Positions 1 to 64,000 of a stretch of 64,000 nucleotides of DNA are shown one piece after another. The notes under the pieces were generated by a model, which had not been told where the DNA came from, did no database searches, and saw only the letters and a program-made list of their open reading frames with translations. The position numbers and the translations under genes were made by a program. Each line of letters begins with the position of its first letter. The stretch's first letter is position 1. Source of the stretch: Brevundimonas sp. (GTDB lineage: Bacteria > Pseudomonadota > Alphaproteobacteria > Caulobacterales > Caulobacteraceae); NCBI RefSeq assembly GCF_013912065.1, contig NZ_JACESA010000016.1, positions 1-64,000 of the forward strand, given 5' to 3'.

Positions 1-41
1 ACGAACCTCTCCCTCCCCCGCAGGGGGAGGGAGAGGTTCGT
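1..41. repeat. Perfect hairpin repeat downstream of sucD
   Basis: Two perfectly complementary 19-base arms, ACGAACCTCTCCCTCCCCC and its complement, flank a three-base loop (20-22). The hairpin lies 4 bases beyond the sucD stop codon, so it may help end or stabilise the sucCD transcript. No clear T-run is visible because the window edge cuts the flank. The purine/pyrimidine-rich core resembles the hairpins at 54363-54431, so a dispersed intergenic repeat is equally possible. Confidence 0.6.
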
Positions 42-45
42 GCGA

Positions 46-948
46 TCAGCCCTTCAGCACTTCCACCAGAGTCTTGCCCAGGCGGGCCGGCGATTCCGAC
101 ATGCGGATGCCGGCGGCTTCCATCGCCGCGATCTTGGATTCCGCATCGCCCTTGCCGCCCGAGACGACGGCGCCGGCGTGGCCCATGGTGCGGCCCTTGG
201 GCGCGGTGCGTCCGGCGATGAAGCCGGCCATCGGCTTCTTGCGGCCCTTCTTGGCTTCGTCGATCAGGAACTGGGCGGCGTCTTCTTCGGCGCCGCCGCC
301 GATTTCACCGATCATGATGATCGAGGTGGTTTCCGGATCGGCCAGGAACATTTCCAGCATGTCGATGAACTCGGTGCCCTTGACCGGGTCGCCGCCGATG
401 CCGACGGCCGTGGTCTGGCCCAGGCCTTCGTTCGAGGTCTGGAACACGGCCTCATAGGTCAGGGTGCCCGAACGCGACACGATGCCGACCGAGCCCTTCT
501 TGAAGATATTGCCCGGCATGATGCCGATCTTGCACTCGTCCGGGGTCAGGACGCCGGGGCAGTTCGGGCCCAGCAGGCGCGACTTGGAGCCTTCCAGCCG
601 GCGCTTGACGTTGACCATGTCCAGCACCGGGATACCCTCGGTGATGCAGGTGATGAAGGGGATCTCGGCGTCGATGGCTTCGATGATGGCGGCGGCCGCG
701 CCCGACGGCGGGACATAGATCACCGAGGCGTCGGCGCCGGTGGCGTCCTTGGCTTCGGCGACCGAGGCGTAGATCGGCAGGGTTTCGCCGTGCGAACCGG
801 TCCAGTTGGTGCCGCCCTTGGTCGGATGCACGCCGGCGACCATCTGGGTGCCGTGATAGGCCAGGGCCTGTTCGGTGTGGAAGCCGCCGGTCTTGCCGGT
901 CAGGCCCTGAACGATGATCTTGGTGTCTTTGTTGACGAGGATGGACAT
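46..948 (-). CDS. sucD: Succinyl-CoA ligase (ADP-forming) subunit alpha
   Basis: Alpha subunit of succinyl-CoA synthetase in the TCA cycle, interconverting succinyl-CoA and succinate with nucleoside triphosphate formation in the cytoplasm. The 300-residue length is normal. It starts MSILVNKDT, has an N-terminal CoA-binding Rossmann region (VQGLTGKTG, residues 13-21), the LLGPNCPG segment near residues 125-132, and the phosphorylated histidine in [16 protein letters not shown] (His257). It lies 61 bases downstream of sucC on the same strand, the usual sucCD order, so the two are surely one operon. Nothing unusual is seen. Confidence 0.98.
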
Positions 949-1009
949 GGGTCTATCGATCTCTGGAATGTGTCTGTCAGCGGGGCGGTAGCGGGCTGAG
1001 GCGAGCGCC

Positions 1010-2200
<1,191 letters not shown>

Positions 2201-2285
2201 GAGGGACCGTCGCAACCGCTGCTGGGAGAGTTGCGGGGCTTATAGGCCCCGTCCCTTCGCAGGTGCAACCGTCCACAGCCTGCCT

Positions 2286-3800
2286 TTAGTCGACCCAGTC
2301 CTTCTTGAGGGTGCGCGAGGCTCCGATCAGCAGCACCGCCGCCAGCACATAGAAGCCCATGCCGGTATAGATGGCCCATCTCAGGCTCTCCTCGCCGAAG
2401 CGCGGCGCCAGCAGATCGCTCATCCAGCCGAAATAATAGAAGCCGACCGCGATCCCCAGCAGATTGTTCAGCAGCAGGAACAGGGCCGAGGCCGTCGACC
2501 GCATCGCCGCCGGCACCAGATGCTGGACCGCCGCCGTGATCGGCCCCAGCCAGGCCAGGTTCAGCCCGGTCGGCAGCAGGAAGATCAGGAAGGCCAGGGT
2601 CAGCTGCTGCGCATGGCTGCCCCCGCCCGGCAGGACCAGGCCGATCAGCCAGGGCGAGTTCATCGCCAGGATGAAACAGGGCGCCGAAATCAGGAAGGCG
2701 ACGGCCGGGGTCAGGGGATAGGCGCCCTTGCCCTTCTTCGACAGCTTGTCGGCGATCATCCCGCCCAGCCAGATGCCCAGAATGCCGCCGATCAGGGCGA
2801 TGCCGGAATAATACCAGCTGGTCTGACGCAGGGTCAGGTCGAAGCTGCGCATGAAGAACAGCGGCAGCCAGCCCGCGACCCCATAGCCGCACACCGACGA
2901 CGAGGCGGCGCCCAGGCCCAGCAGCCAGAAGCTGGGCTTCCTGATCACCACCGAGGCGGTGCGGCGCGCAACCATCAAGGACACCCCGATCACCCCGGCC
3001 AGCAGGCCGCCGAAGCCCAGCACCAGCGGATTGCCCAGGGACGTCCCCAACATCCAGCTCAGCCCCGCCAGGATCAGCAGTCCGGCGCCGAGGCCCAGCA
3101 TGACCTGGGCCGCGATCTTGCCCGCCCGGTCCGTGCCGACCGGCGCCGCCGCCAGGGCTGCAAGCTGGGCCTCGGTCTTCACCGCATCGGTTCCGCCGCG
3201 CTTCGGATCCTTCACCGTCAGCCGCAGCAGGGGCGCGACCAGCAGGCCCAGCAGACCGACGACGATGAAGGCCGTCCGCCAGCCATAGGTCGCCGCCAGC
3301 AGGCCTCCCACCAGGGTGCCGGACGCCATGCCCAGCGGAATGCCGAAGGCGAAGGCCGCCAGGGCCCGCGCCCGCTGATGCGGCGGGAAATAGTCGGCGA
3401 TCAGCGAATAGGCCGGGGCCACCCCGCCCGCCTCGCCTACGCCCACGCCCATCCGGCACAGGAACAGCTGTCCGAACGAGCCGGCCATGCCGCACAGGGC
3501 GGTGAATCCGGACCAGACCGCCAGCGCCCCGGTCATGATCCACACCCGGCTGTACCGGTCGGCCAGCCAGGCCAGGGGAATGGCCAGGGTCGAATAGACC
3601 GAGGCGAAGGCGATGCCGCCCAGAAGGCCGAACTGGCTGTCGGACAGGCCGAACTCGGCCTTCAGCGGCGCGGCCAGAATGCCGATGATCTGCCGATCCA
3701 GGAAGTTCAGCATGTAGATCAGGATCAGCACCGCCAGCACATAGAAGCGGTAGCCGGGCCGGTGGGGCGTATGATCGCCCGTCAGCGTGTCCGTCGTCAT
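2286..3800 (-). CDS. MFS transporter, spinster-like
   Basis: Inner-membrane major-facilitator transporter of about 504 residues with roughly 12 predicted membrane segments. The first half has the MFS signature layout: NFLDRQIIGILAAPLKAEF in helix 1, the loop LAWLADRYSRV, and GVGVGEAGGVAPAYSLIADYF, a pattern common in Spns-like proteobacterial MFS proteins. A long insert between helices 6 and 7 contains extra hydrophobic segments. The start at 3800 is preferred because GAGGGA lies 7 bases upstream; an ATG at 3818 is the alternative. It follows a TonB receptor on the same strand after 122 bases, suggesting inner- and outer-membrane uptake of one substrate, which the sequence does not identify. 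Confidence 0.88.
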   Translation of the reverse strand: MTTDTLTGDHTPHRPGYRFYVLAVLILIYMLNFLDRQIIGILAAPLKAEFGLSDSQFGLLGGIAFASVYSTLAIPLAWLADRYSRVWIMTGALAVWSGFTALCGMAGSFGQLFLCRMGVGVGEAGGVAPAYSLIADYFPPHQRARALAAFAFGIPLGMASGTLVGGLLAATYGWRTAFIVVGLLGLLVAPLLRLTVKDPKRGGTDAVKTEAQLAALAAAPVGTDRAGKIAAQVMLGLGAGLLILAGLSWMLGTSLGNPLVLGFGGLLAGVIGVSLMVARRTASVVIRKPSFWLLGLGAASSSVCGYGVAGWLPLFFMRSFDLTLRQTSWYYSGIALIGGILGIWLGGMIADKLSKKGKGAYPLTPAVAFLISAPCFILAMNSPWLIGLVLPGGGSHAQQLTLAFLIFLLPTGLNLAWLGPITAAVQHLVPAAMRSTASALFLLLNNLLGIAVGFYYFGWMSDLLAPRFGEESLRWAIYTGMGFYVLAAVLLIGASRTLKKDWVD

Positions 3801-3922
3801 CAGCGTTTCCCTCGACATGTCTTTTTATCGTTGGACGCGAGCCTAGCCTTAAGCCGCCGCCCCTGCAAAGCGAAGGGCGGCGGCCCCACGACCGCCGCCC
3901 CTCCATCAGACGTTTCCGGCGA

Positions 3923-6148
3923 TCAGAACCGGTAGGTCAGTCGCGCCGAATAGGTGGTCGGCGGGCCGTAGAAGGCGCTGATCGAGTTGTTGAAGGTCGC
4001 GCCGGAGAAGTTGTAGCCCCCGACCTTGTAACGGACATCGGTCAGATTGCGCCCGAACAGCCCGACCTCCCAGCGCCGGCTCGGCGCGGTCCAGACCACG
4101 CTGGCGTCGGCCAGCACATAGCCGTCCTGGTCCAGGATGGGATCGGGCGCGTCGAACAGGTGATAGTCCGATCGGTACGACAGCGACGGCGTCACCCGGA
4201 TCTCGCCGCCCAGGATGTCGCCCCGCCAGGTCATGCCGTAATAGGCCGACCACTCCGGCGAGTTCTGCGGTTCGCGCGTGTCGGAGATGTCGACCGGCGT
4301 GCCCGTCACCAGGGTGATGAACTCGTCGAACTCGTTCTTCAGATAGCCCAGCGAGAAGTTGGCGGTGATGTCGTCGGTCAGATAGGCCGAACCTTCCAGT
4401 TCGAAGCCGTAGATGGTCGAGGCGCCGGCGTTGTCGACCACCGAGGCGATGCCGACGGCCGGAGGCGTCGCCACCTGCTGGGTCGTGATCTGCTGGTCCT
4501 GGTAGTCCGAATAGAAGATCGCCGAGGCGAAGTTCATCCGGCGGTCGAACGCCGACCCCTTCAGGCCCAGCTCATAGGTGGTGACGGTTTCCGGCTGGTA
4601 GCCGTCGACCGTCTGGGGCACCAGGGCGGCGTCGCCGCGCATGTCCCAACCGCCGGACTTGAAGCCCTGGCTGACCGACGCGTAGCCGGTGATCTCGTCG
4701 CTGAAATCATACGAGACGCTGGCGCGCGGCGTAAACTTCTCGAAGGTGTCCGAAGCCGTGTAATTGGTCCGCGTCGCGAAGATCGGTCGATCGACACCGC
4801 CGGTAAAGGGCGTCGGCGTGGCGCCCAGATAGAAGAGGCGCAGGACCGAGGCGTCCTTCTCGTCTTGAGTGTAGCGGCCGCCCAGCGAGACATGCAGACG
4901 ATCCGACAGGTCATAGCTGAAGTCGCCGAACACCGAGAAGGACTTGGTGTCGACCGAACCGGCCGCCGCGATGGCCAGGCCCAGATTGCCGGCGATGGTG
5001 TCGAAGGCCCCCGACGAGGTGCCGTCCAGATAGAAGACGCCCGCCACGCCCGACCAGCGATCGCCGGTGAACAGGGCCTGGAACTCCTGGGTGAACTGAT
5101 CGTCCGAATAAATGGCCGGCACGTCCAGGAAGGGCTGGGGCGTCTGGTCGAAGTCGATGATGGTCGAGGTGTCGCCGCTGCGATAGGCGGTGATGGACTT
5201 CAGGGTCAGCATGTCGTTGACCCGGTATTCGCCGGTCAGGGCCACGCCCTCCGTCACCACCTTCTGCTCGCCGGTGATGCCGGCGTAGGTGTCGTAGTCG
5301 CCGGCCGGGGGCGTATAGCCGCCGGTGGTGGAGTTGACCTCGCGGTGGCCGTGGCGGGGGCTGGAGTCGTCCTCGACCCGATCCCAGGCCAGGCGGAAGA
5401 ACAGGCTGTCGGTCGGCGTCCATTCGGCGCTGGCGCGATAGGCGGTGACGTCCTTGTCGTACTGGTCCTCGCCGGTGTTCAGGTTCTGGCCATAGCCGTC
5501 GCGCTGATAGGTGGCGACAGCCCCGCCGATGGCGAAGGTGTCGCCGACCGGCATCGAACCCGAAACCAGGAAGTTATGCTCGTTGTACGACCCGACCTCG
5601 GCCCGCGCCGTCAGGCTGGGCTCGGCGCCCAGGCGTTTGGTGACGTATTTGATCGCCCCGCCGATGGTGTTGCGGCCGTAAAGCGTGCCCTGCGGCCCGC
5701 GCAGCACCTCGATGCGCTGGATGTCGAAGATGTCCAGCACGGCGCCCTGCGGACGGGCCACATAGACGTCGTCGATATAGAGGCCCACGCCGGGCTCGAA
5801 GCCCCACAGCGGGTCCTGCTGGCCCACGCCGCGGATGAAGCTGATCAGGGTCGAGTTCGAGCCGCGCGCGATCTGCACCGTGGCGTTCGGCGTCTGCTGC
5901 TGCAGGGCGGTGATGTCGGTGGCGCCGGTCTGTTCCAGACGTTCGCCGCTGAGGGCCGAGACCGCGACCGGCACGTCCTTCAGCTGTTCGTCGCGCCGAC
6001 GGGCGGTGACGACGATGTCCTCGACCATATTGGCCTGTCCGGTGTTGGCGGCCTGGGCCGCCGGCGCCGCGTCCTGAGCCGTGGAGGCCCCCGCGAGCAC
6101 GCCCCACGCCGCGCCGGCCAGCAGCGCGCACTTCACATGATGCTTCAT
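3923..6148 (-). CDS. TonB-dependent outer-membrane receptor
   Basis: Energy-dependent outer-membrane importer of 741 residues. It has a signal peptide (MKHHVKCALLAGAAWGVLAG, cleavage near ASTAQ), a TonB-box-like segment MVEDIVVTARRR near residue 41, a plug domain (VLRGPQGTLYGRNTIGGAIKYVT near 148-170) and a beta barrel ending in the aromatic residue of RLTYRF. The short EIVVTA-type box and the DVPVAVSAL segment are typical of the large receptor family in caulobacters and sphingomonads that imports plant- or aromatic-derived compounds; the ligand is unknown. It lies upstream of the MFS gene and is divergent from a TetR regulator, which probably controls it. Confidence 0.93.
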   Translation of the reverse strand: MKHHVKCALLAGAAWGVLAGASTAQDAAPAAQAANTGQANMVEDIVVTARRRDEQLKDVPVAVSALSGERLEQTGATDITALQQQTPNATVQIARGSNSTLISFIRGVGQQDPLWGFEPGVGLYIDDVYVARPQGAVLDIFDIQRIEVLRGPQGTLYGRNTIGGAIKYVTKRLGAEPSLTARAEVGSYNEHNFLVSGSMPVGDTFAIGGAVATYQRDGYGQNLNTGEDQYDKDVTAYRASAEWTPTDSLFFRLAWDRVEDDSSPRHGHREVNSTTGGYTPPAGDYDTYAGITGEQKVVTEGVALTGEYRVNDMLTLKSITAYRSGDTSTIIDFDQTPQPFLDVPAIYSDDQFTQEFQALFTGDRWSGVAGVFYLDGTSSGAFDTIAGNLGLAIAAAGSVDTKSFSVFGDFSYDLSDRLHVSLGGRYTQDEKDASVLRLFYLGATPTPFTGGVDRPIFATRTNYTASDTFEKFTPRASVSYDFSDEITGYASVSQGFKSGGWDMRGDAALVPQTVDGYQPETVTTYELGLKGSAFDRRMNFASAIFYSDYQDQQITTQQVATPPAVGIASVVDNAGASTIYGFELEGSAYLTDDITANFSLGYLKNEFDEFITLVTGTPVDISDTREPQNSPEWSAYYGMTWRGDILGGEIRVTPSLSYRSDYHLFDAPDPILDQDGYVLADASVVWTAPSRRWEVGLFGRNLTDVRYKVGGYNFSGATFNNSISAFYGPPTTYSARLTYRF

Positions 6149-6180
6149 GATCCTAACCCCTTTTTGTCGTTTCCAGCCCG

Positions 6181-6206
6181 ATTGACGCTTTTATTCAGCG
6201 TTCAAT
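6181..6206. promoter_or_regulatory. Candidate TetR operator
   Basis: In the 180-base divergent region between the TonB receptor and the TetR gene, ATTGACGCT (6181-6189) and AGCGTTCAAT (6197-6206) form an inverted repeat with one extra base in the right arm. It lies about 33 bases upstream of the receptor start, where a bound repressor would block transcription. The link to the neighbouring TetR protein is inferred from position only. Confidence 0.4.
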
Positions 6207-6328
6207 GATTTTCCTGAACCTGACCCGGTTTCGACCGGCTGTCAAACGTTCAGCATTCCCCAGCGTCATTCGATCTCCGCCGTGCGGCGCCGTTGCACCG
6301 GCGCGAGCGCGCGCCTAGCCTCCGGACC

Positions 6329-7084
6329 ATGAGCAAGCTCGACGCTTCGACCGCCGCCCATCGACCCGTCGCCGCCGCGCGTCGCAAGGCCGTCGCGGAC
6401 GCCCCGGCGGCCCGGCGCGGTCGTCCGCCCAAGGCCCAGGCCAAGGCGGCGGGCGAGACCCGCGACCTGATCCTGGATGCGGCCGAGGACCTGTTCTCCA
6501 AACACGGCTTCTACGGCGTCACCATCCGCGAGGTGGCGCGCGAGGCGGGCGTCGACACCGCCCTGGTCCATTATTATTTCGGGGCCAAGCGCGACCTGTT
6601 CGACGCCGTCTTCCTGCGCCGGGCCGAGGTCTGGAACAACGACCGCGTCGCCGCCATCGACCGCTACGCCGAGGCCGCCGGCCCCGACATGACGCTGGAG
6701 GGCCTGCTCGAGGCCTTCCTGCGCCCCCCGTTCGAATGGTCGCTAAAGGGCGGTCCCGGCTGGAAACACTACGCCGCCCTGGTGGCCCAGACCAACGCCA
6801 ACCCCTCCTTCGGCGGCGAGACCATGGCCCGCTATTTCGATCCGGCCATCCACCGGCTGATCGAGCTGATCGCCGTCGTCCTGCCCCAGGCCAGCGAGGT
6901 CGATCTCTACTGGGGCTATCACAATCTGTCCGGCGCCCTGACCCTGACCCTGGGCGAGACCGGCCGCCTTGACCGTCTGTCCGGCGGTCTGGCCCGCTCA
7001 GGCGATCTGGAGACGGCCGGCGATTATATGGTCCGGTTCGCGGCCGCCGGCTTCCGCGCCGTCGCCGGCGTCTCGCCCCGCTGA
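6329..7084 (+). CDS. TetR/AcrR family transcriptional regulator
   Basis: One-component DNA-binding regulator of 251 residues. After a basic, Ala/Pro-rich N-terminal tail of about 35 residues comes the TetR HTH: ETRDLILDAAEDLFSKHGF then VTIREVAREAGVDTALVHYYF, with the recognition helix ending in the typical YYFGAKRDLF. The C-terminal two thirds is the ligand-binding and dimerisation part, with a middle segment like the CecR-type C-terminal domain. The start chosen gives MSKLDAS; an upstream in-frame ATG at 6293 adds 12 residues of unlikely sequence. It diverges from the TonB receptor and probably represses the receptor-MFS unit. It ends 13 bases before the LytTR gene, so they may be cotranscribed. 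Confidence 0.9.
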   Translation: MSKLDASTAAHRPVAAARRKAVADAPAARRGRPPKAQAKAAGETRDLILDAAEDLFSKHGFYGVTIREVAREAGVDTALVHYYFGAKRDLFDAVFLRRAEVWNNDRVAAIDRYAEAAGPDMTLEGLLEAFLRPPFEWSLKGGPGWKHYAALVAQTNANPSFGGETMARYFDPAIHRLIELIAVVLPQASEVDLYWGYHNLSGALTLTLGETGRLDRLSGGLARSGDLETAGDYMVRFAAAGFRAVAGVSPR

Positions 7085-7097
7085 TCGGGCCGTCGCG

Positions 7098-7859
7098 ATG
7101 ACGCCCTCCGTCGACGACCGCCGAACCCTGCTGCGCGGTCTTGTCGTGGCCGGCCTGGTCGGCGTCTTTCTCGCCGTCACCGGCGCCTTCGGCAGCATCG
7201 GCGCGCCTTTTCCGGAGCGCCTGGCCTATTGGATTCTGGTCATGGTCCTGGGCGGGCTTTGGGGCCATCTGTGCAGTCTGGGCGTCGGCCGCTTCCTGAA
7301 TGTGGACGACCGGCCCTGGCTGACCGTGGCGGTGATGACCGGGGTGATCACCGGTCCCCTGTGCGTCATCGTCTGGGTCACGACCGGCCTGTTCTTCAAC
7401 CGCGCCCTCTACCCGCTGGCCACCCTGCCCCAGATGTTCGTTCCGGTTCTGGTCGTGACCCTGGCGATCACCACGCTCAACGTCTTCCTGGGCCGGGCCC
7501 AGCCGGTCCAGACCCACGCCCCGCCGCCGTCCGAACCGCCGCCCCCGGTCCGCTTCCTGGACCGGCTGCCGATGAAGCTCAGGGGCGCGACCCTGCACGC
7601 CGTCCAGGCCGAGGATCATTATCTGCGGCTGCACACCGACCGGGGCTCGGACCTGATCCTGATGCGCCTGTCCGATGCGGTCGAGGAGCTGGAGGGGCTG
7701 GAAGGCGCCCGCACCCATCGCAGCTGGTGGGTGGCCCGATCGGCGGTGCGCGGCGTCGAACGCGGCGACGGCCGCGCCACCCTGACCCTTGAGGGCGGCC
7801 TCAGCGCCCCGGTCAGCCGCCGCTACGCGCGGAGCCTTCGGGAGGCGAACTGGTGGTGA
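7098..7859 (+). CDS. Membrane-anchored LytTR DNA-binding regulator
   Basis: A 253-residue protein. Residues 1-140 hold four hydrophobic segments (for example GLVVAGLVGVFLAVTGAF and VAVMTGVITGPLCVIVWV). A Pro-rich linker follows, then a LytTR domain from about residue 155: LRGATLHAVQAEDHYLRLHT, the RSWWVAR motif, and VSRRYARSLREANWW at the end. LytTR domains bind DNA through beta strands; those fused to four membrane helices act without a response-regulator receiver, so the signal is presumably sensed in the membrane. The start at 7098 follows the TetR stop by 13 bases; an open extension upstream lies inside the TetR gene and was rejected. Its last 47 bases overlap the 3' end of a lipoprotein gene on the other strand. 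Confidence 0.87.
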   Translation: MTPSVDDRRTLLRGLVVAGLVGVFLAVTGAFGSIGAPFPERLAYWILVMVLGGLWGHLCSLGVGRFLNVDDRPWLTVAVMTGVITGPLCVIVWVTTGLFFNRALYPLATLPQMFVPVLVVTLAITTLNVFLGRAQPVQTHAPPPSEPPPPVRFLDRLPMKLRGATLHAVQAEDHYLRLHTDRGSDLILMRLSDAVEELEGLEGARTHRSWWVARSAVRGVERGDGRATLTLEGGLSAPVSRRYARSLREANWW

Positions 7860-8289
7860 GTTCGGCGGTCGAGGCGGCGCAACCGCTCAGCGTGTCGTCG
7901 CCGATCTCGACCCGCGCCGTCAGCGGATAGGTGCGGTCGCTCATCCCGTCCGAACATTCGGTGGCGATCAGCACGACGTTCAGCGCCTGTTTCAGGTCGG
8001 TGGAGGTGGCGTAGGTGGCGACCGTCCCCTGCACCGTGGCGCCCCGGTTCGGCGCATTCTGCTTAGGCTGGTCCATGCGGGTATAGACCAGATTGTCCGG
8101 CGTGATCTCGACGCTCCAGAAGGGTTCGGTTCCCAGGGCCCGCACCGGCCTGCCCAGATCGACCCCGCCCAGCACCGGCGCGGTCTCGGGCGGCGGGGCC
8201 GATTCCGGCCCCTTGTCGTTGCGGTCGTAACAGCCGCTCGCCCCGGTCAGGACGGCTCCGGCCAGCAGCAAGGCGAAAATCGAACGCAT
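7813..8289 (-). CDS. Small lipoprotein, COG3650-like
   Basis: A predicted 158-residue lipoprotein. The N-terminus MRSIFALLLAGAVLTGASGC has a hydrophobic core and a lipobox-like ASGC, giving a mature protein anchored at Cys20. The mature part contains RALGTEPFWSVEI and CSDGMSDRTYPLTARV, a pair of blocks shared with uncharacterised proteins of the COG3650 type; no enzyme function is known. An upstream in-frame ATG (8343) would put 18 residues before the signal and was rejected. It converges on the LytTR gene with a 47-base 3' overlap and diverges from the DNA methyltransferase, with 81 bases between starts. Confidence 0.78.
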   Translation of the reverse strand: MRSIFALLLAGAVLTGASGCYDRNDKGPESAPPPETAPVLGGVDLGRPVRALGTEPFWSVEITPDNLVYTRMDQPKQNAPNRGATVQGTVATYATSTDLKQALNVVLIATECSDGMSDRTYPLTARVEIGDDTLSGCAASTAELTTSSPPEGSARSGG

Positions 8290-8370
8290 GGACGGGCTCC
8301 CCTCTGTCGGCCCGCAGGTGTGGACGACGTCGCCCTCGGTCAAGGCCCGCGCCTGAGTTAAGCTGTTCCG

Positions 8371-9516
8371 ATGCCGATTCGCCCCACCGCATACGAATTC
8401 TTCGCCGGCGGCGGCCTCGCCGGCCTGGGCTTGGGTTCGGATTCAGGCATCCACACCGTCTTCGCCAACGACATGGACCCGGCCAAGGCGCGGGCCTTCG
8501 TCGCCAACCACCCCGATATTCCCTTCGTCCAGGGCGACGTCTGGACCCTGAGCCCTGACGACCTGCCCGGCGCGCCAGACCTGGCCTGGGCCTCCTCGCC
8601 CTGTCAGGACGTCAGCCTGGCCGGCGCGCGCGGCGGGCTGGAGGCCGGGCGGTCGGGCGCCTTCTGGGGCTTCTGGCGGCTGATGCAGGGCCTGGCGGAC
8701 CAGGACCGCGCGCCCCGCGTCATCGTGCTGGAAAACGTCATCGGCCTGCTGACCTCTGGCCCGAAGACCGAAACGGGACGGGATTTCGCCGCCGTCTGCG
8801 CCGCCATGGCCGAGGCCGGCTACAGGGTCGGCGCGCTTGAGATGGACGCCGCCCACTGGCTGCCCCAGTCGCGCCCGCGCCTGTTCGTCGTCGCTGTGCG
8901 AGGCGCGGCCCGGGACGGCGCGCCGCAGGCGTCCGGCCCGTCCGCGCCCTTCCACACGTCCCGCCTGATCGCCGCCCATGCCCGCCTGCCCCAGGCCGTG
9001 CGCGACGCCTGGGCCTGGTGGAGCCTGCCCACGCCGCCCCGTCGCAACCTCGACCTCGCCGCCCTGCTGGAGCCGGACGCGGCGGTCGCCTGGCTGGACG
9101 ACGGCGAGGCCGTCCTGGCCCTCGCCGCCCCGCTGCACCGCGCCCGGGTGGAGGCCGCCGTCGCCTCGGGTCGGCGCATGGTCGGCGCCGCCTATCGCCG
9201 CGTCAGGGTCGAGAACGGGCGCAAGGTCCAGCGGCTGGAGATCCGTTTCGACGGCCTGGCCGGCTGTCTGCGCACCCCCGCCGGCGGCTCGTCGCGCCAG
9301 TATGTCATCGTGTGCGACGGCGGCCGGGCGCGCGTGCGGCGGCTGACCGGGCGCGAGGCGGCGCGGCTGATGGGGGTGGCCGACGACTATCGTCTGCCCG
9401 CCAGCGAGAGCGCGGCCCTGAAACTGATGGGCGACGCCGTCGCCGTCCCGGTCGTGCGCGCCCTGACCGAGGGCCTGCTTCTGCCCGCCCTCAGCCCGCG
9501 TCGCGCGGCGGCCTGA
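8371..9516 (+). CDS. DNA (cytosine-5-)-methyltransferase, solitary
   Basis: A 381-residue C5 methyltransferase that transfers a methyl group from S-adenosylmethionine to cytosine in DNA. Motif I is YEFFAGGGLAGLGL (8-21). Motif IV is SSPCQDVS with the catalytic Cys78. Motif VI is LENVIG with Glu121, motif VIII is QSRPRLFVV, and the terminal LMGDAVAVPVV matches motif X. The target-recognition region lies between about residues 190 and 310, and its specificity cannot be read from the sequence. No restriction endonuclease gene is adjacent, so it is an orphan: an epigenetic or protective enzyme, or a remnant of a restriction system. The AT-richer, repeat-bearing tract after it may hint at acquisition. 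Confidence 0.93.
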   Translation: MPIRPTAYEFFAGGGLAGLGLGSDSGIHTVFANDMDPAKARAFVANHPDIPFVQGDVWTLSPDDLPGAPDLAWASSPCQDVSLAGARGGLEAGRSGAFWGFWRLMQGLADQDRAPRVIVLENVIGLLTSGPKTETGRDFAAVCAAMAEAGYRVGALEMDAAHWLPQSRPRLFVVAVRGAARDGAPQASGPSAPFHTSRLIAAHARLPQAVRDAWAWWSLPTPPRRNLDLAALLEPDAAVAWLDDGEAVLALAAPLHRARVEAAVASGRRMVGAAYRRVRVENGRKVQRLEIRFDGLAGCLRTPAGGSSRQYVIVCDGGRARVRRLTGREAARLMGVADDYRLPASESAALKLMGDAVAVPVVRALTEGLLLPALSPRRAAA

Positions 9517-9859
9517 CCGCGCCAGCCCACCTAATTCTGAAAAGAAAATCGGGCGATTTCAGCCCCCTGACTTCGCCAAAAGCCCATCGACCCGACAGGG
9601 CTTCGACCTGGCCTATTATGGCCGCCGCTCGTTGAAAGTCGGTCTTTGAAAATCGAATCCCCAAGCGAGTTGGACTCTTGGAGTCTTGGACTGTTTTTTC
9701 TGGAGTCCAACATCACGCCGCCGATGACGGCGGCAATTGCACTCTTTTGCATACTGCACTGATTTCAGGCTGTGCAGTTTAATTCAGCCTTTGAAATCAT
9801 AAGGATTTTCGGCCCGGCGAGATCACAGGGTGCAATCTCGCCGGGTCGAGCCGGTCGCC
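9517..9859. other. 343-base gene-free tract with inverted and direct repeats
   Basis: No credible gene is seen. The tract is visibly richer in A and T than its neighbours. GTTGGACTC (9669-9677) is matched by the inverted copy GAGTCCAAC (9703-9711), and TTGGACT also recurs directly at 9686-9692. At the far end CCCGGCGAGAT (9813-9823) and ATCTCGCCGGG (9835-9845) form a strong stem 15 bases beyond the ydbL-like stop, without a T-run, that may act as a transcript end for the leftward operon. Confidence 0.55.
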
Positions 9860-10219
9860 TCAGCGCTGGACCCACTGGCCCTGGGCGTTGCGGTACCACT
9901 GGCCGGACTGGATCCGGGGCAGCAGCTGGCTCTCGAACATCCGAGCGCCGGCGACGTCGGCGGTGGTGCCCGCCTCGGCCGCGCTGCGGGCGTAGACGGC
10001 GCGACGGCCGGCGTTGGTGGCCTCCACGGCGGCGCGCAGGGCGGCGTCCGAAGGCGCGGTGCGGAAGCCCAGATAGCCGTCGGCCTGTTCGCCGACGACG
10101 CCGGCGGCCTTGGCTTGGTCGATCATCGCCTTCTGGGCGCTGGTCTGGGCGAGGGCGGCGCCCCCGAAGGAGACGGCGGCGGCGAGGGCGCCCACTGCGA
10201 GGAATTTATGGAAGGTCAT
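9860..10219 (-). CDS. ydbL: YdbL family (DUF1318) periplasmic protein
   Basis: A 119-residue exported protein with a signal peptide (MTFHKFLAVGALAAAVSFGGAALA, cleavage before QTS). The mature part has the DUF1318 pattern: QKAMIDQAKAAGVVGEQADGYLG, followed by ATNAGRRAVYARSAAEAG, ending in GQWYRNAQGQWVQR. In enterobacteria YdbL, YnbE and YdbH work together, with YdbH and YnbE forming a bridge for phospholipid transport between the membranes and YdbL modulating their assembly. That role is carried over by homology. Last gene of the ydbH-ynbE-ydbL operon, 32 bases after ynbE. Confidence 0.88.
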   Translation of the reverse strand: MTFHKFLAVGALAAAVSFGGAALAQTSAQKAMIDQAKAAGVVGEQADGYLGFRTAPSDAALRAAVEATNAGRRAVYARSAAEAGTTADVAGARMFESQLLPRIQSGQWYRNAQGQWVQR

Positions 10220-10251
10220 GTCAGCCTGTCCTTTCAGAAAAAGCGAGGCGA

Positions 10252-10440
10252 TCAGAAGAGGTTCGGGTTCTGCTGCAGCAGCTGCTGCAGCTCCTGGTCC
10301 AGTCGAACCCGGACATCCGCATCCAATTTGGCGTAGATCTGGATCGGCGCAACCTCCAGACGGATGGTCGGGGCGCAGGCCGCGGCGGCGGCGGCGACCG
10401 CCCCCAGGCCGAGTCCGGCCAACTGGCGCTTGTTGATCAT
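10252..10440 (-). CDS. ynbE: YnbE-like lipoprotein
   Basis: A 62-residue lipoprotein: MINKRQLAGLGLG opens a hydrophobic signal that ends in AAAACAPTIRLEVAP, with the lipid-carrying Cys near residue 22. The mature part (IQIYAKLDADVRVRLDQELQQLLQQNPNLF) matches the YnbE family, the outer-membrane partner of YdbH. An open extension to 10521 would add 27 basic residues before the signal and was rejected. It lies between ydbH (77 bases upstream) and ydbL. Confidence 0.87.
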   Translation of the reverse strand: MINKRQLAGLGLGAVAAAAAACAPTIRLEVAPIQIYAKLDADVRVRLDQELQQLLQQNPNLF

Positions 10441-10517
10441 GGCGGGGGCTCCGGCTCGGTCAAGGTTGAGGCGACCATTAGCACGCCGGCGCGTGAACGG
10501 TCTCTGAATGGTTCGGC

Positions 10518-13500
10518 TCATTGCGGCGTCTTCTGCGGGTCCGCCGCCAAACCCTCCGCCAAACTCTCCGGCTGGCCCTCCTGCTGGTCCTCCTGCTGGC
10601 CCTGGCGCGCCCGGTTGACGGCCATCAGGTCGGAAAACAGCTGGTTGGCGTTCAGGGTGGTGTCCAGCGTCAGGTCGATCTGGGTGCCGGACGGCAGCGG
10701 CAGCTCCCGGTTCAGGAACTCGCGGCTGATCAGCTCGGCCAGGGTCAGCCGCAGCTCCTGGCGGCGCGGCGGCTCGTGCCGGCCCCGGATGTGGAACAGG
10801 ACCGAGACCCGCCCCCCGTCCAGGCTGTTCACATCGGCGCTCAGCGTGTCGAAGGCCAGATTCTCCATCGCCTGATAGGCCAGGTCTTCGACCATGCTCG
10901 GCGGCACCTCCTCGCCCCCGCCCCCGGCGTTCACGTCGGTCAGGACCTCGCGCTGGATCGACAGCCGCCCCGGCTGGACCGCCCCCAGGGTTCCGCTCTG
11001 GATGGTCAGCCCCGCCTTGGGATCCATGGTGAAGGGCAGCCGTCCCGACACCACCGCGTCCAGCAGCACCTTGTCGGCGAACCCGGAATCGGCGACCACG
11101 TCCCCCAGTTGCACCCGGTCCAGCACCACCACGCCCCCATAGGCCTGGCTCGGGTCCAGCGGCACGACGAAGGGTTCGACCGAGACGGTCCCGCCCCCGG
11201 CCTCGATCACGCCCCCGGCGATATTGATCCCGGCCGCGTCGATGTCGAAGGTCACGTCCAGGGCCGTGGCGTCGGTCCCGACGGCCAGGCTGTCGATCGT
11301 CAGCCTCTGGTCCGGCGCGGTGACGATGGCGGGGGTCAGGCTGGTGAACTCGATCTGGCCCTTCAGTCCCTTGGCTTCGCCCGCCGGGCTGACGAAGTCC
11401 AGTCCCGGCACGGTCAGCCGCCCGCCGGAGGTCGGCTCGCCGTCCTTGGTCCAGTCGATCCGCCCGTCGAACGCAACCGACCCGACCGCCGGCGACTGGA
11501 TGAAGCTCTCGACCATGGGGCTCAGCATCGACGGCTGCAGGCCGTTCTCGGCGAACCGGATCTCGGGCGCGGCGATCCGGACGCCGCCCGCCCCCGTCCG
11601 CCCGTCATGGGCCAGCCTGGCCGACGAGCGATGGACCGGCGGTTTCGACCTGACAGGGACGGGGCCGGCCCGAGGCTGCCAGGGTCTCGAACCGCCGGGG
11701 CGTCGTCGCATCCACGACCCGCGCGTCGGCCACCGTCGCCGTCAGCCCGATCCCGCCCTTCGTCCCGTCGACCACGACCCGGCCCGAGGCGTCGGCGAAC
11801 CGCATGCCCAGGAAGGGCGCCTGGGCCGAGACCTGGTCGAACCCGGCCGCCACGCGCCAGACCCCGTCCTTGGACGTCAGCAGGGGCCCGGTCTCGGGAC
11901 ACAGCCTGCCTGCGATCTGATGCACGTCGTTCTCGTCCAGCTCCAGCCGCTCGACCGTCAGGTCGACGCACTCCGGCGTCACATAGGTCAGCCGCCCGTC
12001 GGCCATGGCCAAGAGGCCGCGCGTCCGGGCGTCGATCCCCCGCGCCAGATCGAAGTCCAGCCGGGCGCGGCCGTCCAGCAGGGCCTCGAACCCGGCCTCG
12101 GTCAGCCGCCATTTCGGCACGGCCACGCTCATTTCCGGCAGGCCCCGCCCGCGCGTCGCGTTCAGGGTCAGAGCCCCGCCGCCCAGGCGTCCGGCCTCGG
12201 CGCGATAGGCGCCCTCCCCCGCCTCGGCGACAGTCAGCACCCCGCCGTTCGTCGGCGTCAGGGTCGCGGGCCGCGTCAGGCTCAAACTGGTCCCCGCCGA
12301 TCCGGTGGCGAACCGCAGCGCGGGCGCGTTCAGGGCGAACGACCCCAGCGCCCGTTTCATCTCGGCCAGTTCGGCGATGTCGTCCGACCCCTCCGGCCCG
12401 AACAGGGGCCAGGCGCCGTCGGTCGACCTCAGCCAGCCCTCGGCGGCGATCCGCACGGCCTCGTCCTTGACCAGGTCCAGGCTCAGTTCGCTCCGCGCCT
12501 GTTTCAGCGTCAGGTCGCCGAAGCCGACCTGGTCGAAGGCCGCCGTCACCGGCCCGCTGGCCTCGAAGGCCGCGTCCCGACCGCCGATCGACAGACCGCT
12601 GGACCGGATCGACACCCCGCGCGCCTTCGCCTGCCCCGCCTGGGCCGACGCGGCGGTCAGGTCCAGCGGCGTGTCCAGGCTCCAGCGCACGGCCTCGTCG
12701 CGCGACACCGTCAGCCGCCCGTTCGCCGCCTCGGCCTTCGTCCGCCCGACCTCCAGCCCCGGCCCGTCCATCCTCGCCGCCGTCAGCGCCAGACGGGTCG
12801 CCCCCTCCAGCCGGAAGGTCTCGATCCATCCGGCCGTCGTCCCGTCGAAACGGGCCGCGACCTCGGCGTCGCGCATCCTTGTCTCGCCAGCGCCCAGCAC
12901 CGCTCCGGCCAGATGCGCGTCGACCACGGCCCGGCCGTCGCCGCGCCGGGTCTTCAGGTCGGGATAGGGCAGGTCACCGGTCAGACTGAACCGCGCCGCC
13001 TCGCCGCGCGCCCCCGGTGCAGCGAAACTATCCGCCCCGCCCTCGATCTTCAGGGCGATCCGGTCGCCGGTCGTGGTCAGATCCAGCCGCGCCGCCAGAC
13101 CGCGCGCCTCGACCTCGCCACGCTTCAGCCTCGTCTCCGGCGCCCGCGCGACCAGCCGCATCAGCTTGCCGTCGTCGATCCGGGCGTCCGCCAGCAGCTG
13201 GATCGGCCCATACTCGGTGTCCAGCCGCCCCCGTCCGCCTTCGACGATGACCAGGGGACCGCGCTGGTCCGGGCGCGGCGGCCCGCCGGTGAAGGCCTCG
13301 ACCAGCGGGTCCAGCGACCCCAGCGACAGTTTCCCGTCGGCCCAGCGCGCCCGCATCACCGGCCGCACCAGCCGGATCCGGCTGGGGGTCACGCCCAGTC
13401 CCGTCTCGGACCAGGGCAGGGCCACGGCGTAATCGACCTCGACCCGTTCGACCGTCACATCGGGGTTGCTCGGATCGCCGATGCGGACCCGGCCGACGAA

Positions 13501-13746
13501 CCCGTCCAGCTCGATCTGCTCTACCTCGACATCGGCCTGGATCCCCCGTTCCTCCAGCCAGCCGATCAGCACCTCGCGCGCCGCCGCTCTCCGGTTCAGG
13601 TAAAGCGCCGCCAGCAGCAGGACCGCCACTACCGCCACGGCCAGCAACGCCAGGCCCACATGTCGCCACAGCACGGCGCGCCCGCGCGGGCGGCGCGGCG
13701 GCCCTGCAGCCGGACGGGCGGGGGAACTGGCCGGAACTTCGGTCAA
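10518..13746 (-). pseudogene. ydbH: YdbH-like AsmA-family protein, reading frame broken
   Basis: Large inner-membrane-anchored AsmA-like protein of the YdbH (dicarboxylate-transport-domain) family, which in enterobacteria helps move phospholipids to the outer membrane with YnbE. The 5' part reads from ATG at 13746 (an N-terminal membrane helix, GLALLAVAVVAVLLLAALYL, then repetitive beta-rich sequence) and stops at 11605 after about 713 codons. The conserved C-terminal part (HDGRTGAGGVRIAAPEIRF through LNANQLFSDLMAVNRA) continues in another frame to the stop at 10518. Joined, the product would be about 1,070 residues. The switch falls in a GC-rich stretch near 11650-11690 where the first frame degenerates after LAASGR and the second begins AGPVPVRSKPP. 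Both sides look well preserved, so a recent mutation or a sequence error is likely. Confidence 0.8.
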
Positions 13747-14116
13747 ACTGGCATGTCGCGTCGATTGGAAACGTCTCTACGGACCACCATCGCTGCCCCC
13801 GATGTGAATACAAGCCTCAAGCGTGGCCGTCGAACGCCCGTCGCGAGGTTCCGTTGCAGTCAAGCAGGGCGATAAGAGGGCGTGCCGCGAGTCATTCTCA
13901 CAAGTCGTACCGATTTCTGCTGAAAGCCGCGCTGAAGCCTATTGTCGGCGTCTACGCACCAATACGCAGTCGAGCCGGCTGTTAACGCTTTGTAACGGTC
14001 CGTCTTCCCAAAGTGAGACAGCCGGGTTATACGCCTTGGCTTCGCGTCCCAAGGGCGTGGCGCGATTTTTGGTAAGTATGGTTTGACGCCTAGAGCGTTG
14101 TAGCACGACGGGACCG
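13747..14116. other. 370-base divergent intergenic region
   Basis: No credible gene; short open frames here look unlike any protein family. It holds the promoters of the leftward ydbH operon and the rightward M23 gene. GTTAACGCTTTGTAACG at 13981-13997 resembles a degenerate CtrA site (TTAA-N7-TTAA) but the second half is imperfect, so I give it little weight. TTGACG at 14083-14088 is too close to the M23 start to be a normal -35 box. Confidence 0.4.
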
Positions 14117-15472
14117 ATGGCTCAGTTCGACCCTCGCCGCCAACCGATGCGTCTCGCACCGCATGTCGCCACTGCGGCCGCCGCCATCACGGTGGCCCTG
14201 CTTGCCGGCAGGGTCTATCAACCCGCCCAGGCCGAAGAAGTTCCCGTCCTCTCGTCGGCCCAGATGGCCGCGATGGAGGCCCAGGCCTTCGCCGCCGCCA
14301 ACGCTCCGGCCGGCATGACCGCCCCCGAAGCCATTCCCGTCCAGATTCGTCGCGGCGAAACCTTTGAACAGGCCGTGCGCCGCACCGGCGTCGCGCCGGA
14401 AGAGGCCAGCGCCGTCGCCGCCACCGTCGCCAACGCCTTCGACCTCGCCGACCTGCGCGCCGGCCTTCGTTTCGAGACCGCCATCGCCAAGCCGCGCGAC
14501 GGCCGCGGCGGCGCCCGCCTGATCGGCCTGACCATGCGTACCGGCCCGGCCAGCCAGCTGACCGTGTCGCGCAGCTTCGACGGCGCCCTGCGCCTGCGTT
14601 CGCTGGAAGAAAAAGTCACCCACGAGACCGTGGTCCTGAAGGGCGACGTCGAACGGTCCCTGTCGGCCAGCGCCCGCGAACTGGGCGCCACCGCCTCGAT
14701 CGTCCGCTCGGCCAGCCGCCTGTTCGCGACCAAGTTCGACATGCAGCGCGACATCCGCGCCTCGGACGAGTTCACCATGGTCTTCGACCGCGACGTGACC
14801 GAGGCCGGTCGCACCGTGGGCGTGGGCGACCTGATGTACGCCGAACTGCGCGGCGTCACCTTCTACCGGTTCAAGCCTTCCAACGCCAAGGAGGCGCAGT
14901 TCTTCGACGCCAGCGGCAAGAACCTGCGCTCGGCCATGATGCGCACGCCGCTGCAGAGCTTCCGTCGCGTCTCCTCGGGCTTCGGCGTCCGCACCCACCC
15001 GATCTCCGGCTATAAGAAGATGCACCAGGGCATCGACTTCGCCGCCGGCGCCGGCACCCCGATCGTCGCCCCCGCCGACGGCGTGGTGGTCGAGGCCCGT
15101 CGCTGGGGCGGCTACGGCAACTGGCTGCGCATCCGCCACAACAACGGTCTCGAGAGCGGCTACGGCCACCTGTCGCGCTACGGCTCCGGCATCCGCGCCG
15201 GCCAGCGCGTCAGCCAGGGCCAGGTCGTCGCCTATGTCGGTTCGACCGGCGCCTCGACCGGCCCGCACCTGCACTACGAACTGTGGCGCAACGGCCAGCG
15301 GATCAATCCGGCCGGCGTCCGCACCCAGGAAGGCACCGAACTGTCGGGCGCCGACCTCGCCGCCTTCCGCGCCGAAAAGGCCCGCATCGACCGCATCATC
15401 GCCTCGGGCGGCCAGAAACGCCCCGCCCTGCAACAGGCCTCCGCCAACGGCCTGCGCCTCGCCCAGAGCTGA
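14117..15472 (+). CDS. M23 family murein endopeptidase
   Basis: A 451-residue peptidoglycan hydrolase or regulator. An N-terminal hydrophobic segment (PHVATAAAAITVALLAGRVY) serves as signal or anchor. A helical, beta-rich middle region follows, resembling the N-terminal part of MepM/NlpD-type M23 proteins. The peptidase domain begins near residue 285: SSGFGVRTHPISGYKKMHQGIDFAAGAGTPIVAPADG supplies the first zinc ligands (His in RTHP, Asp in GID) and GPHLHYELW gives the HxH motif. All zinc ligands are present, so it should be active and cleave peptide crosslinks in the periplasm. It converges on the glycoside hydrolase gene, 33 bases apart. Confidence 0.93.
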   Translation: MAQFDPRRQPMRLAPHVATAAAAITVALLAGRVYQPAQAEEVPVLSSAQMAAMEAQAFAAANAPAGMTAPEAIPVQIRRGETFEQAVRRTGVAPEEASAVAATVANAFDLADLRAGLRFETAIAKPRDGRGGARLIGLTMRTGPASQLTVSRSFDGALRLRSLEEKVTHETVVLKGDVERSLSASARELGATASIVRSASRLFATKFDMQRDIRASDEFTMVFDRDVTEAGRTVGVGDLMYAELRGVTFYRFKPSNAKEAQFFDASGKNLRSAMMRTPLQSFRRVSSGFGVRTHPISGYKKMHQGIDFAAGAGTPIVAPADGVVVEARRWGGYGNWLRIRHNNGLESGYGHLSRYGSGIRAGQRVSQGQVVAYVGSTGASTGPHLHYELWRNGQRINPAGVRTQEGTELSGADLAAFRAEKARIDRIIASGGQKRPALQQASANGLRLAQS

Positions 15473-15505
15473 TCGGGACGCAATCAGACCGGTCCCCCCG
15501 GCGCT

Positions 15506-16441
15506 TTAGGTCGCGCCAGCCTCGGCAAGCACAAGTTCGGGAAAGGGCGCCCGAGCTGGAGCGTAGCGCGCGGTCATTTCGGCGCAGAAATCGGCGAACT
15601 CTTCCGGAACTTGGGGCGGGCTGGTGTGATGGGCTTCCAGTCCGCGATGCTCCGGCGTGAAGCAGAAGGTCACGGTCACGTCGAAGTCCGCCAGGGCTTC
15701 CATCTGTCGGTCGAACCAGTCGAGCGCGCCCTCGCGATAACGGTCCGCCCAGGACAGGCCGGTGCGTAGTCGACGCACCCCCAGATCCTTCAGCCAGTGT
15801 ACGGCCTCGTCCAGACGGTGGTCCTGGAAGTGGAACCACTGGCAGATGCCCATCTCTTCCGCATAGGGCCGGAACGCCTCCACGGCCGGCTTGGGCGAGC
15901 CGTCCTCGCGCAATAGTCCCATGTGGAAATGCCGGTAGTAGGAAGAGCCTTCCGCCTCGCGGTGGCGCGTGGTCGCCTCCCAACTCCGCGGCAGGTCGTA
16001 GAGACTGTACCAGTGGATGCGCGGCGCCTGGCCGATCAGCAACTCGGCGGTCCTCTTCACCCCCCAGGCCTGGACCTCCTCGGAGCCGAAGGCGGAGACG
16101 CCGACTTCCGTCACCCAGACGGGCTTGTTGGTCACAGCCTTGATCTCCTGGATCCTAGCCGGCCATTCGTCGATCGGCCACAGATTCCAGTCCAGCGGAA
16201 ACCCGTGGACGGCGACGACGTCGATCGCCTCCATAACCCCTTTCGCCTCCAGCCGTTGAACGAAGGAGGGATCGATCGGAGACATGCCGCCGAGCACACG
16301 TGTGATCGTCGGGTTCTCTGCCCGGACGGCCGCTCCCGCCAGGCGCGTCATGTCGGCGAACCGCTCCCACTCGGGGTCCAGCAGAGGATCCCAGTGCGAC
16401 TTGTTGTTGGGCTCGTTCCAAAGCTTCACGGCTTCGATCAT
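15506..16441 (-). CDS. Glycoside hydrolase (clan GH-A type) with apparently permuted barrel
   Basis: A 311-residue protein with beta-xylosidase/GH39-like motifs in an unusual order. The chain opens almost directly with LWNEPN (Glu10, normally the acid/base at the end of strand 4). WVTEVG follows (Glu112, normally the nucleophile at the end of strand 7), then WYSLYDLP (strand 8). Only then come what look like strands 1-3: GICQWFHFQDHRLDEAV (199-213), RRLRTGLSWADR and VTVTFCFTPEH (255-265), ending at FCAEMTARYAP, the helix that normally precedes strand 4. No signal peptide is seen, so the protein is cytoplasmic. Its ATG shares one base with the methyltransferase stop (TGATG), so translation is coupled. 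Last gene of the ino1 operon. The substrate is unknown; trimming or transglycosylation of the cluster glycan is inferred. Confidence 0.82.
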   Translation of the reverse strand: MIEAVKLWNEPNNKSHWDPLLDPEWERFADMTRLAGAAVRAENPTITRVLGGMSPIDPSFVQRLEAKGVMEAIDVVAVHGFPLDWNLWPIDEWPARIQEIKAVTNKPVWVTEVGVSAFGSEEVQAWGVKRTAELLIGQAPRIHWYSLYDLPRSWEATTRHREAEGSSYYRHFHMGLLREDGSPKPAVEAFRPYAEEMGICQWFHFQDHRLDEAVHWLKDLGVRRLRTGLSWADRYREGALDWFDRQMEALADFDVTVTFCFTPEHRGLEAHHTSPPQVPEEFADFCAEMTARYAPARAPFPELVLAEAGAT

Positions 16442-17229
16442 CAGCGGGCTCCATTGGATTTGTCGTGACCGTTGGCGACTGGACGAGCGGGATAGACGGG
16501 GCCGGCGTCGGTCGGTCGATCGACGCGGCGGCACAGGTAGACCTCCTCTTCGGGTCGCTCGAGCAGGTGAAAGCCCGCACTCCTCAGCATGGCCGCGCTG
16601 GCCGAGGCGTTGGGCGCCCACCAATTGGTCCAGTCGGAGGCGTAGCGGTGCTCGATGAAGTGCAGCTTCGGATAATCCGGGCGGTCGAAGTGGGACGTTT
16701 CGGAGAAGTCGTAGTCGACTTCCGGCTCGAAAATCTGCTGGGAGCCCCGCTGCATCGACTGAAAGAGCAGCAGATCGTCGGCCACGTGCTCGTGGATCAG
16801 ATCAAGCGCCAGCAGGGGGTGACGCAGGTGGTAGAGGACGCCCATGAAGATGACGAGATCGAACCGCTCGCCCAGGGCCGCCAGGTCATAGACGGACAGT
16901 TTGCGGAACTCGACATCGACGCCCTCGACCTCGGCGGCTAGTCGCGCCTGGTCCAGATAGCGGTCGTCGAAGTCGATCCCCAGCACCCGGTCGGCGCCGC
17001 GACGCTTCATTTCCAGCGAATAGAAGCCGGCGTTGCAGCCGATGTCGAGCACGCTTCGGCCGCTCATGTCCTCAGGCACCACCTGGGCGAAGCGGGAGAA
17101 TTTGTTGGCGGGATAGTCGTGAAGGAAGTGGTCGGGCGCGGTGCGGACCCCCTTCAGCTCCATATTGTGAAACCAGGGGCCGAGTTCGGCGATGCGGGCG
17201 CGGACCTGTTTGGCGGTCAGTTCAGCCAT
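16441..17229 (-). CDS. SAM-dependent methyltransferase, CmoB-like
   Basis: A 262-residue class I methyltransferase. PWFHNMELKGV (18-28) and HDYPANKFSRF (37-47) resemble the region preceding the SAM fold in CmoB-like enzymes. Motif I is LDIGCNAGFY (61-70), followed by GIDFDDRYL and the motif IV region FDLVIFMGVLYHLRHP. The substrate is not the tRNA of true CmoB judging by context: the gene lies inside a sugar/inositol operon. Methylation of an inositol or glycan hydroxyl is the inference. The start gives MAELTAKQ and overlaps the 3' end of the phosphatase gene by 8 bases (ATGGCTGA); a start four codons earlier is possible. Confidence 0.85.
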   Translation of the reverse strand: MAELTAKQVRARIAELGPWFHNMELKGVRTAPDHFLHDYPANKFSRFAQVVPEDMSGRSVLDIGCNAGFYSLEMKRRGADRVLGIDFDDRYLDQARLAAEVEGVDVEFRKLSVYDLAALGERFDLVIFMGVLYHLRHPLLALDLIHEHVADDLLLFQSMQRGSQQIFEPEVDYDFSETSHFDRPDYPKLHFIEHRYASDWTNWWAPNASASAAMLRSAGFHLLERPEEEVYLCRRVDRPTDAGPVYPARPVANGHDKSNGAR

Positions 17230-17809
17230 GCGGGACCTCATTCAGTCTAAGAAGCTTCAGGCCGTCGGCCGAGGCCTCGACCGTGGTGATCGACCCGGGC
17301 GACACCTCGAACCGATCATGACGTCCGATCGACAGGCCAAGAACGAGGGCCACCACGGACTTGATCACGTCGGCGTGGCTGACCGCCGCCACCGTACCGG
17401 CCTCGGTCGCCCAGAGGGTTTCGAGCCATCGCGACAGACGGGTCTGCACCTCCAGCATCGACTCGCCGTTGGGTGCGCGGGCCTGGTCGCGTTGCGCGTT
17501 CCACCTGCGCCACTCGGGCAGAGGGTCAAGCTCCGTGAAGGCGCGGCCGGTCCAGTCGCCGAAGTCGATCTCGTTCAAGGCTTGTTCCTCCTCAAGTGGC
17601 CGGTCGTGGGCGGCGGCGATGATCGCTGCGGTCTGGCGCGTCCGTTCCAGCGGGCTGGTCAGGACCCGGTCCGGACGGGACAGAACGCGCGCCACCGCCC
17701 GGGATTGCCTCAGACCGACCTCGCCCAGCTCGACGCCCGCCGCGCGCCCGCAAAGCTGTCGCGACACCAGGTCGTGGCTGCCGTGCCGAACCAGATGGAC
17801 GACGGTCAC
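17222..17809 (-). CDS. Histidine phosphatase (phosphoglycerate mutase-like)
   Basis: A 195-residue member of the histidine phosphatase superfamily. The GTG start gives [11 protein letters not shown] with the phospho-accepting His9 in the RHG motif. [15 protein letters not shown] and the second catalytic histidine in AVSHADVIK follow in the standard order, with Glu in [12 protein letters not shown] as proton donor. The GTG overlaps the ino1 stop (GTGA), which fixes the start and implies coupled synthesis. In this setting it could release inositol from inositol phosphate in place of a classical inositol monophosphatase, or act on a sugar phosphate; the sequence alone does not decide. Confidence 0.88.
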
Positions 17810-18927
17810 GAGACCAGGCGGGCGATCTTGCGATCGGCGGCGGTCGTCGCAGGCTCGTCCTCGACGAAGCGCCGCGTCCGTTCTCGGGCCTCTTCGTCCG
17901 TGAACTGTTGCGGCGGGGATTTCATGAACCAGCTGGACGGACCGATCAGGGGGCCGGACACGCCGCGATCCATTGCGATCTTGGCGCACCGCACGGCGTC
18001 GATCACCACGCCCGCGCTGTTGGGGCTGTCCCAGACTTCGAGCTTGACCTCCATGCTGATGGGCACGTCGCCGAAGGTGGTGCCCTCCAGCCGGATGTGC
18101 GCCCATTTGCGATCCGTGAGCCAGGGCACGAAATCGCTGGGGCCGACATGCACGTCGTCTTCGGCCAGGGGCACGTCGAACTGGCTGGCGACCGCCTGGG
18201 TCTTGGAAATCTTCTTGGACGTCAGCCGCTCGCGCTCCAGCATGTTCTTGAAGTCGGAGTTGCCGCCGAAATTGAGCTGATAGGTGCGGTCGATACGCAC
18301 CCCCCTTTCCCGCATCAGGTTCGCCAGCACCCGGTGCACGATGGTGGCGCCCACCTGGCTCTTGATGTCGTCGCCGATGATCGGCAGGCCACGCGCCTCG
18401 AAACGCCGCGCCCATTCGGGGTCCGACGCGATGAAGACGGGGATGCAGTTGACGAAGGCGCAGCCCGCCTTCAGCGCCTGCTCGGCGTAATATTCCGTGG
18501 CCCGCTGCGATCCGACCGGCAGATAGGAGACCAGCACGTCGGTTCCGCTTTCCAGCAACGCCTGGGCGACATCGACCGGAGGCTCGGGACTCTCCTCCAG
18601 TTCGTCGGCCATATATCGCCCGATCCCGTCGAGCGTCGGGCCTCTCGCCACCCGCACGCCGGATGGTGGAGGCGAGGCGAAACGGAAGGTGTTGTTGGGC
18701 GGCGCGAAAATGGCGTCCGACAGATCTCGCCCGACCTTGGCGGCATGGATGTCGAAGGCGGCGACCACCCGCATGTCCTCGACGCGGTAGCCGCCGAGCT
18801 CGACGTTCATCAAACCGGGCGGGGGGGCGTTGTTCGCGGCCGAGCGATAATGGGCGAGGCCCTGCACGAAGGACGACGCGCAGTTTCCGACGCCGACGAT
18901 GCCGATCCGTACGGAGTTGTGCTGCAT
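17806..18927 (-). CDS. ino1: Inositol-3-phosphate synthase
   Basis: Converts D-glucose 6-phosphate to 1D-myo-inositol 3-phosphate with an enzyme-bound NAD cycle, the committed step of inositol synthesis. The 373-residue length fits the short bacterial form. The NAD-binding [12 protein letters not shown] (9-20) is followed by [11 protein letters not shown] (185-195) and [10 protein letters not shown] (221-230), the family's active-site signatures. First gene of the leftward operon ino1 - phosphatase - methyltransferase - glycoside hydrolase, all overlapping. Its promoter faces the rightward sugar operon across 262 bases. No CDP-alcohol phosphatidyltransferase is nearby, so phosphatidylinositol is not the obvious product. 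Confidence 0.95.
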
Positions 18928-18973
18928 CTGCTGATCCCTTGCAAAGCTGCGGCCCGCGTGGCCGCTTTAATGG

Positions 18974-18998
18974 AAGGATCTACAAAGCTGTCGGTTCC
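18974..18998 (-). promoter_or_regulatory. Candidate EcfG (general stress) promoter for the ino1 operon
   Basis: Read on the minus strand, GGAAC (18998-18994) is followed after 16 bases by CCTT (18977-18974). The alphaproteobacterial general-stress sigma factor EcfG/SigT recognises GGAAC-N16/17-CGTT, so there is one mismatch in the -10 part. Transcription would begin about 40 bases before the ino1 ATG. Confidence 0.4.
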
Positions 18999-19053
18999 GC
19001 TCACGGTGAAGTATAGACGATATGCGATCTGAATACAGAATATCGCGGTAGCC

Positions 19054-19124
19054 GTGTCGGATTTTGAACACTTGTAACACGCTGGAAAAATCGCGGTTTT
19101 GGTCAAGTGTTCAAAATTGAACAC
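19054..19124. promoter_or_regulatory. Paired operator in the divergent ino1/glycan promoter region
   Basis: Site 2 (19107-19124), GTGTTCAAAATTGAACAC, is a palindrome with perfect 8-base arms and a 2-base centre. Site 1 (19054-19071), GTGTCGGATTTTGAACAC, has the same right arm and a partly matching left arm. The sites start 53 bases apart, five DNA turns, so bound proteins would face the same side. In addition TTTTGAACACTTG (19062-19074) and CAAGTGTTCAAAA (19104-19116) are perfect inverted copies. The 5-N4-5 spacing of GTTCA/TGAAC is like Crp/Fnr-family boxes, and two such regulators lie at 29.3-30.8 kb; that link is inference. Confidence 0.65.
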
Positions 19125-19134
19125 CTAAAATTCT

Positions 19135-19160
19135 GGAACGGATAGGTAGAAGAAGAAGTT
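19135..19160 (+). promoter_or_regulatory. Candidate EcfG (general stress) promoter for the glycan operon
   Basis: GGAAC (19135-19139) is followed after exactly 17 bases by AGTT (19157-19160), one mismatch from the EcfG/SigT consensus GGAAC-N16/17-CGTT. The predicted start lies about 20 bases before the first ATG of the rightward operon, and operator site 2 is centred about 50 bases upstream of it, a position suited to an activator. Confidence 0.45.
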
Positions 19161-19189
19161 GCTCGGGTGAACCTGCCGGAGCCATTCTC

Positions 19190-19459
19190 ATGTCCGAAGC
19201 GAAACGCCTGACCGACCACGACGCCATTCGCCGCTGGGCCGAAGCCCGCGGCGCGCGCCCCTCTCGCGTCCGAAACACGACCGACGCCGACGGCGGCGGC
19301 GTGCTGCGTTTCGATTTCGGAGACCCGGAGGAAGCCCTGGAGGAAATCTCCTGGGACGACTTCTTCCGCGTCTTTGAAGACAGCCAACTCGCCCTGCTGG
19401 AACAGGACGAGACCAAGAGCGGCGAGACCAGCCGCTTCTCCAAATTCGTCAACCGCTGA
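19190..19459 (+). CDS. Small acidic protein of unknown function
   Basis: An 89-residue soluble protein, MSEAKRLTDHDAIRRWAEARG at the start, with the core VLRFDFGDPEEALEEISWDDFFRVFEDSQLALLEQ and a terminal SRFSKFVNR. It is rich in Asp and Glu and has no signal or membrane segment. I recognise similar short proteins in stress-related loci of other alphaproteobacteria but no function is established. It opens the rightward operon: GGAG lies about 9 bases before the ATG, and the next gene starts 13 bases after the stop. Its place behind a candidate EcfG promoter suggests a stress role. Confidence 0.8.
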   Translation: MSEAKRLTDHDAIRRWAEARGARPSRVRNTTDADGGGVLRFDFGDPEEALEEISWDDFFRVFEDSQLALLEQDETKSGETSRFSKFVNR

Positions 19460-19472
19460 GCCGGAGGAATCC

Positions 19473-20581
19473 ATGTCGGAAACTGTCCTCATCACCGGCG
19501 GCGCGGGCTTCGTCGGCCGTCATCTGTCGCGGACCCTGCTGGAGCAGGGCTATCGGGTGCGAGCGTTCGACAGCCTGATCGAGCAGGTGCATCCGACCTC
19601 CACGCGACCCGACGAACTCGATCCTGAGGTAGAGCTGATCGTCGGCGACATCCGCGATGAAGATCGGGTCCGGGTGGCCTTGGACGGCGTAGACAAGGTC
19701 GTTCACCTGGCGGCCGAGGTGGGCGTCGGGCAGAGCATGTATGCGATCGACCGCTACACCTCGGTGAATGAATACGGCACCGCCGTCCTGTTCCAGCAGT
19801 TGATCGACCGGCCGGTGCAGCGCGTGGTCGTCGCCTCGTCCATGAGCATCTATGGCGAAGGCCTTTATCGCACGGTGGACGGCGAACTGCGGCAGGAGGT
19901 CGTGCGGGGTCCGAGAAATCCCGACGGGTCGTGGGACCCGACCGACGCGCAGGGCCGGCCGCTGATCCCCGTTCCTACGCCGGAAACCAAGCAGCCGGCG
20001 CTGAAGAGCGTCTATGCGATCAACAAATTCGTTCAGGAGCGACTGACCCTCACCCTGACGGCCCAGTATGGGATGGAGAGCTGTGCGCTGCGGCTTTGGA
20101 ACATCTACGGGCCGGGTCAGGCGCTTTCGAACCCCTATACCGGCGTGTTGGCGATTTTCGCGTCACGGATCGCCAACGGCCAGGCGCCAATGGTGTTCGA
20201 AGACGGGCGGCAGCGGCGCGATTTCGTCCATGTCTCGGACGTCGCGCGGGCCTTCCTGCTGGCGCTGGAACGGCCCGAGGCGAACGGCGAGGTCTTCAAC
20301 ATCGGCTCCGGCGTGGACAGGACGGTGGACGAGGTGGCGCGGCTGCAGGCGGCCTCGATGGGGCGGCCGGATATCGCGCCGCAGATCACTGAAAAGGCGC
20401 GGGCCGGCGACATCCGGCACAACATCCCGGACCTGACCAAGGCGCGGGACCAACTGGGCTACGAGGCTCGCCAGGACTTCGCCGCCGGTCTGGAGGAACT
20501 GGCCGAATGGGTCGCGCGCCAGGAGGCTTTGGATCGCGTGGACCAGGCGCGCGGTGAACTGGAGCGGCGGGGGCTCGTCGC

Positions 20582-20585
<4 letters not shown>
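19473..20585 (+). CDS. NAD-dependent sugar epimerase/dehydratase
   Basis: A 370-residue extended short-chain dehydrogenase acting on a nucleotide sugar. It has the NAD-binding GGAGFVGRH (9-17), ASSMSIYGEG and the catalytic pair in YAINK (Tyr181, Lys185). RDFVHVSDVARAF in the C-terminal part is common to UDP-glucose 4-epimerases and dTDP-glucose 4,6-dehydratases; a long insert of about 40 residues (RGPRNPDGSWDPTD...) precedes the active-site tyrosine. GGAGGA lies 6 bases before the chosen ATG (MSETVLITGG); open sequence upstream belongs to the previous gene. Exact substrate unresolved. It overlaps the next gene by 4 bases. Confidence 0.9.
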
Positions 20586-21621
<1,036 letters not shown>

Positions 21622-21625
<4 letters not shown>

Positions 21626-22728
21626 GCATGCGACCGCGTCATGTGCTGATGACCACCGATGCCGTGGGAGGGGTCTGGACCTATGCGCTGGATCTCGCCG
21701 AGGGTCTGCTGGCGCGCGGCGTCGGCGTGACCCTGGCGGTTCTGGGACCAGCGCCGGGACCGGCCCACCGCCAGGCGGCGCGGCAGGTTGAAGGCCTGGC
21801 GCTGGTTGAAGTCGGACAGTCCCTCGACTGGCTGGCCGATCATCCCGAACAGCTGGAAGAGGCGGAGCGGGCGCTTCGAGGCCTGGCCGCGCGGAGCGGC
21901 GCCGACCTGGTCCATCTGAATGCGCCGGCGCTGCGGGGCGAAGGCGACTGGGGCGCGCCGGTGGTCGGCGTCTGCCACTCCTGCGTCGCCACCTGGTGGG
22001 ATGCGGTGCGCGGCACGGGCCTGCCGCAGGATTTCGAGTGGCGAACGAGTCGCTTGGCCGCTGGATATCGGGGTTGCGATCGGCTCACCGCGCCCAGCCT
22101 GGCTTTCGCCCAGGCGACTGCGGCGCGCTACGGCGTTCAGCCCGTCGTCATTCATAATGGGAGGCGTCCTGCCGCTCTCCATGCCCCCGAGCGCCGGCGC
22201 ATGGTCCTGACGTCCGGCCGTCTCTGGGACGAGGGCAAGAACATCGCCGTCCTGGAGCGGGCGGCGGTTCGGATGCGGGGAGCGGTGGAGGCCGCCGGGC
22301 CGTTGGACGGCCCTAACGGCCAGACCGTGCGTCTGGCGAAGACTCGCGCCCTGGGCCCCTTGAGCGGGGAGGCGCTGCGGCGGCGGCTGACGGAGACCTC
22401 GGTCTTTTGCGCCCCCGCCCTGTACGAACCCTTCGGCCTGGGCGTGCTGGAGGCGGCGCAGGCGGGGTGCGCCCTGGTCCTGAGCGACATTCCGACCTTC
22501 CGCGAGCTTTGGGAGGGCGCTGCCTTGTTCGTTCAGCCGCGCGACGACGTCGCGCTTGCGGCTGTACTGGACGAGTTGCTGGACGACGCCGACCGGGCGC
22601 GCCGCCTGGGGCGGCTGGCGTCGGAGCGGGCCGGTCGGTTCAGCGTAGACGCCATGGTCGAGGGCACGCTCGAAGTCTATGCCGATGTACTCGCCCTGCG
22701 CGCCCCGTTGGGGGAGGCGGCGGCGTGA
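21622..22728 (+). CDS. GT4-type glycosyltransferase
   Basis: A 368-residue GT-B fold glycosyltransferase of family 4 type, which retains anomeric configuration and uses a nucleotide sugar. The N-terminal domain opens with RHVLMTTDAVGGVWTYALDLAEGL. The C-terminal donor-binding domain has TSGRLWDEGKN and the family EX7E motif in APALYEPFGLGVLEAAQAG (acidic residues of EPFGLGVLE). No membrane segment is seen, so it acts at the cytoplasmic face. The ATG at 21622 overlaps the previous stop (ATGA); an open extension upstream was rejected for that reason. Overlaps the next gene by GTGA. Confidence 0.9.
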
Positions 22729-23843
22729 AAACGGTCTATTTCACCCATTCCCTCGACTCCTGCTGGAACCACGGCAACGCCCATTTCCTGCGCGGCGTCA
22801 TGAGCGAACTGACCGCGCGCGGGCATCTGGCGGAGGCCTGGGAGCCGCGCGACGCGTGGAGCCGCGCCAATCTGGTGGCGGATCACGGCGAGGCGGGACT
22901 GGAGCCCTATAAACGCGCCTATCCCGAGCTTCAGAGCCATCGTTTCGACCCGCCGCTGGACCTGGACCGGGCGCTGGAGGGGGCCGACCTTGTCATCGTG
23001 CATGAATGGAACGATCCCGCGCTTGTGGCCGCCATCGGGCGACGGCGGGCGACGGGCCGTTTCACCCTTTTGTTCCATGACACCCACCACCGGGCCGTCA
23101 GCGAACCGGAGGCCATGAAGGCCTTCGATCTGTCGCGGTACGACGGAGTGCTCGCCTTCGGCGAAACCCTCGCGGAGGTCTATCGGCAGTGGGGCTGGGG
23201 CGACCGCGTCTTCGTCTGGCACGAGGCGGCCGACACCCGGCTGTTCCGCCCGCCGACCGTCGAACAAGACCGCGAGGGTCTGGTCTGGGTGGGAAACTGG
23301 GGCGACGGCGAACGGACGGCCGAACTGGAACGCTACCTGTTCGCGCCGACGGCGGCGACCGGGCTCGGGCTCGATCTTTATGGGGTCCGCTACCCCGAGG
23401 CGGCCAAGCGAATGCTGTCGCGATACGGGGTCCGGTATCATGGCTGGCTGGCCAATGCGGCCGCGCCCCAGGTGTTCGCCCGCCATCTCGCGACCGTGCA
23501 TGTGCCGCGCCGGTTCTATGTCGAACAGCTTCCCGGCATCCCGACCATACGGGTGTTCGAATCCCTGGCCTGCGGTCTTCCGCTGGTCAGCGCGCCCTGG
23601 TCGGACAGCGAAGGCCTGTTCGACGTCGGGCGCGACTTCCTGATGGTCCGGTCGAGCAGCGAAATGGCCGAGGCGCTGCGGGCGTTGAAATCGGACCCAG
23701 GCCTGCGCGCGGAACTCGCCGCCCATGGTCTGGCCGCGATCCGCGCCCGACACACCTGTGCGCATCGGGTCGACGAACTCATGGCGGTGCTCGAACGGCT
23801 CGGCGCCGTCGCGCCGTCCCCTCAAATGGAGATCGCGGAATGA
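22725..23843 (+). CDS. CgeB-type glycosyltransferase 1
   Basis: A 372-residue protein starting GTG (VKTVYFTHSLDSCWNHGNAHFLRG). The GT-B-like layout has an N-terminal domain with LVIVHEWNDPALVAAIGRRR and DTHHRAVSEPEAM, and a C-terminal domain with VGNWGDGERTAELERYL, GWLANAAAPQVFARHLATVHVPRR and RVFESLACGLPLVSAPW. These are the hallmarks of the CgeB/DUF3880 glycosyltransferase group, named for a Bacillus spore-coat maturation protein. The GTG is fixed by the GTGA overlap with the GT4 gene. First of three consecutive CgeB-like units, probably adding successive sugars. Confidence 0.86.
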   Translation: MKTVYFTHSLDSCWNHGNAHFLRGVMSELTARGHLAEAWEPRDAWSRANLVADHGEAGLEPYKRAYPELQSHRFDPPLDLDRALEGADLVIVHEWNDPALVAAIGRRRATGRFTLLFHDTHHRAVSEPEAMKAFDLSRYDGVLAFGETLAEVYRQWGWGDRVFVWHEAADTRLFRPPTVEQDREGLVWVGNWGDGERTAELERYLFAPTAATGLGLDLYGVRYPEAAKRMLSRYGVRYHGWLANAAAPQVFARHLATVHVPRRFYVEQLPGIPTIRVFESLACGLPLVSAPWSDSEGLFDVGRDFLMVRSSSEMAEALRALKSDPGLRAELAAHGLAAIRARHTCAHRVDELMAVLERLGAVAPSPQMEIAE

Positions 23844-24931
23844 AGATCGCCTTTTACGGTTCCAGCCTCCTGTCCGCCTACTGGAACGGCGCCGCCACCT
23901 ATTATCGGGGCCTGCTGGGCGCCCTGGCCGAAAAGGGTTGGGACATCCTGTTTCTCGAACCCGACGCCTTCGATCGTCAGCAGCACCGCGACATCGACCC
24001 GCCCGAATGGGCCGAGGTCGTGGTGTGGGAAAACTCCCCCCAGGGCTGCGCCGCCGCCATGGCGCGGGCGGGAGACGCGGATGTGGTGGTCAAGGCCTCG
24101 GGCGTCGGCGTTTTCGACCATGAACTTCTGGGCGTGTTCGACCGGGCGCGGGACGACGCCCTGACCGTCTACTGGGACGTCGATGCGCCGGCGACCCTGG
24201 CGGAGATCAGGGCCGCGCCCGACCACCCGCTGCGGCAGGTCCTGCCTCGGATCGACCATGTGCTGACCTACGGCGGCGGGTCTCCCGTGATCGAGGCCTT
24301 CATGGCGCTGGGCGCGCGGGATTGCCGCCCCATCTATAATGCGCTCGATCCCGCCACCCATCATCCGGTGCAGCCAGACGGGCGCTTTTCCGCGGATCTG
24401 GCGCTGTTGGCCAATCGCCTGCCTGACCGCGAATCTCGGATTGATCGGTTCTTCCTGGAGCCGGCGGCGCTGTCGCCCGAGCGACGCTTCCTGCTGGGAG
24501 GGAGCGGCTGGGGCGACAAATCCATGCCCGCCAATGTCCGCGCCGTCGGGCATGTGGGGACGGGAGAGCACAACGCCTTCAACTGTACGCCGCTGGCGGT
24601 CCTGAACGTGGCCCGCGACAGCATGGCCGAGATCGGCTTCTCGCCGGCCACCCGGGTGTTCGAGGCGACGGGGGCGGGGGCTTGCCTGATCACCGACTAT
24701 TGGGAGGGCGTGGACCAGTTCCTGAAGCCCGATGTCGAAGTGCTGGTGGCGCGCGACGGCAAGGACGTGGCCGATCATCTGGCGGCGCTGACGCCGGAAC
24801 GGGCGCGGGCCATCGGAGAGGCGGCGAGGGTCCGCGTTCTGGCCGACCACACCTATGCGAAGCGGGCCGAGACCGTCGACGCGCTGTTCAGAGGCGCGCT
24901 GACGGCGCGGCGCGAGAGGAGCGCCGCATGA
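23840..24931 (+). CDS. CgeB-type glycosyltransferase 2
   Basis: A 363-residue CgeB-like glycosyltransferase: MKIAFYGSSLLSAYWNGAATYYRGLLGAL, then ILFLEPDAFDRQQHRDIDPPEWAE and YWDVDAPATLAEI in the acceptor-side half. RFLLGGSGWGD, VGHVGTGEHNAFNCTPLAVLNVARDSM and TRVFEATGAGACLITDYW lie in the donor-binding half. Its N-terminal design closely parallels the next gene's first domain (SLLSAYWNG against SLSSAWGNG), so the two are paralogues from duplication, yet divergent enough to use different donors or acceptors. Linked by ATGA overlaps on both sides. Confidence 0.87.
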   Translation: MKIAFYGSSLLSAYWNGAATYYRGLLGALAEKGWDILFLEPDAFDRQQHRDIDPPEWAEVVVWENSPQGCAAAMARAGDADVVVKASGVGVFDHELLGVFDRARDDALTVYWDVDAPATLAEIRAAPDHPLRQVLPRIDHVLTYGGGSPVIEAFMALGARDCRPIYNALDPATHHPVQPDGRFSADLALLANRLPDRESRIDRFFLEPAALSPERRFLLGGSGWGDKSMPANVRAVGHVGTGEHNAFNCTPLAVLNVARDSMAEIGFSPATRVFEATGAGACLITDYWEGVDQFLKPDVEVLVARDGKDVADHLAALTPERARAIGEAARVRVLADHTYAKRAETVDALFRGALTARRERSAA

Positions 24932-27003
24932 GGCTGGTGGTGCTTGGGCTCAGCCTGTCCTCCGCCTGGGGGAACGGGCACGCCGTGACCTTCCGCGCGC
25001 TGCTTTCGGCCTTTGCGGCGCGGGGCCACGAGATTCTGTTCCTGGAGCGGGAGACGCCCTGGTACGCCGCGCATCGGGATCTGTCAGACCCCGACTACTG
25101 CCGCCTCGCCTTCTATTCGGACCTGCGGGACCTCGACCGCTACGGCGAGGCGGTGCGCGGCGCCGACGCGGTCATGGTCGGCTCTTATGTGCCGGACGGG
25201 ATCGAGGTCGGCCGATGGGTCCGGCGCACGGCCAAGGGCGTGGTCGCCTTCTATGACATCGATACGCCGGTCACCCTGGCGCGGCTGGCGCAGGGCGAGT
25301 GTGACTATCTCGCGGCGGGGCAAATCCCCGACTACGACGTCTATTTCTCCTTCACAGGCGGTCCCACGCTGGCGCGTCTGGAGCAGGAGTTGGATTCGCC
25401 GGCGGCGCGCGCCCTCTATTGCTCGGCCGACCCGGCGACGTACCGGCCGCAACAGGCCGAGAAGCGTTGGGATCTGTCCTATCTCGGAACCTATAGCGTG
25501 GATCGTCAGCCCACGCTGGAACGGCTGTTGCTCGAGCCGGCTCGACGGCTGCCCGGCCGGCGCTTCGTCGTGGCGGGGCCGCAGTATCCGGATGATATCG
25601 CCTGGCCGGCGAACGTGGAACGGATCGACCATCTGCCGCCGGCCGAGCATTCGACCTTCTACGCCGCCAGCCGCTTCACCCTGAACGTCACCCGCGCCGA
25701 CATGCGGGCGGCGGGACACAGCCCCTCCATCCGACTGTTCGAGGCGGCTTCGTGCGGGTGTCCGATCATTTCGGACACCTGGCCGGGGCTCGAAACCCTG
25801 TTCACGCCGGGAGAAGAAATCATCCTGGCGGAAACGGGCGACGCAGTCGTCGATGCGCTGTCGCGCCCGGCGGCCGCCGTCCAGGCCATGGGCGAGGCGG
25901 CCCGACGTCGCCTCCTCTCCCAACACACCCCCTCCCACCGCGCCCAGACCCTGGAGCGCGAATTGATCGCGGCCATGCGGGCCAAGACGAAGGACCGACC
26001 CATGAAGTCCATTTCCGACAGCCAAACCATCCTGGTGGCGGGCGGCGCCGGTTTCCTCGGCTCGCATCTGTGCGACCGTCTACTGGCGGACGGCCATCAC
26101 GTCGTCTGTCTCGACAATCTGCAGACCGGCGATCTGGTCAATCTCGAGTCGGCGATGAAGCAGTCCCGTTTCGAATTCGTGCGTCACGACGTGGTGGAGC
26201 CGTTGCCCGAGAGGATCGTCGAGCGGAAGTTCGACCGGATCTACGACCTGGCCTGTGCGGCCTCGCCGCCTCAGTACCAGCAGGATCCCGAGCATACGAT
26301 GCTGACCTGCGTGCTCGGCGTCAGCCATATGTTGAAGTTGGCGGAGAAGACCGGCGCACGCCTTCTGCTGACGTCCACCAGCGAAGTCTACGGCGATCCC
26401 GAGGTGCATCCGCAGCCCGAAACCTATCGCGGCAACGTCAATCCAATCGGTCCGCGGGCCTGTTACGACGAAGGCAAGCGGGCCGCGGAGAGCCTGGTGT
26501 TCGACTACGACCGCGCGGGTCGGTCGGACGTGAGGGTGGCGCGCATCTTCAACACCTATGGCCCGCGCCTGTCGGCGGCCGACGGTCGCGTGGTGTCCAA
26601 CCTTATCACCCAGGCTTTGGCTGACGCGCCCATCACCATCTACGGGGACGGGGAGCAGAGCCGGTCGTTCTGCTATGTCGACGACATGATCAGCGGCCTG
26701 ATCGCCCTGATGGAGCATGAAGGGCCTCAGCCCGGGCCGATCAACCTCGGCAATCCTGTCGAACTCAGCGTGTCGGAACTGGTCCGGCTGATACTGGACC
26801 TGACGGGCTCGGGATCCGAGATCGAGCACGGCCCCCTTCCAATCGACGATCCGCGCCGTCGGCGTCCGGACATCGGCAAGGCGGAAGCGGTGCTGGGGTG
26901 GCGTCCCACAACGGCGCTCGAGGACGGCCTGCGCCGCACGATCGACTGGTTCGACGCCGATCGCCGTCCGCTGCGCGGCGAACAGCCCGCCCTGATCGCC
27001 TGA
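24928..27003 (+). CDS. Fusion of CgeB-type glycosyltransferase and UDP-glucuronate decarboxylase
   Basis: One uninterrupted frame of 691 codons encodes two enzymes. Residues 1 to about 355 form a CgeB-like glycosyltransferase (MRLVVLGLSLSSAWGNGHAVTF; IRLFEAASCGCPIISDTWPGLETLF). Residues 359-691 form a UDP-xylose synthase-type SDR: GGAGFLGSH (372-380), SEVYGDPEVHPQPE, the signature GPRACYDEGKR with Tyr513 and Lys517, and RRRRPDIGKAEAVLGWRPTT. The second half should convert UDP-glucuronate to UDP-xylose, so donor synthesis and transfer are physically joined. An ATG at 26002 with AAGGA 8 bases upstream sits exactly at the junction, so a separate decarboxylase may also be made. It overlaps the previous gene by ATGA. 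Confidence 0.88.
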   Translation: MRLVVLGLSLSSAWGNGHAVTFRALLSAFAARGHEILFLERETPWYAAHRDLSDPDYCRLAFYSDLRDLDRYGEAVRGADAVMVGSYVPDGIEVGRWVRRTAKGVVAFYDIDTPVTLARLAQGECDYLAAGQIPDYDVYFSFTGGPTLARLEQELDSPAARALYCSADPATYRPQQAEKRWDLSYLGTYSVDRQPTLERLLLEPARRLPGRRFVVAGPQYPDDIAWPANVERIDHLPPAEHSTFYAASRFTLNVTRADMRAAGHSPSIRLFEAASCGCPIISDTWPGLETLFTPGEEIILAETGDAVVDALSRPAAAVQAMGEAARRRLLSQHTPSHRAQTLERELIAAMRAKTKDRPMKSISDSQTILVAGGAGFLGSHLCDRLLADGHHVVCLDNLQTGDLVNLESAMKQSRFEFVRHDVVEPLPERIVERKFDRIYDLACAASPPQYQQDPEHTMLTCVLGVSHMLKLAEKTGARLLLTSTSEVYGDPEVHPQPETYRGNVNPIGPRACYDEGKRAAESLVFDYDRAGRSDVRVARIFNTYGPRLSAADGRVVSNLITQALADAPITIYGDGEQSRSFCYVDDMISGLIALMEHEGPQPGPINLGNPVELSVSELVRLILDLTGSGSEIEHGPLPIDDPRRRRPDIGKAEAVLGWRPTTALEDGLRRTIDWFDADRRPLRGEQPALIA

Positions 27004-27049
27004 TGTGGGCAGAGCCGATCCGACCCCAGCCAAACAAGCGAGGAACACC

Positions 27050-28036
27050 ATGACCGAGGTTCTTGCCCAGAACGGCGCCATGCGCGCCGCAGTCGTGACG
27101 GGTCCAGGTCGAGTGGAGGTGCGTACGGTGGCTCGGCCCGAGCCGGACGCCGGTCAGGTTCGGATCAGGCTGGAGGGTTGCGGCGTCTGCGCCTCCAACC
27201 TCACCCCCTGGGCCGGTCCCGACTGGATGACCTTTCCGACGCCGCCCGGCGGTCTGGGCCATGAAGGATGGGGCGTCGTCGACGCCGTCGGACACGGCGT
27301 CACAGCCGTCGCGAAGGGACAACGGGTGGCGGCGCTCTCGCACAACAGTTTCGCCGAATACGACATCGCCGACGAGAGCGCGGTCGTGCCCCTCCCGCCC
27401 GAGCTAGACGACCTCCCGTTCGCGGGGGAGCCGCTGGGATGCGCCATGAACATTTTCCGGCGCAGCGAGATCAGCCCGGGCCAGACCGTCGCCATCGTCG
27501 GCATAGGCTTTCTGGGGGCGGTGCTGACGCGCCTGGCCACCGATGCGGGCGCGCGCGTCATCGCCCTGTCCCGTCGGCCCTATTCGCTGGAAGTCGCGCG
27601 CCGCATGGGCGCGGCGGAGACGCTGACCCTCGACGACCACTACGCCCTGATCGCCAAGGTGTCTGATCTGACAGACGGCCGACTCTGCGATGTCGTCATC
27701 GAAGCGGTCGGCAAGGCCTGGCCGCTGGATCTCGCGGCGGAGCTGACCCGCGAACGCGGGCGGCTGGTGATCGCCGGCTATCACCAGGACGGCCCGCGCC
27801 AGATCAATATGCAGCTGTGGAATTGGCGCGGCCTCGATGTGGTGAACGCCCATGAACGCGACCCCGCAGTCTATGCTCAAGGCGTGCGCGAGGCGGTGGA
27901 GGCCGTGCGTTCGGGCCGGCTGGACGTCAGCGGCCTCTTCACCCACGCCTATCCTCTCGATCAACTGGATCGGGCGCTGGACGCCACGCGCGACAGGCCG
28001 GACGGCTTCCTCAAGGCCGTGGTGACGATGCCATGA
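27050..28036 (+). CDS. Zinc-type alcohol dehydrogenase (MDR family)
   Basis: A 328-residue medium-chain dehydrogenase. The catalytic zinc site is represented by GCGVC (Cys47) and GHEGWG (His71, Glu72). NAD(P)-binding follows at VAIVGIGFLGAVLTRLA, and the substrate domain ends in GFLKAVV. The four-cysteine structural zinc loop of classical alcohol dehydrogenases is absent, as in sorbitol- and threonine-type relatives lacking that lobe. AGGAA lies 5 bases before the ATG (MTEVLAQNG). It sits 46 bases after the fusion gene and overlaps the following oxidoreductase by 4 bases, so the two probably act on the same sugar or inositol ring. Confidence 0.88.
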   Translation: MTEVLAQNGAMRAAVVTGPGRVEVRTVARPEPDAGQVRIRLEGCGVCASNLTPWAGPDWMTFPTPPGGLGHEGWGVVDAVGHGVTAVAKGQRVAALSHNSFAEYDIADESAVVPLPPELDDLPFAGEPLGCAMNIFRRSEISPGQTVAIVGIGFLGAVLTRLATDAGARVIALSRRPYSLEVARRMGAAETLTLDDHYALIAKVSDLTDGRLCDVVIEAVGKAWPLDLAAELTRERGRLVIAGYHQDGPRQINMQLWNWRGLDVVNAHERDPAVYAQGVREAVEAVRSGRLDVSGLFTHAYPLDQLDRALDATRDRPDGFLKAVVTMP

Positions 28037-29064
28037 CGGAGTTGGTCCTTGACCGCCATCGGTCTTCGGCGCTGCGTCGCCCCCGCGTCGGTTTCCTGGG
28101 CGTGGGCTGGATCGGCCGACACCGAATGGCCGCCATGCTGACCGACGGCCGGATCGACGCCGTCGCCGTCGCCGATCCGAACGCGGAGATGGTGGAGGAA
28201 GCCCTCGGCCTCGCCCCTACGGCCGCGCATTGCCCGCACCTGGACGGCCTGCTGTCTCAAGGGCTGGATGGGCTGGTCATCGCGACCCCGAGCGCCTTGC
28301 ACGCGAAGCAGACCATCCGGGCGCTGGACGCCGGCGTCGCCGTCTTCTGCCAGAAGCCGCTCGGCCGGGACGCGGCGGAGACGCAAGCCGCCATCGACGC
28401 GGCGAAGCGCGCCGATCGACTGCTTGCAGTGGACCTGAGCTATCGCCACACGGCGGCGGCGCAGGCGTTGCGCGACCTGATCAGCCAGGAGCGCCTAGGG
28501 CGTATCCATGCCGTCGATCTGACGTTTCACAACGCCTATGGACCCGACAAGCCCTGGTTCTACGACCCGGCGCTCTCGGGCGGGGGGTGCGTCATGGATC
28601 TCGGCGTCCACCTGGTGGACCTGTGTCTCTGGCTGCTGGACGACGACGTCGCCGACGTCGAGGCGCATCTGCTTCGCGAGGGCGTTCCGATCGCGGGACG
28701 CGCCGAGGCCGAGGATTACGCCATCGCCACCCTCCGGCTCCAGTCCGGCGCCGTGGTGCGGCTCGCCTGTTCGTGGCGGCTGCCGGCAGGTCGGGACGCG
28801 ATCATTGAAGCCGCCTTCTATGGCAGCGGCGGAGGTGCGGCCCTGCGCAATGTCGATGGCTCCTTCTACGACTTCGAGGCGACGGCCTTCGACGGCGTGA
28901 CCCGCCGTCCGCTGGTCCAGCCGCCCGACGATTGGGGCGGTCGAGCGGCGCAATCCTGGGCGCGGGCCTTGGCGGCTGGCGGTCGATACGATCCGGCGGT
29001 TGAAGAATTGCGCAGGGTCGCCGCGACTCTGGACCGGATCTACGCCGCCGCCACATGCGCCTGA
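28033..29064 (+). CDS. Gfo/Idh/MocA family oxidoreductase
   Basis: A 343-residue NAD(P)-dependent dehydrogenase of the family that includes inositol dehydrogenase IolG and glucose-fructose oxidoreductase. It has the Rossmann motif GFLGVGWIGRH (20-30). CQKPLG (105-110) replaces the usual EKP but keeps the catalytic Lys107. GGGCVMDLGVHLVDLCLWLL supplies the Asp and His of the active site. With ino1 in the divergent operon, an inositol or inositol-derivative substrate is a reasonable inference but is not shown. Last gene of the rightward operon; its final 25 bases overlap a small gene on the opposite strand. Confidence 0.88.
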   Translation: MTELVLDRHRSSALRRPRVGFLGVGWIGRHRMAAMLTDGRIDAVAVADPNAEMVEEALGLAPTAAHCPHLDGLLSQGLDGLVIATPSALHAKQTIRALDAGVAVFCQKPLGRDAAETQAAIDAAKRADRLLAVDLSYRHTAAAQALRDLISQERLGRIHAVDLTFHNAYGPDKPWFYDPALSGGGCVMDLGVHLVDLCLWLLDDDVADVEAHLLREGVPIAGRAEAEDYAIATLRLQSGAVVRLACSWRLPAGRDAIIEAAFYGSGGGAALRNVDGSFYDFEATAFDGVTRRPLVQPPDDWGGRAAQSWARALAAGGRYDPAVEELRRVAATLDRIYAAATCA

Positions 29065-29258
29065 TAGACGACGCTGTCGCCGGCGTCGAAGAGGACGAGG
29101 TCCAGCCTTGCCGAATAAACGCCTCTAAGCGCTTGGTCGCGTAGCAGATCACCCAGCGTCAGCAACGCTTCACGACGTGCGGCGTTGTCATCCGCAGCCA
29201 TGAATTCAAGGCGCTCGTCCAAACCGGCGACGCCCAGCTGAAGCCGATATCCGGTCAT
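29040..29258 (-). CDS. Small protein of unknown function
   Basis: A 72-residue open frame starting MTGYRLQLGVAGLDERLEFMAADDNAARREALLTLGDLL. It has a regular alpha/beta look and no signal or membrane segment. I do not recognise the family. It overlaps the 3' end of the Gfo/Idh/MocA gene by 25 bases, and its start lies 55 bases from the divergent Crp/Fnr regulator start. Codon choice and length make it plausible but not certain. Confidence 0.5.
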   Translation of the reverse strand: MTGYRLQLGVAGLDERLEFMAADDNAARREALLTLGDLLRDQALRGVYSARLDLVLFDAGDSVVYQAHVAAA

Positions 29259-29313
29259 GACTTCCTATACGCGCAAGTCGGAAAGGTGGATGAAAGAAGA
29301 GGGGATTTGTTCG

Positions 29314-30033
29314 ATGCTGGACATTCTGGTCCGCAAGCTCGAACGACGCGACGACCTTCGTGAGGGTCAGCGCGAAACCATTCGCCGACTGCCGCTCGAA
29401 CATCGGGTCGTGAGGGCGGGAGACCTGATCGTCCGTGAAGGCGATCGACAGCCCGTGAGCCTTCTTCTGATTTCCGGCTTCGCGGGACGGTTCGCCCTGC
29501 TCGGCAACGGAGGACGACAATTCACCGAACTGGCCCTGCCGGGGGACTTCATGGATTTACACGCCATGGTCATGAAGAGGCTCGATCACAGTGTGGCGGC
29601 GATCTCGACGTGCGAACTAGCGGCCATCCCCCACGGCGCCCTGAAGGCGGTGATGGCGAACGATCCTCATCTGGCGCGATTGTTCTGGCTTGAAACCGTC
29701 GTGGACGCCGCCATTCACCGGGTCTGGCTGGTTGCCCTCGGCCGCCAGGACGCCCAGGCCCGGATGGCGCATCTGTTTTGTGAGACCAAGGTCCGTCTGG
29801 AGGTCGTTGGACTGGCCACGGACGACGGTTTTGACTTCCCCCTGAACCAGACCGAGCTTGCGGACGTGCTCGGGCTGTCGACGGTGCACGTAAACCGAAC
29901 CCTCATGGCGCTTCGGTCCGCCCAGCTTGTGGATTGGAGGGACGGGCGGGTGATTCTGAACGACTGGCCCCGTCTAGTCCGTTTGGCGGAGTTCGATCCG
30001 CTCTATCTTCGACTATGGAAGGAAGCGGTTTGA
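29314..30033 (+). CDS. Crp/Fnr family transcriptional regulator
   Basis: A 239-residue one-component regulator. The N-terminal cyclic-nucleotide-like beta-roll (residues about 20-130, VREGDRQPVSLLLISGFAGRF) is followed by a long dimer helix and a C-terminal winged HTH, PLNQTELADVLGLSTVHVNRTLMALR. There is no cysteine cluster for an iron-sulphur centre, so oxygen sensing of the classical FNR kind is unlikely. AGAGGGG lies about 10 bases before the chosen ATG (MLDILVRKL); in-frame ATGs at 29257 and 29290 are alternatives. It lies just beyond the glycan operon and could be the protein that binds the paired operator at 19.1 kb, which is inference. Confidence 0.88.
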   Translation: MLDILVRKLERRDDLREGQRETIRRLPLEHRVVRAGDLIVREGDRQPVSLLLISGFAGRFALLGNGGRQFTELALPGDFMDLHAMVMKRLDHSVAAISTCELAAIPHGALKAVMANDPHLARLFWLETVVDAAIHRVWLVALGRQDAQARMAHLFCETKVRLEVVGLATDDGFDFPLNQTELADVLGLSTVHVNRTLMALRSAQLVDWRDGRVILNDWPRLVRLAEFDPLYLRLWKEAV

Positions 30034-30087
30034 CCCATCAGGCGTCCGAAAAGACGCGAGGGTCGGAGCCGACAGGAAAAGACCGGA

Positions 30088-30780
30088 TCAGCATCCGCAG
30101 GCGAAGCGCTCGAGTCTTTCGGCATCCGTGACGACCAGCCGCCCGCGCGACAGTATCACCGCTCCATCACGCTCCAGAGCCTTGACCGCCGCATTGACGC
30201 TTGTGCGTTGCACCCCCATGGCCTGCGCCAGGACAGCCTGAGTGGTTCGCAGTTCCCGGCCGGCCATCTGATACAGCCGAAAAATCCAGTTCGCCGTTCG
30301 CTGCGGGACCTGGTGAACCGCATTGCAGGCCGCCTCGGCCTGAACGCGCACCAAGCGATCCAGGGCGTGACGGGCGAAGACGTGTTCCACCCATGTCTGA
30401 CCCATCAGGTCCGTGAGATCCTCGGCCGGCGCCTCAATCCATTGCGAACCCAGCATCGCCAGAAACCGCGTCGGGTAAACAGAGGACGTCAGCGATGTTT
30501 CCCAGCCGAACATCGAACCTCGTCCATGCAGGCTGACGCAGGCGATATTCTTGCGGTCGAACGCGGCCACCGCGCCATCGACGACAAACCCGACCGTCGC
30601 GCCCGTCGTGGCGCATTCTCCAGCGGCAAGGCTGCGCAACCGCCCCCGATCCCGGATCAGGCCCTGCACCTCGTCCGGCATCAGCCGAAGGACAGGATGA
30701 TCGAGAACAGCCTGGGACCGGGCGTCGATCCGCACCGGCTCAGGGCGAAAGGTCTCTTCGTAAGAGGCTGAATCCAGCAT
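30088..30780 (-). CDS. Second Crp/Fnr family regulator
   Basis: A 230-residue regulator converging on the previous one (54 bases between stops). The N-terminal beta-roll is less canonical: SLAAGECATTGATVGFVVDGAVAAF and SLHGRGSMFGWETSLTSS. The C-terminal HTH is clear: RTTQAVLAQAMGVQRTSVNAAVKALERDGAV. The start is uncertain; the ATG (MLDSASYEETF) is used here, while a GTG at 30819 would add 13 residues. Neither has a well-placed Shine-Dalgarno sequence. It lies between the first Crp/Fnr gene and the catalase operon, and may control either. Confidence 0.83.
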   Translation of the reverse strand: MLDSASYEETFRPEPVRIDARSQAVLDHPVLRLMPDEVQGLIRDRGRLRSLAAGECATTGATVGFVVDGAVAAFDRKNIACVSLHGRGSMFGWETSLTSSVYPTRFLAMLGSQWIEAPAEDLTDLMGQTWVEHVFARHALDRLVRVQAEAACNAVHQVPQRTANWIFRLYQMAGRELRTTQAVLAQAMGVQRTSVNAAVKALERDGAVILSRGRLVVTDAERLERFACGC

Positions 30781-31013
30781 GCCTCTAACGTGCCGACCGG
30801 TTAAGGCGAAGGCATTCACATAGGTTATCAGTTTTCCGACAGAACATCTTTTCTCGCGGACGTGTGAAGGGACGGGCGACTGTGGCCTGTACAGGCGACC
30901 GGGCGTATCCGCGTCGAATGGGTCCAGGCCGAGGTTCAGCTTGGCTGGATTTTCTAAGTCTGAGCGGTGACGGCGACGCGGGCGCCGCCGTCACCGCTGA
31001 ACTGCGGGATTAC

Positions 31014-31913
31014 TCAGGCGTCATAAGGGGTGGTGCGGCCCGCGCCGGGGCCTGCCCCGAGGTCCGCCCCTGTCAGAGGCGTGGCGGCCGGATCGGACAT
31101 GGTGCGCGTCATGAAGGCGTCCACGGCCTGACGCTCCGTATCCGACAGGTCGACCGTGGCCTTGCCGTCCCCGCCGTCCACCGCCATCTGGCGCTCGCGA
31201 TCCGAAACCACCTCCCACTGGTCTCCCTCGTTCCAAGGACCGGAGGCGTCGCCTTCGCCTTGGGACATGTTGTAATATGTATCCGCGAACTCGGGGCGCG
31301 CGGGCAGCTTGCCGGGCGGGAAGTTGGCTGGAATGGCGTAGAGCGCCTTCTCGAAAGCCTTCTGGTGGGCGACCTCGCGCGTCATCAGGAAGGACAGTGC
31401 GTCCTTGATGCCGGCATCGTCTGTGACGTTGATCAGGCGTTCATAGACGATCTTGGCTCTCGCCTCGGCTGCGATGTTGGAACGCAGGTCGCACGTGGGG
31501 TCGCCGATGGAGTCGACATAGGCGGCCGTCCAGGGCACGCCGGCCGAGTTCACCAGAGCCGTACCGCCGCCATAGAGGATAGACATGGTGTGGCTTTCCC
31601 CGCCCGACGTCATGCTCGCGTAGAGGTCGGCCTCTTCCTCGGCGGCCTCGGCCAGACGGCCCTTGGCGCCCCGGTTCAGCATGGCCACGATCGAACCGAT
31701 CACCTCAAGATGGCTCAGCTCCTCCGTGGCGATGTCCATCAGCAGGTCACGACGATTGATGTCCTCATCCGCCAGGCCTTGTGTGAAATAGCGCATGGCT
31801 GCGGCGAGTTCGCCTTGCGGACCCCCGAACTGCTCCAGCATCAGGGTCGCGAGGGCGGGGTTCGGCTCCGCTACCCGCACCGTATACATCAGGCGTTTGT
31901 TGTGCATGAACAT
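31014..31913 (-). CDS. Manganese (non-haem) catalase
   Basis: Dimanganese catalase of 299 residues, disproportionating hydrogen peroxide in the cytoplasm. The four-helix ferritin-like core supplies the metal ligands: GELAAAMRYFTQG (Glu), ATEELSHLEVIG (Glu and His), AEARAKIVYERL (Glu) and REVAHQKAFE (Glu and His). The acidic, Gly-rich C-terminus (SQGEGDASGPWNEGDQWEV) is typical of the family. AGGAG lies 8 bases before the ATG. It follows the DUF892 gene by 11 bases, so the pair is one operon. Manganese catalase with ferritin-like partners is a common stress set in alphaproteobacteria. Confidence 0.95.
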   Translation of the reverse strand: MFMHNKRLMYTVRVAEPNPALATLMLEQFGGPQGELAAAMRYFTQGLADEDINRRDLLMDIATEELSHLEVIGSIVAMLNRGAKGRLAEAAEEEADLYASMTSGGESHTMSILYGGGTALVNSAGVPWTAAYVDSIGDPTCDLRSNIAAEARAKIVYERLINVTDDAGIKDALSFLMTREVAHQKAFEKALYAIPANFPPGKLPARPEFADTYYNMSQGEGDASGPWNEGDQWEVVSDRERQMAVDGGDGKATVDLSDTERQAVDAFMTRTMSDPAATPLTGADLGAGPGAGRTTPYDA

Positions 31914-31924
31914 AGTCTGGGCTC

Positions 31925-32440
31925 CTAGCGGCTGGGGTTTTCGCCCTGCTGCTTCAGCAGCAGGAATTTTTCGGTGAGGGCTGGAAGGCTTTCATCGACC
32001 CACCGCGCCATCCGCAGCTCTTCGTCCAGGGTCGCGTTCAGTGGATCGAGCGCGGTCGTCATACCGCCGTGGCGGGCGAGGATGATGAGCCCGCGATAGG
32101 CGGCGGCCTCGTAGTTTTCGAAGGCGAAATTGGCGAAGGCGTTCTTCAGGATCTCGTCCTCGGCGAACACGTGCCCCAGAGCCGCCATCGACCCGCCCAG
32201 AGACAGGGCCGCGTCCTTCAGGCCGGAGGCGCTCTCGTCGACCTGTTCCAGCAATCCTTCGAGTCTCTGGATTTGCGTCTCTGTTTCGGTGCGATGCGCG
32301 GCCAGTTGCTCGGCCACCTCCGTGAAATTCTTGGCCCGCTCAATCTGGCGGTCCATGAGCGCCAGAGCCTGATGCTCCATTGCGTGGGCGTTCTTCAGTC
32401 CCGTGACATAGACTTCGCGCCAAACGTCATCGCTGGCCAT
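31925..32440 (-). CDS. Ferritin-like DUF892 (YciE/YciF) protein
   Basis: A 171-residue, nearly all-helical protein of the YciE/YciF type. WREVYVTGLKNAHAMEHQALALMDRQIERAKNF opens helix 1, and NFAFENYEAAAYRGLIILARHGG and LDEELRMARWVDESLPAL carry conserved acidic residues and His of a probable dimetal site. Family members are induced by general stress; their reaction is unknown. AAGGGAG lies 7 bases before the chosen ATG (MASDDVW); an ATG two codons earlier overlaps that site and was rejected. First gene of the operon with manganese catalase. Confidence 0.88.
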   Translation of the reverse strand: MASDDVWREVYVTGLKNAHAMEHQALALMDRQIERAKNFTEVAEQLAAHRTETETQIQRLEGLLEQVDESASGLKDAALSLGGSMAALGHVFAEDEILKNAFANFAFENYEAAAYRGLIILARHGGMTTALDPLNATLDEELRMARWVDESLPALTEKFLLLKQQGENPSR

Positions 32441-32839
32441 GAGCATCTCCCTTGAAAGGCTATGGCGAAACAATCCGAGGTCTCGACGGCCGTTCCGAGT
32501 GTCGGATAAGCGACCCACGTCAGGGGGGTCTGTGAGGCTTGAGGGACCACATTGGTTCCCGCGTTCTGGCCAAGTCCGGATCGGATTTGCCGACGCCCAT
32601 TCAGGTCGCCCCGATCAGCTTCTTCGCCGCCGTCCAACAGCCTTCCTGAGCAAGCGGCGATGACCGCTCGGCGCACGACCGGGACATGATGGAGATCGGA
32701 TGGCGGCGCGGCGTTGCCGGCCTGGATCGTCTTCCGCGAAGATGAAGATCGAGGGGATCGCTCAGGATCCGGCGATCTCCACCCGCAGTGGCTTTACTCA
32801 AGCGATTGAGCTTGAACCGATCCTGACTAGGGAAAGAAA
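32441..32839. other. 399-base region without a recognisable gene
   Basis: Lies between the DUF892 start and the tRNA gene. It must hold the promoter of the DUF892-catalase operon. GGAAC occurs on the minus strand at 32496-32492, but the nearest GTT-type -10 is 19 bases away, too far for a good EcfG promoter. No protein-like open frame or repeat stands out. Confidence 0.5.
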
Positions 32840-32916
32840 TGGCGCACCCGGAGCGATTCGAACGCCCGACCCCCAGATTCGTAGTCTGGTGCTCTATCCA
32901 GCTGAGCTACGGGTGC
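32840..32916 (-). tRNA. tRNA-Arg (anticodon ACG)
   Basis: Read on the minus strand, a complete cloverleaf of 77 bases: acceptor stem GCACCCG paired with CGGGTGC, D-arm GCTCAGCTGGATAGAGC, anticodon stem CCAGA/TCTGG around the loop CTACGAA (anticodon ACG), T-arm with GTTCGAATC, and an encoded CCA end at 32842-32840. The A of the anticodon is expected to be edited to inosine so that it reads CGU, CGC and CGA. Confidence 0.97.
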
Positions 32917-33063
32917 GGCTGCCTTGCGGCGAGGGCGGGTCTTTAGCGGTTGAAACGGGGGGACGCAAGCGGGTGAATGCAGTTTCTGTCGGGACGGTGG
33001 TTGGCGCGGTCGCCGGGAGGGCCTAGGTCGGAACAAGACGTCCCTTCCCGTTCGGAATTTCGC

Positions 33064-34809
33064 ATGCGTTTCATCCGTCGCCGCCTTGCGGTCCTGCTCC
33101 TTCCCCTGGTCGCTCCCCTGGTCTTGGCAGGGTGTCAGACGGGCGGCGTGGCGGCGCCCGCGGGGGTTGAGGCTGGAGCGGCGCTTCAGACCTCCACGCC
33201 CGCGCGCGGACCCTTCGTGGCGGCGGCCAATCCGCTGGCGGTCGAGGCGGGGATGAAGGTGTTGCGGCGGGGCGGGTCGGCGGTGGACGCCGCCGTCGCT
33301 GTTCAGGCGGTGCTGGGTCTGGTGGAGCCCCAGTCTTCGGGTCTGGGCGGCGGGGCCTTCCTGATGAGCTATGAGGCGGCGACCGGGCGCGTCACCGCCT
33401 ATGACGGGCGCGAGACGGCCCCGGCCTCGGCCACGCCGGAGCTCTTCTACGAGGACGGCAAGCCCCTCTCCTTCGTCGACGCCGTGCTGTCGGGGCGATC
33501 GACCGGCGCGCCCGGCGCGGTGGCCATGCTGGCCATGGCCCAGAAGGATCACGGCCGGTTGGCCTGGCGCGACCTGTTCGACGACGCCGAACGGCTGGCC
33601 CGCGACGGTTTCGTGGTCAGCCCGCGTATGGCCGGCATGATCAATGGCCCGGCGCCCCAGGCCCGGACCCGCTGGGCGACCGCCTATTTCACCCGGCCCG
33701 ACGGGCGCCGCTATCAGGCCGGGGATGTGATGCGCAATCCCGCCTACGCTCGCACCGTGGCCGCCCTGGCGAACGAGGGTCCGGGTGCGATCTACGGCGG
33801 GCGGATCGGGCGCGAGATCGCGGCGACGGTGGCCGAGGCGCCGCATCCCGGCGGCCTGACCGAGGCGGACATCGCCGCCTATCGTCCGCTGCGCCGCGAC
33901 GCCCTGTGCCGCCCCTATCGGATCTATGTCGTCTGCGTGCCGCCGCCGCCGTCCAGCGGCTTGGCCCTGCTGCAGTTCCTAGCCATGGCCGAAGTCACGC
34001 CGGACATCGGCCTGGGCCCCGACAGTCCGGCGGCCTGGGTGGCCTTCGGCCGGTTGCAACGATTGATGTACGCCGACCGCGATCGCTATGTCGGGGACGC
34101 GGACTTCGTCGGCGTGCCGATCGCCGGCCTGCTGGATCCCGACTATGTCGCCGCCCGCGCCGCCCTGGCGCCCCAGGTCAACGGTCCGGTCGCGGCCGGG
34201 GCCCCGACGGGATCGCCCCCGCGCGGCGAGGACCGGACGGCCGAGCCCGGCGGCACCTCGCACATGGTCATCGTCGATGCGGACGGAAACGCCGTCAGCA
34301 TGACCACCACGGTCGAAAGCATCTTCGGCGACGGGCGAATGGTCGAGGGCTTCTTCCTCAACAACCAGCTGACCGATTTTTCCTTCACGCCGCTGCAGGA
34401 CGGCCATCCGGCCGCCAATGCGGTGGCGGCGGGCAAGCGTCCGCGGTCGTCGATGACGCCCGTGCTGATCCTGGATGGCCAGGGCCGGTTGGTCGGGGCC
34501 ATCGGCTCGCCCGGCGGGTCCAGCATCCTGGCCTATGTGGCCAAGGCCCTGGTCGGGATCATCGACTGGGATCTGACGGTGCAACAGGCCGTCGCCCTGC
34601 CCAATCTGGTGGTGCGGGGCCCGATGGTGGGGGCCGACACGGCCCTGATCGCGCCGGACATTCGCGTCGCCCTGGGCGCGGCAGGCATGAGCCTGCGGCC
34701 CAATACGACCGAGACCTCGGGCCTGCACGGGGCGATGTGGCGCGACGGACGCTGGGACGGCGGGGCGGACCCGAGACGGGAAGGCGTGGCGGTGTCGGAA
34801 GCCCCCTGA
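33064..34809 (+). CDS. Gamma-glutamyltransferase, lipoprotein form
   Basis: A 581-residue gamma-glutamyltranspeptidase, cleaving the gamma-glutamyl bond of glutathione and related peptides in the periplasm. The signal ends in the lipobox LVLAGC, so the enzyme is lipid-anchored rather than free. It has the family N-terminal block ANPLAVEAGMKVLRRGGSAVDAAVAVQ, the GLGGGAFLM motif, and the self-cleavage site before Thr398 in GGTSHMVIVD. LNNQLTDFSF and RPRSSMTP follow in the small subunit. Self-processing into two chains should yield an active enzyme. The start at 33064 gives MRFIRRRLAVLLLPL. It follows the tRNA gene on the opposite strand. Confidence 0.93.
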   Translation: MRFIRRRLAVLLLPLVAPLVLAGCQTGGVAAPAGVEAGAALQTSTPARGPFVAAANPLAVEAGMKVLRRGGSAVDAAVAVQAVLGLVEPQSSGLGGGAFLMSYEAATGRVTAYDGRETAPASATPELFYEDGKPLSFVDAVLSGRSTGAPGAVAMLAMAQKDHGRLAWRDLFDDAERLARDGFVVSPRMAGMINGPAPQARTRWATAYFTRPDGRRYQAGDVMRNPAYARTVAALANEGPGAIYGGRIGREIAATVAEAPHPGGLTEADIAAYRPLRRDALCRPYRIYVVCVPPPPSSGLALLQFLAMAEVTPDIGLGPDSPAAWVAFGRLQRLMYADRDRYVGDADFVGVPIAGLLDPDYVAARAALAPQVNGPVAAGAPTGSPPRGEDRTAEPGGTSHMVIVDADGNAVSMTTTVESIFGDGRMVEGFFLNNQLTDFSFTPLQDGHPAANAVAAGKRPRSSMTPVLILDGQGRLVGAIGSPGGSSILAYVAKALVGIIDWDLTVQQAVALPNLVVRGPMVGADTALIAPDIRVALGAAGMSLRPNTTETSGLHGAMWRDGRWDGGADPRREGVAVSEAP

Positions 34810-34834
34810 CGGGACGAACCGCGCGCCCGGCCGA

Positions 34835-35698
34835 TCAGCGGCGCGGCTTGATCGACAGCTGGAAGGCGATCAAGCCCTCGTCCACGTCGGTGTCGAGGCC
34901 GCTCATGCCGCGCAGCCCCTTGCCGGCGTCGATCTCGCGATAGACCAGCCCGACCGAGGTCTGGACGTCGCCCCGGCGATAGGCCACCCCGACTGAGGCG
35001 TCGCCAAGGAAAGCGCCCCGATCCTGGGTATAGCCGGAGCGGGCGTAATCGCCGTCGCGCGTGCGGGCGAAATTATAGCCGACCGCCCGACCGGATCCGG
35101 CGGCGTACAGATACCACCGCGCGCGCTCGCCGAACCGGGCGCTGCCGTCGGGGGCCAGACGTTCCAGGCCTTCGCCGATCTTCAGCGTGGCGCCGGCCTC
35201 GGCCGAGCCGCCCTCGGTGCCCAGACCGAAGCCGGCGTGGGGCGTCAGACTGACTTCGAGGCCGGAGGGCGTGCGTCCAACGGCGCCGCGGAAGCCGCGC
35301 ACATAGCGCAGGTCATAGGCGTCGGCCTCCAGCTCGGCCCGGTCCACCGGCGTGACCGGCAGGGGCGAGCCGTCGGCGCGGCGCAGGCGGCCCGCGGTTT
35401 CCAGGGTCAGCCGGTCGGTGAAGGCGTTGCGGTCGATCCAGATGTCGCTGCGGGTGCTGGCCTCCAGACCCGAAACCTCGGCGGGCCCGAAGGCCGCCGG
35501 CATCTCGATCTCTGCGCCGAACCGGGCGTCAGGCACGACACGGAACCGGCCCTGCTCGTTCAGGCGCGCGGTCAGGGATTGGGCGGTCTGGGGCGTCTCG
35601 TAGAAGGCGTCGGGGGCCCAGGCCTGAGCGCGAGCGTCGGCTGCGCCAGCCATGGCCAGCACGCTCCCCAGTCCCACGATCCAAGCCGCAACGCGCAT
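34835..35698 (-). CDS. Outer-membrane beta-barrel protein, possibly LpxR/DUF2219-like
   Basis: A 287-residue exported protein: MRVAAWIVGLGSVLAMAGAADARA is a signal peptide, and the mature part alternates hydrophobic residues in beta-barrel fashion (GVAYRRGDVQTSVGLVYREI, ending FQLSIKPRR). The middle segment with RWYLYAAGSGRAVGYNFAR and the late GYTQDRGAFLGDASVGVAYRRG is reminiscent of lipid A deacylase LpxR-like proteins, but I cannot confirm active-site residues. The start at 35698 is chosen because the earlier in-frame start adds a cysteine-rich stretch before the signal. It converges on the gamma-glutamyltransferase gene, 25 bases apart. Confidence 0.65.
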   Translation of the reverse strand: MRVAAWIVGLGSVLAMAGAADARAQAWAPDAFYETPQTAQSLTARLNEQGRFRVVPDARFGAEIEMPAAFGPAEVSGLEASTRSDIWIDRNAFTDRLTLETAGRLRRADGSPLPVTPVDRAELEADAYDLRYVRGFRGAVGRTPSGLEVSLTPHAGFGLGTEGGSAEAGATLKIGEGLERLAPDGSARFGERARWYLYAAGSGRAVGYNFARTRDGDYARSGYTQDRGAFLGDASVGVAYRRGDVQTSVGLVYREIDAGKGLRGMSGLDTDVDEGLIAFQLSIKPRR

Positions 35699-35867
35699 TC
35701 GGTCTCCCCACCGTCCGCAGAATCCCACCCTGCACCACGCAGAACAGGAGTCCAACAGACATTTTCACGACACTCTTTCGTCGCTTTTCAACGTCGCCCG
35801 GGACCGGGGGTTCCGAAAACCAGAAGGGCCCCGCTTTCGCGAGGCCCCTGCAAGATACTGACCGGCC

Positions 35868-37751
35868 CTATTGGCAGGCCAGACACTCGTCGTAATCGGT
35901 CTTGGGCATGGAGAAGAGGTCGGGCTGGTTCGGGTCGATGACCGCCTCGGCCTTGTCCTCGGCGCCGGCGAAGGCGGCGCGTTGCACCGACTTGGAGCGC
36001 AGGTAATACAGCGACTTCACGCCGCGCTCCCACGCCGACCAGTGCAGCATGTGCAGGTCCCACTTGTTGACGTCGCCGGGGATGAACAGGTTCAGCGACT
36101 GGGCCTGGCAGATTTCCGGCGCGCGGTCGGCGGCCAGCTCGACCACCCAGCGCTGGTCCAGTTCGAAGGCGGTCTTGAAAATCCCCTTCTCGTCCTCGTT
36201 CAGCGCGTCGATGTGCTGGACCGACCCCTCGTGCTCGAGGATCGAGCTCCACACAGCCTCGGTGTTGATCCCCTTCTCGTCGAGCAGACGCTCCAGATAG
36301 GGGTTCTTGACCGCGAACGAGCCCGACAGGGTCTTGTGGGTGTAGATATTGGCCGGGATCGGCTCGATGCCGGCGCTGGTGCCGCCGCAGATGATCGAGA
36401 TCGAGGCGGTCGGGGCGATGGCCAGCTTGTGGCTGAACCGCTCCATGACGCCGCGTTCCTCGGCGTCCAGGCAGGGGCCCTTCTCCTCGGCAAGCAGGCG
36501 GCTGGCCTTGTCGGCCTCGCGGCGCAGGTGCTTGAACAGGCGCATGTTCCACGACTTGGCCATGGCGCTTTCGAAGGCGACCCCCTGGCCTTGCAGGAAG
36601 GAGTGGAAGCCCATCAGGCCCAGGCCGACCGAACGCTCGCGCTTGGCCGAATAGACGGCGGCGGCCATGGCGGGCGGGGCGCGGCGGATGAAGTCCTCCA
36701 GGACGTTGTCGAGGAAGCGCATCAGGTCTTCGACGAATTTCGGCTCCTCGCGCCATTCCAGGAAGGTCTCGGCGTTGACCGACGACAGGCAGCAGACGGC
36801 GGTCCGGTCCACGCCCAGGTGGTCGCGGCCGGTGTGCAGCATGATCTCGGCGCACAGGTTCGACTGTTTGACCTTCAGGCCCAGGTCGCGCTGGTGCGGC
36901 GCCATCTGGCGGTTCACCGTGTCGGAGAAGATCATGTAGGGCTCGCCGGTCTGCATCCGGATGTCGAGCAGCTTGGTCCACAGCGAGCGGGCGTCGACGG
37001 TCTTGATGACAGCGCCGTCCTTGGGCGACTTCAGGTCGAAGGTGGCGCCGGCCTTGACCGCCTCCATGAACTCGTCGGTGACGTTGACGCCGTGGTGCAG
37101 GTTCAGGGACTTGCGGTTGAAGTCGCCCGAGGGTTTGCGGATCTCGAGGAATTCCTCGATCTCGGGATGGTGGATGTCCAGATAGACGGCGGCCGAGCCG
37201 CGACGCAGCGACCCCTGGCTGATCGCCAGGGTCAGGCTGTCCATCACGCGGATGAAGGGAATGATGCCCGAGGTCTTGCCCGCGCCCTTGACCTTTTCGC
37301 CGATCGAACGGACGCCGCCCCAGTAGGTGCCGATGCCGCCGCCGTTCGAGGCCAGGGCGACATTCTCGTTCCAGACGTTCTGGATGCCGTCCAGGCTGTC
37401 GCCGACCGCGTTCAGGAAGCAGGAGATCGGCAGGCCGCGATCCGCCCCGCCGTTCGACAGGACCGGGGTCGCCGGCATGAACCACAGGCGGCTCATATAG
37501 TCATACAGGCGCTGGGCGTGTTCGGCGTCGTCCGAGAAGGCGGTCGAGACGCGGGCGAACATGTCCTGATAGCTCTCGCCCGCCAGCAGGTAGCGATCCT
37601 CCAGCGTCTTCTTGCCGAAATCGGTCAGAAGGGCGTCGCGCGAACGATCGACCTGCACCGATTTCACCACGGTCAGATGCGGCTTCTCGAGGGTCGCGTT
37701 CGTCACAACACCTTGGAATTCCGTCGTCTTCAAAGCCTCGCCGCCAGCCAT
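35868..37751 (-). CDS. nrdA: Ribonucleoside-diphosphate reductase subunit alpha (class I)
   Basis: Catalytic subunit of class Ia-type ribonucleotide reductase, reducing NDPs to dNDPs with the radical supplied by NrdB. It has 627 residues from ATG 37751 (MAGGEALKTTEF); a TTG two codons earlier is less likely. The active-site block SNLCAEIML holds Asn, Cys and Glu in the usual order. KRERSVGLGLMGFHSFLQ and SISIICGGTSAGIEPIPANIYTHKTLSG are typical. The C-terminal CLACQ carries the cysteine pair that shuttles electrons from thioredoxin. There is no N-terminal ATP-cone, the regulatory domain common in longer NrdA. nrdB lies 14 kb away on the same strand. NrdR-like boxes precede the gene. Confidence 0.95.
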   Translation of the reverse strand: MAGGEALKTTEFQGVVTNATLEKPHLTVVKSVQVDRSRDALLTDFGKKTLEDRYLLAGESYQDMFARVSTAFSDDAEHAQRLYDYMSRLWFMPATPVLSNGGADRGLPISCFLNAVGDSLDGIQNVWNENVALASNGGGIGTYWGGVRSIGEKVKGAGKTSGIIPFIRVMDSLTLAISQGSLRRGSAAVYLDIHHPEIEEFLEIRKPSGDFNRKSLNLHHGVNVTDEFMEAVKAGATFDLKSPKDGAVIKTVDARSLWTKLLDIRMQTGEPYMIFSDTVNRQMAPHQRDLGLKVKQSNLCAEIMLHTGRDHLGVDRTAVCCLSSVNAETFLEWREEPKFVEDLMRFLDNVLEDFIRRAPPAMAAAVYSAKRERSVGLGLMGFHSFLQGQGVAFESAMAKSWNMRLFKHLRREADKASRLLAEEKGPCLDAEERGVMERFSHKLAIAPTASISIICGGTSAGIEPIPANIYTHKTLSGSFAVKNPYLERLLDEKGINTEAVWSSILEHEGSVQHIDALNEDEKGIFKTAFELDQRWVVELAADRAPEICQAQSLNLFIPGDVNKWDLHMLHWSAWERGVKSLYYLRSKSVQRAAFAGAEDKAEAVIDPNQPDLFSMPKTDYDECLACQ

Positions 37752-37802
37752 GGTCAATCTGCGTCCTGAACAATAAACAGCCTAGAGCCACCTGCGCCGT
37801 AA

Positions 37803-37849
37803 CCACATCATCTAGTGGGTTCTGCGCTCCCCGAGCCCACATATAGGGC
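37803..37849 (-). promoter_or_regulatory. Pair of NrdR-like boxes upstream of nrdA
   Basis: Read on the minus strand, CCACTAGATGATGTGG (37818-37803) and GCCCTATATGTGGGCT (37849-37834) both fit the 16-base NrdR pattern ACAC-TATAT-CTTGTGT loosely, and they are offset by exactly 31 bases, the classical three-turn spacing of NrdR pairs. They lie 52-98 bases before the nrdA start, over the probable promoter. Confidence 0.6.
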
Positions 37850-38204
37850 GCACATGCCTAATAACCCGTCAACGGGCTTGACGGTCCCTTTGGAGGCGAA
37901 TCGGTCGGACAAGTCCTTCACGCCTGGGGAAAAGCCCGGCAGCAAGCCAGCAAGGGTCCGATCCCCGTTCGCAGGCGCAAGATCACGAACGCGTGATCAA
38001 GACCCCATCCAAGCTTGGCCGTTTCGGGGTTCCGCAGCCGCGTGCGTATTCGTTCCGTTTTGATACGTATTCCGACGCCGGGCGATCCCGCTTCGACATC
38101 CGCCTCGACCAAAGTCTAGACCCGCCTCCGCCCCGGACACGGGATAGTGAGGCCAGACGCCGCCCCGATCGGAAAGAGGGCGGCGCCCAGACGAGAGCCA
38201 CGCC
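37850..38204. other. 355-base gene-free stretch before the CoA-transferase
   Basis: No convincing open frame. GATCACGAACGCGTGATC at 37981-37998 is an inverted repeat with 7-base arms (GATCACG, CGTGATC) around a 4-base centre, about 210 bases before the CoA-transferase start, and could be a regulator site. The remainder holds the promoter of the rightward gene. Confidence 0.4.
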
Positions 38205-39524
38205 ATGGACCCTGCCGCCCTCTACGCCGAACGCCTGAAGACGCCCGACCAGGCCGCAGCCCTGATCCGTTCGGGCGCCAGGGTCGCCATGGGCCTGGGC
38301 GTGTCCCAGCCTCCAGCCCTGCTGAAGGCCCTGGCCGAGCGGGCGGAGCGGGGCGAGGTCGAGGAGGTGAACCTCTATTATCTGCTCAGCACCGCCATCG
38401 CCGCCGAGACGGTGCTCCGCTACGAACTGATGGACCGCATCCGCCCCTGGAGCCTGTTCCACAGCGCCGTCGAACGTCGGCTGGAACAGCGGGCGCACGA
38501 AGAGGGCCGGTCCAATCCCGTCCAGTTCATCCCCACCAGCTTCCAGCAGTCGCCCCGGTTGCTGTGCGACGAGGTCGGCGTCGACACCCTGATCTGCACC
38601 GTCTCGCCGATGGACGCGGACGGCTATTTTTCCTTCGGGACCAACACCGACTATTCCAAGCCGGTGTCGGAGACGGCGCGGACGATCCTGGTCGAGGTCA
38701 ATCCGCACATGCCGCGCGTGTTCGGCGACTGCACCGTCCATGTGTCCAGGGTCGCCGGGATCGTCGAACACGCCGCCCCTCTTCTGGTCGTGCCCAAGGC
38801 CGCGCCCCAGCCGGCGGACCTGGCGATAGGGCGGATCATCGCCGACCTGGTCGAGGACGGCGCCACGCTGCAGATGGGGATCGGCGCCCTGCCCAACGCC
38901 GTCTGCGACGCCCTGAAGGATCATCGCCACCTCGGCGTCCATACCGAGATGCTGACGCCGGGCCTGGTCGAACTGATGCAGGCGGGGGTGGCGGATCATG
39001 CCCGCAAGACCCTGCATCCTGGCGTCGGCGTCTTCGCCTTCTCCATGGGCGATCAGAACACCTATGACTTCCTGGACGGCAATCGCGGCATGGAGGCCCA
39101 TCCGGTCTCCTATGTGAACGATCCGGCCGTGATCGCGCGCAATGCGAAGATGATCTCGGTCAACGCCACGCTTCAGATCGACCTGACCGGGGCCTGTTGT
39201 TCGGAGTTCCTGAACGGCCGGCAGTTCACCGCCGCCGGCGGCCAACTGGACTTCGTGCGCGGCGCCTATGGATCGGACGGCGGCCGGTCGATCATCGCCT
39301 GCCACGCCACGGCCGCCAAGGGGACCTGTTCGCGCATCGTGGCCCGGCTGGACGGACCGGTCACTACCCCGCGCAACGACACCCATATCGTCGCCACCGA
39401 ACACGGCTGGACCAACCTGAAGGGCAAGTCGTCCAGCGAACGGGCCCGCGCCCTGATCGCCCTGGCCGCGCCCGAGTTCCGCGACGGCCTGACGGCGGAG
39501 GCGCGGGCACAGGGACTGATCTGA
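38205..39524 (+). CDS. Acetyl-CoA hydrolase/CoA-transferase family protein
   Basis: A 439-residue class I CoA-transferase of the acetyl-CoA hydrolase/4-hydroxybutyrate CoA-transferase type, moving CoA between short-chain acids in the cytoplasm. The N-terminal half has IPTSFQQSPRLL and SPMDADGYFSFGTN. The second half has MGIGALPNAVCDALKDH and LGVHTEMLTPGLVELM, where the Glu is the catalytic residue that forms the acyl-glutamyl-CoA adduct in this family. It ends with HIVATEHGWTNLKGKSSSERARALI, the usual C-terminal signature. Single gene. Acetate or propionate handling is likely; the exact acid is not determined. Confidence 0.92.
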   Translation: MDPAALYAERLKTPDQAAALIRSGARVAMGLGVSQPPALLKALAERAERGEVEEVNLYYLLSTAIAAETVLRYELMDRIRPWSLFHSAVERRLEQRAHEEGRSNPVQFIPTSFQQSPRLLCDEVGVDTLICTVSPMDADGYFSFGTNTDYSKPVSETARTILVEVNPHMPRVFGDCTVHVSRVAGIVEHAAPLLVVPKAAPQPADLAIGRIIADLVEDGATLQMGIGALPNAVCDALKDHRHLGVHTEMLTPGLVELMQAGVADHARKTLHPGVGVFAFSMGDQNTYDFLDGNRGMEAHPVSYVNDPAVIARNAKMISVNATLQIDLTGACCSEFLNGRQFTAAGGQLDFVRGAYGSDGGRSIIACHATAAKGTCSRIVARLDGPVTTPRNDTHIVATEHGWTNLKGKSSSERARALIALAAPEFRDGLTAEARAQGLI

Positions 39525-39581
39525 TCCCGGACGCGAGTCATTATCGACTTTCCATTTCCCGTCGCGCGCCCTAAACCCCGC

Positions 39582-39685
39582 CTCGTCATCGGGGAGTAGC
39601 CGCCCGCAGCGAACAGCGGGGCCCGCGTCAACATGCTTCCTCTCCCGGAGAGGATGGCGCGGGAACGGTCCGAGACCCTTGGTTC
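39582..39685 (+). ncRNA. yybP-ykoY manganese riboswitch
   Basis: The conserved landmarks of the yybP-ykoY aptamer occur in order. TCATCGGGGAGTAGC (39586-39600) holds the invariant GGGGAGTAGC of loop 1. GCGTCAACATGC (39625-39636) is the second conserved block. CCGAGACCCTT (39670-39680) closes the element. Family members bind Mn2+ and control manganese exporters. It lies about 120 bases before a UPF0016 gene, a known partner class, so it should switch on export when manganese is high. The expression platform between 39686 and 39805 was not resolved. Confidence 0.82.
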
Positions 39686-39805
39686 AAAGCCTTGGGTCCG
39701 GGATCACGGCAAGACCGGCGGCTTTCGCAGGGATGTCCACGCGGGGCCCGGCTGCGAACGCCACAGGTCCGTCCGCCGAGGCCCCCGCGCACACAGGTTC
39801 CTTTT

Positions 39806-40369
39806 GTGGACGCCTTTCTGATCTCGACCGGCCTGGTCTCCATCGCGGAGATCGGGGACAAGACCATGCTGTTGTCCATCGTCATGGCGGCCACCTGGCG
39901 CCGGCCCCTGCCGATCATCCTGGGCATACTGGCCGCCACCCTGCTGAACCACGCCTTCGCCGCCGTGGCGGGCACGGTCCTGGCCCATTTCATCACCGGC
40001 GACTGGATGCGCTGGATCGTCGGCGTCGCCTTCCTCGGCTTCGCCGCCTGGGCCCTGATCCCCGACACCCTGGACGAACAGAAGGGCGAGGTTCAGCGCG
40101 GCTTCTGGGCCATCTTCTGGACCACCGCCTCGGCCTTCTTCCTGATCGAGATGGGCGACAAGACCCAGGTCGCCACCGCCATGCTGGCCGCCCGGTTCGA
40201 GAACCTGCCGATGGTGGTGGCCGGATCGACCCTGGGCATGATGCTGGTCAACGGCCCGGCCGTCCTGCTGGGCGAGACGGCGGCGAAGACCCTGCCGCTG
40301 AAATGGATTCGTCTGGCGGCCGCCGTCGGCTTCGCCGCCACGGGCCTCTGGATCCTGCTGGCGCCCTGA
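39806..40369 (+). CDS. UPF0016/TMEM165 (GDT1) family manganese exporter
   Basis: A 187-residue inner-membrane protein with two homologous halves, each bearing the family motif: SIAEIGDKTMLL in the first and LIEMGDKTQVATAMLAAR in the second. The Glu and Asp of E-x-G-D-K-T line the cation site. About six hydrophobic segments are present. Members export Mn2+ (and Ca2+ in eukaryotes). The GTG start gives VDAFLISTGLVS; open sequence upstream falls in the riboswitch leader and is not protein-like. The riboswitch supports the manganese assignment. Confidence 0.9.
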   Translation: MDAFLISTGLVSIAEIGDKTMLLSIVMAATWRRPLPIILGILAATLLNHAFAAVAGTVLAHFITGDWMRWIVGVAFLGFAAWALIPDTLDEQKGEVQRGFWAIFWTTASAFFLIEMGDKTQVATAMLAARFENLPMVVAGSTLGMMLVNGPAVLLGETAAKTLPLKWIRLAAAVGFAATGLWILLAP

Positions 40370-40376
40370 TCGCGTC

Positions 40377-40958
40377 TCAGCGAAGGATGTTCAGCGCCAG
40401 GTGCTGCAACAGCATGATGGTCTTGGCGTCGCGGATGCGGCCGTCGGCGATCATGGCCAGGGCCTCGTCCAGCGTGGGCTCCAGCACCTCGATGTCCTCG
40501 CCCTCGTCCGGATGGCCGCCGCCGTCGCCGATCCGCATGGCGGCGTCATATTCGGCGACGAAGAAATGCAGGATCTCGGTCACCGAGCCGGGGCTCATGA
40601 AGGCCTCGAACACCTTGCGCACCTCGCAGAGCCGATAGCCCAGCTCCTCTTCGACCTCGGCGCGTATACGCACCTCGGGCTCGGCGTCGTCCAGCAGGCC
40701 GGCCGCAGCCTCGATCAGCAGGTCGTCATAGCCGTTCAGATAGGCCGGATAGCGGAATTGCCGTACCAGCAGCACGGTGCGCGTCGTCGGATTATAGGGC
40801 AGCAGCACCGCTCCATTGCCCCGGTCGTAATGTTCCCGCTCCTGGGTCTGCCAGACGCCGTCGCGCCGTTTCCAGTCGAACCGGGTCGTCTTCAGCACAT
40901 ACCAGTTGTCCGAGAGAAGCCGGGTCTCGTGGACCCTCAGGCGATCCTTGACGGTCAT
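40377..40958 (-). CDS. nudK: NudK-like Nudix hydrolase
   Basis: A 193-residue Nudix hydrolase, resembling GDP-mannose pyrophosphatase NudK, which splits GDP-mannose and related sugar nucleotides. It has the N-terminal dimer swap segment WYVLKTTRFDWKRRDG and the Nudix helix in AGLLDDAEPEVRIRAEVEEELGY, where the metal-binding glutamates are kept but the usual Arg/Lys before the first Glu is Ala. FEAFMSPGSVTEILHFFVAEYD matches NudK closely. ADP-ribose could also be a substrate. It lies 31 bases upstream of argG's 3' end and converges on the UPF0016 gene. Confidence 0.83.
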   Translation of the reverse strand: MTVKDRLRVHETRLLSDNWYVLKTTRFDWKRRDGVWQTQEREHYDRGNGAVLLPYNPTTRTVLLVRQFRYPAYLNGYDDLLIEAAAGLLDDAEPEVRIRAEVEEELGYRLCEVRKVFEAFMSPGSVTEILHFFVAEYDAAMRIGDGGGHPDEGEDIEVLEPTLDEALAMIADGRIRDAKTIMLLQHLALNILR

Positions 40959-40989
40959 TCGGCTTCCCTCGGGAGGTTTCGGACTGGGA

Positions 40990-42228
40990 CTAGGCTTCGC
41001 GCGCGTCGCGCTTGGCCAGGACGCGCAGACGCAGGGCGTTCAGCTTGATGAAGCCGGCGGCGTCCTTGTGGTCATAGGCCTGGACGCCCTCCTCGAAGGT
41101 CACCAGGTCCTGGTCGTACAGGCTGTAGGGGCTCTCGCGGCCGATGACGCTGACATTGCCCTTGTAGAGCTTGACCTTGACCGTGCCGGTGACCTTTTCC
41201 TGGCTCTTGTCGATGGCGGCCTGGAGCATCTCGCGCTCGGGCGAGAACCAGAAGCCGTTGTAGACCAGCTCGGCGTATTTCGGCATCAGCTGGTCCTTCA
41301 GGTGCATGGAGCCGCCGTCCAGGGTGATGCTTTCGATGCCGCGGTGCGCGGCGATCAGGATCGTGCCGCCGGGGGTCTCATAGACGCCGCGCGACTTCAT
41401 GCCGACGAACCGGTTCTCGACCAGGTCCAGGCGGCCGACGCCGTTGTCGTGGCCGTACTGGTTCAGCGCGGTCAGCAGGGTGGCGGGGCTCATAGCCTCG
41501 CCGTTGATCGAGACGGCGTCGCCCTTTTCGAAACCGATCTCGATCACCGTGGCGACGTCCGGCGCGTCTTCGGGCGAGATGGTGCGCTGGTGGACGAACT
41601 CGGGGGCCTCGACCGCCGGGTCTTCCAGCACCTTGCCCTCGGACGAGGAGTGCAGAAGGTTCGCATCGACCGAGAAGGGCGCCTCGCCGCGCTTGTCCTT
41701 GGCGATCGGGATCTGGTTCTTCTCGGCGAAGTCCAGCAGGGCCTCGCGGCTGCGGAACTCCCACTCACGCCAGGGGGCGATGACGCGGATGTCGGGCTCA
41801 AGCGCATAATAGCCCAGCTCGAACCGGACCTGGTCATTGCCCTTGCCGGTCGCGCCGTGACAGACGGCGTCGGCGCCGACCATGCGGGCGATCTCGATCT
41901 GGCGCTTGGAGATCAGCGGCCGGGCGATCGAGGTGCCCAGCAGATAGTCGCCCTCATATTGCGCATTGGCGCGGAACATCGGGAAGACGAAATCGCGCAC
42001 GAACTCTTCGCGCAGGTCGTCGATGAAGATGTTCTCAGGCTTGATGCCCAGTTTCAGCGCCTTCTCGCGCGCCGGGCCCAATTCCTCGCCCTGGCCCAGG
42101 TCGGCGGTGAAGGTCACGACCTCGGCGTTGTACTCGGTCTGCAGCCACTTCAGGATGATCGAGGTGTCCAGGCCGCCCGAATAGGCGAGAACGACTTTCT
42201 TGACGGGCTTGTCGGCGGGGGCGGACAT
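40990..42228 (-). CDS. argG: Argininosuccinate synthase
   Basis: Joins citrulline and aspartate with ATP in arginine synthesis. The 412-residue product starts at the ATG giving [30 protein letters not shown], where AYSGGLDTS is the ATP pyrophosphatase loop. [13 protein letters not shown] and [12 protein letters not shown], both standard, follow. An open extension to 42306 is Pro-rich and lies in the promoter region, so it was rejected. Single gene, divergent from the M16 peptidase gene with 197 bases between starts. Confidence 0.97.
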
Positions 42229-42425
42229 GGCGGCTCTTTCTAAAGGCATGGGCGGCGGTGTCGGGGGAGTTGACGCGCGCATAAGACCGGGGGTCCGGCG
42301 ATGCAACCTTTTCCGGGGTTGGCCGCGGCCAAGATGAAGCTTTGTTCATGTTCAACCGGTCGCGTTGCCAGCCTGCCGACCGTCGTTATGGTCGTCGTCC
42401 ATCTGTCATCAAGGACGTCCCAACT

Positions 42426-45278
42426 ATGCGCCGCGCCACCTGCCTCGTCGCCGCCGCCGCCCTGCTCGCGGTCTCCACCCCTGTCTGGGCCTCGGTTTCG
42501 CCCGCGGTCGCCGTCCAGGCGTCCACCCCGGCGGCCCAGGCCGCGCCGGTGTCCGAACTGGTCGCCGAAGTCGATATTCCCTATACCAAATTCACCCTCG
42601 ACAACGGCCTGACCGTCCTGGTCCACGAGGACCACAAGGCCCCGGTCGTGGCCGTGTCGGTCTGGTACAACGTCGGCTCCAAGGACGAGCCCGCCGGCAA
42701 GACCGGCTTCGCCCACCTTTTCGAACACCTGATGTTCGGCGGGTCCGAGAATGCGCCGGGCAGCTATTTCACCCCGATGCGCAACATGGGCGCGACGGAC
42801 ATGAACGGCACCACCTGGTTTGACCGCACCAACTATTTCGAGACCGTTCCGACCCCGGCGCTGGAACAGGCCCTGTTCATGGAAAGCGACCGCATGGGCT
42901 ACATGCTGGGCGCCATCACCCAGGAGACGCTCGATCTCCAGCGCGGCGTCGTCCAGAACGAGAAGCGCCAGGGCGACAACCAGCCCTACGGTTTGAGCGA
43001 GTACAAGCAGCTGGAGGCCCTGTTCCCGGAAGGCCACCCCTATCGCCACTCGACCATCGGCTCGATGGCCGACCTGGACGCGGCCTCGATGGAGACGGTG
43101 CGCGACTGGTTCCGCTCCAACTACGGTCCCAACAACTCGGTCCTGGTTCTGGCCGGCGACATCACCCCCGCCAAGGCGCGTGAACTGACCCAGAAATATT
43201 TCGGCCCGATCCCGCGCGGCCCGGTAAACACCCCGGCCCAGGCGGCCGTCCCCACCCTGCCCGCCCCGGTCAGCGAGACCGCCCACGACCGCGTCTCCAA
43301 CGCCCGTGTGCAGATCAACTGGGCGGTCCCCGGCATGCTGGACGCCGACACCGTGCCCCTCAGCGTCGGCGCCTCGGTGCTGGGTGGTCTGGCCAGTTCG
43401 CGCCTCGACAATGAACTGGTGCGCGGCGAACAGAGCGCCGTCTCGGTCAGCGCCAGCAACGGCGCCTTCCACCGCGTCGGCATGTTCGAGATCACCCTGG
43501 ACGTCAAACCGGGTCAGGATCCGGCCGCCGTCGAAGCTCGCGCCCGTGAGATCCTGAACGGCCTGATCGCCGACGGCCCGACGGCGGAAGAGGTCGAACG
43601 GGTCAAGACCCAGTATGTCTCGCGCACCGTCCAGGGTCTGGAACAGGTCGGCGGCTTCGGCGGCAAGGCCGTGGCCTTGGCCGAGGGCCAGCTCTACGCC
43701 GGCGATCCGGAACACTACAAGAAGGAGCTCCAGGCCTATGCGGCGGTGACGCCGGCCCAGGTCCAGGCGGCGATGCAGAAGTGGCTGACCCGTCCGGCCT
43801 ATACGCTGACGACCCTGCCGGGCGAACGCGAAGCCTATGAAGAGGCGGCCGAGGCGCCGTCGGGGGCCAACCACACGCCCGCGCCGCCGATCGAACGCGT
43901 CGCTCGCATGCCCAAGCCCGAGATCGCCCCCGTCGCCAATGTCGACTTCCCGGCGGTCCAGCGCACCCGCCTGTCGAACGGCGTTGAGGTGGTCTACGCC
44001 CAGCGCGACGCCGTGCCCGCCACCAAGATCGCCATCGACTTCGACGCCGGTCTGGCCGCCGACGACGCCTCAAAACTGGGCCTTCAAAGCCTGATGCTGG
44101 ACCTGATGGACGAGGGCACAGCGACGCTGAACGCCACCCAGCTGGCCGAGGCCCAGGAGGCCCTGGGGGCGACCATCGCGACCGGCGCCTCGATGGACCG
44201 TTCGGTGGTTCAGCTATACGCCGTCACGCCGAACCTGCAACCGTCGGTCGCCCTGCTGGCCGATGTGGTCAAGAACCCCGCCTTCGCGCCGTCGGAACTG
44301 GAGCGTCTTCGCGCTGCCCGGCTGTCGCGCATCGCCGCCGAACGGACCCAGCCTGCGGCCCTGGCCAACCGCGCCCTGCCCGAACTGATCTATGGCTCGG
44401 CCAGCCCATATGGCCGCCCCTTCAGCGGCAACGGCGACGAGACCAGCGTCAAGGCGATCACCGAGGCCGACATCCGCGCCGACTACGCCGAATGGATCCG
44501 GCCGGACAACGCCAAGATCTTCGTGGTCTCGGACAAGCCCCTGTCGGAGATCACCCCGCTGCTCGAGGCCCAGTTCGGACGCTGGACGCCCCCCGCCGCC
44601 GCCAAGGGCGTCAAGGACGTCTCCGCCCCCATCCCGGCCGCCACGCCCAAGATCGTCCTGATCGACCGGCCCCAGTCGCCCCAGTCCTATATTCTGGGCG
44701 GCGAGGTGCTGACGGCCTCCGGAACCGACGACCTGCTGGTGCTGAACGCGGCCAATAACGTCCTCGGCAACGACTTCCTGTCGCGGATCAACTCGGACCT
44801 GCGCGAGACCAAGGGCTGGTCCTACGGCGTCAACGCCTCCGTCTCCGGCTTCGTCGGCCGCGTCCCCTATCTGGTCACCGCCCCGGTTCAGGCCGACCAG
44901 ACCGGCCCGGCCATCGCCGCGCTGAACCTTCAGTTCAACGACTTCCTGAAGGGCGACAAGGGCGTCACCCCGGCCGAGCTGGAACGGACCGTCAACGGCA
45001 ACACCCGCCGTCTGGCTGGCAGCTACGAGACCTCGGCGGCCGTCCTGGGCGCCATGCGCACCAACGACCTGCTGGGTCGTCCGGACGATTATCCGGAAAC
45101 CGTCGCCGCCCGCACCAACGCCCTGACGGCGGCCCAGATGGACGCCGCCGCCCGCGCCGCCATCGACCCGTCGCGCTTCGTCTGGGTGGTCGTCGGCGAC
45201 GCCTCGGTGGTCAAGCCGCAGCTGGACGCCCTGGGAATGCCGGTCGAAGTCCGCTCGGCGGCCCCGGCCGCCCAGTAG
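42426..45278 (+). CDS. M16 family zinc metallopeptidase, two-domain
   Basis: An exported 950-residue pitrilysin-type peptidase. A signal peptide (MRRATCLVAAAALLAVSTPVWA) precedes the first M16 unit with the inverted zinc motif HLFEHLMF (His, Glu, His) and the distal Glu in GVVQNEKRQ. A second, inactive M16 unit (from about residue 530, VQRTRLSNGVEVVYAQRDAVPATKIAID) lacks the HxxEH motif, as is normal for the regulatory half. It probably degrades peptides in the periplasm. The start at 42426 is set by the signal peptide; 28 upstream codons in frame look non-coding. A strong terminator follows. Confidence 0.93.
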   Translation: MRRATCLVAAAALLAVSTPVWASVSPAVAVQASTPAAQAAPVSELVAEVDIPYTKFTLDNGLTVLVHEDHKAPVVAVSVWYNVGSKDEPAGKTGFAHLFEHLMFGGSENAPGSYFTPMRNMGATDMNGTTWFDRTNYFETVPTPALEQALFMESDRMGYMLGAITQETLDLQRGVVQNEKRQGDNQPYGLSEYKQLEALFPEGHPYRHSTIGSMADLDAASMETVRDWFRSNYGPNNSVLVLAGDITPAKARELTQKYFGPIPRGPVNTPAQAAVPTLPAPVSETAHDRVSNARVQINWAVPGMLDADTVPLSVGASVLGGLASSRLDNELVRGEQSAVSVSASNGAFHRVGMFEITLDVKPGQDPAAVEARAREILNGLIADGPTAEEVERVKTQYVSRTVQGLEQVGGFGGKAVALAEGQLYAGDPEHYKKELQAYAAVTPAQVQAAMQKWLTRPAYTLTTLPGEREAYEEAAEAPSGANHTPAPPIERVARMPKPEIAPVANVDFPAVQRTRLSNGVEVVYAQRDAVPATKIAIDFDAGLAADDASKLGLQSLMLDLMDEGTATLNATQLAEAQEALGATIATGASMDRSVVQLYAVTPNLQPSVALLADVVKNPAFAPSELERLRAARLSRIAAERTQPAALANRALPELIYGSASPYGRPFSGNGDETSVKAITEADIRADYAEWIRPDNAKIFVVSDKPLSEITPLLEAQFGRWTPPAAAKGVKDVSAPIPAATPKIVLIDRPQSPQSYILGGEVLTASGTDDLLVLNAANNVLGNDFLSRINSDLRETKGWSYGVNASVSGFVGRVPYLVTAPVQADQTGPAIAALNLQFNDFLKGDKGVTPAELERTVNGNTRRLAGSYETSAAVLGAMRTNDLLGRPDDYPETVAARTNALTAAQMDAAARAAIDPSRFVWVVVGDASVVKPQLDALGMPVEVRSAAPAAQ

Positions 45279-45300
45279 GGCGAACCTCAGCTCTAAAAAC

Positions 45301-45340
45301 GACGAAGGCCCGGAGAGCGATCTCCGGGCCTTTTTCGTCT
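45301..45340 (+). terminator. Rho-independent terminator after the M16 gene
   Basis: GGCCCGGAGA (45307-45316), loop GCGA, TCTCCGGGCC (45321-45330), then TTTTT. The arms extend outward (GACGAA with TTCGTC), so the hairpin could also end the leftward engB operon, whose stop lies 19 bases away: a bidirectional terminator. Confidence 0.9.
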
Positions 45341-45358
45341 TCCCGCCACGGCGAAAAA

Positions 45359-46012
45359 TCAGTCCAGCGTCGCCCCGGTGGTGCGCATGATCTCGGCGCG
45401 CAGTTCCGGCAGGCCCAGGCCCTTTTCCGACGAGGTCAGGGCCACGACCGGGAAGGCGGCCGGGCGTTTGGAGATGGCCTTCAGCGTCGCCTCCTGCACC
45501 GCCTCGCCCTCGCCCTTCTTCAGCTTGTCGGCCTTGGTCAGGACGATCTGATAACTGACGGCGGCCAGGTCCAGGGCGTCCAGCGCCTCCTTGTCCACGC
45601 TCTTCAGCCCATGGCGGCTGTCGATCAGCAGATAGACCCGTTTCAGCGTCACCCGGCCGCGCAGATAGTCGCGGCCCAGGTCCTGGAATTTCCTGACCGT
45701 CGTCTTGGACGCCTTGGCCCAGCCGTAGCCGGGCAGGTCGACCAGACGCATCCGGCCGTCCAGGTCGAAGAAGTTGACCTCGCGCGTCCGCCCCGGCTCG
45801 TTCGAGGCCCGCGCCAGCTTGTGCATCCCGACCAGGCCGTTGATCAGGCTGGACTTGCCGACGTTGGACCGGCCGGCGAAGGCGATCTCGGGCAGGTCCG
45901 GCTCGGGCAGCTGCTCGATCTTTGCGGCGCCCATGATGAAGGTCGCCGGCCGCGCGAACAGGACCCGCGCAGCCTCGATCTCCTCGGGAGTGAACTCGGT
46001 TTCCGCGATCAC
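45359..46012 (-). CDS. engB: Ribosome biogenesis GTP-binding protein YihA/YsxC (EngB)
   Basis: A 217-residue essential GTPase that assists large-subunit ribosome assembly. It has G1 [13 protein letters not shown]3 DLPGYGWA, G4 LTKADK, and the family N-terminal segment [23 protein letters not shown]. The GTG start ([12 protein letters not shown]) overlaps the yidC stop by four bases (GTGA), which fixes it; open sequence further upstream belongs to yidC read in another frame. Last gene of the rpmH-rnpA-yidC-engB block. Confidence 0.95.
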
Positions 46013-47808
46013 GCCGGGGATTTCTTGAAGCGGGCGATGAAGGTGTCGATCGGGTTCTCGGCCTTGTAGCGGTGCATGATGACGTACTGCTGCAGGATGG
46101 TCAGGATGTTCGACCAGGCCCAGTAGACCAGCAGGCCCGCCGCAAAGGGCGCCATGATGAAGGTGAAGACCAGCGGCATGAACTGGAAGATCTGGCGCTG
46201 GACCGGATCGGCCGCCGGCGGGTTCATCGCCGTCTGCAGCCACATGGTCAGGCCGTAGGCGACCGCCAGCAGGCCGATGCCCAGCGGCCCGACCAGCAGG
46301 GCGCCCAGCAGGGGCAGGTTCGCCGGATCCCAGGGGATCAGGCCGAACAGGTTCCACACCACCGAGGGGTCGCGCGCCGACAGGTCGTTGATAAAGCCCA
46401 GGAAGGGCTGGTGACGCATTTCGATGGTGACGGTCAGCACCTTGTACAGGGCGTAGAAGACCGGGATCTGCAGCAGAAGCGGAAGACAGCCGGCGACCGG
46501 ATTGATCTTCTCCTTCTGGTACAGGGCCATCGTCTCCTGCTGCTGCTTCTGCGGGTCGTCTTTGAACCGGGCCTTGATCTCCTCCATCTTGGGCTGGAGG
46601 TTCCGCATCTTGGACATGCTGGCGTAGGCGTTGTTGGCCAGCGGGAACATGATCAGCTTGACGATGACGGTCAGGGCCAGGATGGCGACGCCGAAGCTGC
46701 CGACCAGGCCATAGACATTCTCCAGCACCCAGAAGATCGGGCGGGTCAGGAACCAGAACATGCCCCAGTCGATCGCATAGACGAAGCGCGGCAGACCCAG
46801 GTTCTCCTCATAGGTCTTCAGCACCTCGGCGCGCTTGACCCCAGCGAACAGACGCTGGGTCTCGGTCGCGGTCGCGCCCGGCTGGATGGTGCGACTGGCG
46901 CCCAGCAGATTGGCTTCCAGCTGCGGCTGGCCGCCCGGAACCTCGCGGACGCGGAATTCGGTCTCGACCGCCTCGTTCTGCGGCGGCAGCAGGGCCGCCA
47001 GCCAGTATTTGTCGGTGATGCCCAGCCAGCCGCCGGTCGAGGCGTTCTCGATCCGGGGCTCCTTCAGCCAGTCCTTGTACTTCTTCTGCTCGGTCCGGTA
47101 TTCGCCCGGCTTGCCGAAGGCGCCGATCGCCCCCTCGTGCACGATATGCGACGACCCGGCCGCGGGCGGCACGCCCTGGCGTTGGACGCTGCCGTAGGGG
47201 GCCAGGGTGATGGCCTGGGTTCCCAGGTTCTGGACCGTGTCCTGGATCGAGAAGACATAGCGGTCGTCGACCGACACCACGCGGGTGAAGCGCAGGCCCT
47301 GGCCGTTGTCCCAGGTCAGGGTGACGGGGGTGGTCGGGGTCAGGGTCGCGCCGTTGGTCAGGCGCCAGACGGTGTTGGGTCCGGGCACGCCGCCGGCGAC
47401 ATTGGGGCCGGTCCAGCCGAACTGGGCGAAATAGGCGTTCTCCATCCCCTGGGGACGGAACAGCTCGACCGGCTCGGGTTTGTCCTGGGTTTCCCTGTAG
47501 TCGGTCAGGAACAGGTCGTCGATCCGGCCGCCCTGCAGCGACAGCGAACCCTTCAGCGTGCCCGACTGGATCGGCACGCGGGCGGCGGTGCTCAGCGCCT
47601 GGCCGCGATCGGTGACGAAGGTCGGCCCCTGCGGGTTCAGCGCGGTGCGCGCGGCGTTCTCGGCCGTCTGCGACTGTTCGACCTGGGCCTGTTGCTGGAC
47701 GGCGCGGCGCTCCGCCTGCGGACGCAGCACGGCGAACCAGTAGACCCCCAGGATCAGGGCCGAGCACACGATGAAGATGATCGTGTTGCGCGAGTTGTCG
47801 TTTTTCAT
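46009..47808 (-). CDS. yidC: Membrane protein insertase YidC
   Basis: A 599-residue inner-membrane insertase that folds and inserts membrane proteins alone or with SecYEG. It has an N-terminal membrane anchor ([20 protein letters not shown]), a large periplasmic beta domain (residues about 70-350), and the conserved five-helix core from about 370 with [28 protein letters not shown] in the coiled cytoplasmic hairpin and [23 protein letters not shown]. It overlaps rnpA upstream (ATGA) and engB downstream (GTGA), so three genes are translationally coupled. No yidD is found between rnpA and yidC. Confidence 0.97.
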
Positions 47809-48221
47809 GGATTCAGGCGGTCCTGGCCGGAGTGTGCGCGGGCGGGCGAAGGCTTGTCGGCCCCCCGATCGTTTCTCGGTGTCGCCAGCCTTGTAAGCGT
47901 CGATTTCACGTCGTCAAGCAAACGGTCCCACGCCCGCTCGGTCGTGCCCATGCGGGCGATGAAGACATAGTCGCTGCCGGGCAGGCCGTGGACGGGCAGC
48001 ATGGCCCGCGCGGCCTCGCGCAGGCGGCGCTTGGCGCGGTTGCGCGCCACGGCCCCGCCGATCTTGCGCGTGGCGGTGAAGCCCAGGCCGATGTGCGGCG
48101 AACCGTCGCCGCGTTCCAGTCGCTGGATCACCACGCCGCCGCGCGCCTCGGAAACGCCTTTGGCGGCCGCCAGGAACTGGGGCCGCCGCAACAGACGCTT
48201 GATCTGTAAAGGCTCGCTCAT
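47805..48221 (-). CDS. rnpA: Ribonuclease P protein component
   Basis: A 138-residue basic protein that binds the catalytic RNase P RNA and helps mature tRNA 5' ends. RLLRRPQFLAAAKG opens the fold. GLGFTATRKIGGAVARNRAKRRLREAAR contains the RNR signature that contacts the RNA. The C-terminal tail is extended by about 25 residues (NDRGADKPSPARAHSGQ) beyond the conserved core. It starts 28 bases after the rpmH stop and ends within the yidC start codon (ATGA). Confidence 0.95.
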   Translation of the reverse strand: MSEPLQIKRLLRRPQFLAAAKGVSEARGGVVIQRLERGDGSPHIGLGFTATRKIGGAVARNRAKRRLREAARAMLPVHGLPGSDYVFIARMGTTERAWDRLLDDVKSTLTRLATPRNDRGADKPSPARAHSGQDRLNP

Positions 48222-48249
48222 GCGTCCAAGGATCCGGACGCGGAGCCGC

Positions 48250-48384
48250 TTACGCCGTCAGGCGCTTGCGGCCCTTGGCGCGGCGGCGCGCAACAATCTT
48301 CTGGCCGTTCTTGGTGGCCATCCGGCTGCGGAAGCCGTGACGGCGCTTGCGCACGAGTCGCGACGGCTGATAGGTCCGCTTCAC
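48250..48384 (-). CDS. rpmH: 50S ribosomal protein L34
   Basis: A 44-residue ribosomal protein with the near-invariant sequence (V/M)[20 protein letters not shown], then [23 protein letters not shown]. It is encoded with a GTG start at 48384 and a TAA stop. First gene of the rpmH-rnpA-yidC-engB operon. The 126 bases up to the divergent TVP38 gene hold both promoters. Confidence 0.97.
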
Positions 48385-48510
48385 GGTCGGCTCCTGACGT
48401 TAAAAGGTTGGGCGGCGGGGCAAGAGGCGTCCGTCGCAGGAAGGGCGGGCGTATAAGTCGCATGACCGCGCGAGTCAACGCTCGGTCGGCAATTCGGGAA
48501 CGACGAGCGG

Positions 48511-49260
48511 ATGGCGAAACGAACGGCGAAGGAATGGGCCCTGCGGCTGGCGCCGCTGGCGGCCATCGCCGGCTTGGCGGCCGCCTTCTTCGCTCTGGGC
48601 TGGAACCGCTATCTGTCGATGGATCTGATCCGCGAGCACGGGCTGAACCTCCAGGCCTACGCCCGCGCCCACTGGGGCATCGCCCTGATCGCCTTCGTCG
48701 CCGTCTATGCGGTCGCCACCGCCTCCACTATTCCTGGCCCGGTCTTCCTGACCCTGCTGGGCGGCATGATGTTCGGCCCCTATGTCGGCGCCCTGGCCCA
48801 GGCGACCGGGGCCACCCTCGGGTCCGTGGCGATCTATTATGTCTATCGCACCTCGATCGGCACCTGGCTCCGCGCCAAGTTCGAGGCCGACGCCGGCTTC
48901 ATGGACCGGCTGGCCAGGGGCATCGACCGCAACGCCTTCACGACCCTGCTGACCTTGCGCATCATCCCCAGCGTTCCCTTCGTACTGATCAACGCCACGG
49001 CGGGCATGATGGCCGTGCCGCTGCGTCCCTATGTGATCGCCACCTTCCTGGGCCTGCTGCCGTCCACCTTCATCTACACCTGGATCGGCTCGCAGCTGGG
49101 CGACCTCCTGCGGGCGGGGGTGCGGCCGGACCTGCCCCTGCTGCTGCACCAGTTCTTCTGGCCGTTGATGGGGGTGGTCTTCCTGTCCCTGCTGCTGCCC
49201 ATCGGCATCAAGCTGGTCCAGATGGTCCGCGGCCGGCGCGGCGCGGGAGCGGTCGCATGA
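48511..49260 (+). CDS. TVP38/TMEM64 (DedA-like) membrane protein
   Basis: A 249-residue inner-membrane protein of the VTT/SNARE-associated domain family, with about six hydrophobic segments. The conserved core is TIPGPVFLTLLGGMMFGPYVGALAQATGATLGSVAIYYVYRTSIG with the second half-motif LTLRIIPSVPFVLINATAGMMAVPLRPYVIATFLGLLPSTFIY. Relatives are linked to lipid scrambling or undecaprenyl-phosphate transport; the role here is unknown. It is joined by an ATGA overlap to a histidine kinase gene, so the two are made together and may interact in the membrane. Confidence 0.9.
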   Translation: MAKRTAKEWALRLAPLAAIAGLAAAFFALGWNRYLSMDLIREHGLNLQAYARAHWGIALIAFVAVYAVATASTIPGPVFLTLLGGMMFGPYVGALAQATGATLGSVAIYYVYRTSIGTWLRAKFEADAGFMDRLARGIDRNAFTTLLTLRIIPSVPFVLINATAGMMAVPLRPYVIATFLGLLPSTFIYTWIGSQLGDLLRAGVRPDLPLLLHQFFWPLMGVVFLSLLLPIGIKLVQMVRGRRGAGAVA

Positions 49261-50729
49261 CGCCGCTGTTCGACAGGATCGCGACCGCCCTGAAACTGTC
49301 GCCCGAGGCGATCGAGACCTGGCGCGAGCGGCTGCGCCCCCGCGCGCCCGACGGCCTGTCGGCCCGCCTTCTGCTGCTGACCGTGGCCTTCACCCTGGCG
49401 GTCGAGGCCCTGATCATGGGACCCAACCTGGCCGCCTTCCACGAACGCTGGCTCCGTGACCGGCTCCAGGCCGCCGAACTGGCCTCGGTCGGGGTCGAGG
49501 CCCTGCCCTATAGCGCGGTCGAGGACGACACGGCGGCCGAGCTGATGCGGATCGGCGGGGTCCAGGCCGTGGCCCTGACGGAACAGGGGGTGCGACGGCT
49601 GCTGCTCCAGGCGCCCAATCTGCCCCGCGCGCCCGAACTGATCGACCTGCGCCAGCAGAACAGCTGGGCGCGACTGAGCGATCCCTGGCGCACCCTGTTC
49701 GGCCACCCCGACCGCTCGCTGCGCGTCCAGGCCAAGCCCCGCTATCGCTCGGGCGACTTCATCGAGATCGTCACCCCGGCCCAGCCGCTCAAACTCGAAC
49801 TGAAGGCCTTCCTGCTGAACAGCCTGCTGGTGTCGCTGCTGGTGTCGCTGACGGCGGGCGCTCTGCTGTACGGCGGCCTGGCCCTGCTGGTCCTTCGCCC
49901 CCTGCGCCGCGTCACCCGCTCGATGGAGCGGTTCGCCGCCGATCCCGAGAGCGAGGCCGAGCCCCCCTCCGACCGCCACGACGAGATCGGCCGGGTCGAG
50001 CGCGAACTGTGGCGGATGCAGGAAGAGGTGCGCCAGTCGCTGCGCTCGCGCGCCCGTCTGGTCGCCCTGGGCGAAGCGGTGGCCAAGATCAACCACGATC
50101 TGCGCAACATGCTGACCTCGGCCCAGATGGCGTCGGAGCGTCTCGCCGGCTCGGCCGACCCCCAGGTGGCCAAGGCCCTGCCTCGACTAGAACGGGCCCT
50201 GAGCCGCGCCGCCAGCCTGTCGCGCAATGTGCTCGAATACGGCCGCAGCGAGGAGCCGGCGCCGCAGAAGACCCACGTGGTCCTGACCAAGGCCCTGACC
50301 CTGGCGGCCGAGGACGCGGGGCTGGAGCCCGACGGGGTGCGGCTGGTCAAGCAACTGCCCGCCCGGTTCGCGGTTGAGGCCGACCCGGACCAGCTCTATC
50401 GGATCCTGGTCAATCTGATGCGCAACGCCCGCCAGGCCATCGAGGCCGACCCCGGCAGGCCCGCCGAGCGACGCGGCAAGGGGGCGATCACCGTCAGCGC
50501 CTTCGGCGAGGACGGGGTCTGCGTGATCCGCATTGTCGACGACGGGCCGGGCATACCCCCCCGCCTGGCCGAACGCCTGTTCGAGCCTTTCGTCAGTTCC
50601 AAGAGTTCGGACGGATCCGGCCTGGGCCTGACCATATCGCGCGAACTGGCCGCCCTGCACGGCGGCGACCTGCGGCTGGTCCCCGGCGAGGGGACCGGGG
50701 CCGTGTTCGAGCTGCGCCTGCCGGGCTGA
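49257..50729 (+). CDS. Sensor histidine kinase, no linked response regulator
   Basis: A 490-residue membrane kinase. It has transmembrane segments near residues 37-53 and 186-213 with a periplasmic domain of about 130 residues between them, a HAMP-like linker (RPLRRVTRSMERFAADPE), the dimerisation helix with phospho-accepting His280 in INHDLRNML, and an ATPase domain with N box NLMRNARQAIE, G1 DDGPGIPP and G2 GSGLGLTI. The ATG overlaps the TVP38 stop. No response regulator lies nearby, so its partner is elsewhere. Tight coupling to a TVP38 protein suggests it monitors a membrane or lipid state; that is inference. Confidence 0.9.
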   Translation: MTPLFDRIATALKLSPEAIETWRERLRPRAPDGLSARLLLLTVAFTLAVEALIMGPNLAAFHERWLRDRLQAAELASVGVEALPYSAVEDDTAAELMRIGGVQAVALTEQGVRRLLLQAPNLPRAPELIDLRQQNSWARLSDPWRTLFGHPDRSLRVQAKPRYRSGDFIEIVTPAQPLKLELKAFLLNSLLVSLLVSLTAGALLYGGLALLVLRPLRRVTRSMERFAADPESEAEPPSDRHDEIGRVERELWRMQEEVRQSLRSRARLVALGEAVAKINHDLRNMLTSAQMASERLAGSADPQVAKALPRLERALSRAASLSRNVLEYGRSEEPAPQKTHVVLTKALTLAAEDAGLEPDGVRLVKQLPARFAVEADPDQLYRILVNLMRNARQAIEADPGRPAERRGKGAITVSAFGEDGVCVIRIVDDGPGIPPRLAERLFEPFVSSKSSDGSGLGLTISRELAALHGGDLRLVPGEGTGAVFELRLPG

Positions 50730-50732
50730 GGC

Positions 50733-50996
50733 CTATTCCAGTCCGTCGTCCGAGACCACGAAGGCGCGGTTCGACGCCTTGGCCTGGGCGGCCAGTTCGT
50801 TCTGCACCAGATGCCAACGCCGCAGCCGCTCGTAGTCGATGGCGTGTTCCGGCGAGGCGTCCAGCCAGTGACGGAAGTTTTCGATCTGGAGCTTGGCGTT
50901 CGGCGCGGCCGGGTCGGGCAGGGCCGGGACGTTCGGCAGTTGGCGCGCGACTTCGGCGGGGATCGGAAAGTCTCCGGACGAGGTGCTGAGGATCAT
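50733..50996 (-). CDS. Small protein of unknown function
   Basis: An 87-residue soluble protein, MILSTSSGDFPIPAEVARQLPNVPALPDPAAPNAKL with a helical second half (FRHWLDASPEHAIDYERLRRWHLVQNELAAQAKA) and an acidic tail. I do not recognise the family. The start at 50996 is the first ATG with protein-like sequence; a 39-codon upstream extension contains unlikely residues. It converges on the kinase gene with a 3-base gap. Confidence 0.6.
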   Translation of the reverse strand: MILSTSSGDFPIPAEVARQLPNVPALPDPAAPNAKLQIENFRHWLDASPEHAIDYERLRRWHLVQNELAAQAKASNRAFVVSDDGLE

Positions 50997-51148
50997 AATG
51001 GCGTCTCGGTGGCGGGGATGCGTCAGAGAGATTACGACCATGACGTGAAGCCCGGCCGCACGCCACCTTTTCGTCGCGGCGGCGTTGTTGCAGTCCAGGC
51101 CGGTTATGGTCAAGGTTCACCGGGCCGGCCTCGAAAAAGGAAGATCAC

Positions 51149-51649
51149 ATGACCATCCGTGTTTGCCTGGCGGGCGTCCTGTGGGTCGCGGGCGCCTTCG
51201 CCGGCTCTGCCCAGGCCCAGACGCCCGACCCCTATTCCGCTCCGGACCCCTATCGGGACCAGCGCGCCCTGCCCGACCCGAACGATCCGGCCGCGCGCGA
51301 GGCCCTGCTGCGGGCGCGCGGAGAGGCCTATCACCGCGCCGACGATTCCAGACAGACCGAGGAAGAGCTGCGGACCACCCGCGCCCTGAACGCCGAGATC
51401 GCCGCCCAGAACAGCCTGGCCGACAAGGCGGATGCCGCCGCCCAGCTGGACTATGAGGCCGCCCTGGCCCGTCACCAGATCGAGGTCCGCCAGACCGAGG
51501 AACAGGCGCGGGCGGCCGCAGAGGCGACCCGCGCGGCCCAGGACCAGTACGACCGCGACTACGCCGCCTGGCGCGAACAGGTCCGCCTGTGCCAGTCCGG
51601 CTTCCGCGAAGCCTGCACGGCCCGACCCGCCTGGGTCAGGCCGCAGTAG
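51149..51649 (+). CDS. Exported coiled-coil protein of unknown function
   Basis: A 166-residue protein with a signal peptide (MTIRVCLAGVLWVAGAFAGSAQAQ, cleavage after AQA), then a Pro-rich PDPYSAPDPYRDQRALPDP segment. A long Glu/Ala/Gln-rich helix follows, predicted to form a coiled coil (ARHQIEVRQTEEQARAAAEATRAAQ). The C-terminus carries two cysteines (LCQSGFREACTARP), able to form a periplasmic disulphide. Function unknown. GAAAAAGGAAG lies just before the ATG. It converges on nrdB. Confidence 0.72.
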   Translation: MTIRVCLAGVLWVAGAFAGSAQAQTPDPYSAPDPYRDQRALPDPNDPAAREALLRARGEAYHRADDSRQTEEELRTTRALNAEIAAQNSLADKADAAAQLDYEAALARHQIEVRQTEEQARAAAEATRAAQDQYDRDYAAWREQVRLCQSGFREACTARPAWVRPQ

Positions 51650-51655
51650 GCAGGA

Positions 51656-52705
51656 TCACCCCGCGACCAGGCTCATGTCGCGACGGGCCATCATACGGTC
51701 GAACTCGGTCCAGACGCCGTCGGCGCCGTGCCAGTTGCCTTGCGTCGCGGCCTTCGAATATTCGGTGGCGCGCGCCTCGAAGAAGTTGGCGTGTTCCACG
51801 CCCGACAACAGCGACTGCAGCCAGGGCAGCGGGTTCTCCGTCACCCCGAACACCTCGGGCAGCTTCAGCTGACGCAGGCGCCAGTCGGCGATGAAGCGGA
51901 TATATTGCTTGATGTCGTCGGGCGTCATGCCGTCGACCGCGCCCATTTCGAAGGCCAGGTCGATGAACTTGTCTTCCATCTTCACCACGGTCTTGCAGCA
52001 GTCGACGATGTCGTCGGCGACCGCCTTGGTCACCGCGCCCGTCTCCTTGTTGAAGGCGTGGTACAGTTTGATGATCCCCTCGCAGTGCAGACTCTCGTCG
52101 CGCACCGACCAGGACACGATCTGGCCCATGCCCTTCATCTTGTTCTGGCGCGGGAAGTTCATCAGCATGGCGAAGCTGGCGAACAGCTGAACCCCTTCCG
52201 AGAAGCCGCCGAACATGGCCAGGGTCCGGCAGATGTCGGCGTCGGAATCGACCCCGAACTGGCCCATATAGTCGTGCTTGTCCCGCATGGCCTCGTATTC
52301 CATGAAGGCGCCGAACTCGTGCTCGGGCATGCCGATGGTCTCGAGCAGCAGGGCGTAGGCCGCGATATGGATGGTCTCCATATTGCCGAAGGCGGCCAGC
52401 ATCATCTTGACCTCGGTCGGTTTGAACACCCGACCGTAGCGTTCCATGTAGTTGTCCTGAACCTCGATGTCCGCCTGAGTGAAGAAGCGGAAGATCTGGG
52501 TCAGCAGATTGCGTTCGTTATCGTTCAGGGTCGAGGCCCAGTCCTTGACGTCCTCGCCCAGCGGCACCTCTTCCGGCATCCAGTGGACCTGCTGCTGCTT
52601 CTTCCACATGTCGAAGGCCCACGGGTAGCGGAACGGCTTGTAGGCGGCGGACGGGGTCAGAAGACCGGCGCGGTCGGGATGGATGATCGGGGTGATGGCG
52701 TTCAT
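51656..52705 (-). CDS. nrdB: Ribonucleoside-diphosphate reductase subunit beta (class I)
   Basis: Small subunit of ribonucleotide reductase, holding the dimetal centre and tyrosyl radical. It has 349 residues from ATG 52705 (MNAITPIIHPDRAGLL). Helix 3 has NMETIHIAAYALLLE with Glu110 and His113 as metal ligands and Tyr117 as radical tyrosine. The second ligand set is in VRDESLHCEG. The C-terminal tail (DRMMARRDMSLVAG) would dock to NrdA. nrdA is 14 kb away with the same orientation, so the two subunits are transcribed separately. A related NrdR-like box lies upstream. Confidence 0.96.
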   Translation of the reverse strand: MNAITPIIHPDRAGLLTPSAAYKPFRYPWAFDMWKKQQQVHWMPEEVPLGEDVKDWASTLNDNERNLLTQIFRFFTQADIEVQDNYMERYGRVFKPTEVKMMLAAFGNMETIHIAAYALLLETIGMPEHEFGAFMEYEAMRDKHDYMGQFGVDSDADICRTLAMFGGFSEGVQLFASFAMLMNFPRQNKMKGMGQIVSWSVRDESLHCEGIIKLYHAFNKETGAVTKAVADDIVDCCKTVVKMEDKFIDLAFEMGAVDGMTPDDIKQYIRFIADWRLRQLKLPEVFGVTENPLPWLQSLLSGVEHANFFEARATEYSKAATQGNWHGADGVWTEFDRMMARRDMSLVAG

Positions 52706-52781
52706 CGAACTGGACCTGAAAGAGCGATTCCGGAGAGGTCTCCACAATGCGACTCGTCGCCCCCGGCGCCAAGCCGTAAAT

Positions 52782-52827
52782 CTCCTATGTTGCGATCACA
52801 ATTTGTCCTACCCGCTACATGTTGTGG
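52782..52827 (+). promoter_or_regulatory. NrdR-like box upstream of nrdB
   Basis: CCGCTACATGTTGTGG (52812-52827) fits the pattern seen before nrdA (four bases, TAxAT, then GTTGTGG) and lies about 110 bases before the nrdB start. A weaker partner, CTCCTATGTTGCGATC (52782-52797), sits 30 bases away. The shared motif before both nrd genes is the main support. Confidence 0.5.
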
Positions 52828-52931
52828 TTCTGTCTCAGGAAATTGGGGATGGGGCTGGGGATGGTCCGTCGCCGGCCCGGAGCCGACTGGCGCAAAAACA
52901 GGGTGACAGGGCGCCAAAGGCGCCAGGCCGG

Positions 52932-53519
52932 TCACCGGGCGTTCGCGGGGGACGGGCCTTGGGCCGGCGGCGCAGCCCCCGCAGTCCTGGCCGCCGCTTC
53001 GGCCCTCATCCGCACGGAGGCGCCCAGCTCGGCTATGTCCCCGAGAAAGGCGGCGCGGATATAATCGGCTTCGCGGAAGGGCTGGCTTTCGTCGTCCAGC
53101 CCGGACCCGGTGCGCTGCACCAGCTGCACCAGCCGCATCCAGGAGACCGCCTCGGTCGGACGGCGCAGGGCCGCCGCCTCGCACGCCTGTTTGAAGGCGT
53201 AGCGACGCAGTTCCGCCGGAAACGGATCGACCAGCAGACTGAACAGGTCGTCCTCGTTGGCCGTGAGCGCGGCCGACAGTTCCGGCCGGTCTTCCAGCGC
53301 CGCTCGACGGTCCTGGCCGTCGCGGGTCCAGGCCGGCATATCGGCCATGGGCCCGATGTCGCGGTCGCATCGGCGCCACCCCTCCGTCGCCGCGCGGCGA
53401 CGCAGGGAACGCACGGAGATCCGGTAGCGTTCGGCGACCAGGGCCGCAGGCTGGCCCGCCTGATAGTCGCGGCGGACATGGACCCAGAGATCGGTTTCGG
53501 TGTTCGGTTCATCGGTCAT
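52932..53519 (-). CDS. HTH-containing protein of unknown function
   Basis: A 195-residue soluble protein. Residues about 20-45 (AALVAERYRISVRSLRRRAATEG) look like a homeodomain-like HTH of the type found in transposase-like and terminase-small-subunit proteins. The rest (DDLFSLLVDPFPAELRRYAFKQACEAAALRRPTEAVSWMRLVQLVQR) is helical and unassigned. The start gives MTDEPNTETDLW; an ATG 13 codons upstream is less likely. No phage genes are nearby, so a chromosomal regulator or nucleoid-associated role is as likely as a phage origin. Confidence 0.68.
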   Translation of the reverse strand: MTDEPNTETDLWVHVRRDYQAGQPAALVAERYRISVRSLRRRAATEGWRRCDRDIGPMADMPAWTRDGQDRRAALEDRPELSAALTANEDDLFSLLVDPFPAELRRYAFKQACEAAALRRPTEAVSWMRLVQLVQRTGSGLDDESQPFREADYIRAAFLGDIAELGASVRMRAEAAARTAGAAPPAQGPSPANAR

Positions 53520-53643
53520 GGGCCGATTGTAGGCACGGCTTCGAACGCGGATATCCAAATGGCGTTTTTTCGGTCAAGCCCCTGAAATCCATGCCGCCGG
53601 ACCGTCAGCAATAAAATTAAGCCCGACATTCAGGAGGAACGCG

Positions 53644-54300
53644 ATGAGCTTTACCGTCTATGGCGCCGCCGGGTCCGGATCGGTTCCGGTCGAGGCGGCT
53701 CTGACCCTGCTGGGTCTGGACTATACCGTGGTCGAGGCGCCGACCTGGGAGGGGGAGGCCGAGCGGGACAAGGTGGCGACGGTCAATCCTATGCGGCAAC
53801 TGCCGGTTCTGGTCACGCCCGACGGCGAGATCCTGACCGAGAGCGCCGCCATACTGATCTGGCTGGCCGACCGGCATCATCCCGCCCGGCGGGCCGAGGC
53901 GGGGCTGGCCCCCGCGCCGGACGACGCCCGGCGCGGGCAGTTCCTGCGCTGGATGAGCTTCGTCCCGGCCGCCATCTATTCGATGTACTGGGTTCGGGAC
54001 GTGCCCGAGCGGCTGGCGGGCGACGATCCGGAGGATCAGGCGCGGATCCTGCAACGCACCGAGGACCGGATCGCGGAGTGCTGGGGGATGATGGACAGCC
54101 AGATCGCGCCGGGGCGGTTCCTGCTGGGCGAGACCTTGACGGTGCTGGACCTCTATGTGGCCGTGGCCAGTCGGTGGACGCCGCGTCGCGCGCGCTTTTA
54201 TGAGGTCGCGCCGAGGATGGCGGAGGTGGTGAGGCGCGTGGACGAACTGCCGGCGCTTCAGGCGTTTTGGGCGGAACGGTATCCGTTTGAGGCGGGCTGA
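53644..54300 (+). CDS. Glutathione S-transferase family protein
   Basis: A 218-residue GST. The N-terminal thioredoxin-like domain (MSFTVYGAAGSGSVPVEAALTLLGLDY) has the cis-Pro segment RQLPVLVTPDG and the glutathione gamma-glutamyl contact TESAAILIWLADRH. The C-terminal domain is all-helical (FLRWMSFVPAAIYSMYWVRD) and ends with DELPALQAFWAERYPFEAG. The position usually holding the catalytic Ser/Cys is in GSGSVP. Substrate unknown; detoxification or a chaperone-like stringent-starvation role is possible. AGGAGG lies 9 bases before the ATG. Confidence 0.92.
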   Translation: MSFTVYGAAGSGSVPVEAALTLLGLDYTVVEAPTWEGEAERDKVATVNPMRQLPVLVTPDGEILTESAAILIWLADRHHPARRAEAGLAPAPDDARRGQFLRWMSFVPAAIYSMYWVRDVPERLAGDDPEDQARILQRTEDRIAECWGMMDSQIAPGRFLLGETLTVLDLYVAVASRWTPRRARFYEVAPRMAEVVRRVDELPALQAFWAERYPFEAG

Positions 54301-54362
54301 TCGAGGATCGAGTCTGAGGCGAAGAGCCCCTCCACCACCGCGCAAAGAGGCGCGGCGGTCCC

Positions 54363-54431
54363 CCTCCCCGCAAGGCGGGGAGGAGACGATGCGACGGGCC
54401 TTGCCTGTCTCCTCCCCACAAGGTGGGGAGG
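54363..54431. repeat. Two near-identical GC hairpins in tandem
   Basis: CCTCCCCGC-AAG-GCGGGGAGG (54363-54383) and CCTCCCCAC-AAG-GTGGGGAGG (54411-54431) are perfect hairpins differing by one compensatory base pair, which shows selection or mechanism for keeping the stem. They are separated by 27 bases and lie after the GST gene. Confidence 0.75.
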
Positions 54432-54481
54432 TGGCTCGGAGCGCAGCGGAGAGACGGAGGGGTTCTTAGACGCGCGCCTTC

Positions 54482-54650
54482 TTCGTCATTCCGGGCGCAG
54501 CGCAGTGGAGACCCGGAACCCAGCGGCGCCGAAGGCGAAATCCGTCCGCAGCAGGATGTCTGAACACCTGGCCCGCGACAGGTTCGCGCTCACGTGCGCC
54601 GCTGGGTTCCGGGTCTGCGGGCCAAGCGGCCCTTCGCCCGGAATGACGAA
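54482..54650. repeat. 169-base inverted repeat with two conserved arm blocks
   Basis: Outer arms TTCGTCATTCCGGGCG (54482-54497) and CGCCCGGAATGACGAA (54635-54650) and inner arms GACCCGGAACCCAGCGGCGC (54510-54529) and its exact complement (54596-54615) are all perfect. The centre (54530-54595) is unpaired. It resembles dispersed intergenic repeats of alphaproteobacterial genomes. No gene is seen in 54301-54935. Confidence 0.8.
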
Positions 54651-54935
54651 AGGGATGGTGTAGATTTTCTGCGGCCTGCTCCCAGCAAACATGACCGCAG
54701 CCGCGCATTGACCCGCCGCATCTCCGCCCTGATATGGCCATGACCGCGAGGCGCTCCCCCCGACCGCGCGGTCGGAGAAGACGATGTCCAAAGTCGTGAC
54801 ACAGGCCGACCCTCGTCGGATCGGCGGACGATGTAGCGGCTGAAGCCGCCCGCTCCGTCAACGCCTAGGCCGGACGTCGAAGACGCCGGTTCGCGCGCCC
54901 GTGCGCGCCAAAAACAATCATCAGGAAATCTCTCA
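54651..54935. other. 285-base leader region before the second TonB receptor
   Basis: No protein-like open frame. A small inverted match (CGCGCGCC-CGT-GCGCGCC near 54893-54910) and CAGGAAAT just before the receptor ATG are visible. No cobalamin-box sequence is present, so a B12 riboswitch is not supported. Confidence 0.4.
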
Positions 54936-57335
<2,400 letters not shown>

Positions 57336-57342
57336 ACCCCGT

Positions 57343-59484
57343 CTAGGCGGCCTGGGCGTCGTCCGTCCTGACGGCGGCGACCTCCATGGCCCGGTTCATG
57401 GCCTCATAGAGCCGGACCTGGGTGATCGGCTTGGCCACATGGGCGTCCATGCCGGCGTTCAGACAGCGGGCGACGTCCTCGGGCATGGCTTCGGCGGTGA
57501 CGGCCAGAATGGCCGCCGCCGAAGCCGGTCCGTCCAGGGCGCGGATGGCGCGGGTGGCGGCCAGCCCGTCCATCACCGGCATACGCACGTCCATCAGCAC
57601 CAGGTCGAAGCTTCCCGTCGCGACCGCCTCGACCGCCTCACGGCCGTCGCCGGCCTCGGCCGTCTCGCAATCGACGGCCTCCAGCATGATCCGCATCAGG
57701 TCGCGATTGGAGGGATGGTCGTCGACGATCAGCACCCGCATGCGGCGCTGTTCCAACGGGGCGGCCTCCGCTGTCCGGACGCTCTCGACGGTCGGCGCCG
57801 GGATGTCGACGGTGAAGGTCGTGCCCTTCCACTGGACGCTCTCGACCGTGACCGTCCCGCCCAGCCGGTCGATATGGTTCTTGGCCAGGGCCAGACCGAC
57901 CCCGGCGCCGTGGTGGACGCGGCTGGTGGTGGCGTCGGCCTGTTCGAACAGGCGGAAGATCCCGGCGAGAACCTCTTCGGACATGCCGCAGCCGGTGTCG
58001 CTGACGGCGAACCGCAACCGGTCGTCGATCCGCTCGACCAGGATCCGCACCCCGCCCTTGCCGGTGAACTTCACGGCATTGCTGCCGAGGTGGTGCAGGA
58101 TCTGACGCAGGCGTCGGCCGTCGGTCAGGGCCGCGCTTTCCGCGCCGGGACCGACGGTCAGGACGAAGTCCAGCCCCCGCACGGCCGCCCATTCGCGCGC
58201 CGGCGCCAGGGCCTCTTCCAGCAGGACGGGAATCTCGACCGGCTTGAGGGCGACCTCGACATTGCCGCTCGACACTTCCAGCAGGTCTTCGATCAGGCGC
58301 AGCATGGCGTCGCTGCACTGGCGCACGGCCTCCAGCTGGCGCCGGGCCTCGGCGTCCAGTTCGGGACGGCGCGACAACAGGTCGGTGTAGCCGGTGATTC
58401 CGGTCAGGGGGGTGCGCATCTCGTGGCTCATCATGGCCAGGAAACGGGACTTGGCGGCGTCGGATTTCTCGGCGCGTTGCAGGGCGCAGAGCGCGGCCTC
58501 GGTGCGGACCCGGAGCCGCTCGAACAGGCGGCGCCGTTCGGTGGACAGGGTGGTGATGGGCAGGGCGGTGGCCACCACGGCCAGCAGGAACAGATGCAGC
58601 ACGTTCATCTGGCGCATCACATGGGGAATGGCCTCCAGATCCGGATCATAGGCCAGTCGGGTCATGGTCACCGGGCCGTGGCCGGTCAGGGTGGCGGTGG
58701 CGCTTATGACGGAAATCAGGATGACGGCGCCGGCGGTCCAAGGCGGGGACAGACGGAAGGCCAGCAGGAACAGCGGCGGGAAGACGATGAACAGGATCGG
58801 GGCCAGGGACTGACAGAAGGCCCAGAGCGCGGCGACGGTCACCAGGCCGATCAGGACAACGAATTCCACGGGGGAAACCTTGGCGTCTCCACGAAAACGG
58901 TGGTTGCGCGCGACCAGAAGCAGGGTCGGCGTGATCATCATCATCGCCAGCAGCTCCATGTCGAACAGATGACGCAGACGGAAAGCCAGATTGCCGAGGG
59001 GCAGCTGATTGGAAACCACCGCGATCAGACCGGCCAGAACCGTGGTCAGGGCCACGGCCGGGACCACGGCCCCGACGGCGAAGCGGAACAGGCGCTTGGG
59101 CCGCCGCATGTCCAGCGCGGCCCCGCACAGGCGTCGGGCCAGCAGGGCAGCGACCACGACCTGCAGCAGATTCAGCGTGACATTGGTCACCACGAACAGG
59201 GGCGCATCGCCCCTCAGGATATTGCCGGCTAGATTAAGCAGGGTGCAGCCGATCAGAACGCCCCTCGCCTCGTGGCGGCGCAGCTGGAGCAGAGCGGCCA
59301 GAACTATGGCGTTCGCCGGCCACATCACCGTGGCGTTCAGCGTCGCCATGCTCCAATGGCCGAGAACCTGACTGGCGAGATACAGAAGCACGAACAGCCA
59401 GGGCGGAGGCCCGGCTTCACGTCCGGCGTCATGGCGAAAAAGCCGCCAACGCCCCCGTCCCAAATGCTTCCTGCTCCGACCCAT
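57343..59484 (-). CDS. Hybrid sensor histidine kinase (MASE1-like, HisKA, REC)
   Basis: A 713-residue kinase. Residues about 28-320 hold eight or so hydrophobic segments in a MASE1-like sensor (WLFVLLYLASQVLGHWSMA, NATVMWPANAIVLAALLQLRR, LSPPWTAGAVILISVISATAT). The histidine-phosphotransfer helix has SRFLAMMSHEMRTPLTGITGY. The ATPase domain has LGSNAVKFTGKGG and DTGCGMSEE. A C-terminal receiver carries the Asp in DLVLMDVRMPVMDG and Lys in HVAKPI. Phosphate should pass to the receiver and then to an unlinked partner. Single gene. Confidence 0.93.
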   Translation of the reverse strand: MGRSRKHLGRGRWRLFRHDAGREAGPPPWLFVLLYLASQVLGHWSMATLNATVMWPANAIVLAALLQLRRHEARGVLIGCTLLNLAGNILRGDAPLFVVTNVTLNLLQVVVAALLARRLCGAALDMRRPKRLFRFAVGAVVPAVALTTVLAGLIAVVSNQLPLGNLAFRLRHLFDMELLAMMMITPTLLLVARNHRFRGDAKVSPVEFVVLIGLVTVAALWAFCQSLAPILFIVFPPLFLLAFRLSPPWTAGAVILISVISATATLTGHGPVTMTRLAYDPDLEAIPHVMRQMNVLHLFLLAVVATALPITTLSTERRRLFERLRVRTEAALCALQRAEKSDAAKSRFLAMMSHEMRTPLTGITGYTDLLSRRPELDAEARRQLEAVRQCSDAMLRLIEDLLEVSSGNVEVALKPVEIPVLLEEALAPAREWAAVRGLDFVLTVGPGAESAALTDGRRLRQILHHLGSNAVKFTGKGGVRILVERIDDRLRFAVSDTGCGMSEEVLAGIFRLFEQADATTSRVHHGAGVGLALAKNHIDRLGGTVTVESVQWKGTTFTVDIPAPTVESVRTAEAAPLEQRRMRVLIVDDHPSNRDLMRIMLEAVDCETAEAGDGREAVEAVATGSFDLVLMDVRMPVMDGLAATRAIRALDGPASAAAILAVTAEAMPEDVARCLNAGMDAHVAKPITQVRLYEAMNRAMEVAAVRTDDAQAA

Positions 59485-59678
59485 GAAAGCAGATTGCCCG
59501 GATTTCCTAAGAATCCCGTTTTCCCAGCATTAGGTAGAATTGCGCATTCCATCGCCTCGCCTTGCGAACCCCTGGCCTGACGCATTATCCGTGCGAGCAT
59601 CTGACGCGGGAACGGCCTGGCCTGCGCCCTCCATCCAGGCCATCAGGACGGCGCTTGCGGCCGTCGGAGCAACTTTCC

Positions 59679-60137
59679 ATGCGCCATCTATCCTGTCTCG
59701 CGACCGCCGCCCTGCTGGTCGTCGCCACGCCCGCCTTCGCTTCTCCGGACCTGGCCGCGCCCGCATCGGCTCAGGCGTCCGGCGCCGCCGCGCCGGCTGA
59801 GGAACGCAGCCCCGAAGAAGCGGCCTTCGAAGCCCGCGCCCACGCCTTCGGCAGTTCGATAGAGACCATGGCGACCGAGATGCAGGCCGCCGCCGCCCAG
59901 TCGGACGCCGCCAAGGCCAAGACCGATCTCGACGCCATCCAGGCGCGCTATCAGCCCCAGATCGACGCCTTCGCCGCCGACCTCCAGTCCTTCGCCGCCG
60001 CCCAGGGCGCGCCCGCCCAAGAGATTTCGGCGGCGGTGGAGCAGATCAAGGCCATTCCGGCCATGGTGCGCGCCGAGATCGTCGCGAAATCCGCACCCGC
60101 CCCGACGACGCCCGAGACGCCTTCCACGCCGCAGTAG
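59679..60137 (+). CDS. Exported helical protein A of unknown function
   Basis: A 152-residue protein with a signal peptide (MRHLSCLATAALLVVATPAFA) and an Ala/Glu-rich helical body (EEAAFEARAHAFGSSIETMATEMQAAAAQSDAAKAKTDLDAIQARYQPQIDAFAADLQSF) ending in a Pro/Thr tail (PAPTTPETPSTPQ). The following gene has the same plan (FEARxxAFG, then a run to a Pro-rich tail), suggesting tandem duplication and divergence. The start is set by the signal peptide. Function unknown; periplasmic. Confidence 0.75.
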   Translation: MRHLSCLATAALLVVATPAFASPDLAAPASAQASGAAAPAEERSPEEAAFEARAHAFGSSIETMATEMQAAAAQSDAAKAKTDLDAIQARYQPQIDAFAADLQSFAAAQGAPAQEISAAVEQIKAIPAMVRAEIVAKSAPAPTTPETPSTPQ

Positions 60138-60217
60138 GGCCCGCCTTACCGCGATTTCACTTGAGGCGGGGCGGCCTTGGGCGGAGTTTGAACGGGTCAT
60201 CCACGGGGACTGCTCCC

Positions 60218-60829
60218 ATGATCCGCGCACTCAGCCTGACCGCCGCCCTCGCGCTCCTGCCCCTGTCGTCCGCCCTGGCCCAGGACGGCGACGCGCCGAC
60301 GGCCAAGCCCGGAGCCCATTCCGCCGAGGCCCGGCTCGAGGCCGCCGCGAACGCCTTCGAGGCCCGGATGGAGGCGTTCGGCAAGCGCGCCGAGGCCATT
60401 TCCGAGGACGAGAGCCTCAGCGAAAGCGCACGCGGCCAGCGGATCGCCGCCCTCTGGTCCGACTACGCCCCCGACGTCGCCGCCTTCACCGCCGAGGCCA
60501 CGAAACACGCCTCGGAACTGGCGGCCGAGGCGCTGAAGGACATCGACATCGACGCCCTGGTCGAGAACGCCCTGAACGACCCCGAGCTCAGGGAGGCCAT
60601 GGAGGCCGGGATGCAGCACGGCGTCATCGCCGGAACCGGCATCGCCCGCAACAGCGCCTGGACCAACCCCGATCCCGAACAGATCGAGACCTATGGCCTG
60701 ATCGCCCAGTATGCGCTCGACCAGGCCGGGGACACCCTGACGGTCGACGAACTGGAGGCCCCCGACGCACCCCCCGCGCCTCCGGAAGCGCCCGAGCCCC
60801 CCGAAGCCCCGGAACCTCCGACGGCCTGA
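60218..60829 (+). CDS. Exported helical protein B of unknown function
   Basis: A 203-residue protein with a signal peptide (MIRALSLTAALALLPLSSALA), then NAFEARMEAFGKRAEAISEDESLSESARGQRIAALWSDYAPDVAAFTAEATKHASELAAEALKD, an all-helical body. The tail is acidic and repetitive in Pro, Glu and Ala (PPAPPEAPEPPEAPEPPTA). It lies 80 bases after protein A and shares FEAR-x-x-AFG and the Pro-rich tail. No known domain recognised; probably periplasmic. Confidence 0.75.
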   Translation: MIRALSLTAALALLPLSSALAQDGDAPTAKPGAHSAEARLEAAANAFEARMEAFGKRAEAISEDESLSESARGQRIAALWSDYAPDVAAFTAEATKHASELAAEALKDIDIDALVENALNDPELREAMEAGMQHGVIAGTGIARNSAWTNPDPEQIETYGLIAQYALDQAGDTLTVDELEAPDAPPAPPEAPEPPEAPEPPTA

Positions 60830-60906
60830 CGCCGGCCCAGGCGGGCGCCGCGCGACGCGACAGGACGGTCTTGACCGCCGTCGCCAATGCAGCGACATGG
60901 CGCCGC

Positions 60907-61539
60907 ATGTCCGCCCTGCCTGTCGATCCGCATCTCTATTCGACCTTCCTGGGGGTGATGGCGGTCATGGCGATCACGCCGGGCCCCGCCAATCTGTTCG
61001 CCGTCGCGACCGGCGTCGAAAAGGGCCGGGTCTCGGCCCTGATCGGGGTGGTGGGCATGAACTGCGCCACCCTGGTCTGGTTCGCCGCCGCCGCCCTCGG
61101 CCTGGGCGCCCTGGTCAAGGCCTTCCCCGACGCCTTCCGCCTGATCGCCGTCCTCGGCGCCCTCTATGTCGCCTGGCTGGGATTGAAGGCCCTGCGCGGC
61201 GCCTTCCAGACCGCCGCCCAGCCCGACCATGTGGAGGTCCGCAAGGGCCGCAGCGCCTTCGTCGACGGCTTCGCGGTTCAGATCGCCAACCCCAAGGCCA
61301 TCCTGTTCTTCACCGCCGTCCTGCCGCCCTTCCTGGACGTCGATCGGCCCGTCGCGCCCCAGCTGGCCCTGTTCGCCCTGGCCGTCATCGGCATGGATCT
61401 GATGTCGATGAGCGCCTACGCCCTGTCCGGCGCGGCCCTGTCGCGGCGGATGCAGAACGCCCGGTTCCGGCGCGGTTTCGGGGTCTTCGTCGGCATCCTC
61501 CTGCTGACGGCGGCCGTATTGATCGCATTAAGGCTCTAG
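60907..61539 (+). CDS. LysE family amino-acid exporter
   Basis: A 210-residue inner-membrane protein of the LysE/RhtB translocator family, with six hydrophobic segments. The N-terminal family signature is ITPGPANLFAVATGVEKGRVSALIGVVGMN, followed by LGALYVAWLGLKALRGAF and GFAVQIANPKAILFFTAVLPPFLD, both diagnostic. It exports an amino acid or derivative, substrate unknown. The start gives MSALPVDPHLYS; an earlier ATG at 60871 would add 12 basic residues. Confidence 0.9.
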   Translation: MSALPVDPHLYSTFLGVMAVMAITPGPANLFAVATGVEKGRVSALIGVVGMNCATLVWFAAAALGLGALVKAFPDAFRLIAVLGALYVAWLGLKALRGAFQTAAQPDHVEVRKGRSAFVDGFAVQIANPKAILFFTAVLPPFLDVDRPVAPQLALFALAVIGMDLMSMSAYALSGAALSRRMQNARFRRGFGVFVGILLLTAAVLIALRL

Positions 61540-61637
61540 ACGCGGTCGAGCTTCCTCCTAGATTGGTCCGGAACATGGCCGTTCATGCGCCGTTCAGCCG
61601 CCAGCGCGCCCGAATGGGCGATCAAGGAGTTGATTTC

Positions 61638-62216
61638 ATGAAAGCCCTTTCCAGAAAGACCTCGGTCGTCAGGATGCTGGCGACCACGGCGATCGCCGGC
61701 ATGGCCCTGGCCGCCTGCGCCACCGCCACCCCTTACCAGCCCGCCGGCTTCAATGGTCAGCGCGGCGGCTACGCCGAACAGCGGGTCGAGGCCAATCGCT
61801 ACCGCGTCAGCTTCGCCGGCAATTCGGTGACGTCGCGCGAACAGGTCGAGATGTCGCTGCTGCTGCGCTCGGCCGAGCTGACGGTCGAGAGCGGCTATGA
61901 CTGGTTCGCCACCGTCAACCGCGCCACCGACCGCGACACCCGCTACGTCACGACGCCCGACCCCTTCTACAGCCGTTACAACAGCTTCTACGGCCCCTAC
62001 TGGGGTCCGTCGTGGCGCTATTACCGCGGCGGCTACTGGAGCCCTTGGGATCGCTGGGGCGCCAACGACTTCGACACCCGTCAGATCGACCGCTACGAGG
62101 CCACCGCCGAGATCATCATGGGTCGCGGCCCGAAACCGGCCGGCGACCCCAACGCCTTCGAGGCCCGCGAGGTCATCCAGAACCTCTCCTCGCGCGTCAC
62201 CCGCCCGGTGCGCTAA
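61638..62216 (+). CDS. CC0125/CC1285-like lipoprotein
   Basis: A 192-residue lipoprotein: MKALSRKTSVVRMLATTAIAGMALAACATATPY has a signal with the lipobox LAAC. The mature part contains YRVSFAGNSVTSREQVEMSLLLRSAELTVESGYDWF, the core shared by small Caulobacter lipoproteins of the CC0125/CC1285 type, and a Tyr/Trp/Gly-rich middle (RYNSFYGPYWGPSWRYYRGGYWSPWDRW). Function unknown; probably outer-membrane anchored. AAGGAG lies 8 bases before the ATG, and a terminator follows. Confidence 0.83.
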   Translation: MKALSRKTSVVRMLATTAIAGMALAACATATPYQPAGFNGQRGGYAEQRVEANRYRVSFAGNSVTSREQVEMSLLLRSAELTVESGYDWFATVNRATDRDTRYVTTPDPFYSRYNSFYGPYWGPSWRYYRGGYWSPWDRWGANDFDTRQIDRYEATAEIIMGRGPKPAGDPNAFEAREVIQNLSSRVTRPVR

Positions 62217-62240
62217 GGCTTCAGGCGAGCGCAAAACAGG

Positions 62241-62273
62241 AAAGGCCCGGAACTGCGGTTCCGGGCCTTTTTT
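62241..62273 (+). terminator. Rho-independent terminator after the lipoprotein gene
   Basis: AAAGGCCCGGAA (62241-62252), loop CTGCGG, TTCCGGGCCTTT (62259-62270) followed by TTT. The reverse strand has a run of A, then the stem, then TTT, so it may also end the leftward serine hydrolase gene (stop at 62291). Confidence 0.9.
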
Positions 62274-62290
62274 GGTTCAGGCGATCCCCA

Positions 62291-63382
62291 CTATCGCATG
62301 GCCGCCAGGGCATGGCCGGCGATCAGGGCGTCGGCCAGGCCGTGGGGATTGCGGATGTTGTAGTTCTCGGTCGTCACCACCACGACCGTGTCCAGGTCCG
62401 GCACGATAACCACCTTGTTGCCGCCGGTCCCCGCCATGCTCCAGGCGGGGTGAGAGACGCCCCTGACCTGATAGGTGGGCAGCCAGATCAGATAGCCATA
62501 GTCGCCGCGCTCGGGATCCACTGTTGAATGAGGGGCAGTCATGGCCTTCGCAAAGGCCTCCGGCAGCACCTGACGCCCGTCCCAGCGGCCCTGGTTTAGC
62601 AACAGCTGGCCCAGGGTCAGCAGATCGCGGCTGCGCAGCCCCAGGCCGCCGCCGCCCTGGGCCAGACCCAGGGGCGAGATCTGCCATTCCTCGCCCTCTA
62701 TCCCCAGCGGGCCGAACAGGGCGTCGCGCGCAAAGTCCTGAAGTGGTTCGCCCGTCGCCGCCTGAACCACGGCGCCCAGGGTGCTGACGCCCGCCGTGCA
62801 ATAGCTGAAAGCCCGGCCATAGGGCTGGTCCGCCGGCTTGGGAACCCAGGCCGGAAAGCCGCGTATCGGCAGGTCCATGGCGAACTTGACCCAGTCCTCG
62901 ATCAGATACATCCGCTCCTCGTTGCCGCGCGAGAAGGAGTTGCCATCGTCGCATTCGAGCAAGGAGCTCATGGTCAGCAGGTCCTCGACCGTGATCGCAG
63001 CCTTGCGCGGGTCGGGATTGTCGAACGGCCCGTGGTCGGCGACGAAGGGCAGGATCGGGGCGTCCACGCTCGCGATGTCGCCCCGCGCGACGGCGGCGCC
63101 GACCAGCATGGCGGTGACCGTCTTGGTCACGGAGCGGGTGTTGCGTCGGCTCTCACGGCCCGCTTCGTCGAAATAGACCTCGTGCACCAGCCGGCCGTGG
63201 CGGGCGATCAGGACGCTGGTGATCTTTTGGAACGTCCCCGCGCGGACGGCGGCGTCCATGGCCGCCAGGCCTTCGGCCGAGACGTCCTGGCTTTCAGGCG
63301 CGGCGACCGGCCAGGCCGGTTCGGCCGCGACGGGGGACGAGACGAGCGCAAGCCCGAGGGCCGCGAGAAGCAGGGGACGCAT
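62291..63382 (-). CDS. Beta-lactamase family serine hydrolase
   Basis: An exported 363-residue class C-like serine hydrolase. A signal peptide (MRPLLLAALGLALVSSPVAA) precedes the S-x-x-K motif SVTK (Ser84, Lys87). The Y-x-N-equivalent is in FSYCTAG, and the third motif is near GTGGNK. This combination marks the broad EstB/PBP4-like/beta-lactamase-related group that includes esterases and D-aminopeptidases; beta-lactam resistance is not implied. The start at 63382 is set by the signal; an upstream extension is Pro-rich and unlikely. It lies beside an AraC-type regulator on the same strand. Confidence 0.88.
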   Translation of the reverse strand: MRPLLLAALGLALVSSPVAAEPAWPVAAPESQDVSAEGLAAMDAAVRAGTFQKITSVLIARHGRLVHEVYFDEAGRESRRNTRSVTKTVTAMLVGAAVARGDIASVDAPILPFVADHGPFDNPDPRKAAITVEDLLTMSSLLECDDGNSFSRGNEERMYLIEDWVKFAMDLPIRGFPAWVPKPADQPYGRAFSYCTAGVSTLGAVVQAATGEPLQDFARDALFGPLGIEGEEWQISPLGLAQGGGGLGLRSRDLLTLGQLLLNQGRWDGRQVLPEAFAKAMTAPHSTVDPERGDYGYLIWLPTYQVRGVSHPAWSMAGTGGNKVVIVPDLDTVVVVTTENYNIRNPHGLADALIAGHALAAMR

Positions 63383-63458
63383 GACAATCCTTGGAAGAAG
63401 GGCGAGGCCGAACCTGTCGCAGGATGCGGGCTCCGGGTCTTGAACAGGTGAAACCGGC

Positions 63459-64000
63459 TCAGGCGAACAGGGCACGATAGCGGGCGGGCGTCAGGCCGTA
63501 GATAGCGCCGAACTCGCGGGTCAGATGGCTCTGGTCGGCATAGCCGGCGGCGGCGGCCAGTTCTGCCAGGTCGATGCCCCGGGCCAGGCGTCCGGCGGCG
63601 CGATCGGCGCGGGCCAGCCGAATGGCGGCCGCCGGCGAGCGACCGAAATGACGGCGATAGCGGCGCGCCAGCGAGACGGCGTGGACGCCGACGATACGGG
63701 CCACAGTCGCCACCTCCAGCCCCGGCCGGTCGCAGAGGTCGTGCAGAACCTCATGCGCCCGCAGCAGCCACTCCGGCGCCGGATCCTCGTTCAAGTCGCC
63801 GGGGGTCAGCACCGCGCCCGCCAGGTCCAGGGTCAGCCCCTCCATCGCCACGGCGTCGCCCGCCGCGAACCGCCCGGCCACCCCGATCAATCGACGCGCC
63901 GCCCCCTCGGCCAGGGCGCCGCGCAGCCGTAGCGGATCGCCCTGGGCCGCGCCCTTGGGTGGATCGAAACTGATGGACAGGAAGCGGCCGCCGGCGACGG
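63459..64000 (-). CDS. AraC family regulator, 5' end beyond the window
   Basis: C-terminal part (about 180 codons visible) of an AraC-type regulator, continuing open past the right edge of the window (reading ...GRFLSISFDPPKGAAQGD...). The DNA-binding domain shows two HTH units: GLEVATVARIVGVHAVSLARRYRRHFG and DLAELAAAAGYADQSHLTREF, followed by the standard GLTPARYRALFA end. The N-terminal ligand-binding part is cut off. It probably regulates nearby genes, but nothing here shows which. Confidence 0.88.
   Translation of the reverse strand, partial: VAGGRFLSISFDPPKGAAQGDPLRLRGALAEGAARRLIGVAGRFAAGDAVAMEGLTLDLAGAVLTPGDLNEDPAPEWLLRAHEVLHDLCDRPGLEVATVARIVGVHAVSLARRYRRHFGRSPAAAIRLARADRAAGRLARGIDLAELAAAAGYADQSHLTREFGAIYGLTPARYRALFA

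Follow-up and report, generated by a model that had tools for sequence, protein, structure and literature searches.

What might be made by two divergent operons that join an inositol phosphate synthase to nucleotide-sugar enzymes and glycosyltransferases, and under which conditions would it be made? The question is raised by a locus of Brevundimonas sp. lying within the first 64,000 nucleotides of contig NZ_JACESA010000016.1 (the window). A preliminary description of this DNA had named 13 genes in two divergent operons, and all 13 are present, gene for gene and at coordinates that agree with ours. The answer we favour, to which we give an even chance, is a general-stress-response cluster making a small, soluble, cytoplasmic, xylose-containing oligosaccharide by the steps proposed below.

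Gene content and promoters

The features of the locus are listed here, with start codons picked from overlaps and alignments.

15506..16441, minus strand: hydrolase (HYD), predicted circularly permuted clan GH-A, 311 aa; PF11790 21.4 bits, cut-off 21; PslG match
16441..17241, minus strand: methyltransferase (MT), TIGR04290 family; 376.9 bits, cut-off 300
17222..17809, minus strand: histidine phosphatase (HP); PF00300 5e-45
17806..18927, minus strand: inositol-3-phosphate synthase (Ino1); PF01658 123 bits, cut-off 27
18994..18998, minus strand: GGAAC half of an EcfG-type promoter, facing Ino1; conserved in 4 Caulobacterales rows
19107..19124, no strand: perfect palindrome GTGTTCAAAATTGAACAC, possible operator; half-site at 19062-19071
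19135..19160, plus strand: EcfG-type promoter GGAAC-N17-AGTT, facing the right operon; fits GGAAC-N15-18-NGTT
19190..19459, plus strand: small acidic protein (sAP), 89 aa, computed pI 4.75; no Pfam match
19473..20585, plus strand: NDP-sugar epimerase 1 (EPI1), extended SDR with insertion; PF01370 4e-52
20582..21625, plus strand: NDP-sugar 2-epimerase-like SDR (EPI2); CDP-tyvelose 2-epimerase matches
21622..22728, plus strand: GT4 glycosyltransferase; PF13439 and PF00534
22725..23843, plus strand: CgeB-like glycosyltransferase 1 (CGB1); PF13524 1e-33
23840..24931, plus strand: CgeB-like glycosyltransferase 2 (CGB2); PF13524 5e-38
24928..27003, plus strand: CgeB-like glycosyltransferase 3 (CGB3) fused to UDP-glucuronate decarboxylase (UXS); PF13524 6e-42, PF01370 8e-51
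27050..28036, plus strand: MDR zinc-type dehydrogenase; PF00107
28033..29064, plus strand: Gfo/Idh/MocA oxidoreductase (Gfo); PF22725 1e-28

Genes of the left operon overlap by 1 base (HYD/MT), 20 bases (MT/HP) and 4 bases (HP/Ino1), and the gap between the divergent operons is 18928-19189. PMC3892343 gives the promoter motif of EcfG (general stress response) as GGAAC-N16-CGTT. On its right-operon side the window has the variant GGAAC-N17-AGTT; the Ino1 side has the -35 half only, with no matching -10. Among related loci, which are not independent of one another, GGAAC-N15-18-NGTT lies upstream of Ino1 in 38 of 83 and of EPI1 in 24 of 70, where permuted motifs average 2.5 and 1.7, and upstream of the internal genes HYD and CGB2 in one locus each (1/84 and 1/70). 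Clusters without Ino1 carry the EcfG-type motif before EPI1 (5/6) and before MDR (4/4). By group, 2 of 10 Azospirillum rows have the motif on the Ino1 side, and none of the rows named Roseomonas does. The cluster, of about a dozen genes, seems to be linked to the general stress response in many bacteria of soils and plants, and the earlier suggestion of production under stress gains support from these predicted promoters in many relatives. No sigma-70 promoter was detected in a scan of 18800-29300, where shuffled sequence yields only 0.8 on average. The palindrome is partly conserved in B. aurantiaca (one alignment). For S. meliloti, PMC3616915 refers to supplementary tables of sigma-dependent expression (Tables S18 and S19; rpoE2 overexpression, 202 genes up).

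Co-inheritance across genomes

Among 398 genomes of the phylum (the window's own counted in), all 12 that bear HYD also have MT and Ino1 within about 5 kb, with a hypergeometric P of 3e-21 for MT and 4e-14 for Ino1 when kinship of the genomes is ignored. Genome contigs contain at least 582 related stretches, and the cluster is spread over alphaproteobacterial orders, Ramlibacter and one gammaproteobacterial bin. In 85 loci chosen by HYD (84 fetched plus the window), Ino1 is present in 83, HP in 81, MT in 80 and GT4 in 74, counts which are lower bounds as most of these loci span only 10 kb per side. Plasmid records at 60% identity or more include 97 with Ino1 and 97 with HYD, not paired record by record. 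The cluster is one real biosynthetic unit, as had been proposed, with HYD, MT and Ino1 linked in all 12 HYD-bearing genomes and the genes not scattered in relatives. Sinorhizobium meliloti 2011 carries the whole of it (pSymB 242413-257918), which makes the hypothesis directly testable in that strain.

The CgeB-UXS fusion pointed out earlier is present in the window but is local to Brevundimonas and Hansschlegelia: CGB3 and UXS are fused in 4 loci (in three of them the locus stops within UXS) and are separate neighbouring genes in 30. Four loci with Ino1 (L093, L094, L103 and L112) have no TIGR04290 gene in the stretch. We found no papers on the cluster among those listed in open-access searches, although publication elsewhere is possible, and PMC8877191 and PMC3892343, searched for terms of the cluster, make no mention of its genes.

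Proposed pathway and a probable shared redox step

Ino1 is identified as an inositol-3-phosphate synthase by its PF01658 score and by a full-length match to a solved Ino1 (1gr0, presumably that of M. tuberculosis, 3.5e-145 over residues 5-355), and it is the sole Ino1 found in its genome. A five-membered cyclitol phosphate synthase (6k96) matches at 5e-61 and was rejected on this score. HP, which lies beside Ino1 and is absent together with it from six sister stretches, is probably the inositol-3-phosphate phosphatase. The UXS domain resembles human UXS1 (1e-104) and has a YxxxK motif (CYDEGKR) conserved in 28 rows, both of which indicate a UDP-xylose synthase; with a UDP-glucose dehydrogenase family member present elsewhere in the genome, the supposed supply of UDP-xylose is supported. 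EPI1 has 6wjb, an NAD-dependent epimerase/dehydratase, as its nearest solved relative. EPI2 appears to belong with the CDP-tyvelose 2-epimerase family (9rl0 1e-79, 1orr 6e-70), clearly closer than to other SDR epimerases, the next best match being 1e-34. MT had been called CmoB-like; it falls instead in TIGR04290 (377 bits), and CmoB was rejected at 68 bits under a cut-off of 275 (TIGR00452). MT and a radical-SAM protein of the sister clusters are members of the curated NCBIfam families TIGR04290 and TIGR04295 (B12_rSAM_oligo), whose models are 'hypothetical equivalogs' named without function. From 'oligo' in the short name we infer that the curators suspected an oligosaccharide system; a search of the open-access literature for the two families by name returned no papers.

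In the proposed pathway Ino1 would convert glucose-6-phosphate to inositol-3-phosphate, from which HP would free inositol. UXS would supply UDP-xylose, and EPI1 and EPI2 two more nucleotide sugars, with EPI2 inverting C-2. GT4 and the three CgeB-like transferases would assemble a chain of about four sugars, using inositol as acceptor in the window variant. MDR would oxidise one hydroxyl and Gfo would reduce the resulting ketone on the opposite face, so that the configuration is inverted overall; in other bacteria one B12 radical-SAM enzyme may carry out this step. The TIGR04290 methyltransferase would then O-methylate the product, and the permuted hydrolase, a retaining-type barrel, would trim or recycle chains; it is only through trimming that a cytosolic hydrolase within a synthetic operon would be explained. 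The resulting compound would be a cytosolic, xylose-containing, O-methylated oligosaccharide, carried on inositol in the window variant, and may protect against drying, salt or oxidants. If this is true, rhizobia, Azospirillum, Methylobacterium, Microvirga and their relatives make a widespread stress metabolite that has been overlooked.

The exchange of MDR-Gfo for a B12 radical-SAM protein was absent from the earlier reading. Among 78 whole genomes, the radical-SAM protein (TIGR04295, over its cut-off) occurs in 36, MDR in 41, neither in one and both in none; in one set of 21 radical-SAM genomes, absence of MDR refers for 15 of them to 45 scored out of 47 to 78 first-look candidates. There have been at least nine swaps between the two, and both sit at one and the same place in the operon, flanked by EPI2 and GT4 (locus L030 versus loci L093, L103 and L112). 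Since exactly one of the pair is present in 77 of 78 genomes, the swaps and the shared slot suggest that MDR(-Gfo) and the radical-SAM protein serve one shared, obligatory step. Of 50 genomes searched, Gfo was found in the 28 that have MDR and in no others. An Agrobacterium stretch (L126) has MDR with no Gfo in view, which is a poor fit to a strict two-enzyme step.

The nearest solved relative of the radical-SAM protein is 6fd2, apramycin biosynthetic oxidoreductase 4 (remote, 4e-7), and that on the MDR-Gfo side is 6jw6 ('Dehydrogenase'), which we take to be KanD2 of kanamycin synthesis; the PDB match of Gfo is remote (3e-26). KanD2- and apramycin-type redox enzymes act on cyclitol glycosides. 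Against the earlier hint, Gfo is not an inositol dehydrogenase by the curated model for inositol 2-dehydrogenase (IolG, TIGR04380), at 109 bits against a cut-off of 355.

At the redox step, the radical-SAM protein and MDR-Gfo might instead give different decorations, in which case the clusters would make two alternative products. B12 radical-SAM enzymes are mostly methylases, and the nearest named family after TIGR04295 is BchE, at 92 bits far below its cut-off of 481. The one-or-the-other distribution, the repeated swaps and the common slot argue against two products, an outcome we regard as somewhat unlikely. Carried further, the shared-step reading would mean that an unrecognised class of stress-protective cyclitol oligosaccharides is made under general-stress control by hundreds of bacteria, mostly alphaproteobacteria, and that the radical-SAM protein is the functional equivalent of MDR plus Gfo. 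This broader claim is offered tentatively, and taken whole we think it unlikely. If true, the equivalence implies that the radical-SAM protein makes a net redox inversion of a sugar and not a methylation, and we know of no earlier B12-type enzyme for such a reaction. The one-for-one exchange with two dehydrogenases then serves as a natural experiment by which a reaction could be assigned to an orphan family of B12 enzymes.

Inositol, the permuted hydrolase and alternative products

Six sister clusters have neither Ino1 nor HP in the stretch, and in these the hydrolase, fused to EPI2, has the unpermuted order. Ino1-less clusters occur in Rhizobium, Agrobacterium, Paracoccus and Tistrella and keep the epimerases, transferases, UXS, MT and redox module; two of the six are in whole genomes with no Ino1 at all at E 1e-10. 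As Ino1 is not in every cluster, inositol may not be the general acceptor, and the inositol-headed product of the preliminary description applies at most to the window variant. The same clusters would suit an alternative in which the conserved product is an oligosaccharide not built on inositol, and in which Ino1, HP and the permuted hydrolase are an add-on giving free inositol or a chain cap in some lineages. We judge that alternative distinctly unlikely; against it, the Ino1-less hosts may import soil inositol, and most of the 85 loci have Ino1 and HP next to MT and HYD.

HYD matches PslG, which we take to be a GH39-type hydrolase of Pseudomonas aeruginosa, in two swapped pieces that become a single match after the sequence is rotated, and the match covers the barrel and both putative catalytic glutamates. 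These residues, Glu10 (WNEPN, strand 4) and Glu112 (strand 7), are invariant in 39 rows, and the barrel strands were placed in an AlphaFold2 model (pLDDT 84). Judged by sequence and model, HYD is a circular permutation of a PslG-like clan GH-A barrel, cut just before strand 4, and with a glutamate ending strands 4 and 7 it is a predicted enzyme of the clan GH-A/PslG type. It would thus be a natural permutation of this barrel, with relatives of unpermuted order in the sister clusters. Foldseek and VIA-align returned generic barrels, as is to be expected when sequential aligners meet a permuted order they cannot follow, and the absence of PslG among the best 50 matches listed by each shows nothing either way. 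Unlike PslG, HYD is permuted and in the model begins at the first barrel strand, which leaves no space for a signal peptide.

PslG-like hydrolases, like GT4 and CgeB-like transferases, are found in surface-glycan clusters, the solved protein closest to HYD by sequence is PslG, and a polysaccharide pyruvyl transferase family gene adjoins the cluster in S. meliloti SM11. The cluster might accordingly feed an exopolysaccharide, a lipopolysaccharide or a lipid-linked glycan, but the lack of room for a signal peptide in the HYD model counts against this, as do the window genes, which include no flippase, polymerase or initiating transferase. Of the 54 families common to at least four loci, only three reach a median of at least two predicted helices (simple hydropathy, cluster stretches only): by the annotation of loci L030 and L033, a potassium channel, a DUF1003 protein and a cytochrome oxidase subunit. 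The earlier observation that polymerase, flippase and phosphatidyltransferase are missing therefore holds for the window genes and for families common to at least four loci, and a surface glycan or glycolipid seems to us quite improbable. Glycosylation of a protein, perhaps sAP, in place of a small molecule is highly improbable: sAP, the first gene of the right operon, recurs in 19 of the 85 loci (window counted), but a search at E 1e-8 did not detect it in the remaining 66, which makes it an unlikely general acceptor.

The kanamycin, apramycin and neomycin pathways make a cyclitol with a synthase, glycosylate it and then use Gfo/Idh, MDR or radical-SAM enzymes for redox editing, and BtrN (radical SAM) versus NeoA (MDR) is an example of an enzyme swap in cyclitol-glycoside antibiotics. 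The soluble oligosaccharide pathway that we prefer is like these in cyclitol synthesis, glycosylation and redox editing, and unlike them in that the window genes include no aminotransferase, the promoters are of EcfG type, the hosts are alphaproteobacteria, the transferases are CgeB-like and a B12-type radical-SAM protein appears to replace two enzymes. With mycothiol synthesis the likeness lies in Ino1, which is closest to the actinobacterial type (TIGR03450), and in a Bradyrhizobium sister cluster with an extra PIG-L deacetylase and a second GT4. The mycothiol pathway itself was rejected, as Ino1 scored 534 against the TIGR03450 cut-off of 638 and GT4 36 against the MshA cut-off of 462.5. 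PMC4743980 describes an eleven-gene cluster for a bradyrhizose O-antigen in six photosynthetic Bradyrhizobium strains; bradyrhizose is an inositol-fused sugar, and Bradyrhizobium also carries the present cluster. Finally, a 586-aa gene in 17 sister loci was not found in the window's genome in a search without a positive control. Its predicted model matches choline and aminoglycoside kinases, and its N-terminal half has what, judged by eye, is a PRPP-like motif.

Gene content, linkage and spread

Every gene named in the preliminary description was found at the position it had been given in the window, as follows.

Left operon, minus strand, neighbouring genes all overlapping: circularly permuted GH-A hydrolase, methyltransferase, histidine phosphatase, inositol-3-phosphate synthase (Ino1)
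Right operon, plus strand: small acidic protein, NDP-sugar epimerases EPI1 and EPI2, GT4, two CgeB-like transferases, CgeB-UXS fusion, zinc-type dehydrogenase (MDR), Gfo/Idh/MocA oxidoreductase (Gfo)
29257-30033, plus strand: Crp/Fnr-type regulator, directly downstream of the cluster
30088-30819, minus strand: second Crp/Fnr-type regulator, directly downstream

Successive genes from EPI1 to the CgeB-UXS fusion overlap by 4 bases, as do MDR and Gfo. A single Ino1 was detected in the surrounding genome (3.5 Mb, 45 contigs), and its closest match is structure 1gr0, which we take to be the M. tuberculosis enzyme. The methyltransferase belongs to the TIGR04290 family, whose model name presumably derives from a Ramlibacter locus tag; UXS is, by similarity and motif, a UDP-glucuronate decarboxylase, and the closest relatives of EPI2 are CDP-tyvelose 2-epimerases. 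Gfo has 6jw6, presumably KanD2, as its nearest solved relative. Both Gfo and MDR score far under the cut-offs of inositol-dehydrogenase models. Relatives of the first regulator lie close to the cluster in several Bradyrhizobium loci, and an HTH domain alone was detected in the second.

The cluster proved to be a real unit, as had been proposed. Of 398 genomes drawn evenly from the phylum, the window's own among them, the hydrolase was found at 67% identity or more in 12, the TIGR04290 methyltransferase in 14 and the Ino1 domain in 36, and all 12 hydrolase genomes have an adjoining methyltransferase and Ino1 within about 5 kb. Weak hydrolase matches (at most 37% identity) occur in 13 more genomes, two of which led to sister clusters without Ino1. 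Genome contigs hold at least 582 relatives; among the best 80 of these, which were taken further, the nearest hydrolase record is that of Brevundimonas aurantiaca (91% identity), which places the window in Brevundimonas. The named loci fall in Caulobacterales, Hyphomicrobiales, Rhodospirillales, Acetobacterales and Sphingomonadales and, beyond these alphaproteobacterial orders, in Ramlibacter (Burkholderiales) and one gammaproteobacterial bin; Sinorhizobium meliloti 2011 has a complete cluster at pSymB 242413-257918. Since just 6 of 131 Brevundimonas genomes (own counted, E 1e-50) have the hydrolase, the cluster, patchy within the genus, probably moves or is often lost. Four stretches (L093, L094, L103 and L112, two of them Ramlibacter loci) have Ino1 and the hydrolase, with the TIGR04290 gene absent from the stretch.

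The permuted hydrolase and clusters without Ino1

Against PslG the hydrolase aligns as two segments whose order is swapped, residues 3-193 corresponding to PslG chain 132-328 and residues 200-295, weakly (8.5 bits), to 25-130. A rotated copy matches PslG in one piece, E improving from 1.1e-6 to 6.2e-11. AlphaFold2 predicts a barrel (pLDDT 84) starting at strand 4 with WNEPN and finishing in strand 3 and a helix, strand numbers being our own assignment; two putative catalytic glutamates are invariant across 39 rows.

Relatives in unpermuted order, fused at the EPI2 N-terminus, occur in the sister clusters. Two of the 398 genomes have TIGR04290 and no Ino1; their loci (L114, L115) encode EPI1, the hydrolase-EPI2 fusion, a GT4, three CgeB-like transferases, UXS and the methyltransferase, one with MDR-Gfo as its redox module and the other with a radical-SAM gene. 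A matching layout is found on plasmids of Rhizobium leguminosarum, Tistrella mobilis, Agrobacterium fabrum and Paracoccus. Both hydrolase halves were recognised in unpermuted order in L115, L125, L127 and L114 (the smaller half of L114 at 7e-5), and in L124 and L126 the larger half alone was above threshold, within a gene about 2,040 bases long. Rotating the window's hydrolase lifts its local score against L115 from 271 to 401 and that against L114 from 251 to 328, and of the cuts tried the one near residue 195 scores best. Ino1 and the phosphatase were not found in any of the six sister stretches, the whole-genome search for Ino1 covering two of the six. At 60% identity or more, the plasmid collection has Ino1 in 97 records and the hydrolase in 97, the two totals being separate counts. 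Inositol supply thus accompanies the permuted hydrolase, and the core does not depend on Ino1.

The Ino1-less clusters of L124, L125 and L126 are surrounded by genes linked to stress and DNA repair (DUF1003, Ku, DNA ligase D, topoisomerase IB, UdgX, ferritin-like).

Exchange of the redox genes

In some relatives, first noticed in Azospirillum, a TIGR04295 B12 radical-SAM protein stands in place of MDR and Gfo. Pfam recognises its radical-SAM domain and, slightly below cut-off, a B12-binding domain, and 32 radical-SAM rows have the motif SRGCPYxCxFC in common. The exchange was searched for in the whole genomes behind 80 loci, of which 78 were covered. TIGR04295 was above its cut-off in 36 of the 78 (21/49 plus 15/29), weaker matches (none above 100 bits, the cut-off being 400) being classed as other radical-SAM proteins. 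For MDR, with a threshold of E 1e-60, the count was 41 (28/49 plus 13/29). The two occur together in none of the 78 genomes, as a check of the overlap confirmed, and one genome, a 2.2 Mb Sphingomonadales bin, has neither. For 15 of the 21 radical-SAM genomes in the 49-genome set the first-look MDR candidates were scored in part, and MDR is very likely absent from these. Gfo (E 1e-40) was present in exactly the 28 MDR genomes of 50 searched, adjoining MDR.

At least nine changes of state between the modules were counted on a quick tree of hydrolase and Ino1 (85 rows, 84 labelled, seven of them, the window's included, from local gene content alone; 21 of 82 inner branches below 80 support). The MDR-Gfo pair lies between EPI2 and GT4 in Ramlibacter (L093, L112) and L103, the position of the radical-SAM gene in Azospirillum and others. 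The simplest reading is that the modules are two solutions to one obligatory step; the Agrobacterium plasmid stretch L126, with MDR and no Gfo, counts against it. The predicted oxidation by MDR and reduction by Gfo suggest a net inversion.

Promoters, proposed product and extra genes

The EcfG (general-stress sigma factor) motif published for Rhizobium etli is GGAAC-N16-CGTT (PMC3892343). GGAAC-N15-18-NGTT was found 5' of Ino1 in 38 of 83 loci and 5' of EPI1 in 24 of 70, against means of 2.5 and 1.65 for 89 permuted motifs (maxima 18, GGAAC with TTG, and 13, CAGGA with GTT), and 5' of internal genes in 1/84 (hydrolase) and 1/70 (the CgeB-like gene CGB2). The stricter CGTT ending gave 27 and 12. 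Positive loci represent 11 of 33 genera or unnamed rows on the Ino1 side (Azospirillum 2/10; rows named Roseomonas, none) and 10 of 29 on the EPI1 side. Among the six clusters without Ino1 the motif precedes EPI1 in five and MDR in 4/4. The S. meliloti 2011 cluster has matches ahead of EPI1, MDR and Ino1, and its 37 kb stretch 15 in total, above the average of 85 loci; L124 has 18 EcfG-like matches in 57,764 bases, both strands. The window has these elements:

19135, toward the right operon: EcfG-type motif, GGAAC-N17-AGTT
19107-19124, divergent promoter gap: perfect 18-bp palindrome GTGTTCAAAATTGAACAC, with a second half-site at 19062-19071

On the window's Ino1 side the GGAAC half alone is recognisable. 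A sigma-70 scan of 18800-29300 gave no promoter, few being expected there by chance too. The palindrome, whose 12-bp core occurs once in the window and which is partly conserved in B. aurantiaca, is a possible operator.

These data fit a cytosolic pathway in which a small O-methylated oligosaccharide of xylose and two further sugars would be made under the general stress response and, in the Ino1 variant, attached to inositol; substrates, acceptor and function are predictions. The strongest rival has the same oligosaccharide, with inositol no part of it. Less likely is a surface glycan, since export and polymerisation genes are wanting among the window's cluster genes and the families common to at least four loci. 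There are 54 such families, and simple hydropathy gives three of them a median of at least two predicted membrane helices. These three are a DUF1003 protein, a cytochrome oxidase subunit and a potassium channel that lies beside Azospirillum clusters.

The gene families themselves are known, and two curated NCBIfam models ('oligo') show that parts of the neighbourhood had been noticed earlier. No literature on this cluster was found among the open-access matches listed and, as far as our searches show, there is no earlier description of the exclusive swap, of the EcfG-type promoters, of the permutation or of sister clusters lacking Ino1.

Clusters in other hosts contain extra families, each named from a single example.

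Sugar nucleotidyltransferase: 30 loci
Phosphopentomutase-like gene: 18 loci
586-aa protein, in part like small-molecule kinases: 17 loci
Second GT4: 12 loci
Additional methyltransferase: 10 loci
GNAT protein: 8 loci
PIG-L deacetylase: found in L085

The unannotated family of about 586 aa (L047:10972-12738 and 16 further loci) has by eye a PRPP-loop-like motif in its N-terminal half and a predicted fold similar to choline and aminoglycoside kinases. In the Bradyrhizobium cluster L085 (10930-14807), the PIG-L deacetylase, second GT4, GNAT protein and methyltransferase are inserted after the hydrolase, a set that recalls the first steps of mycothiol synthesis.
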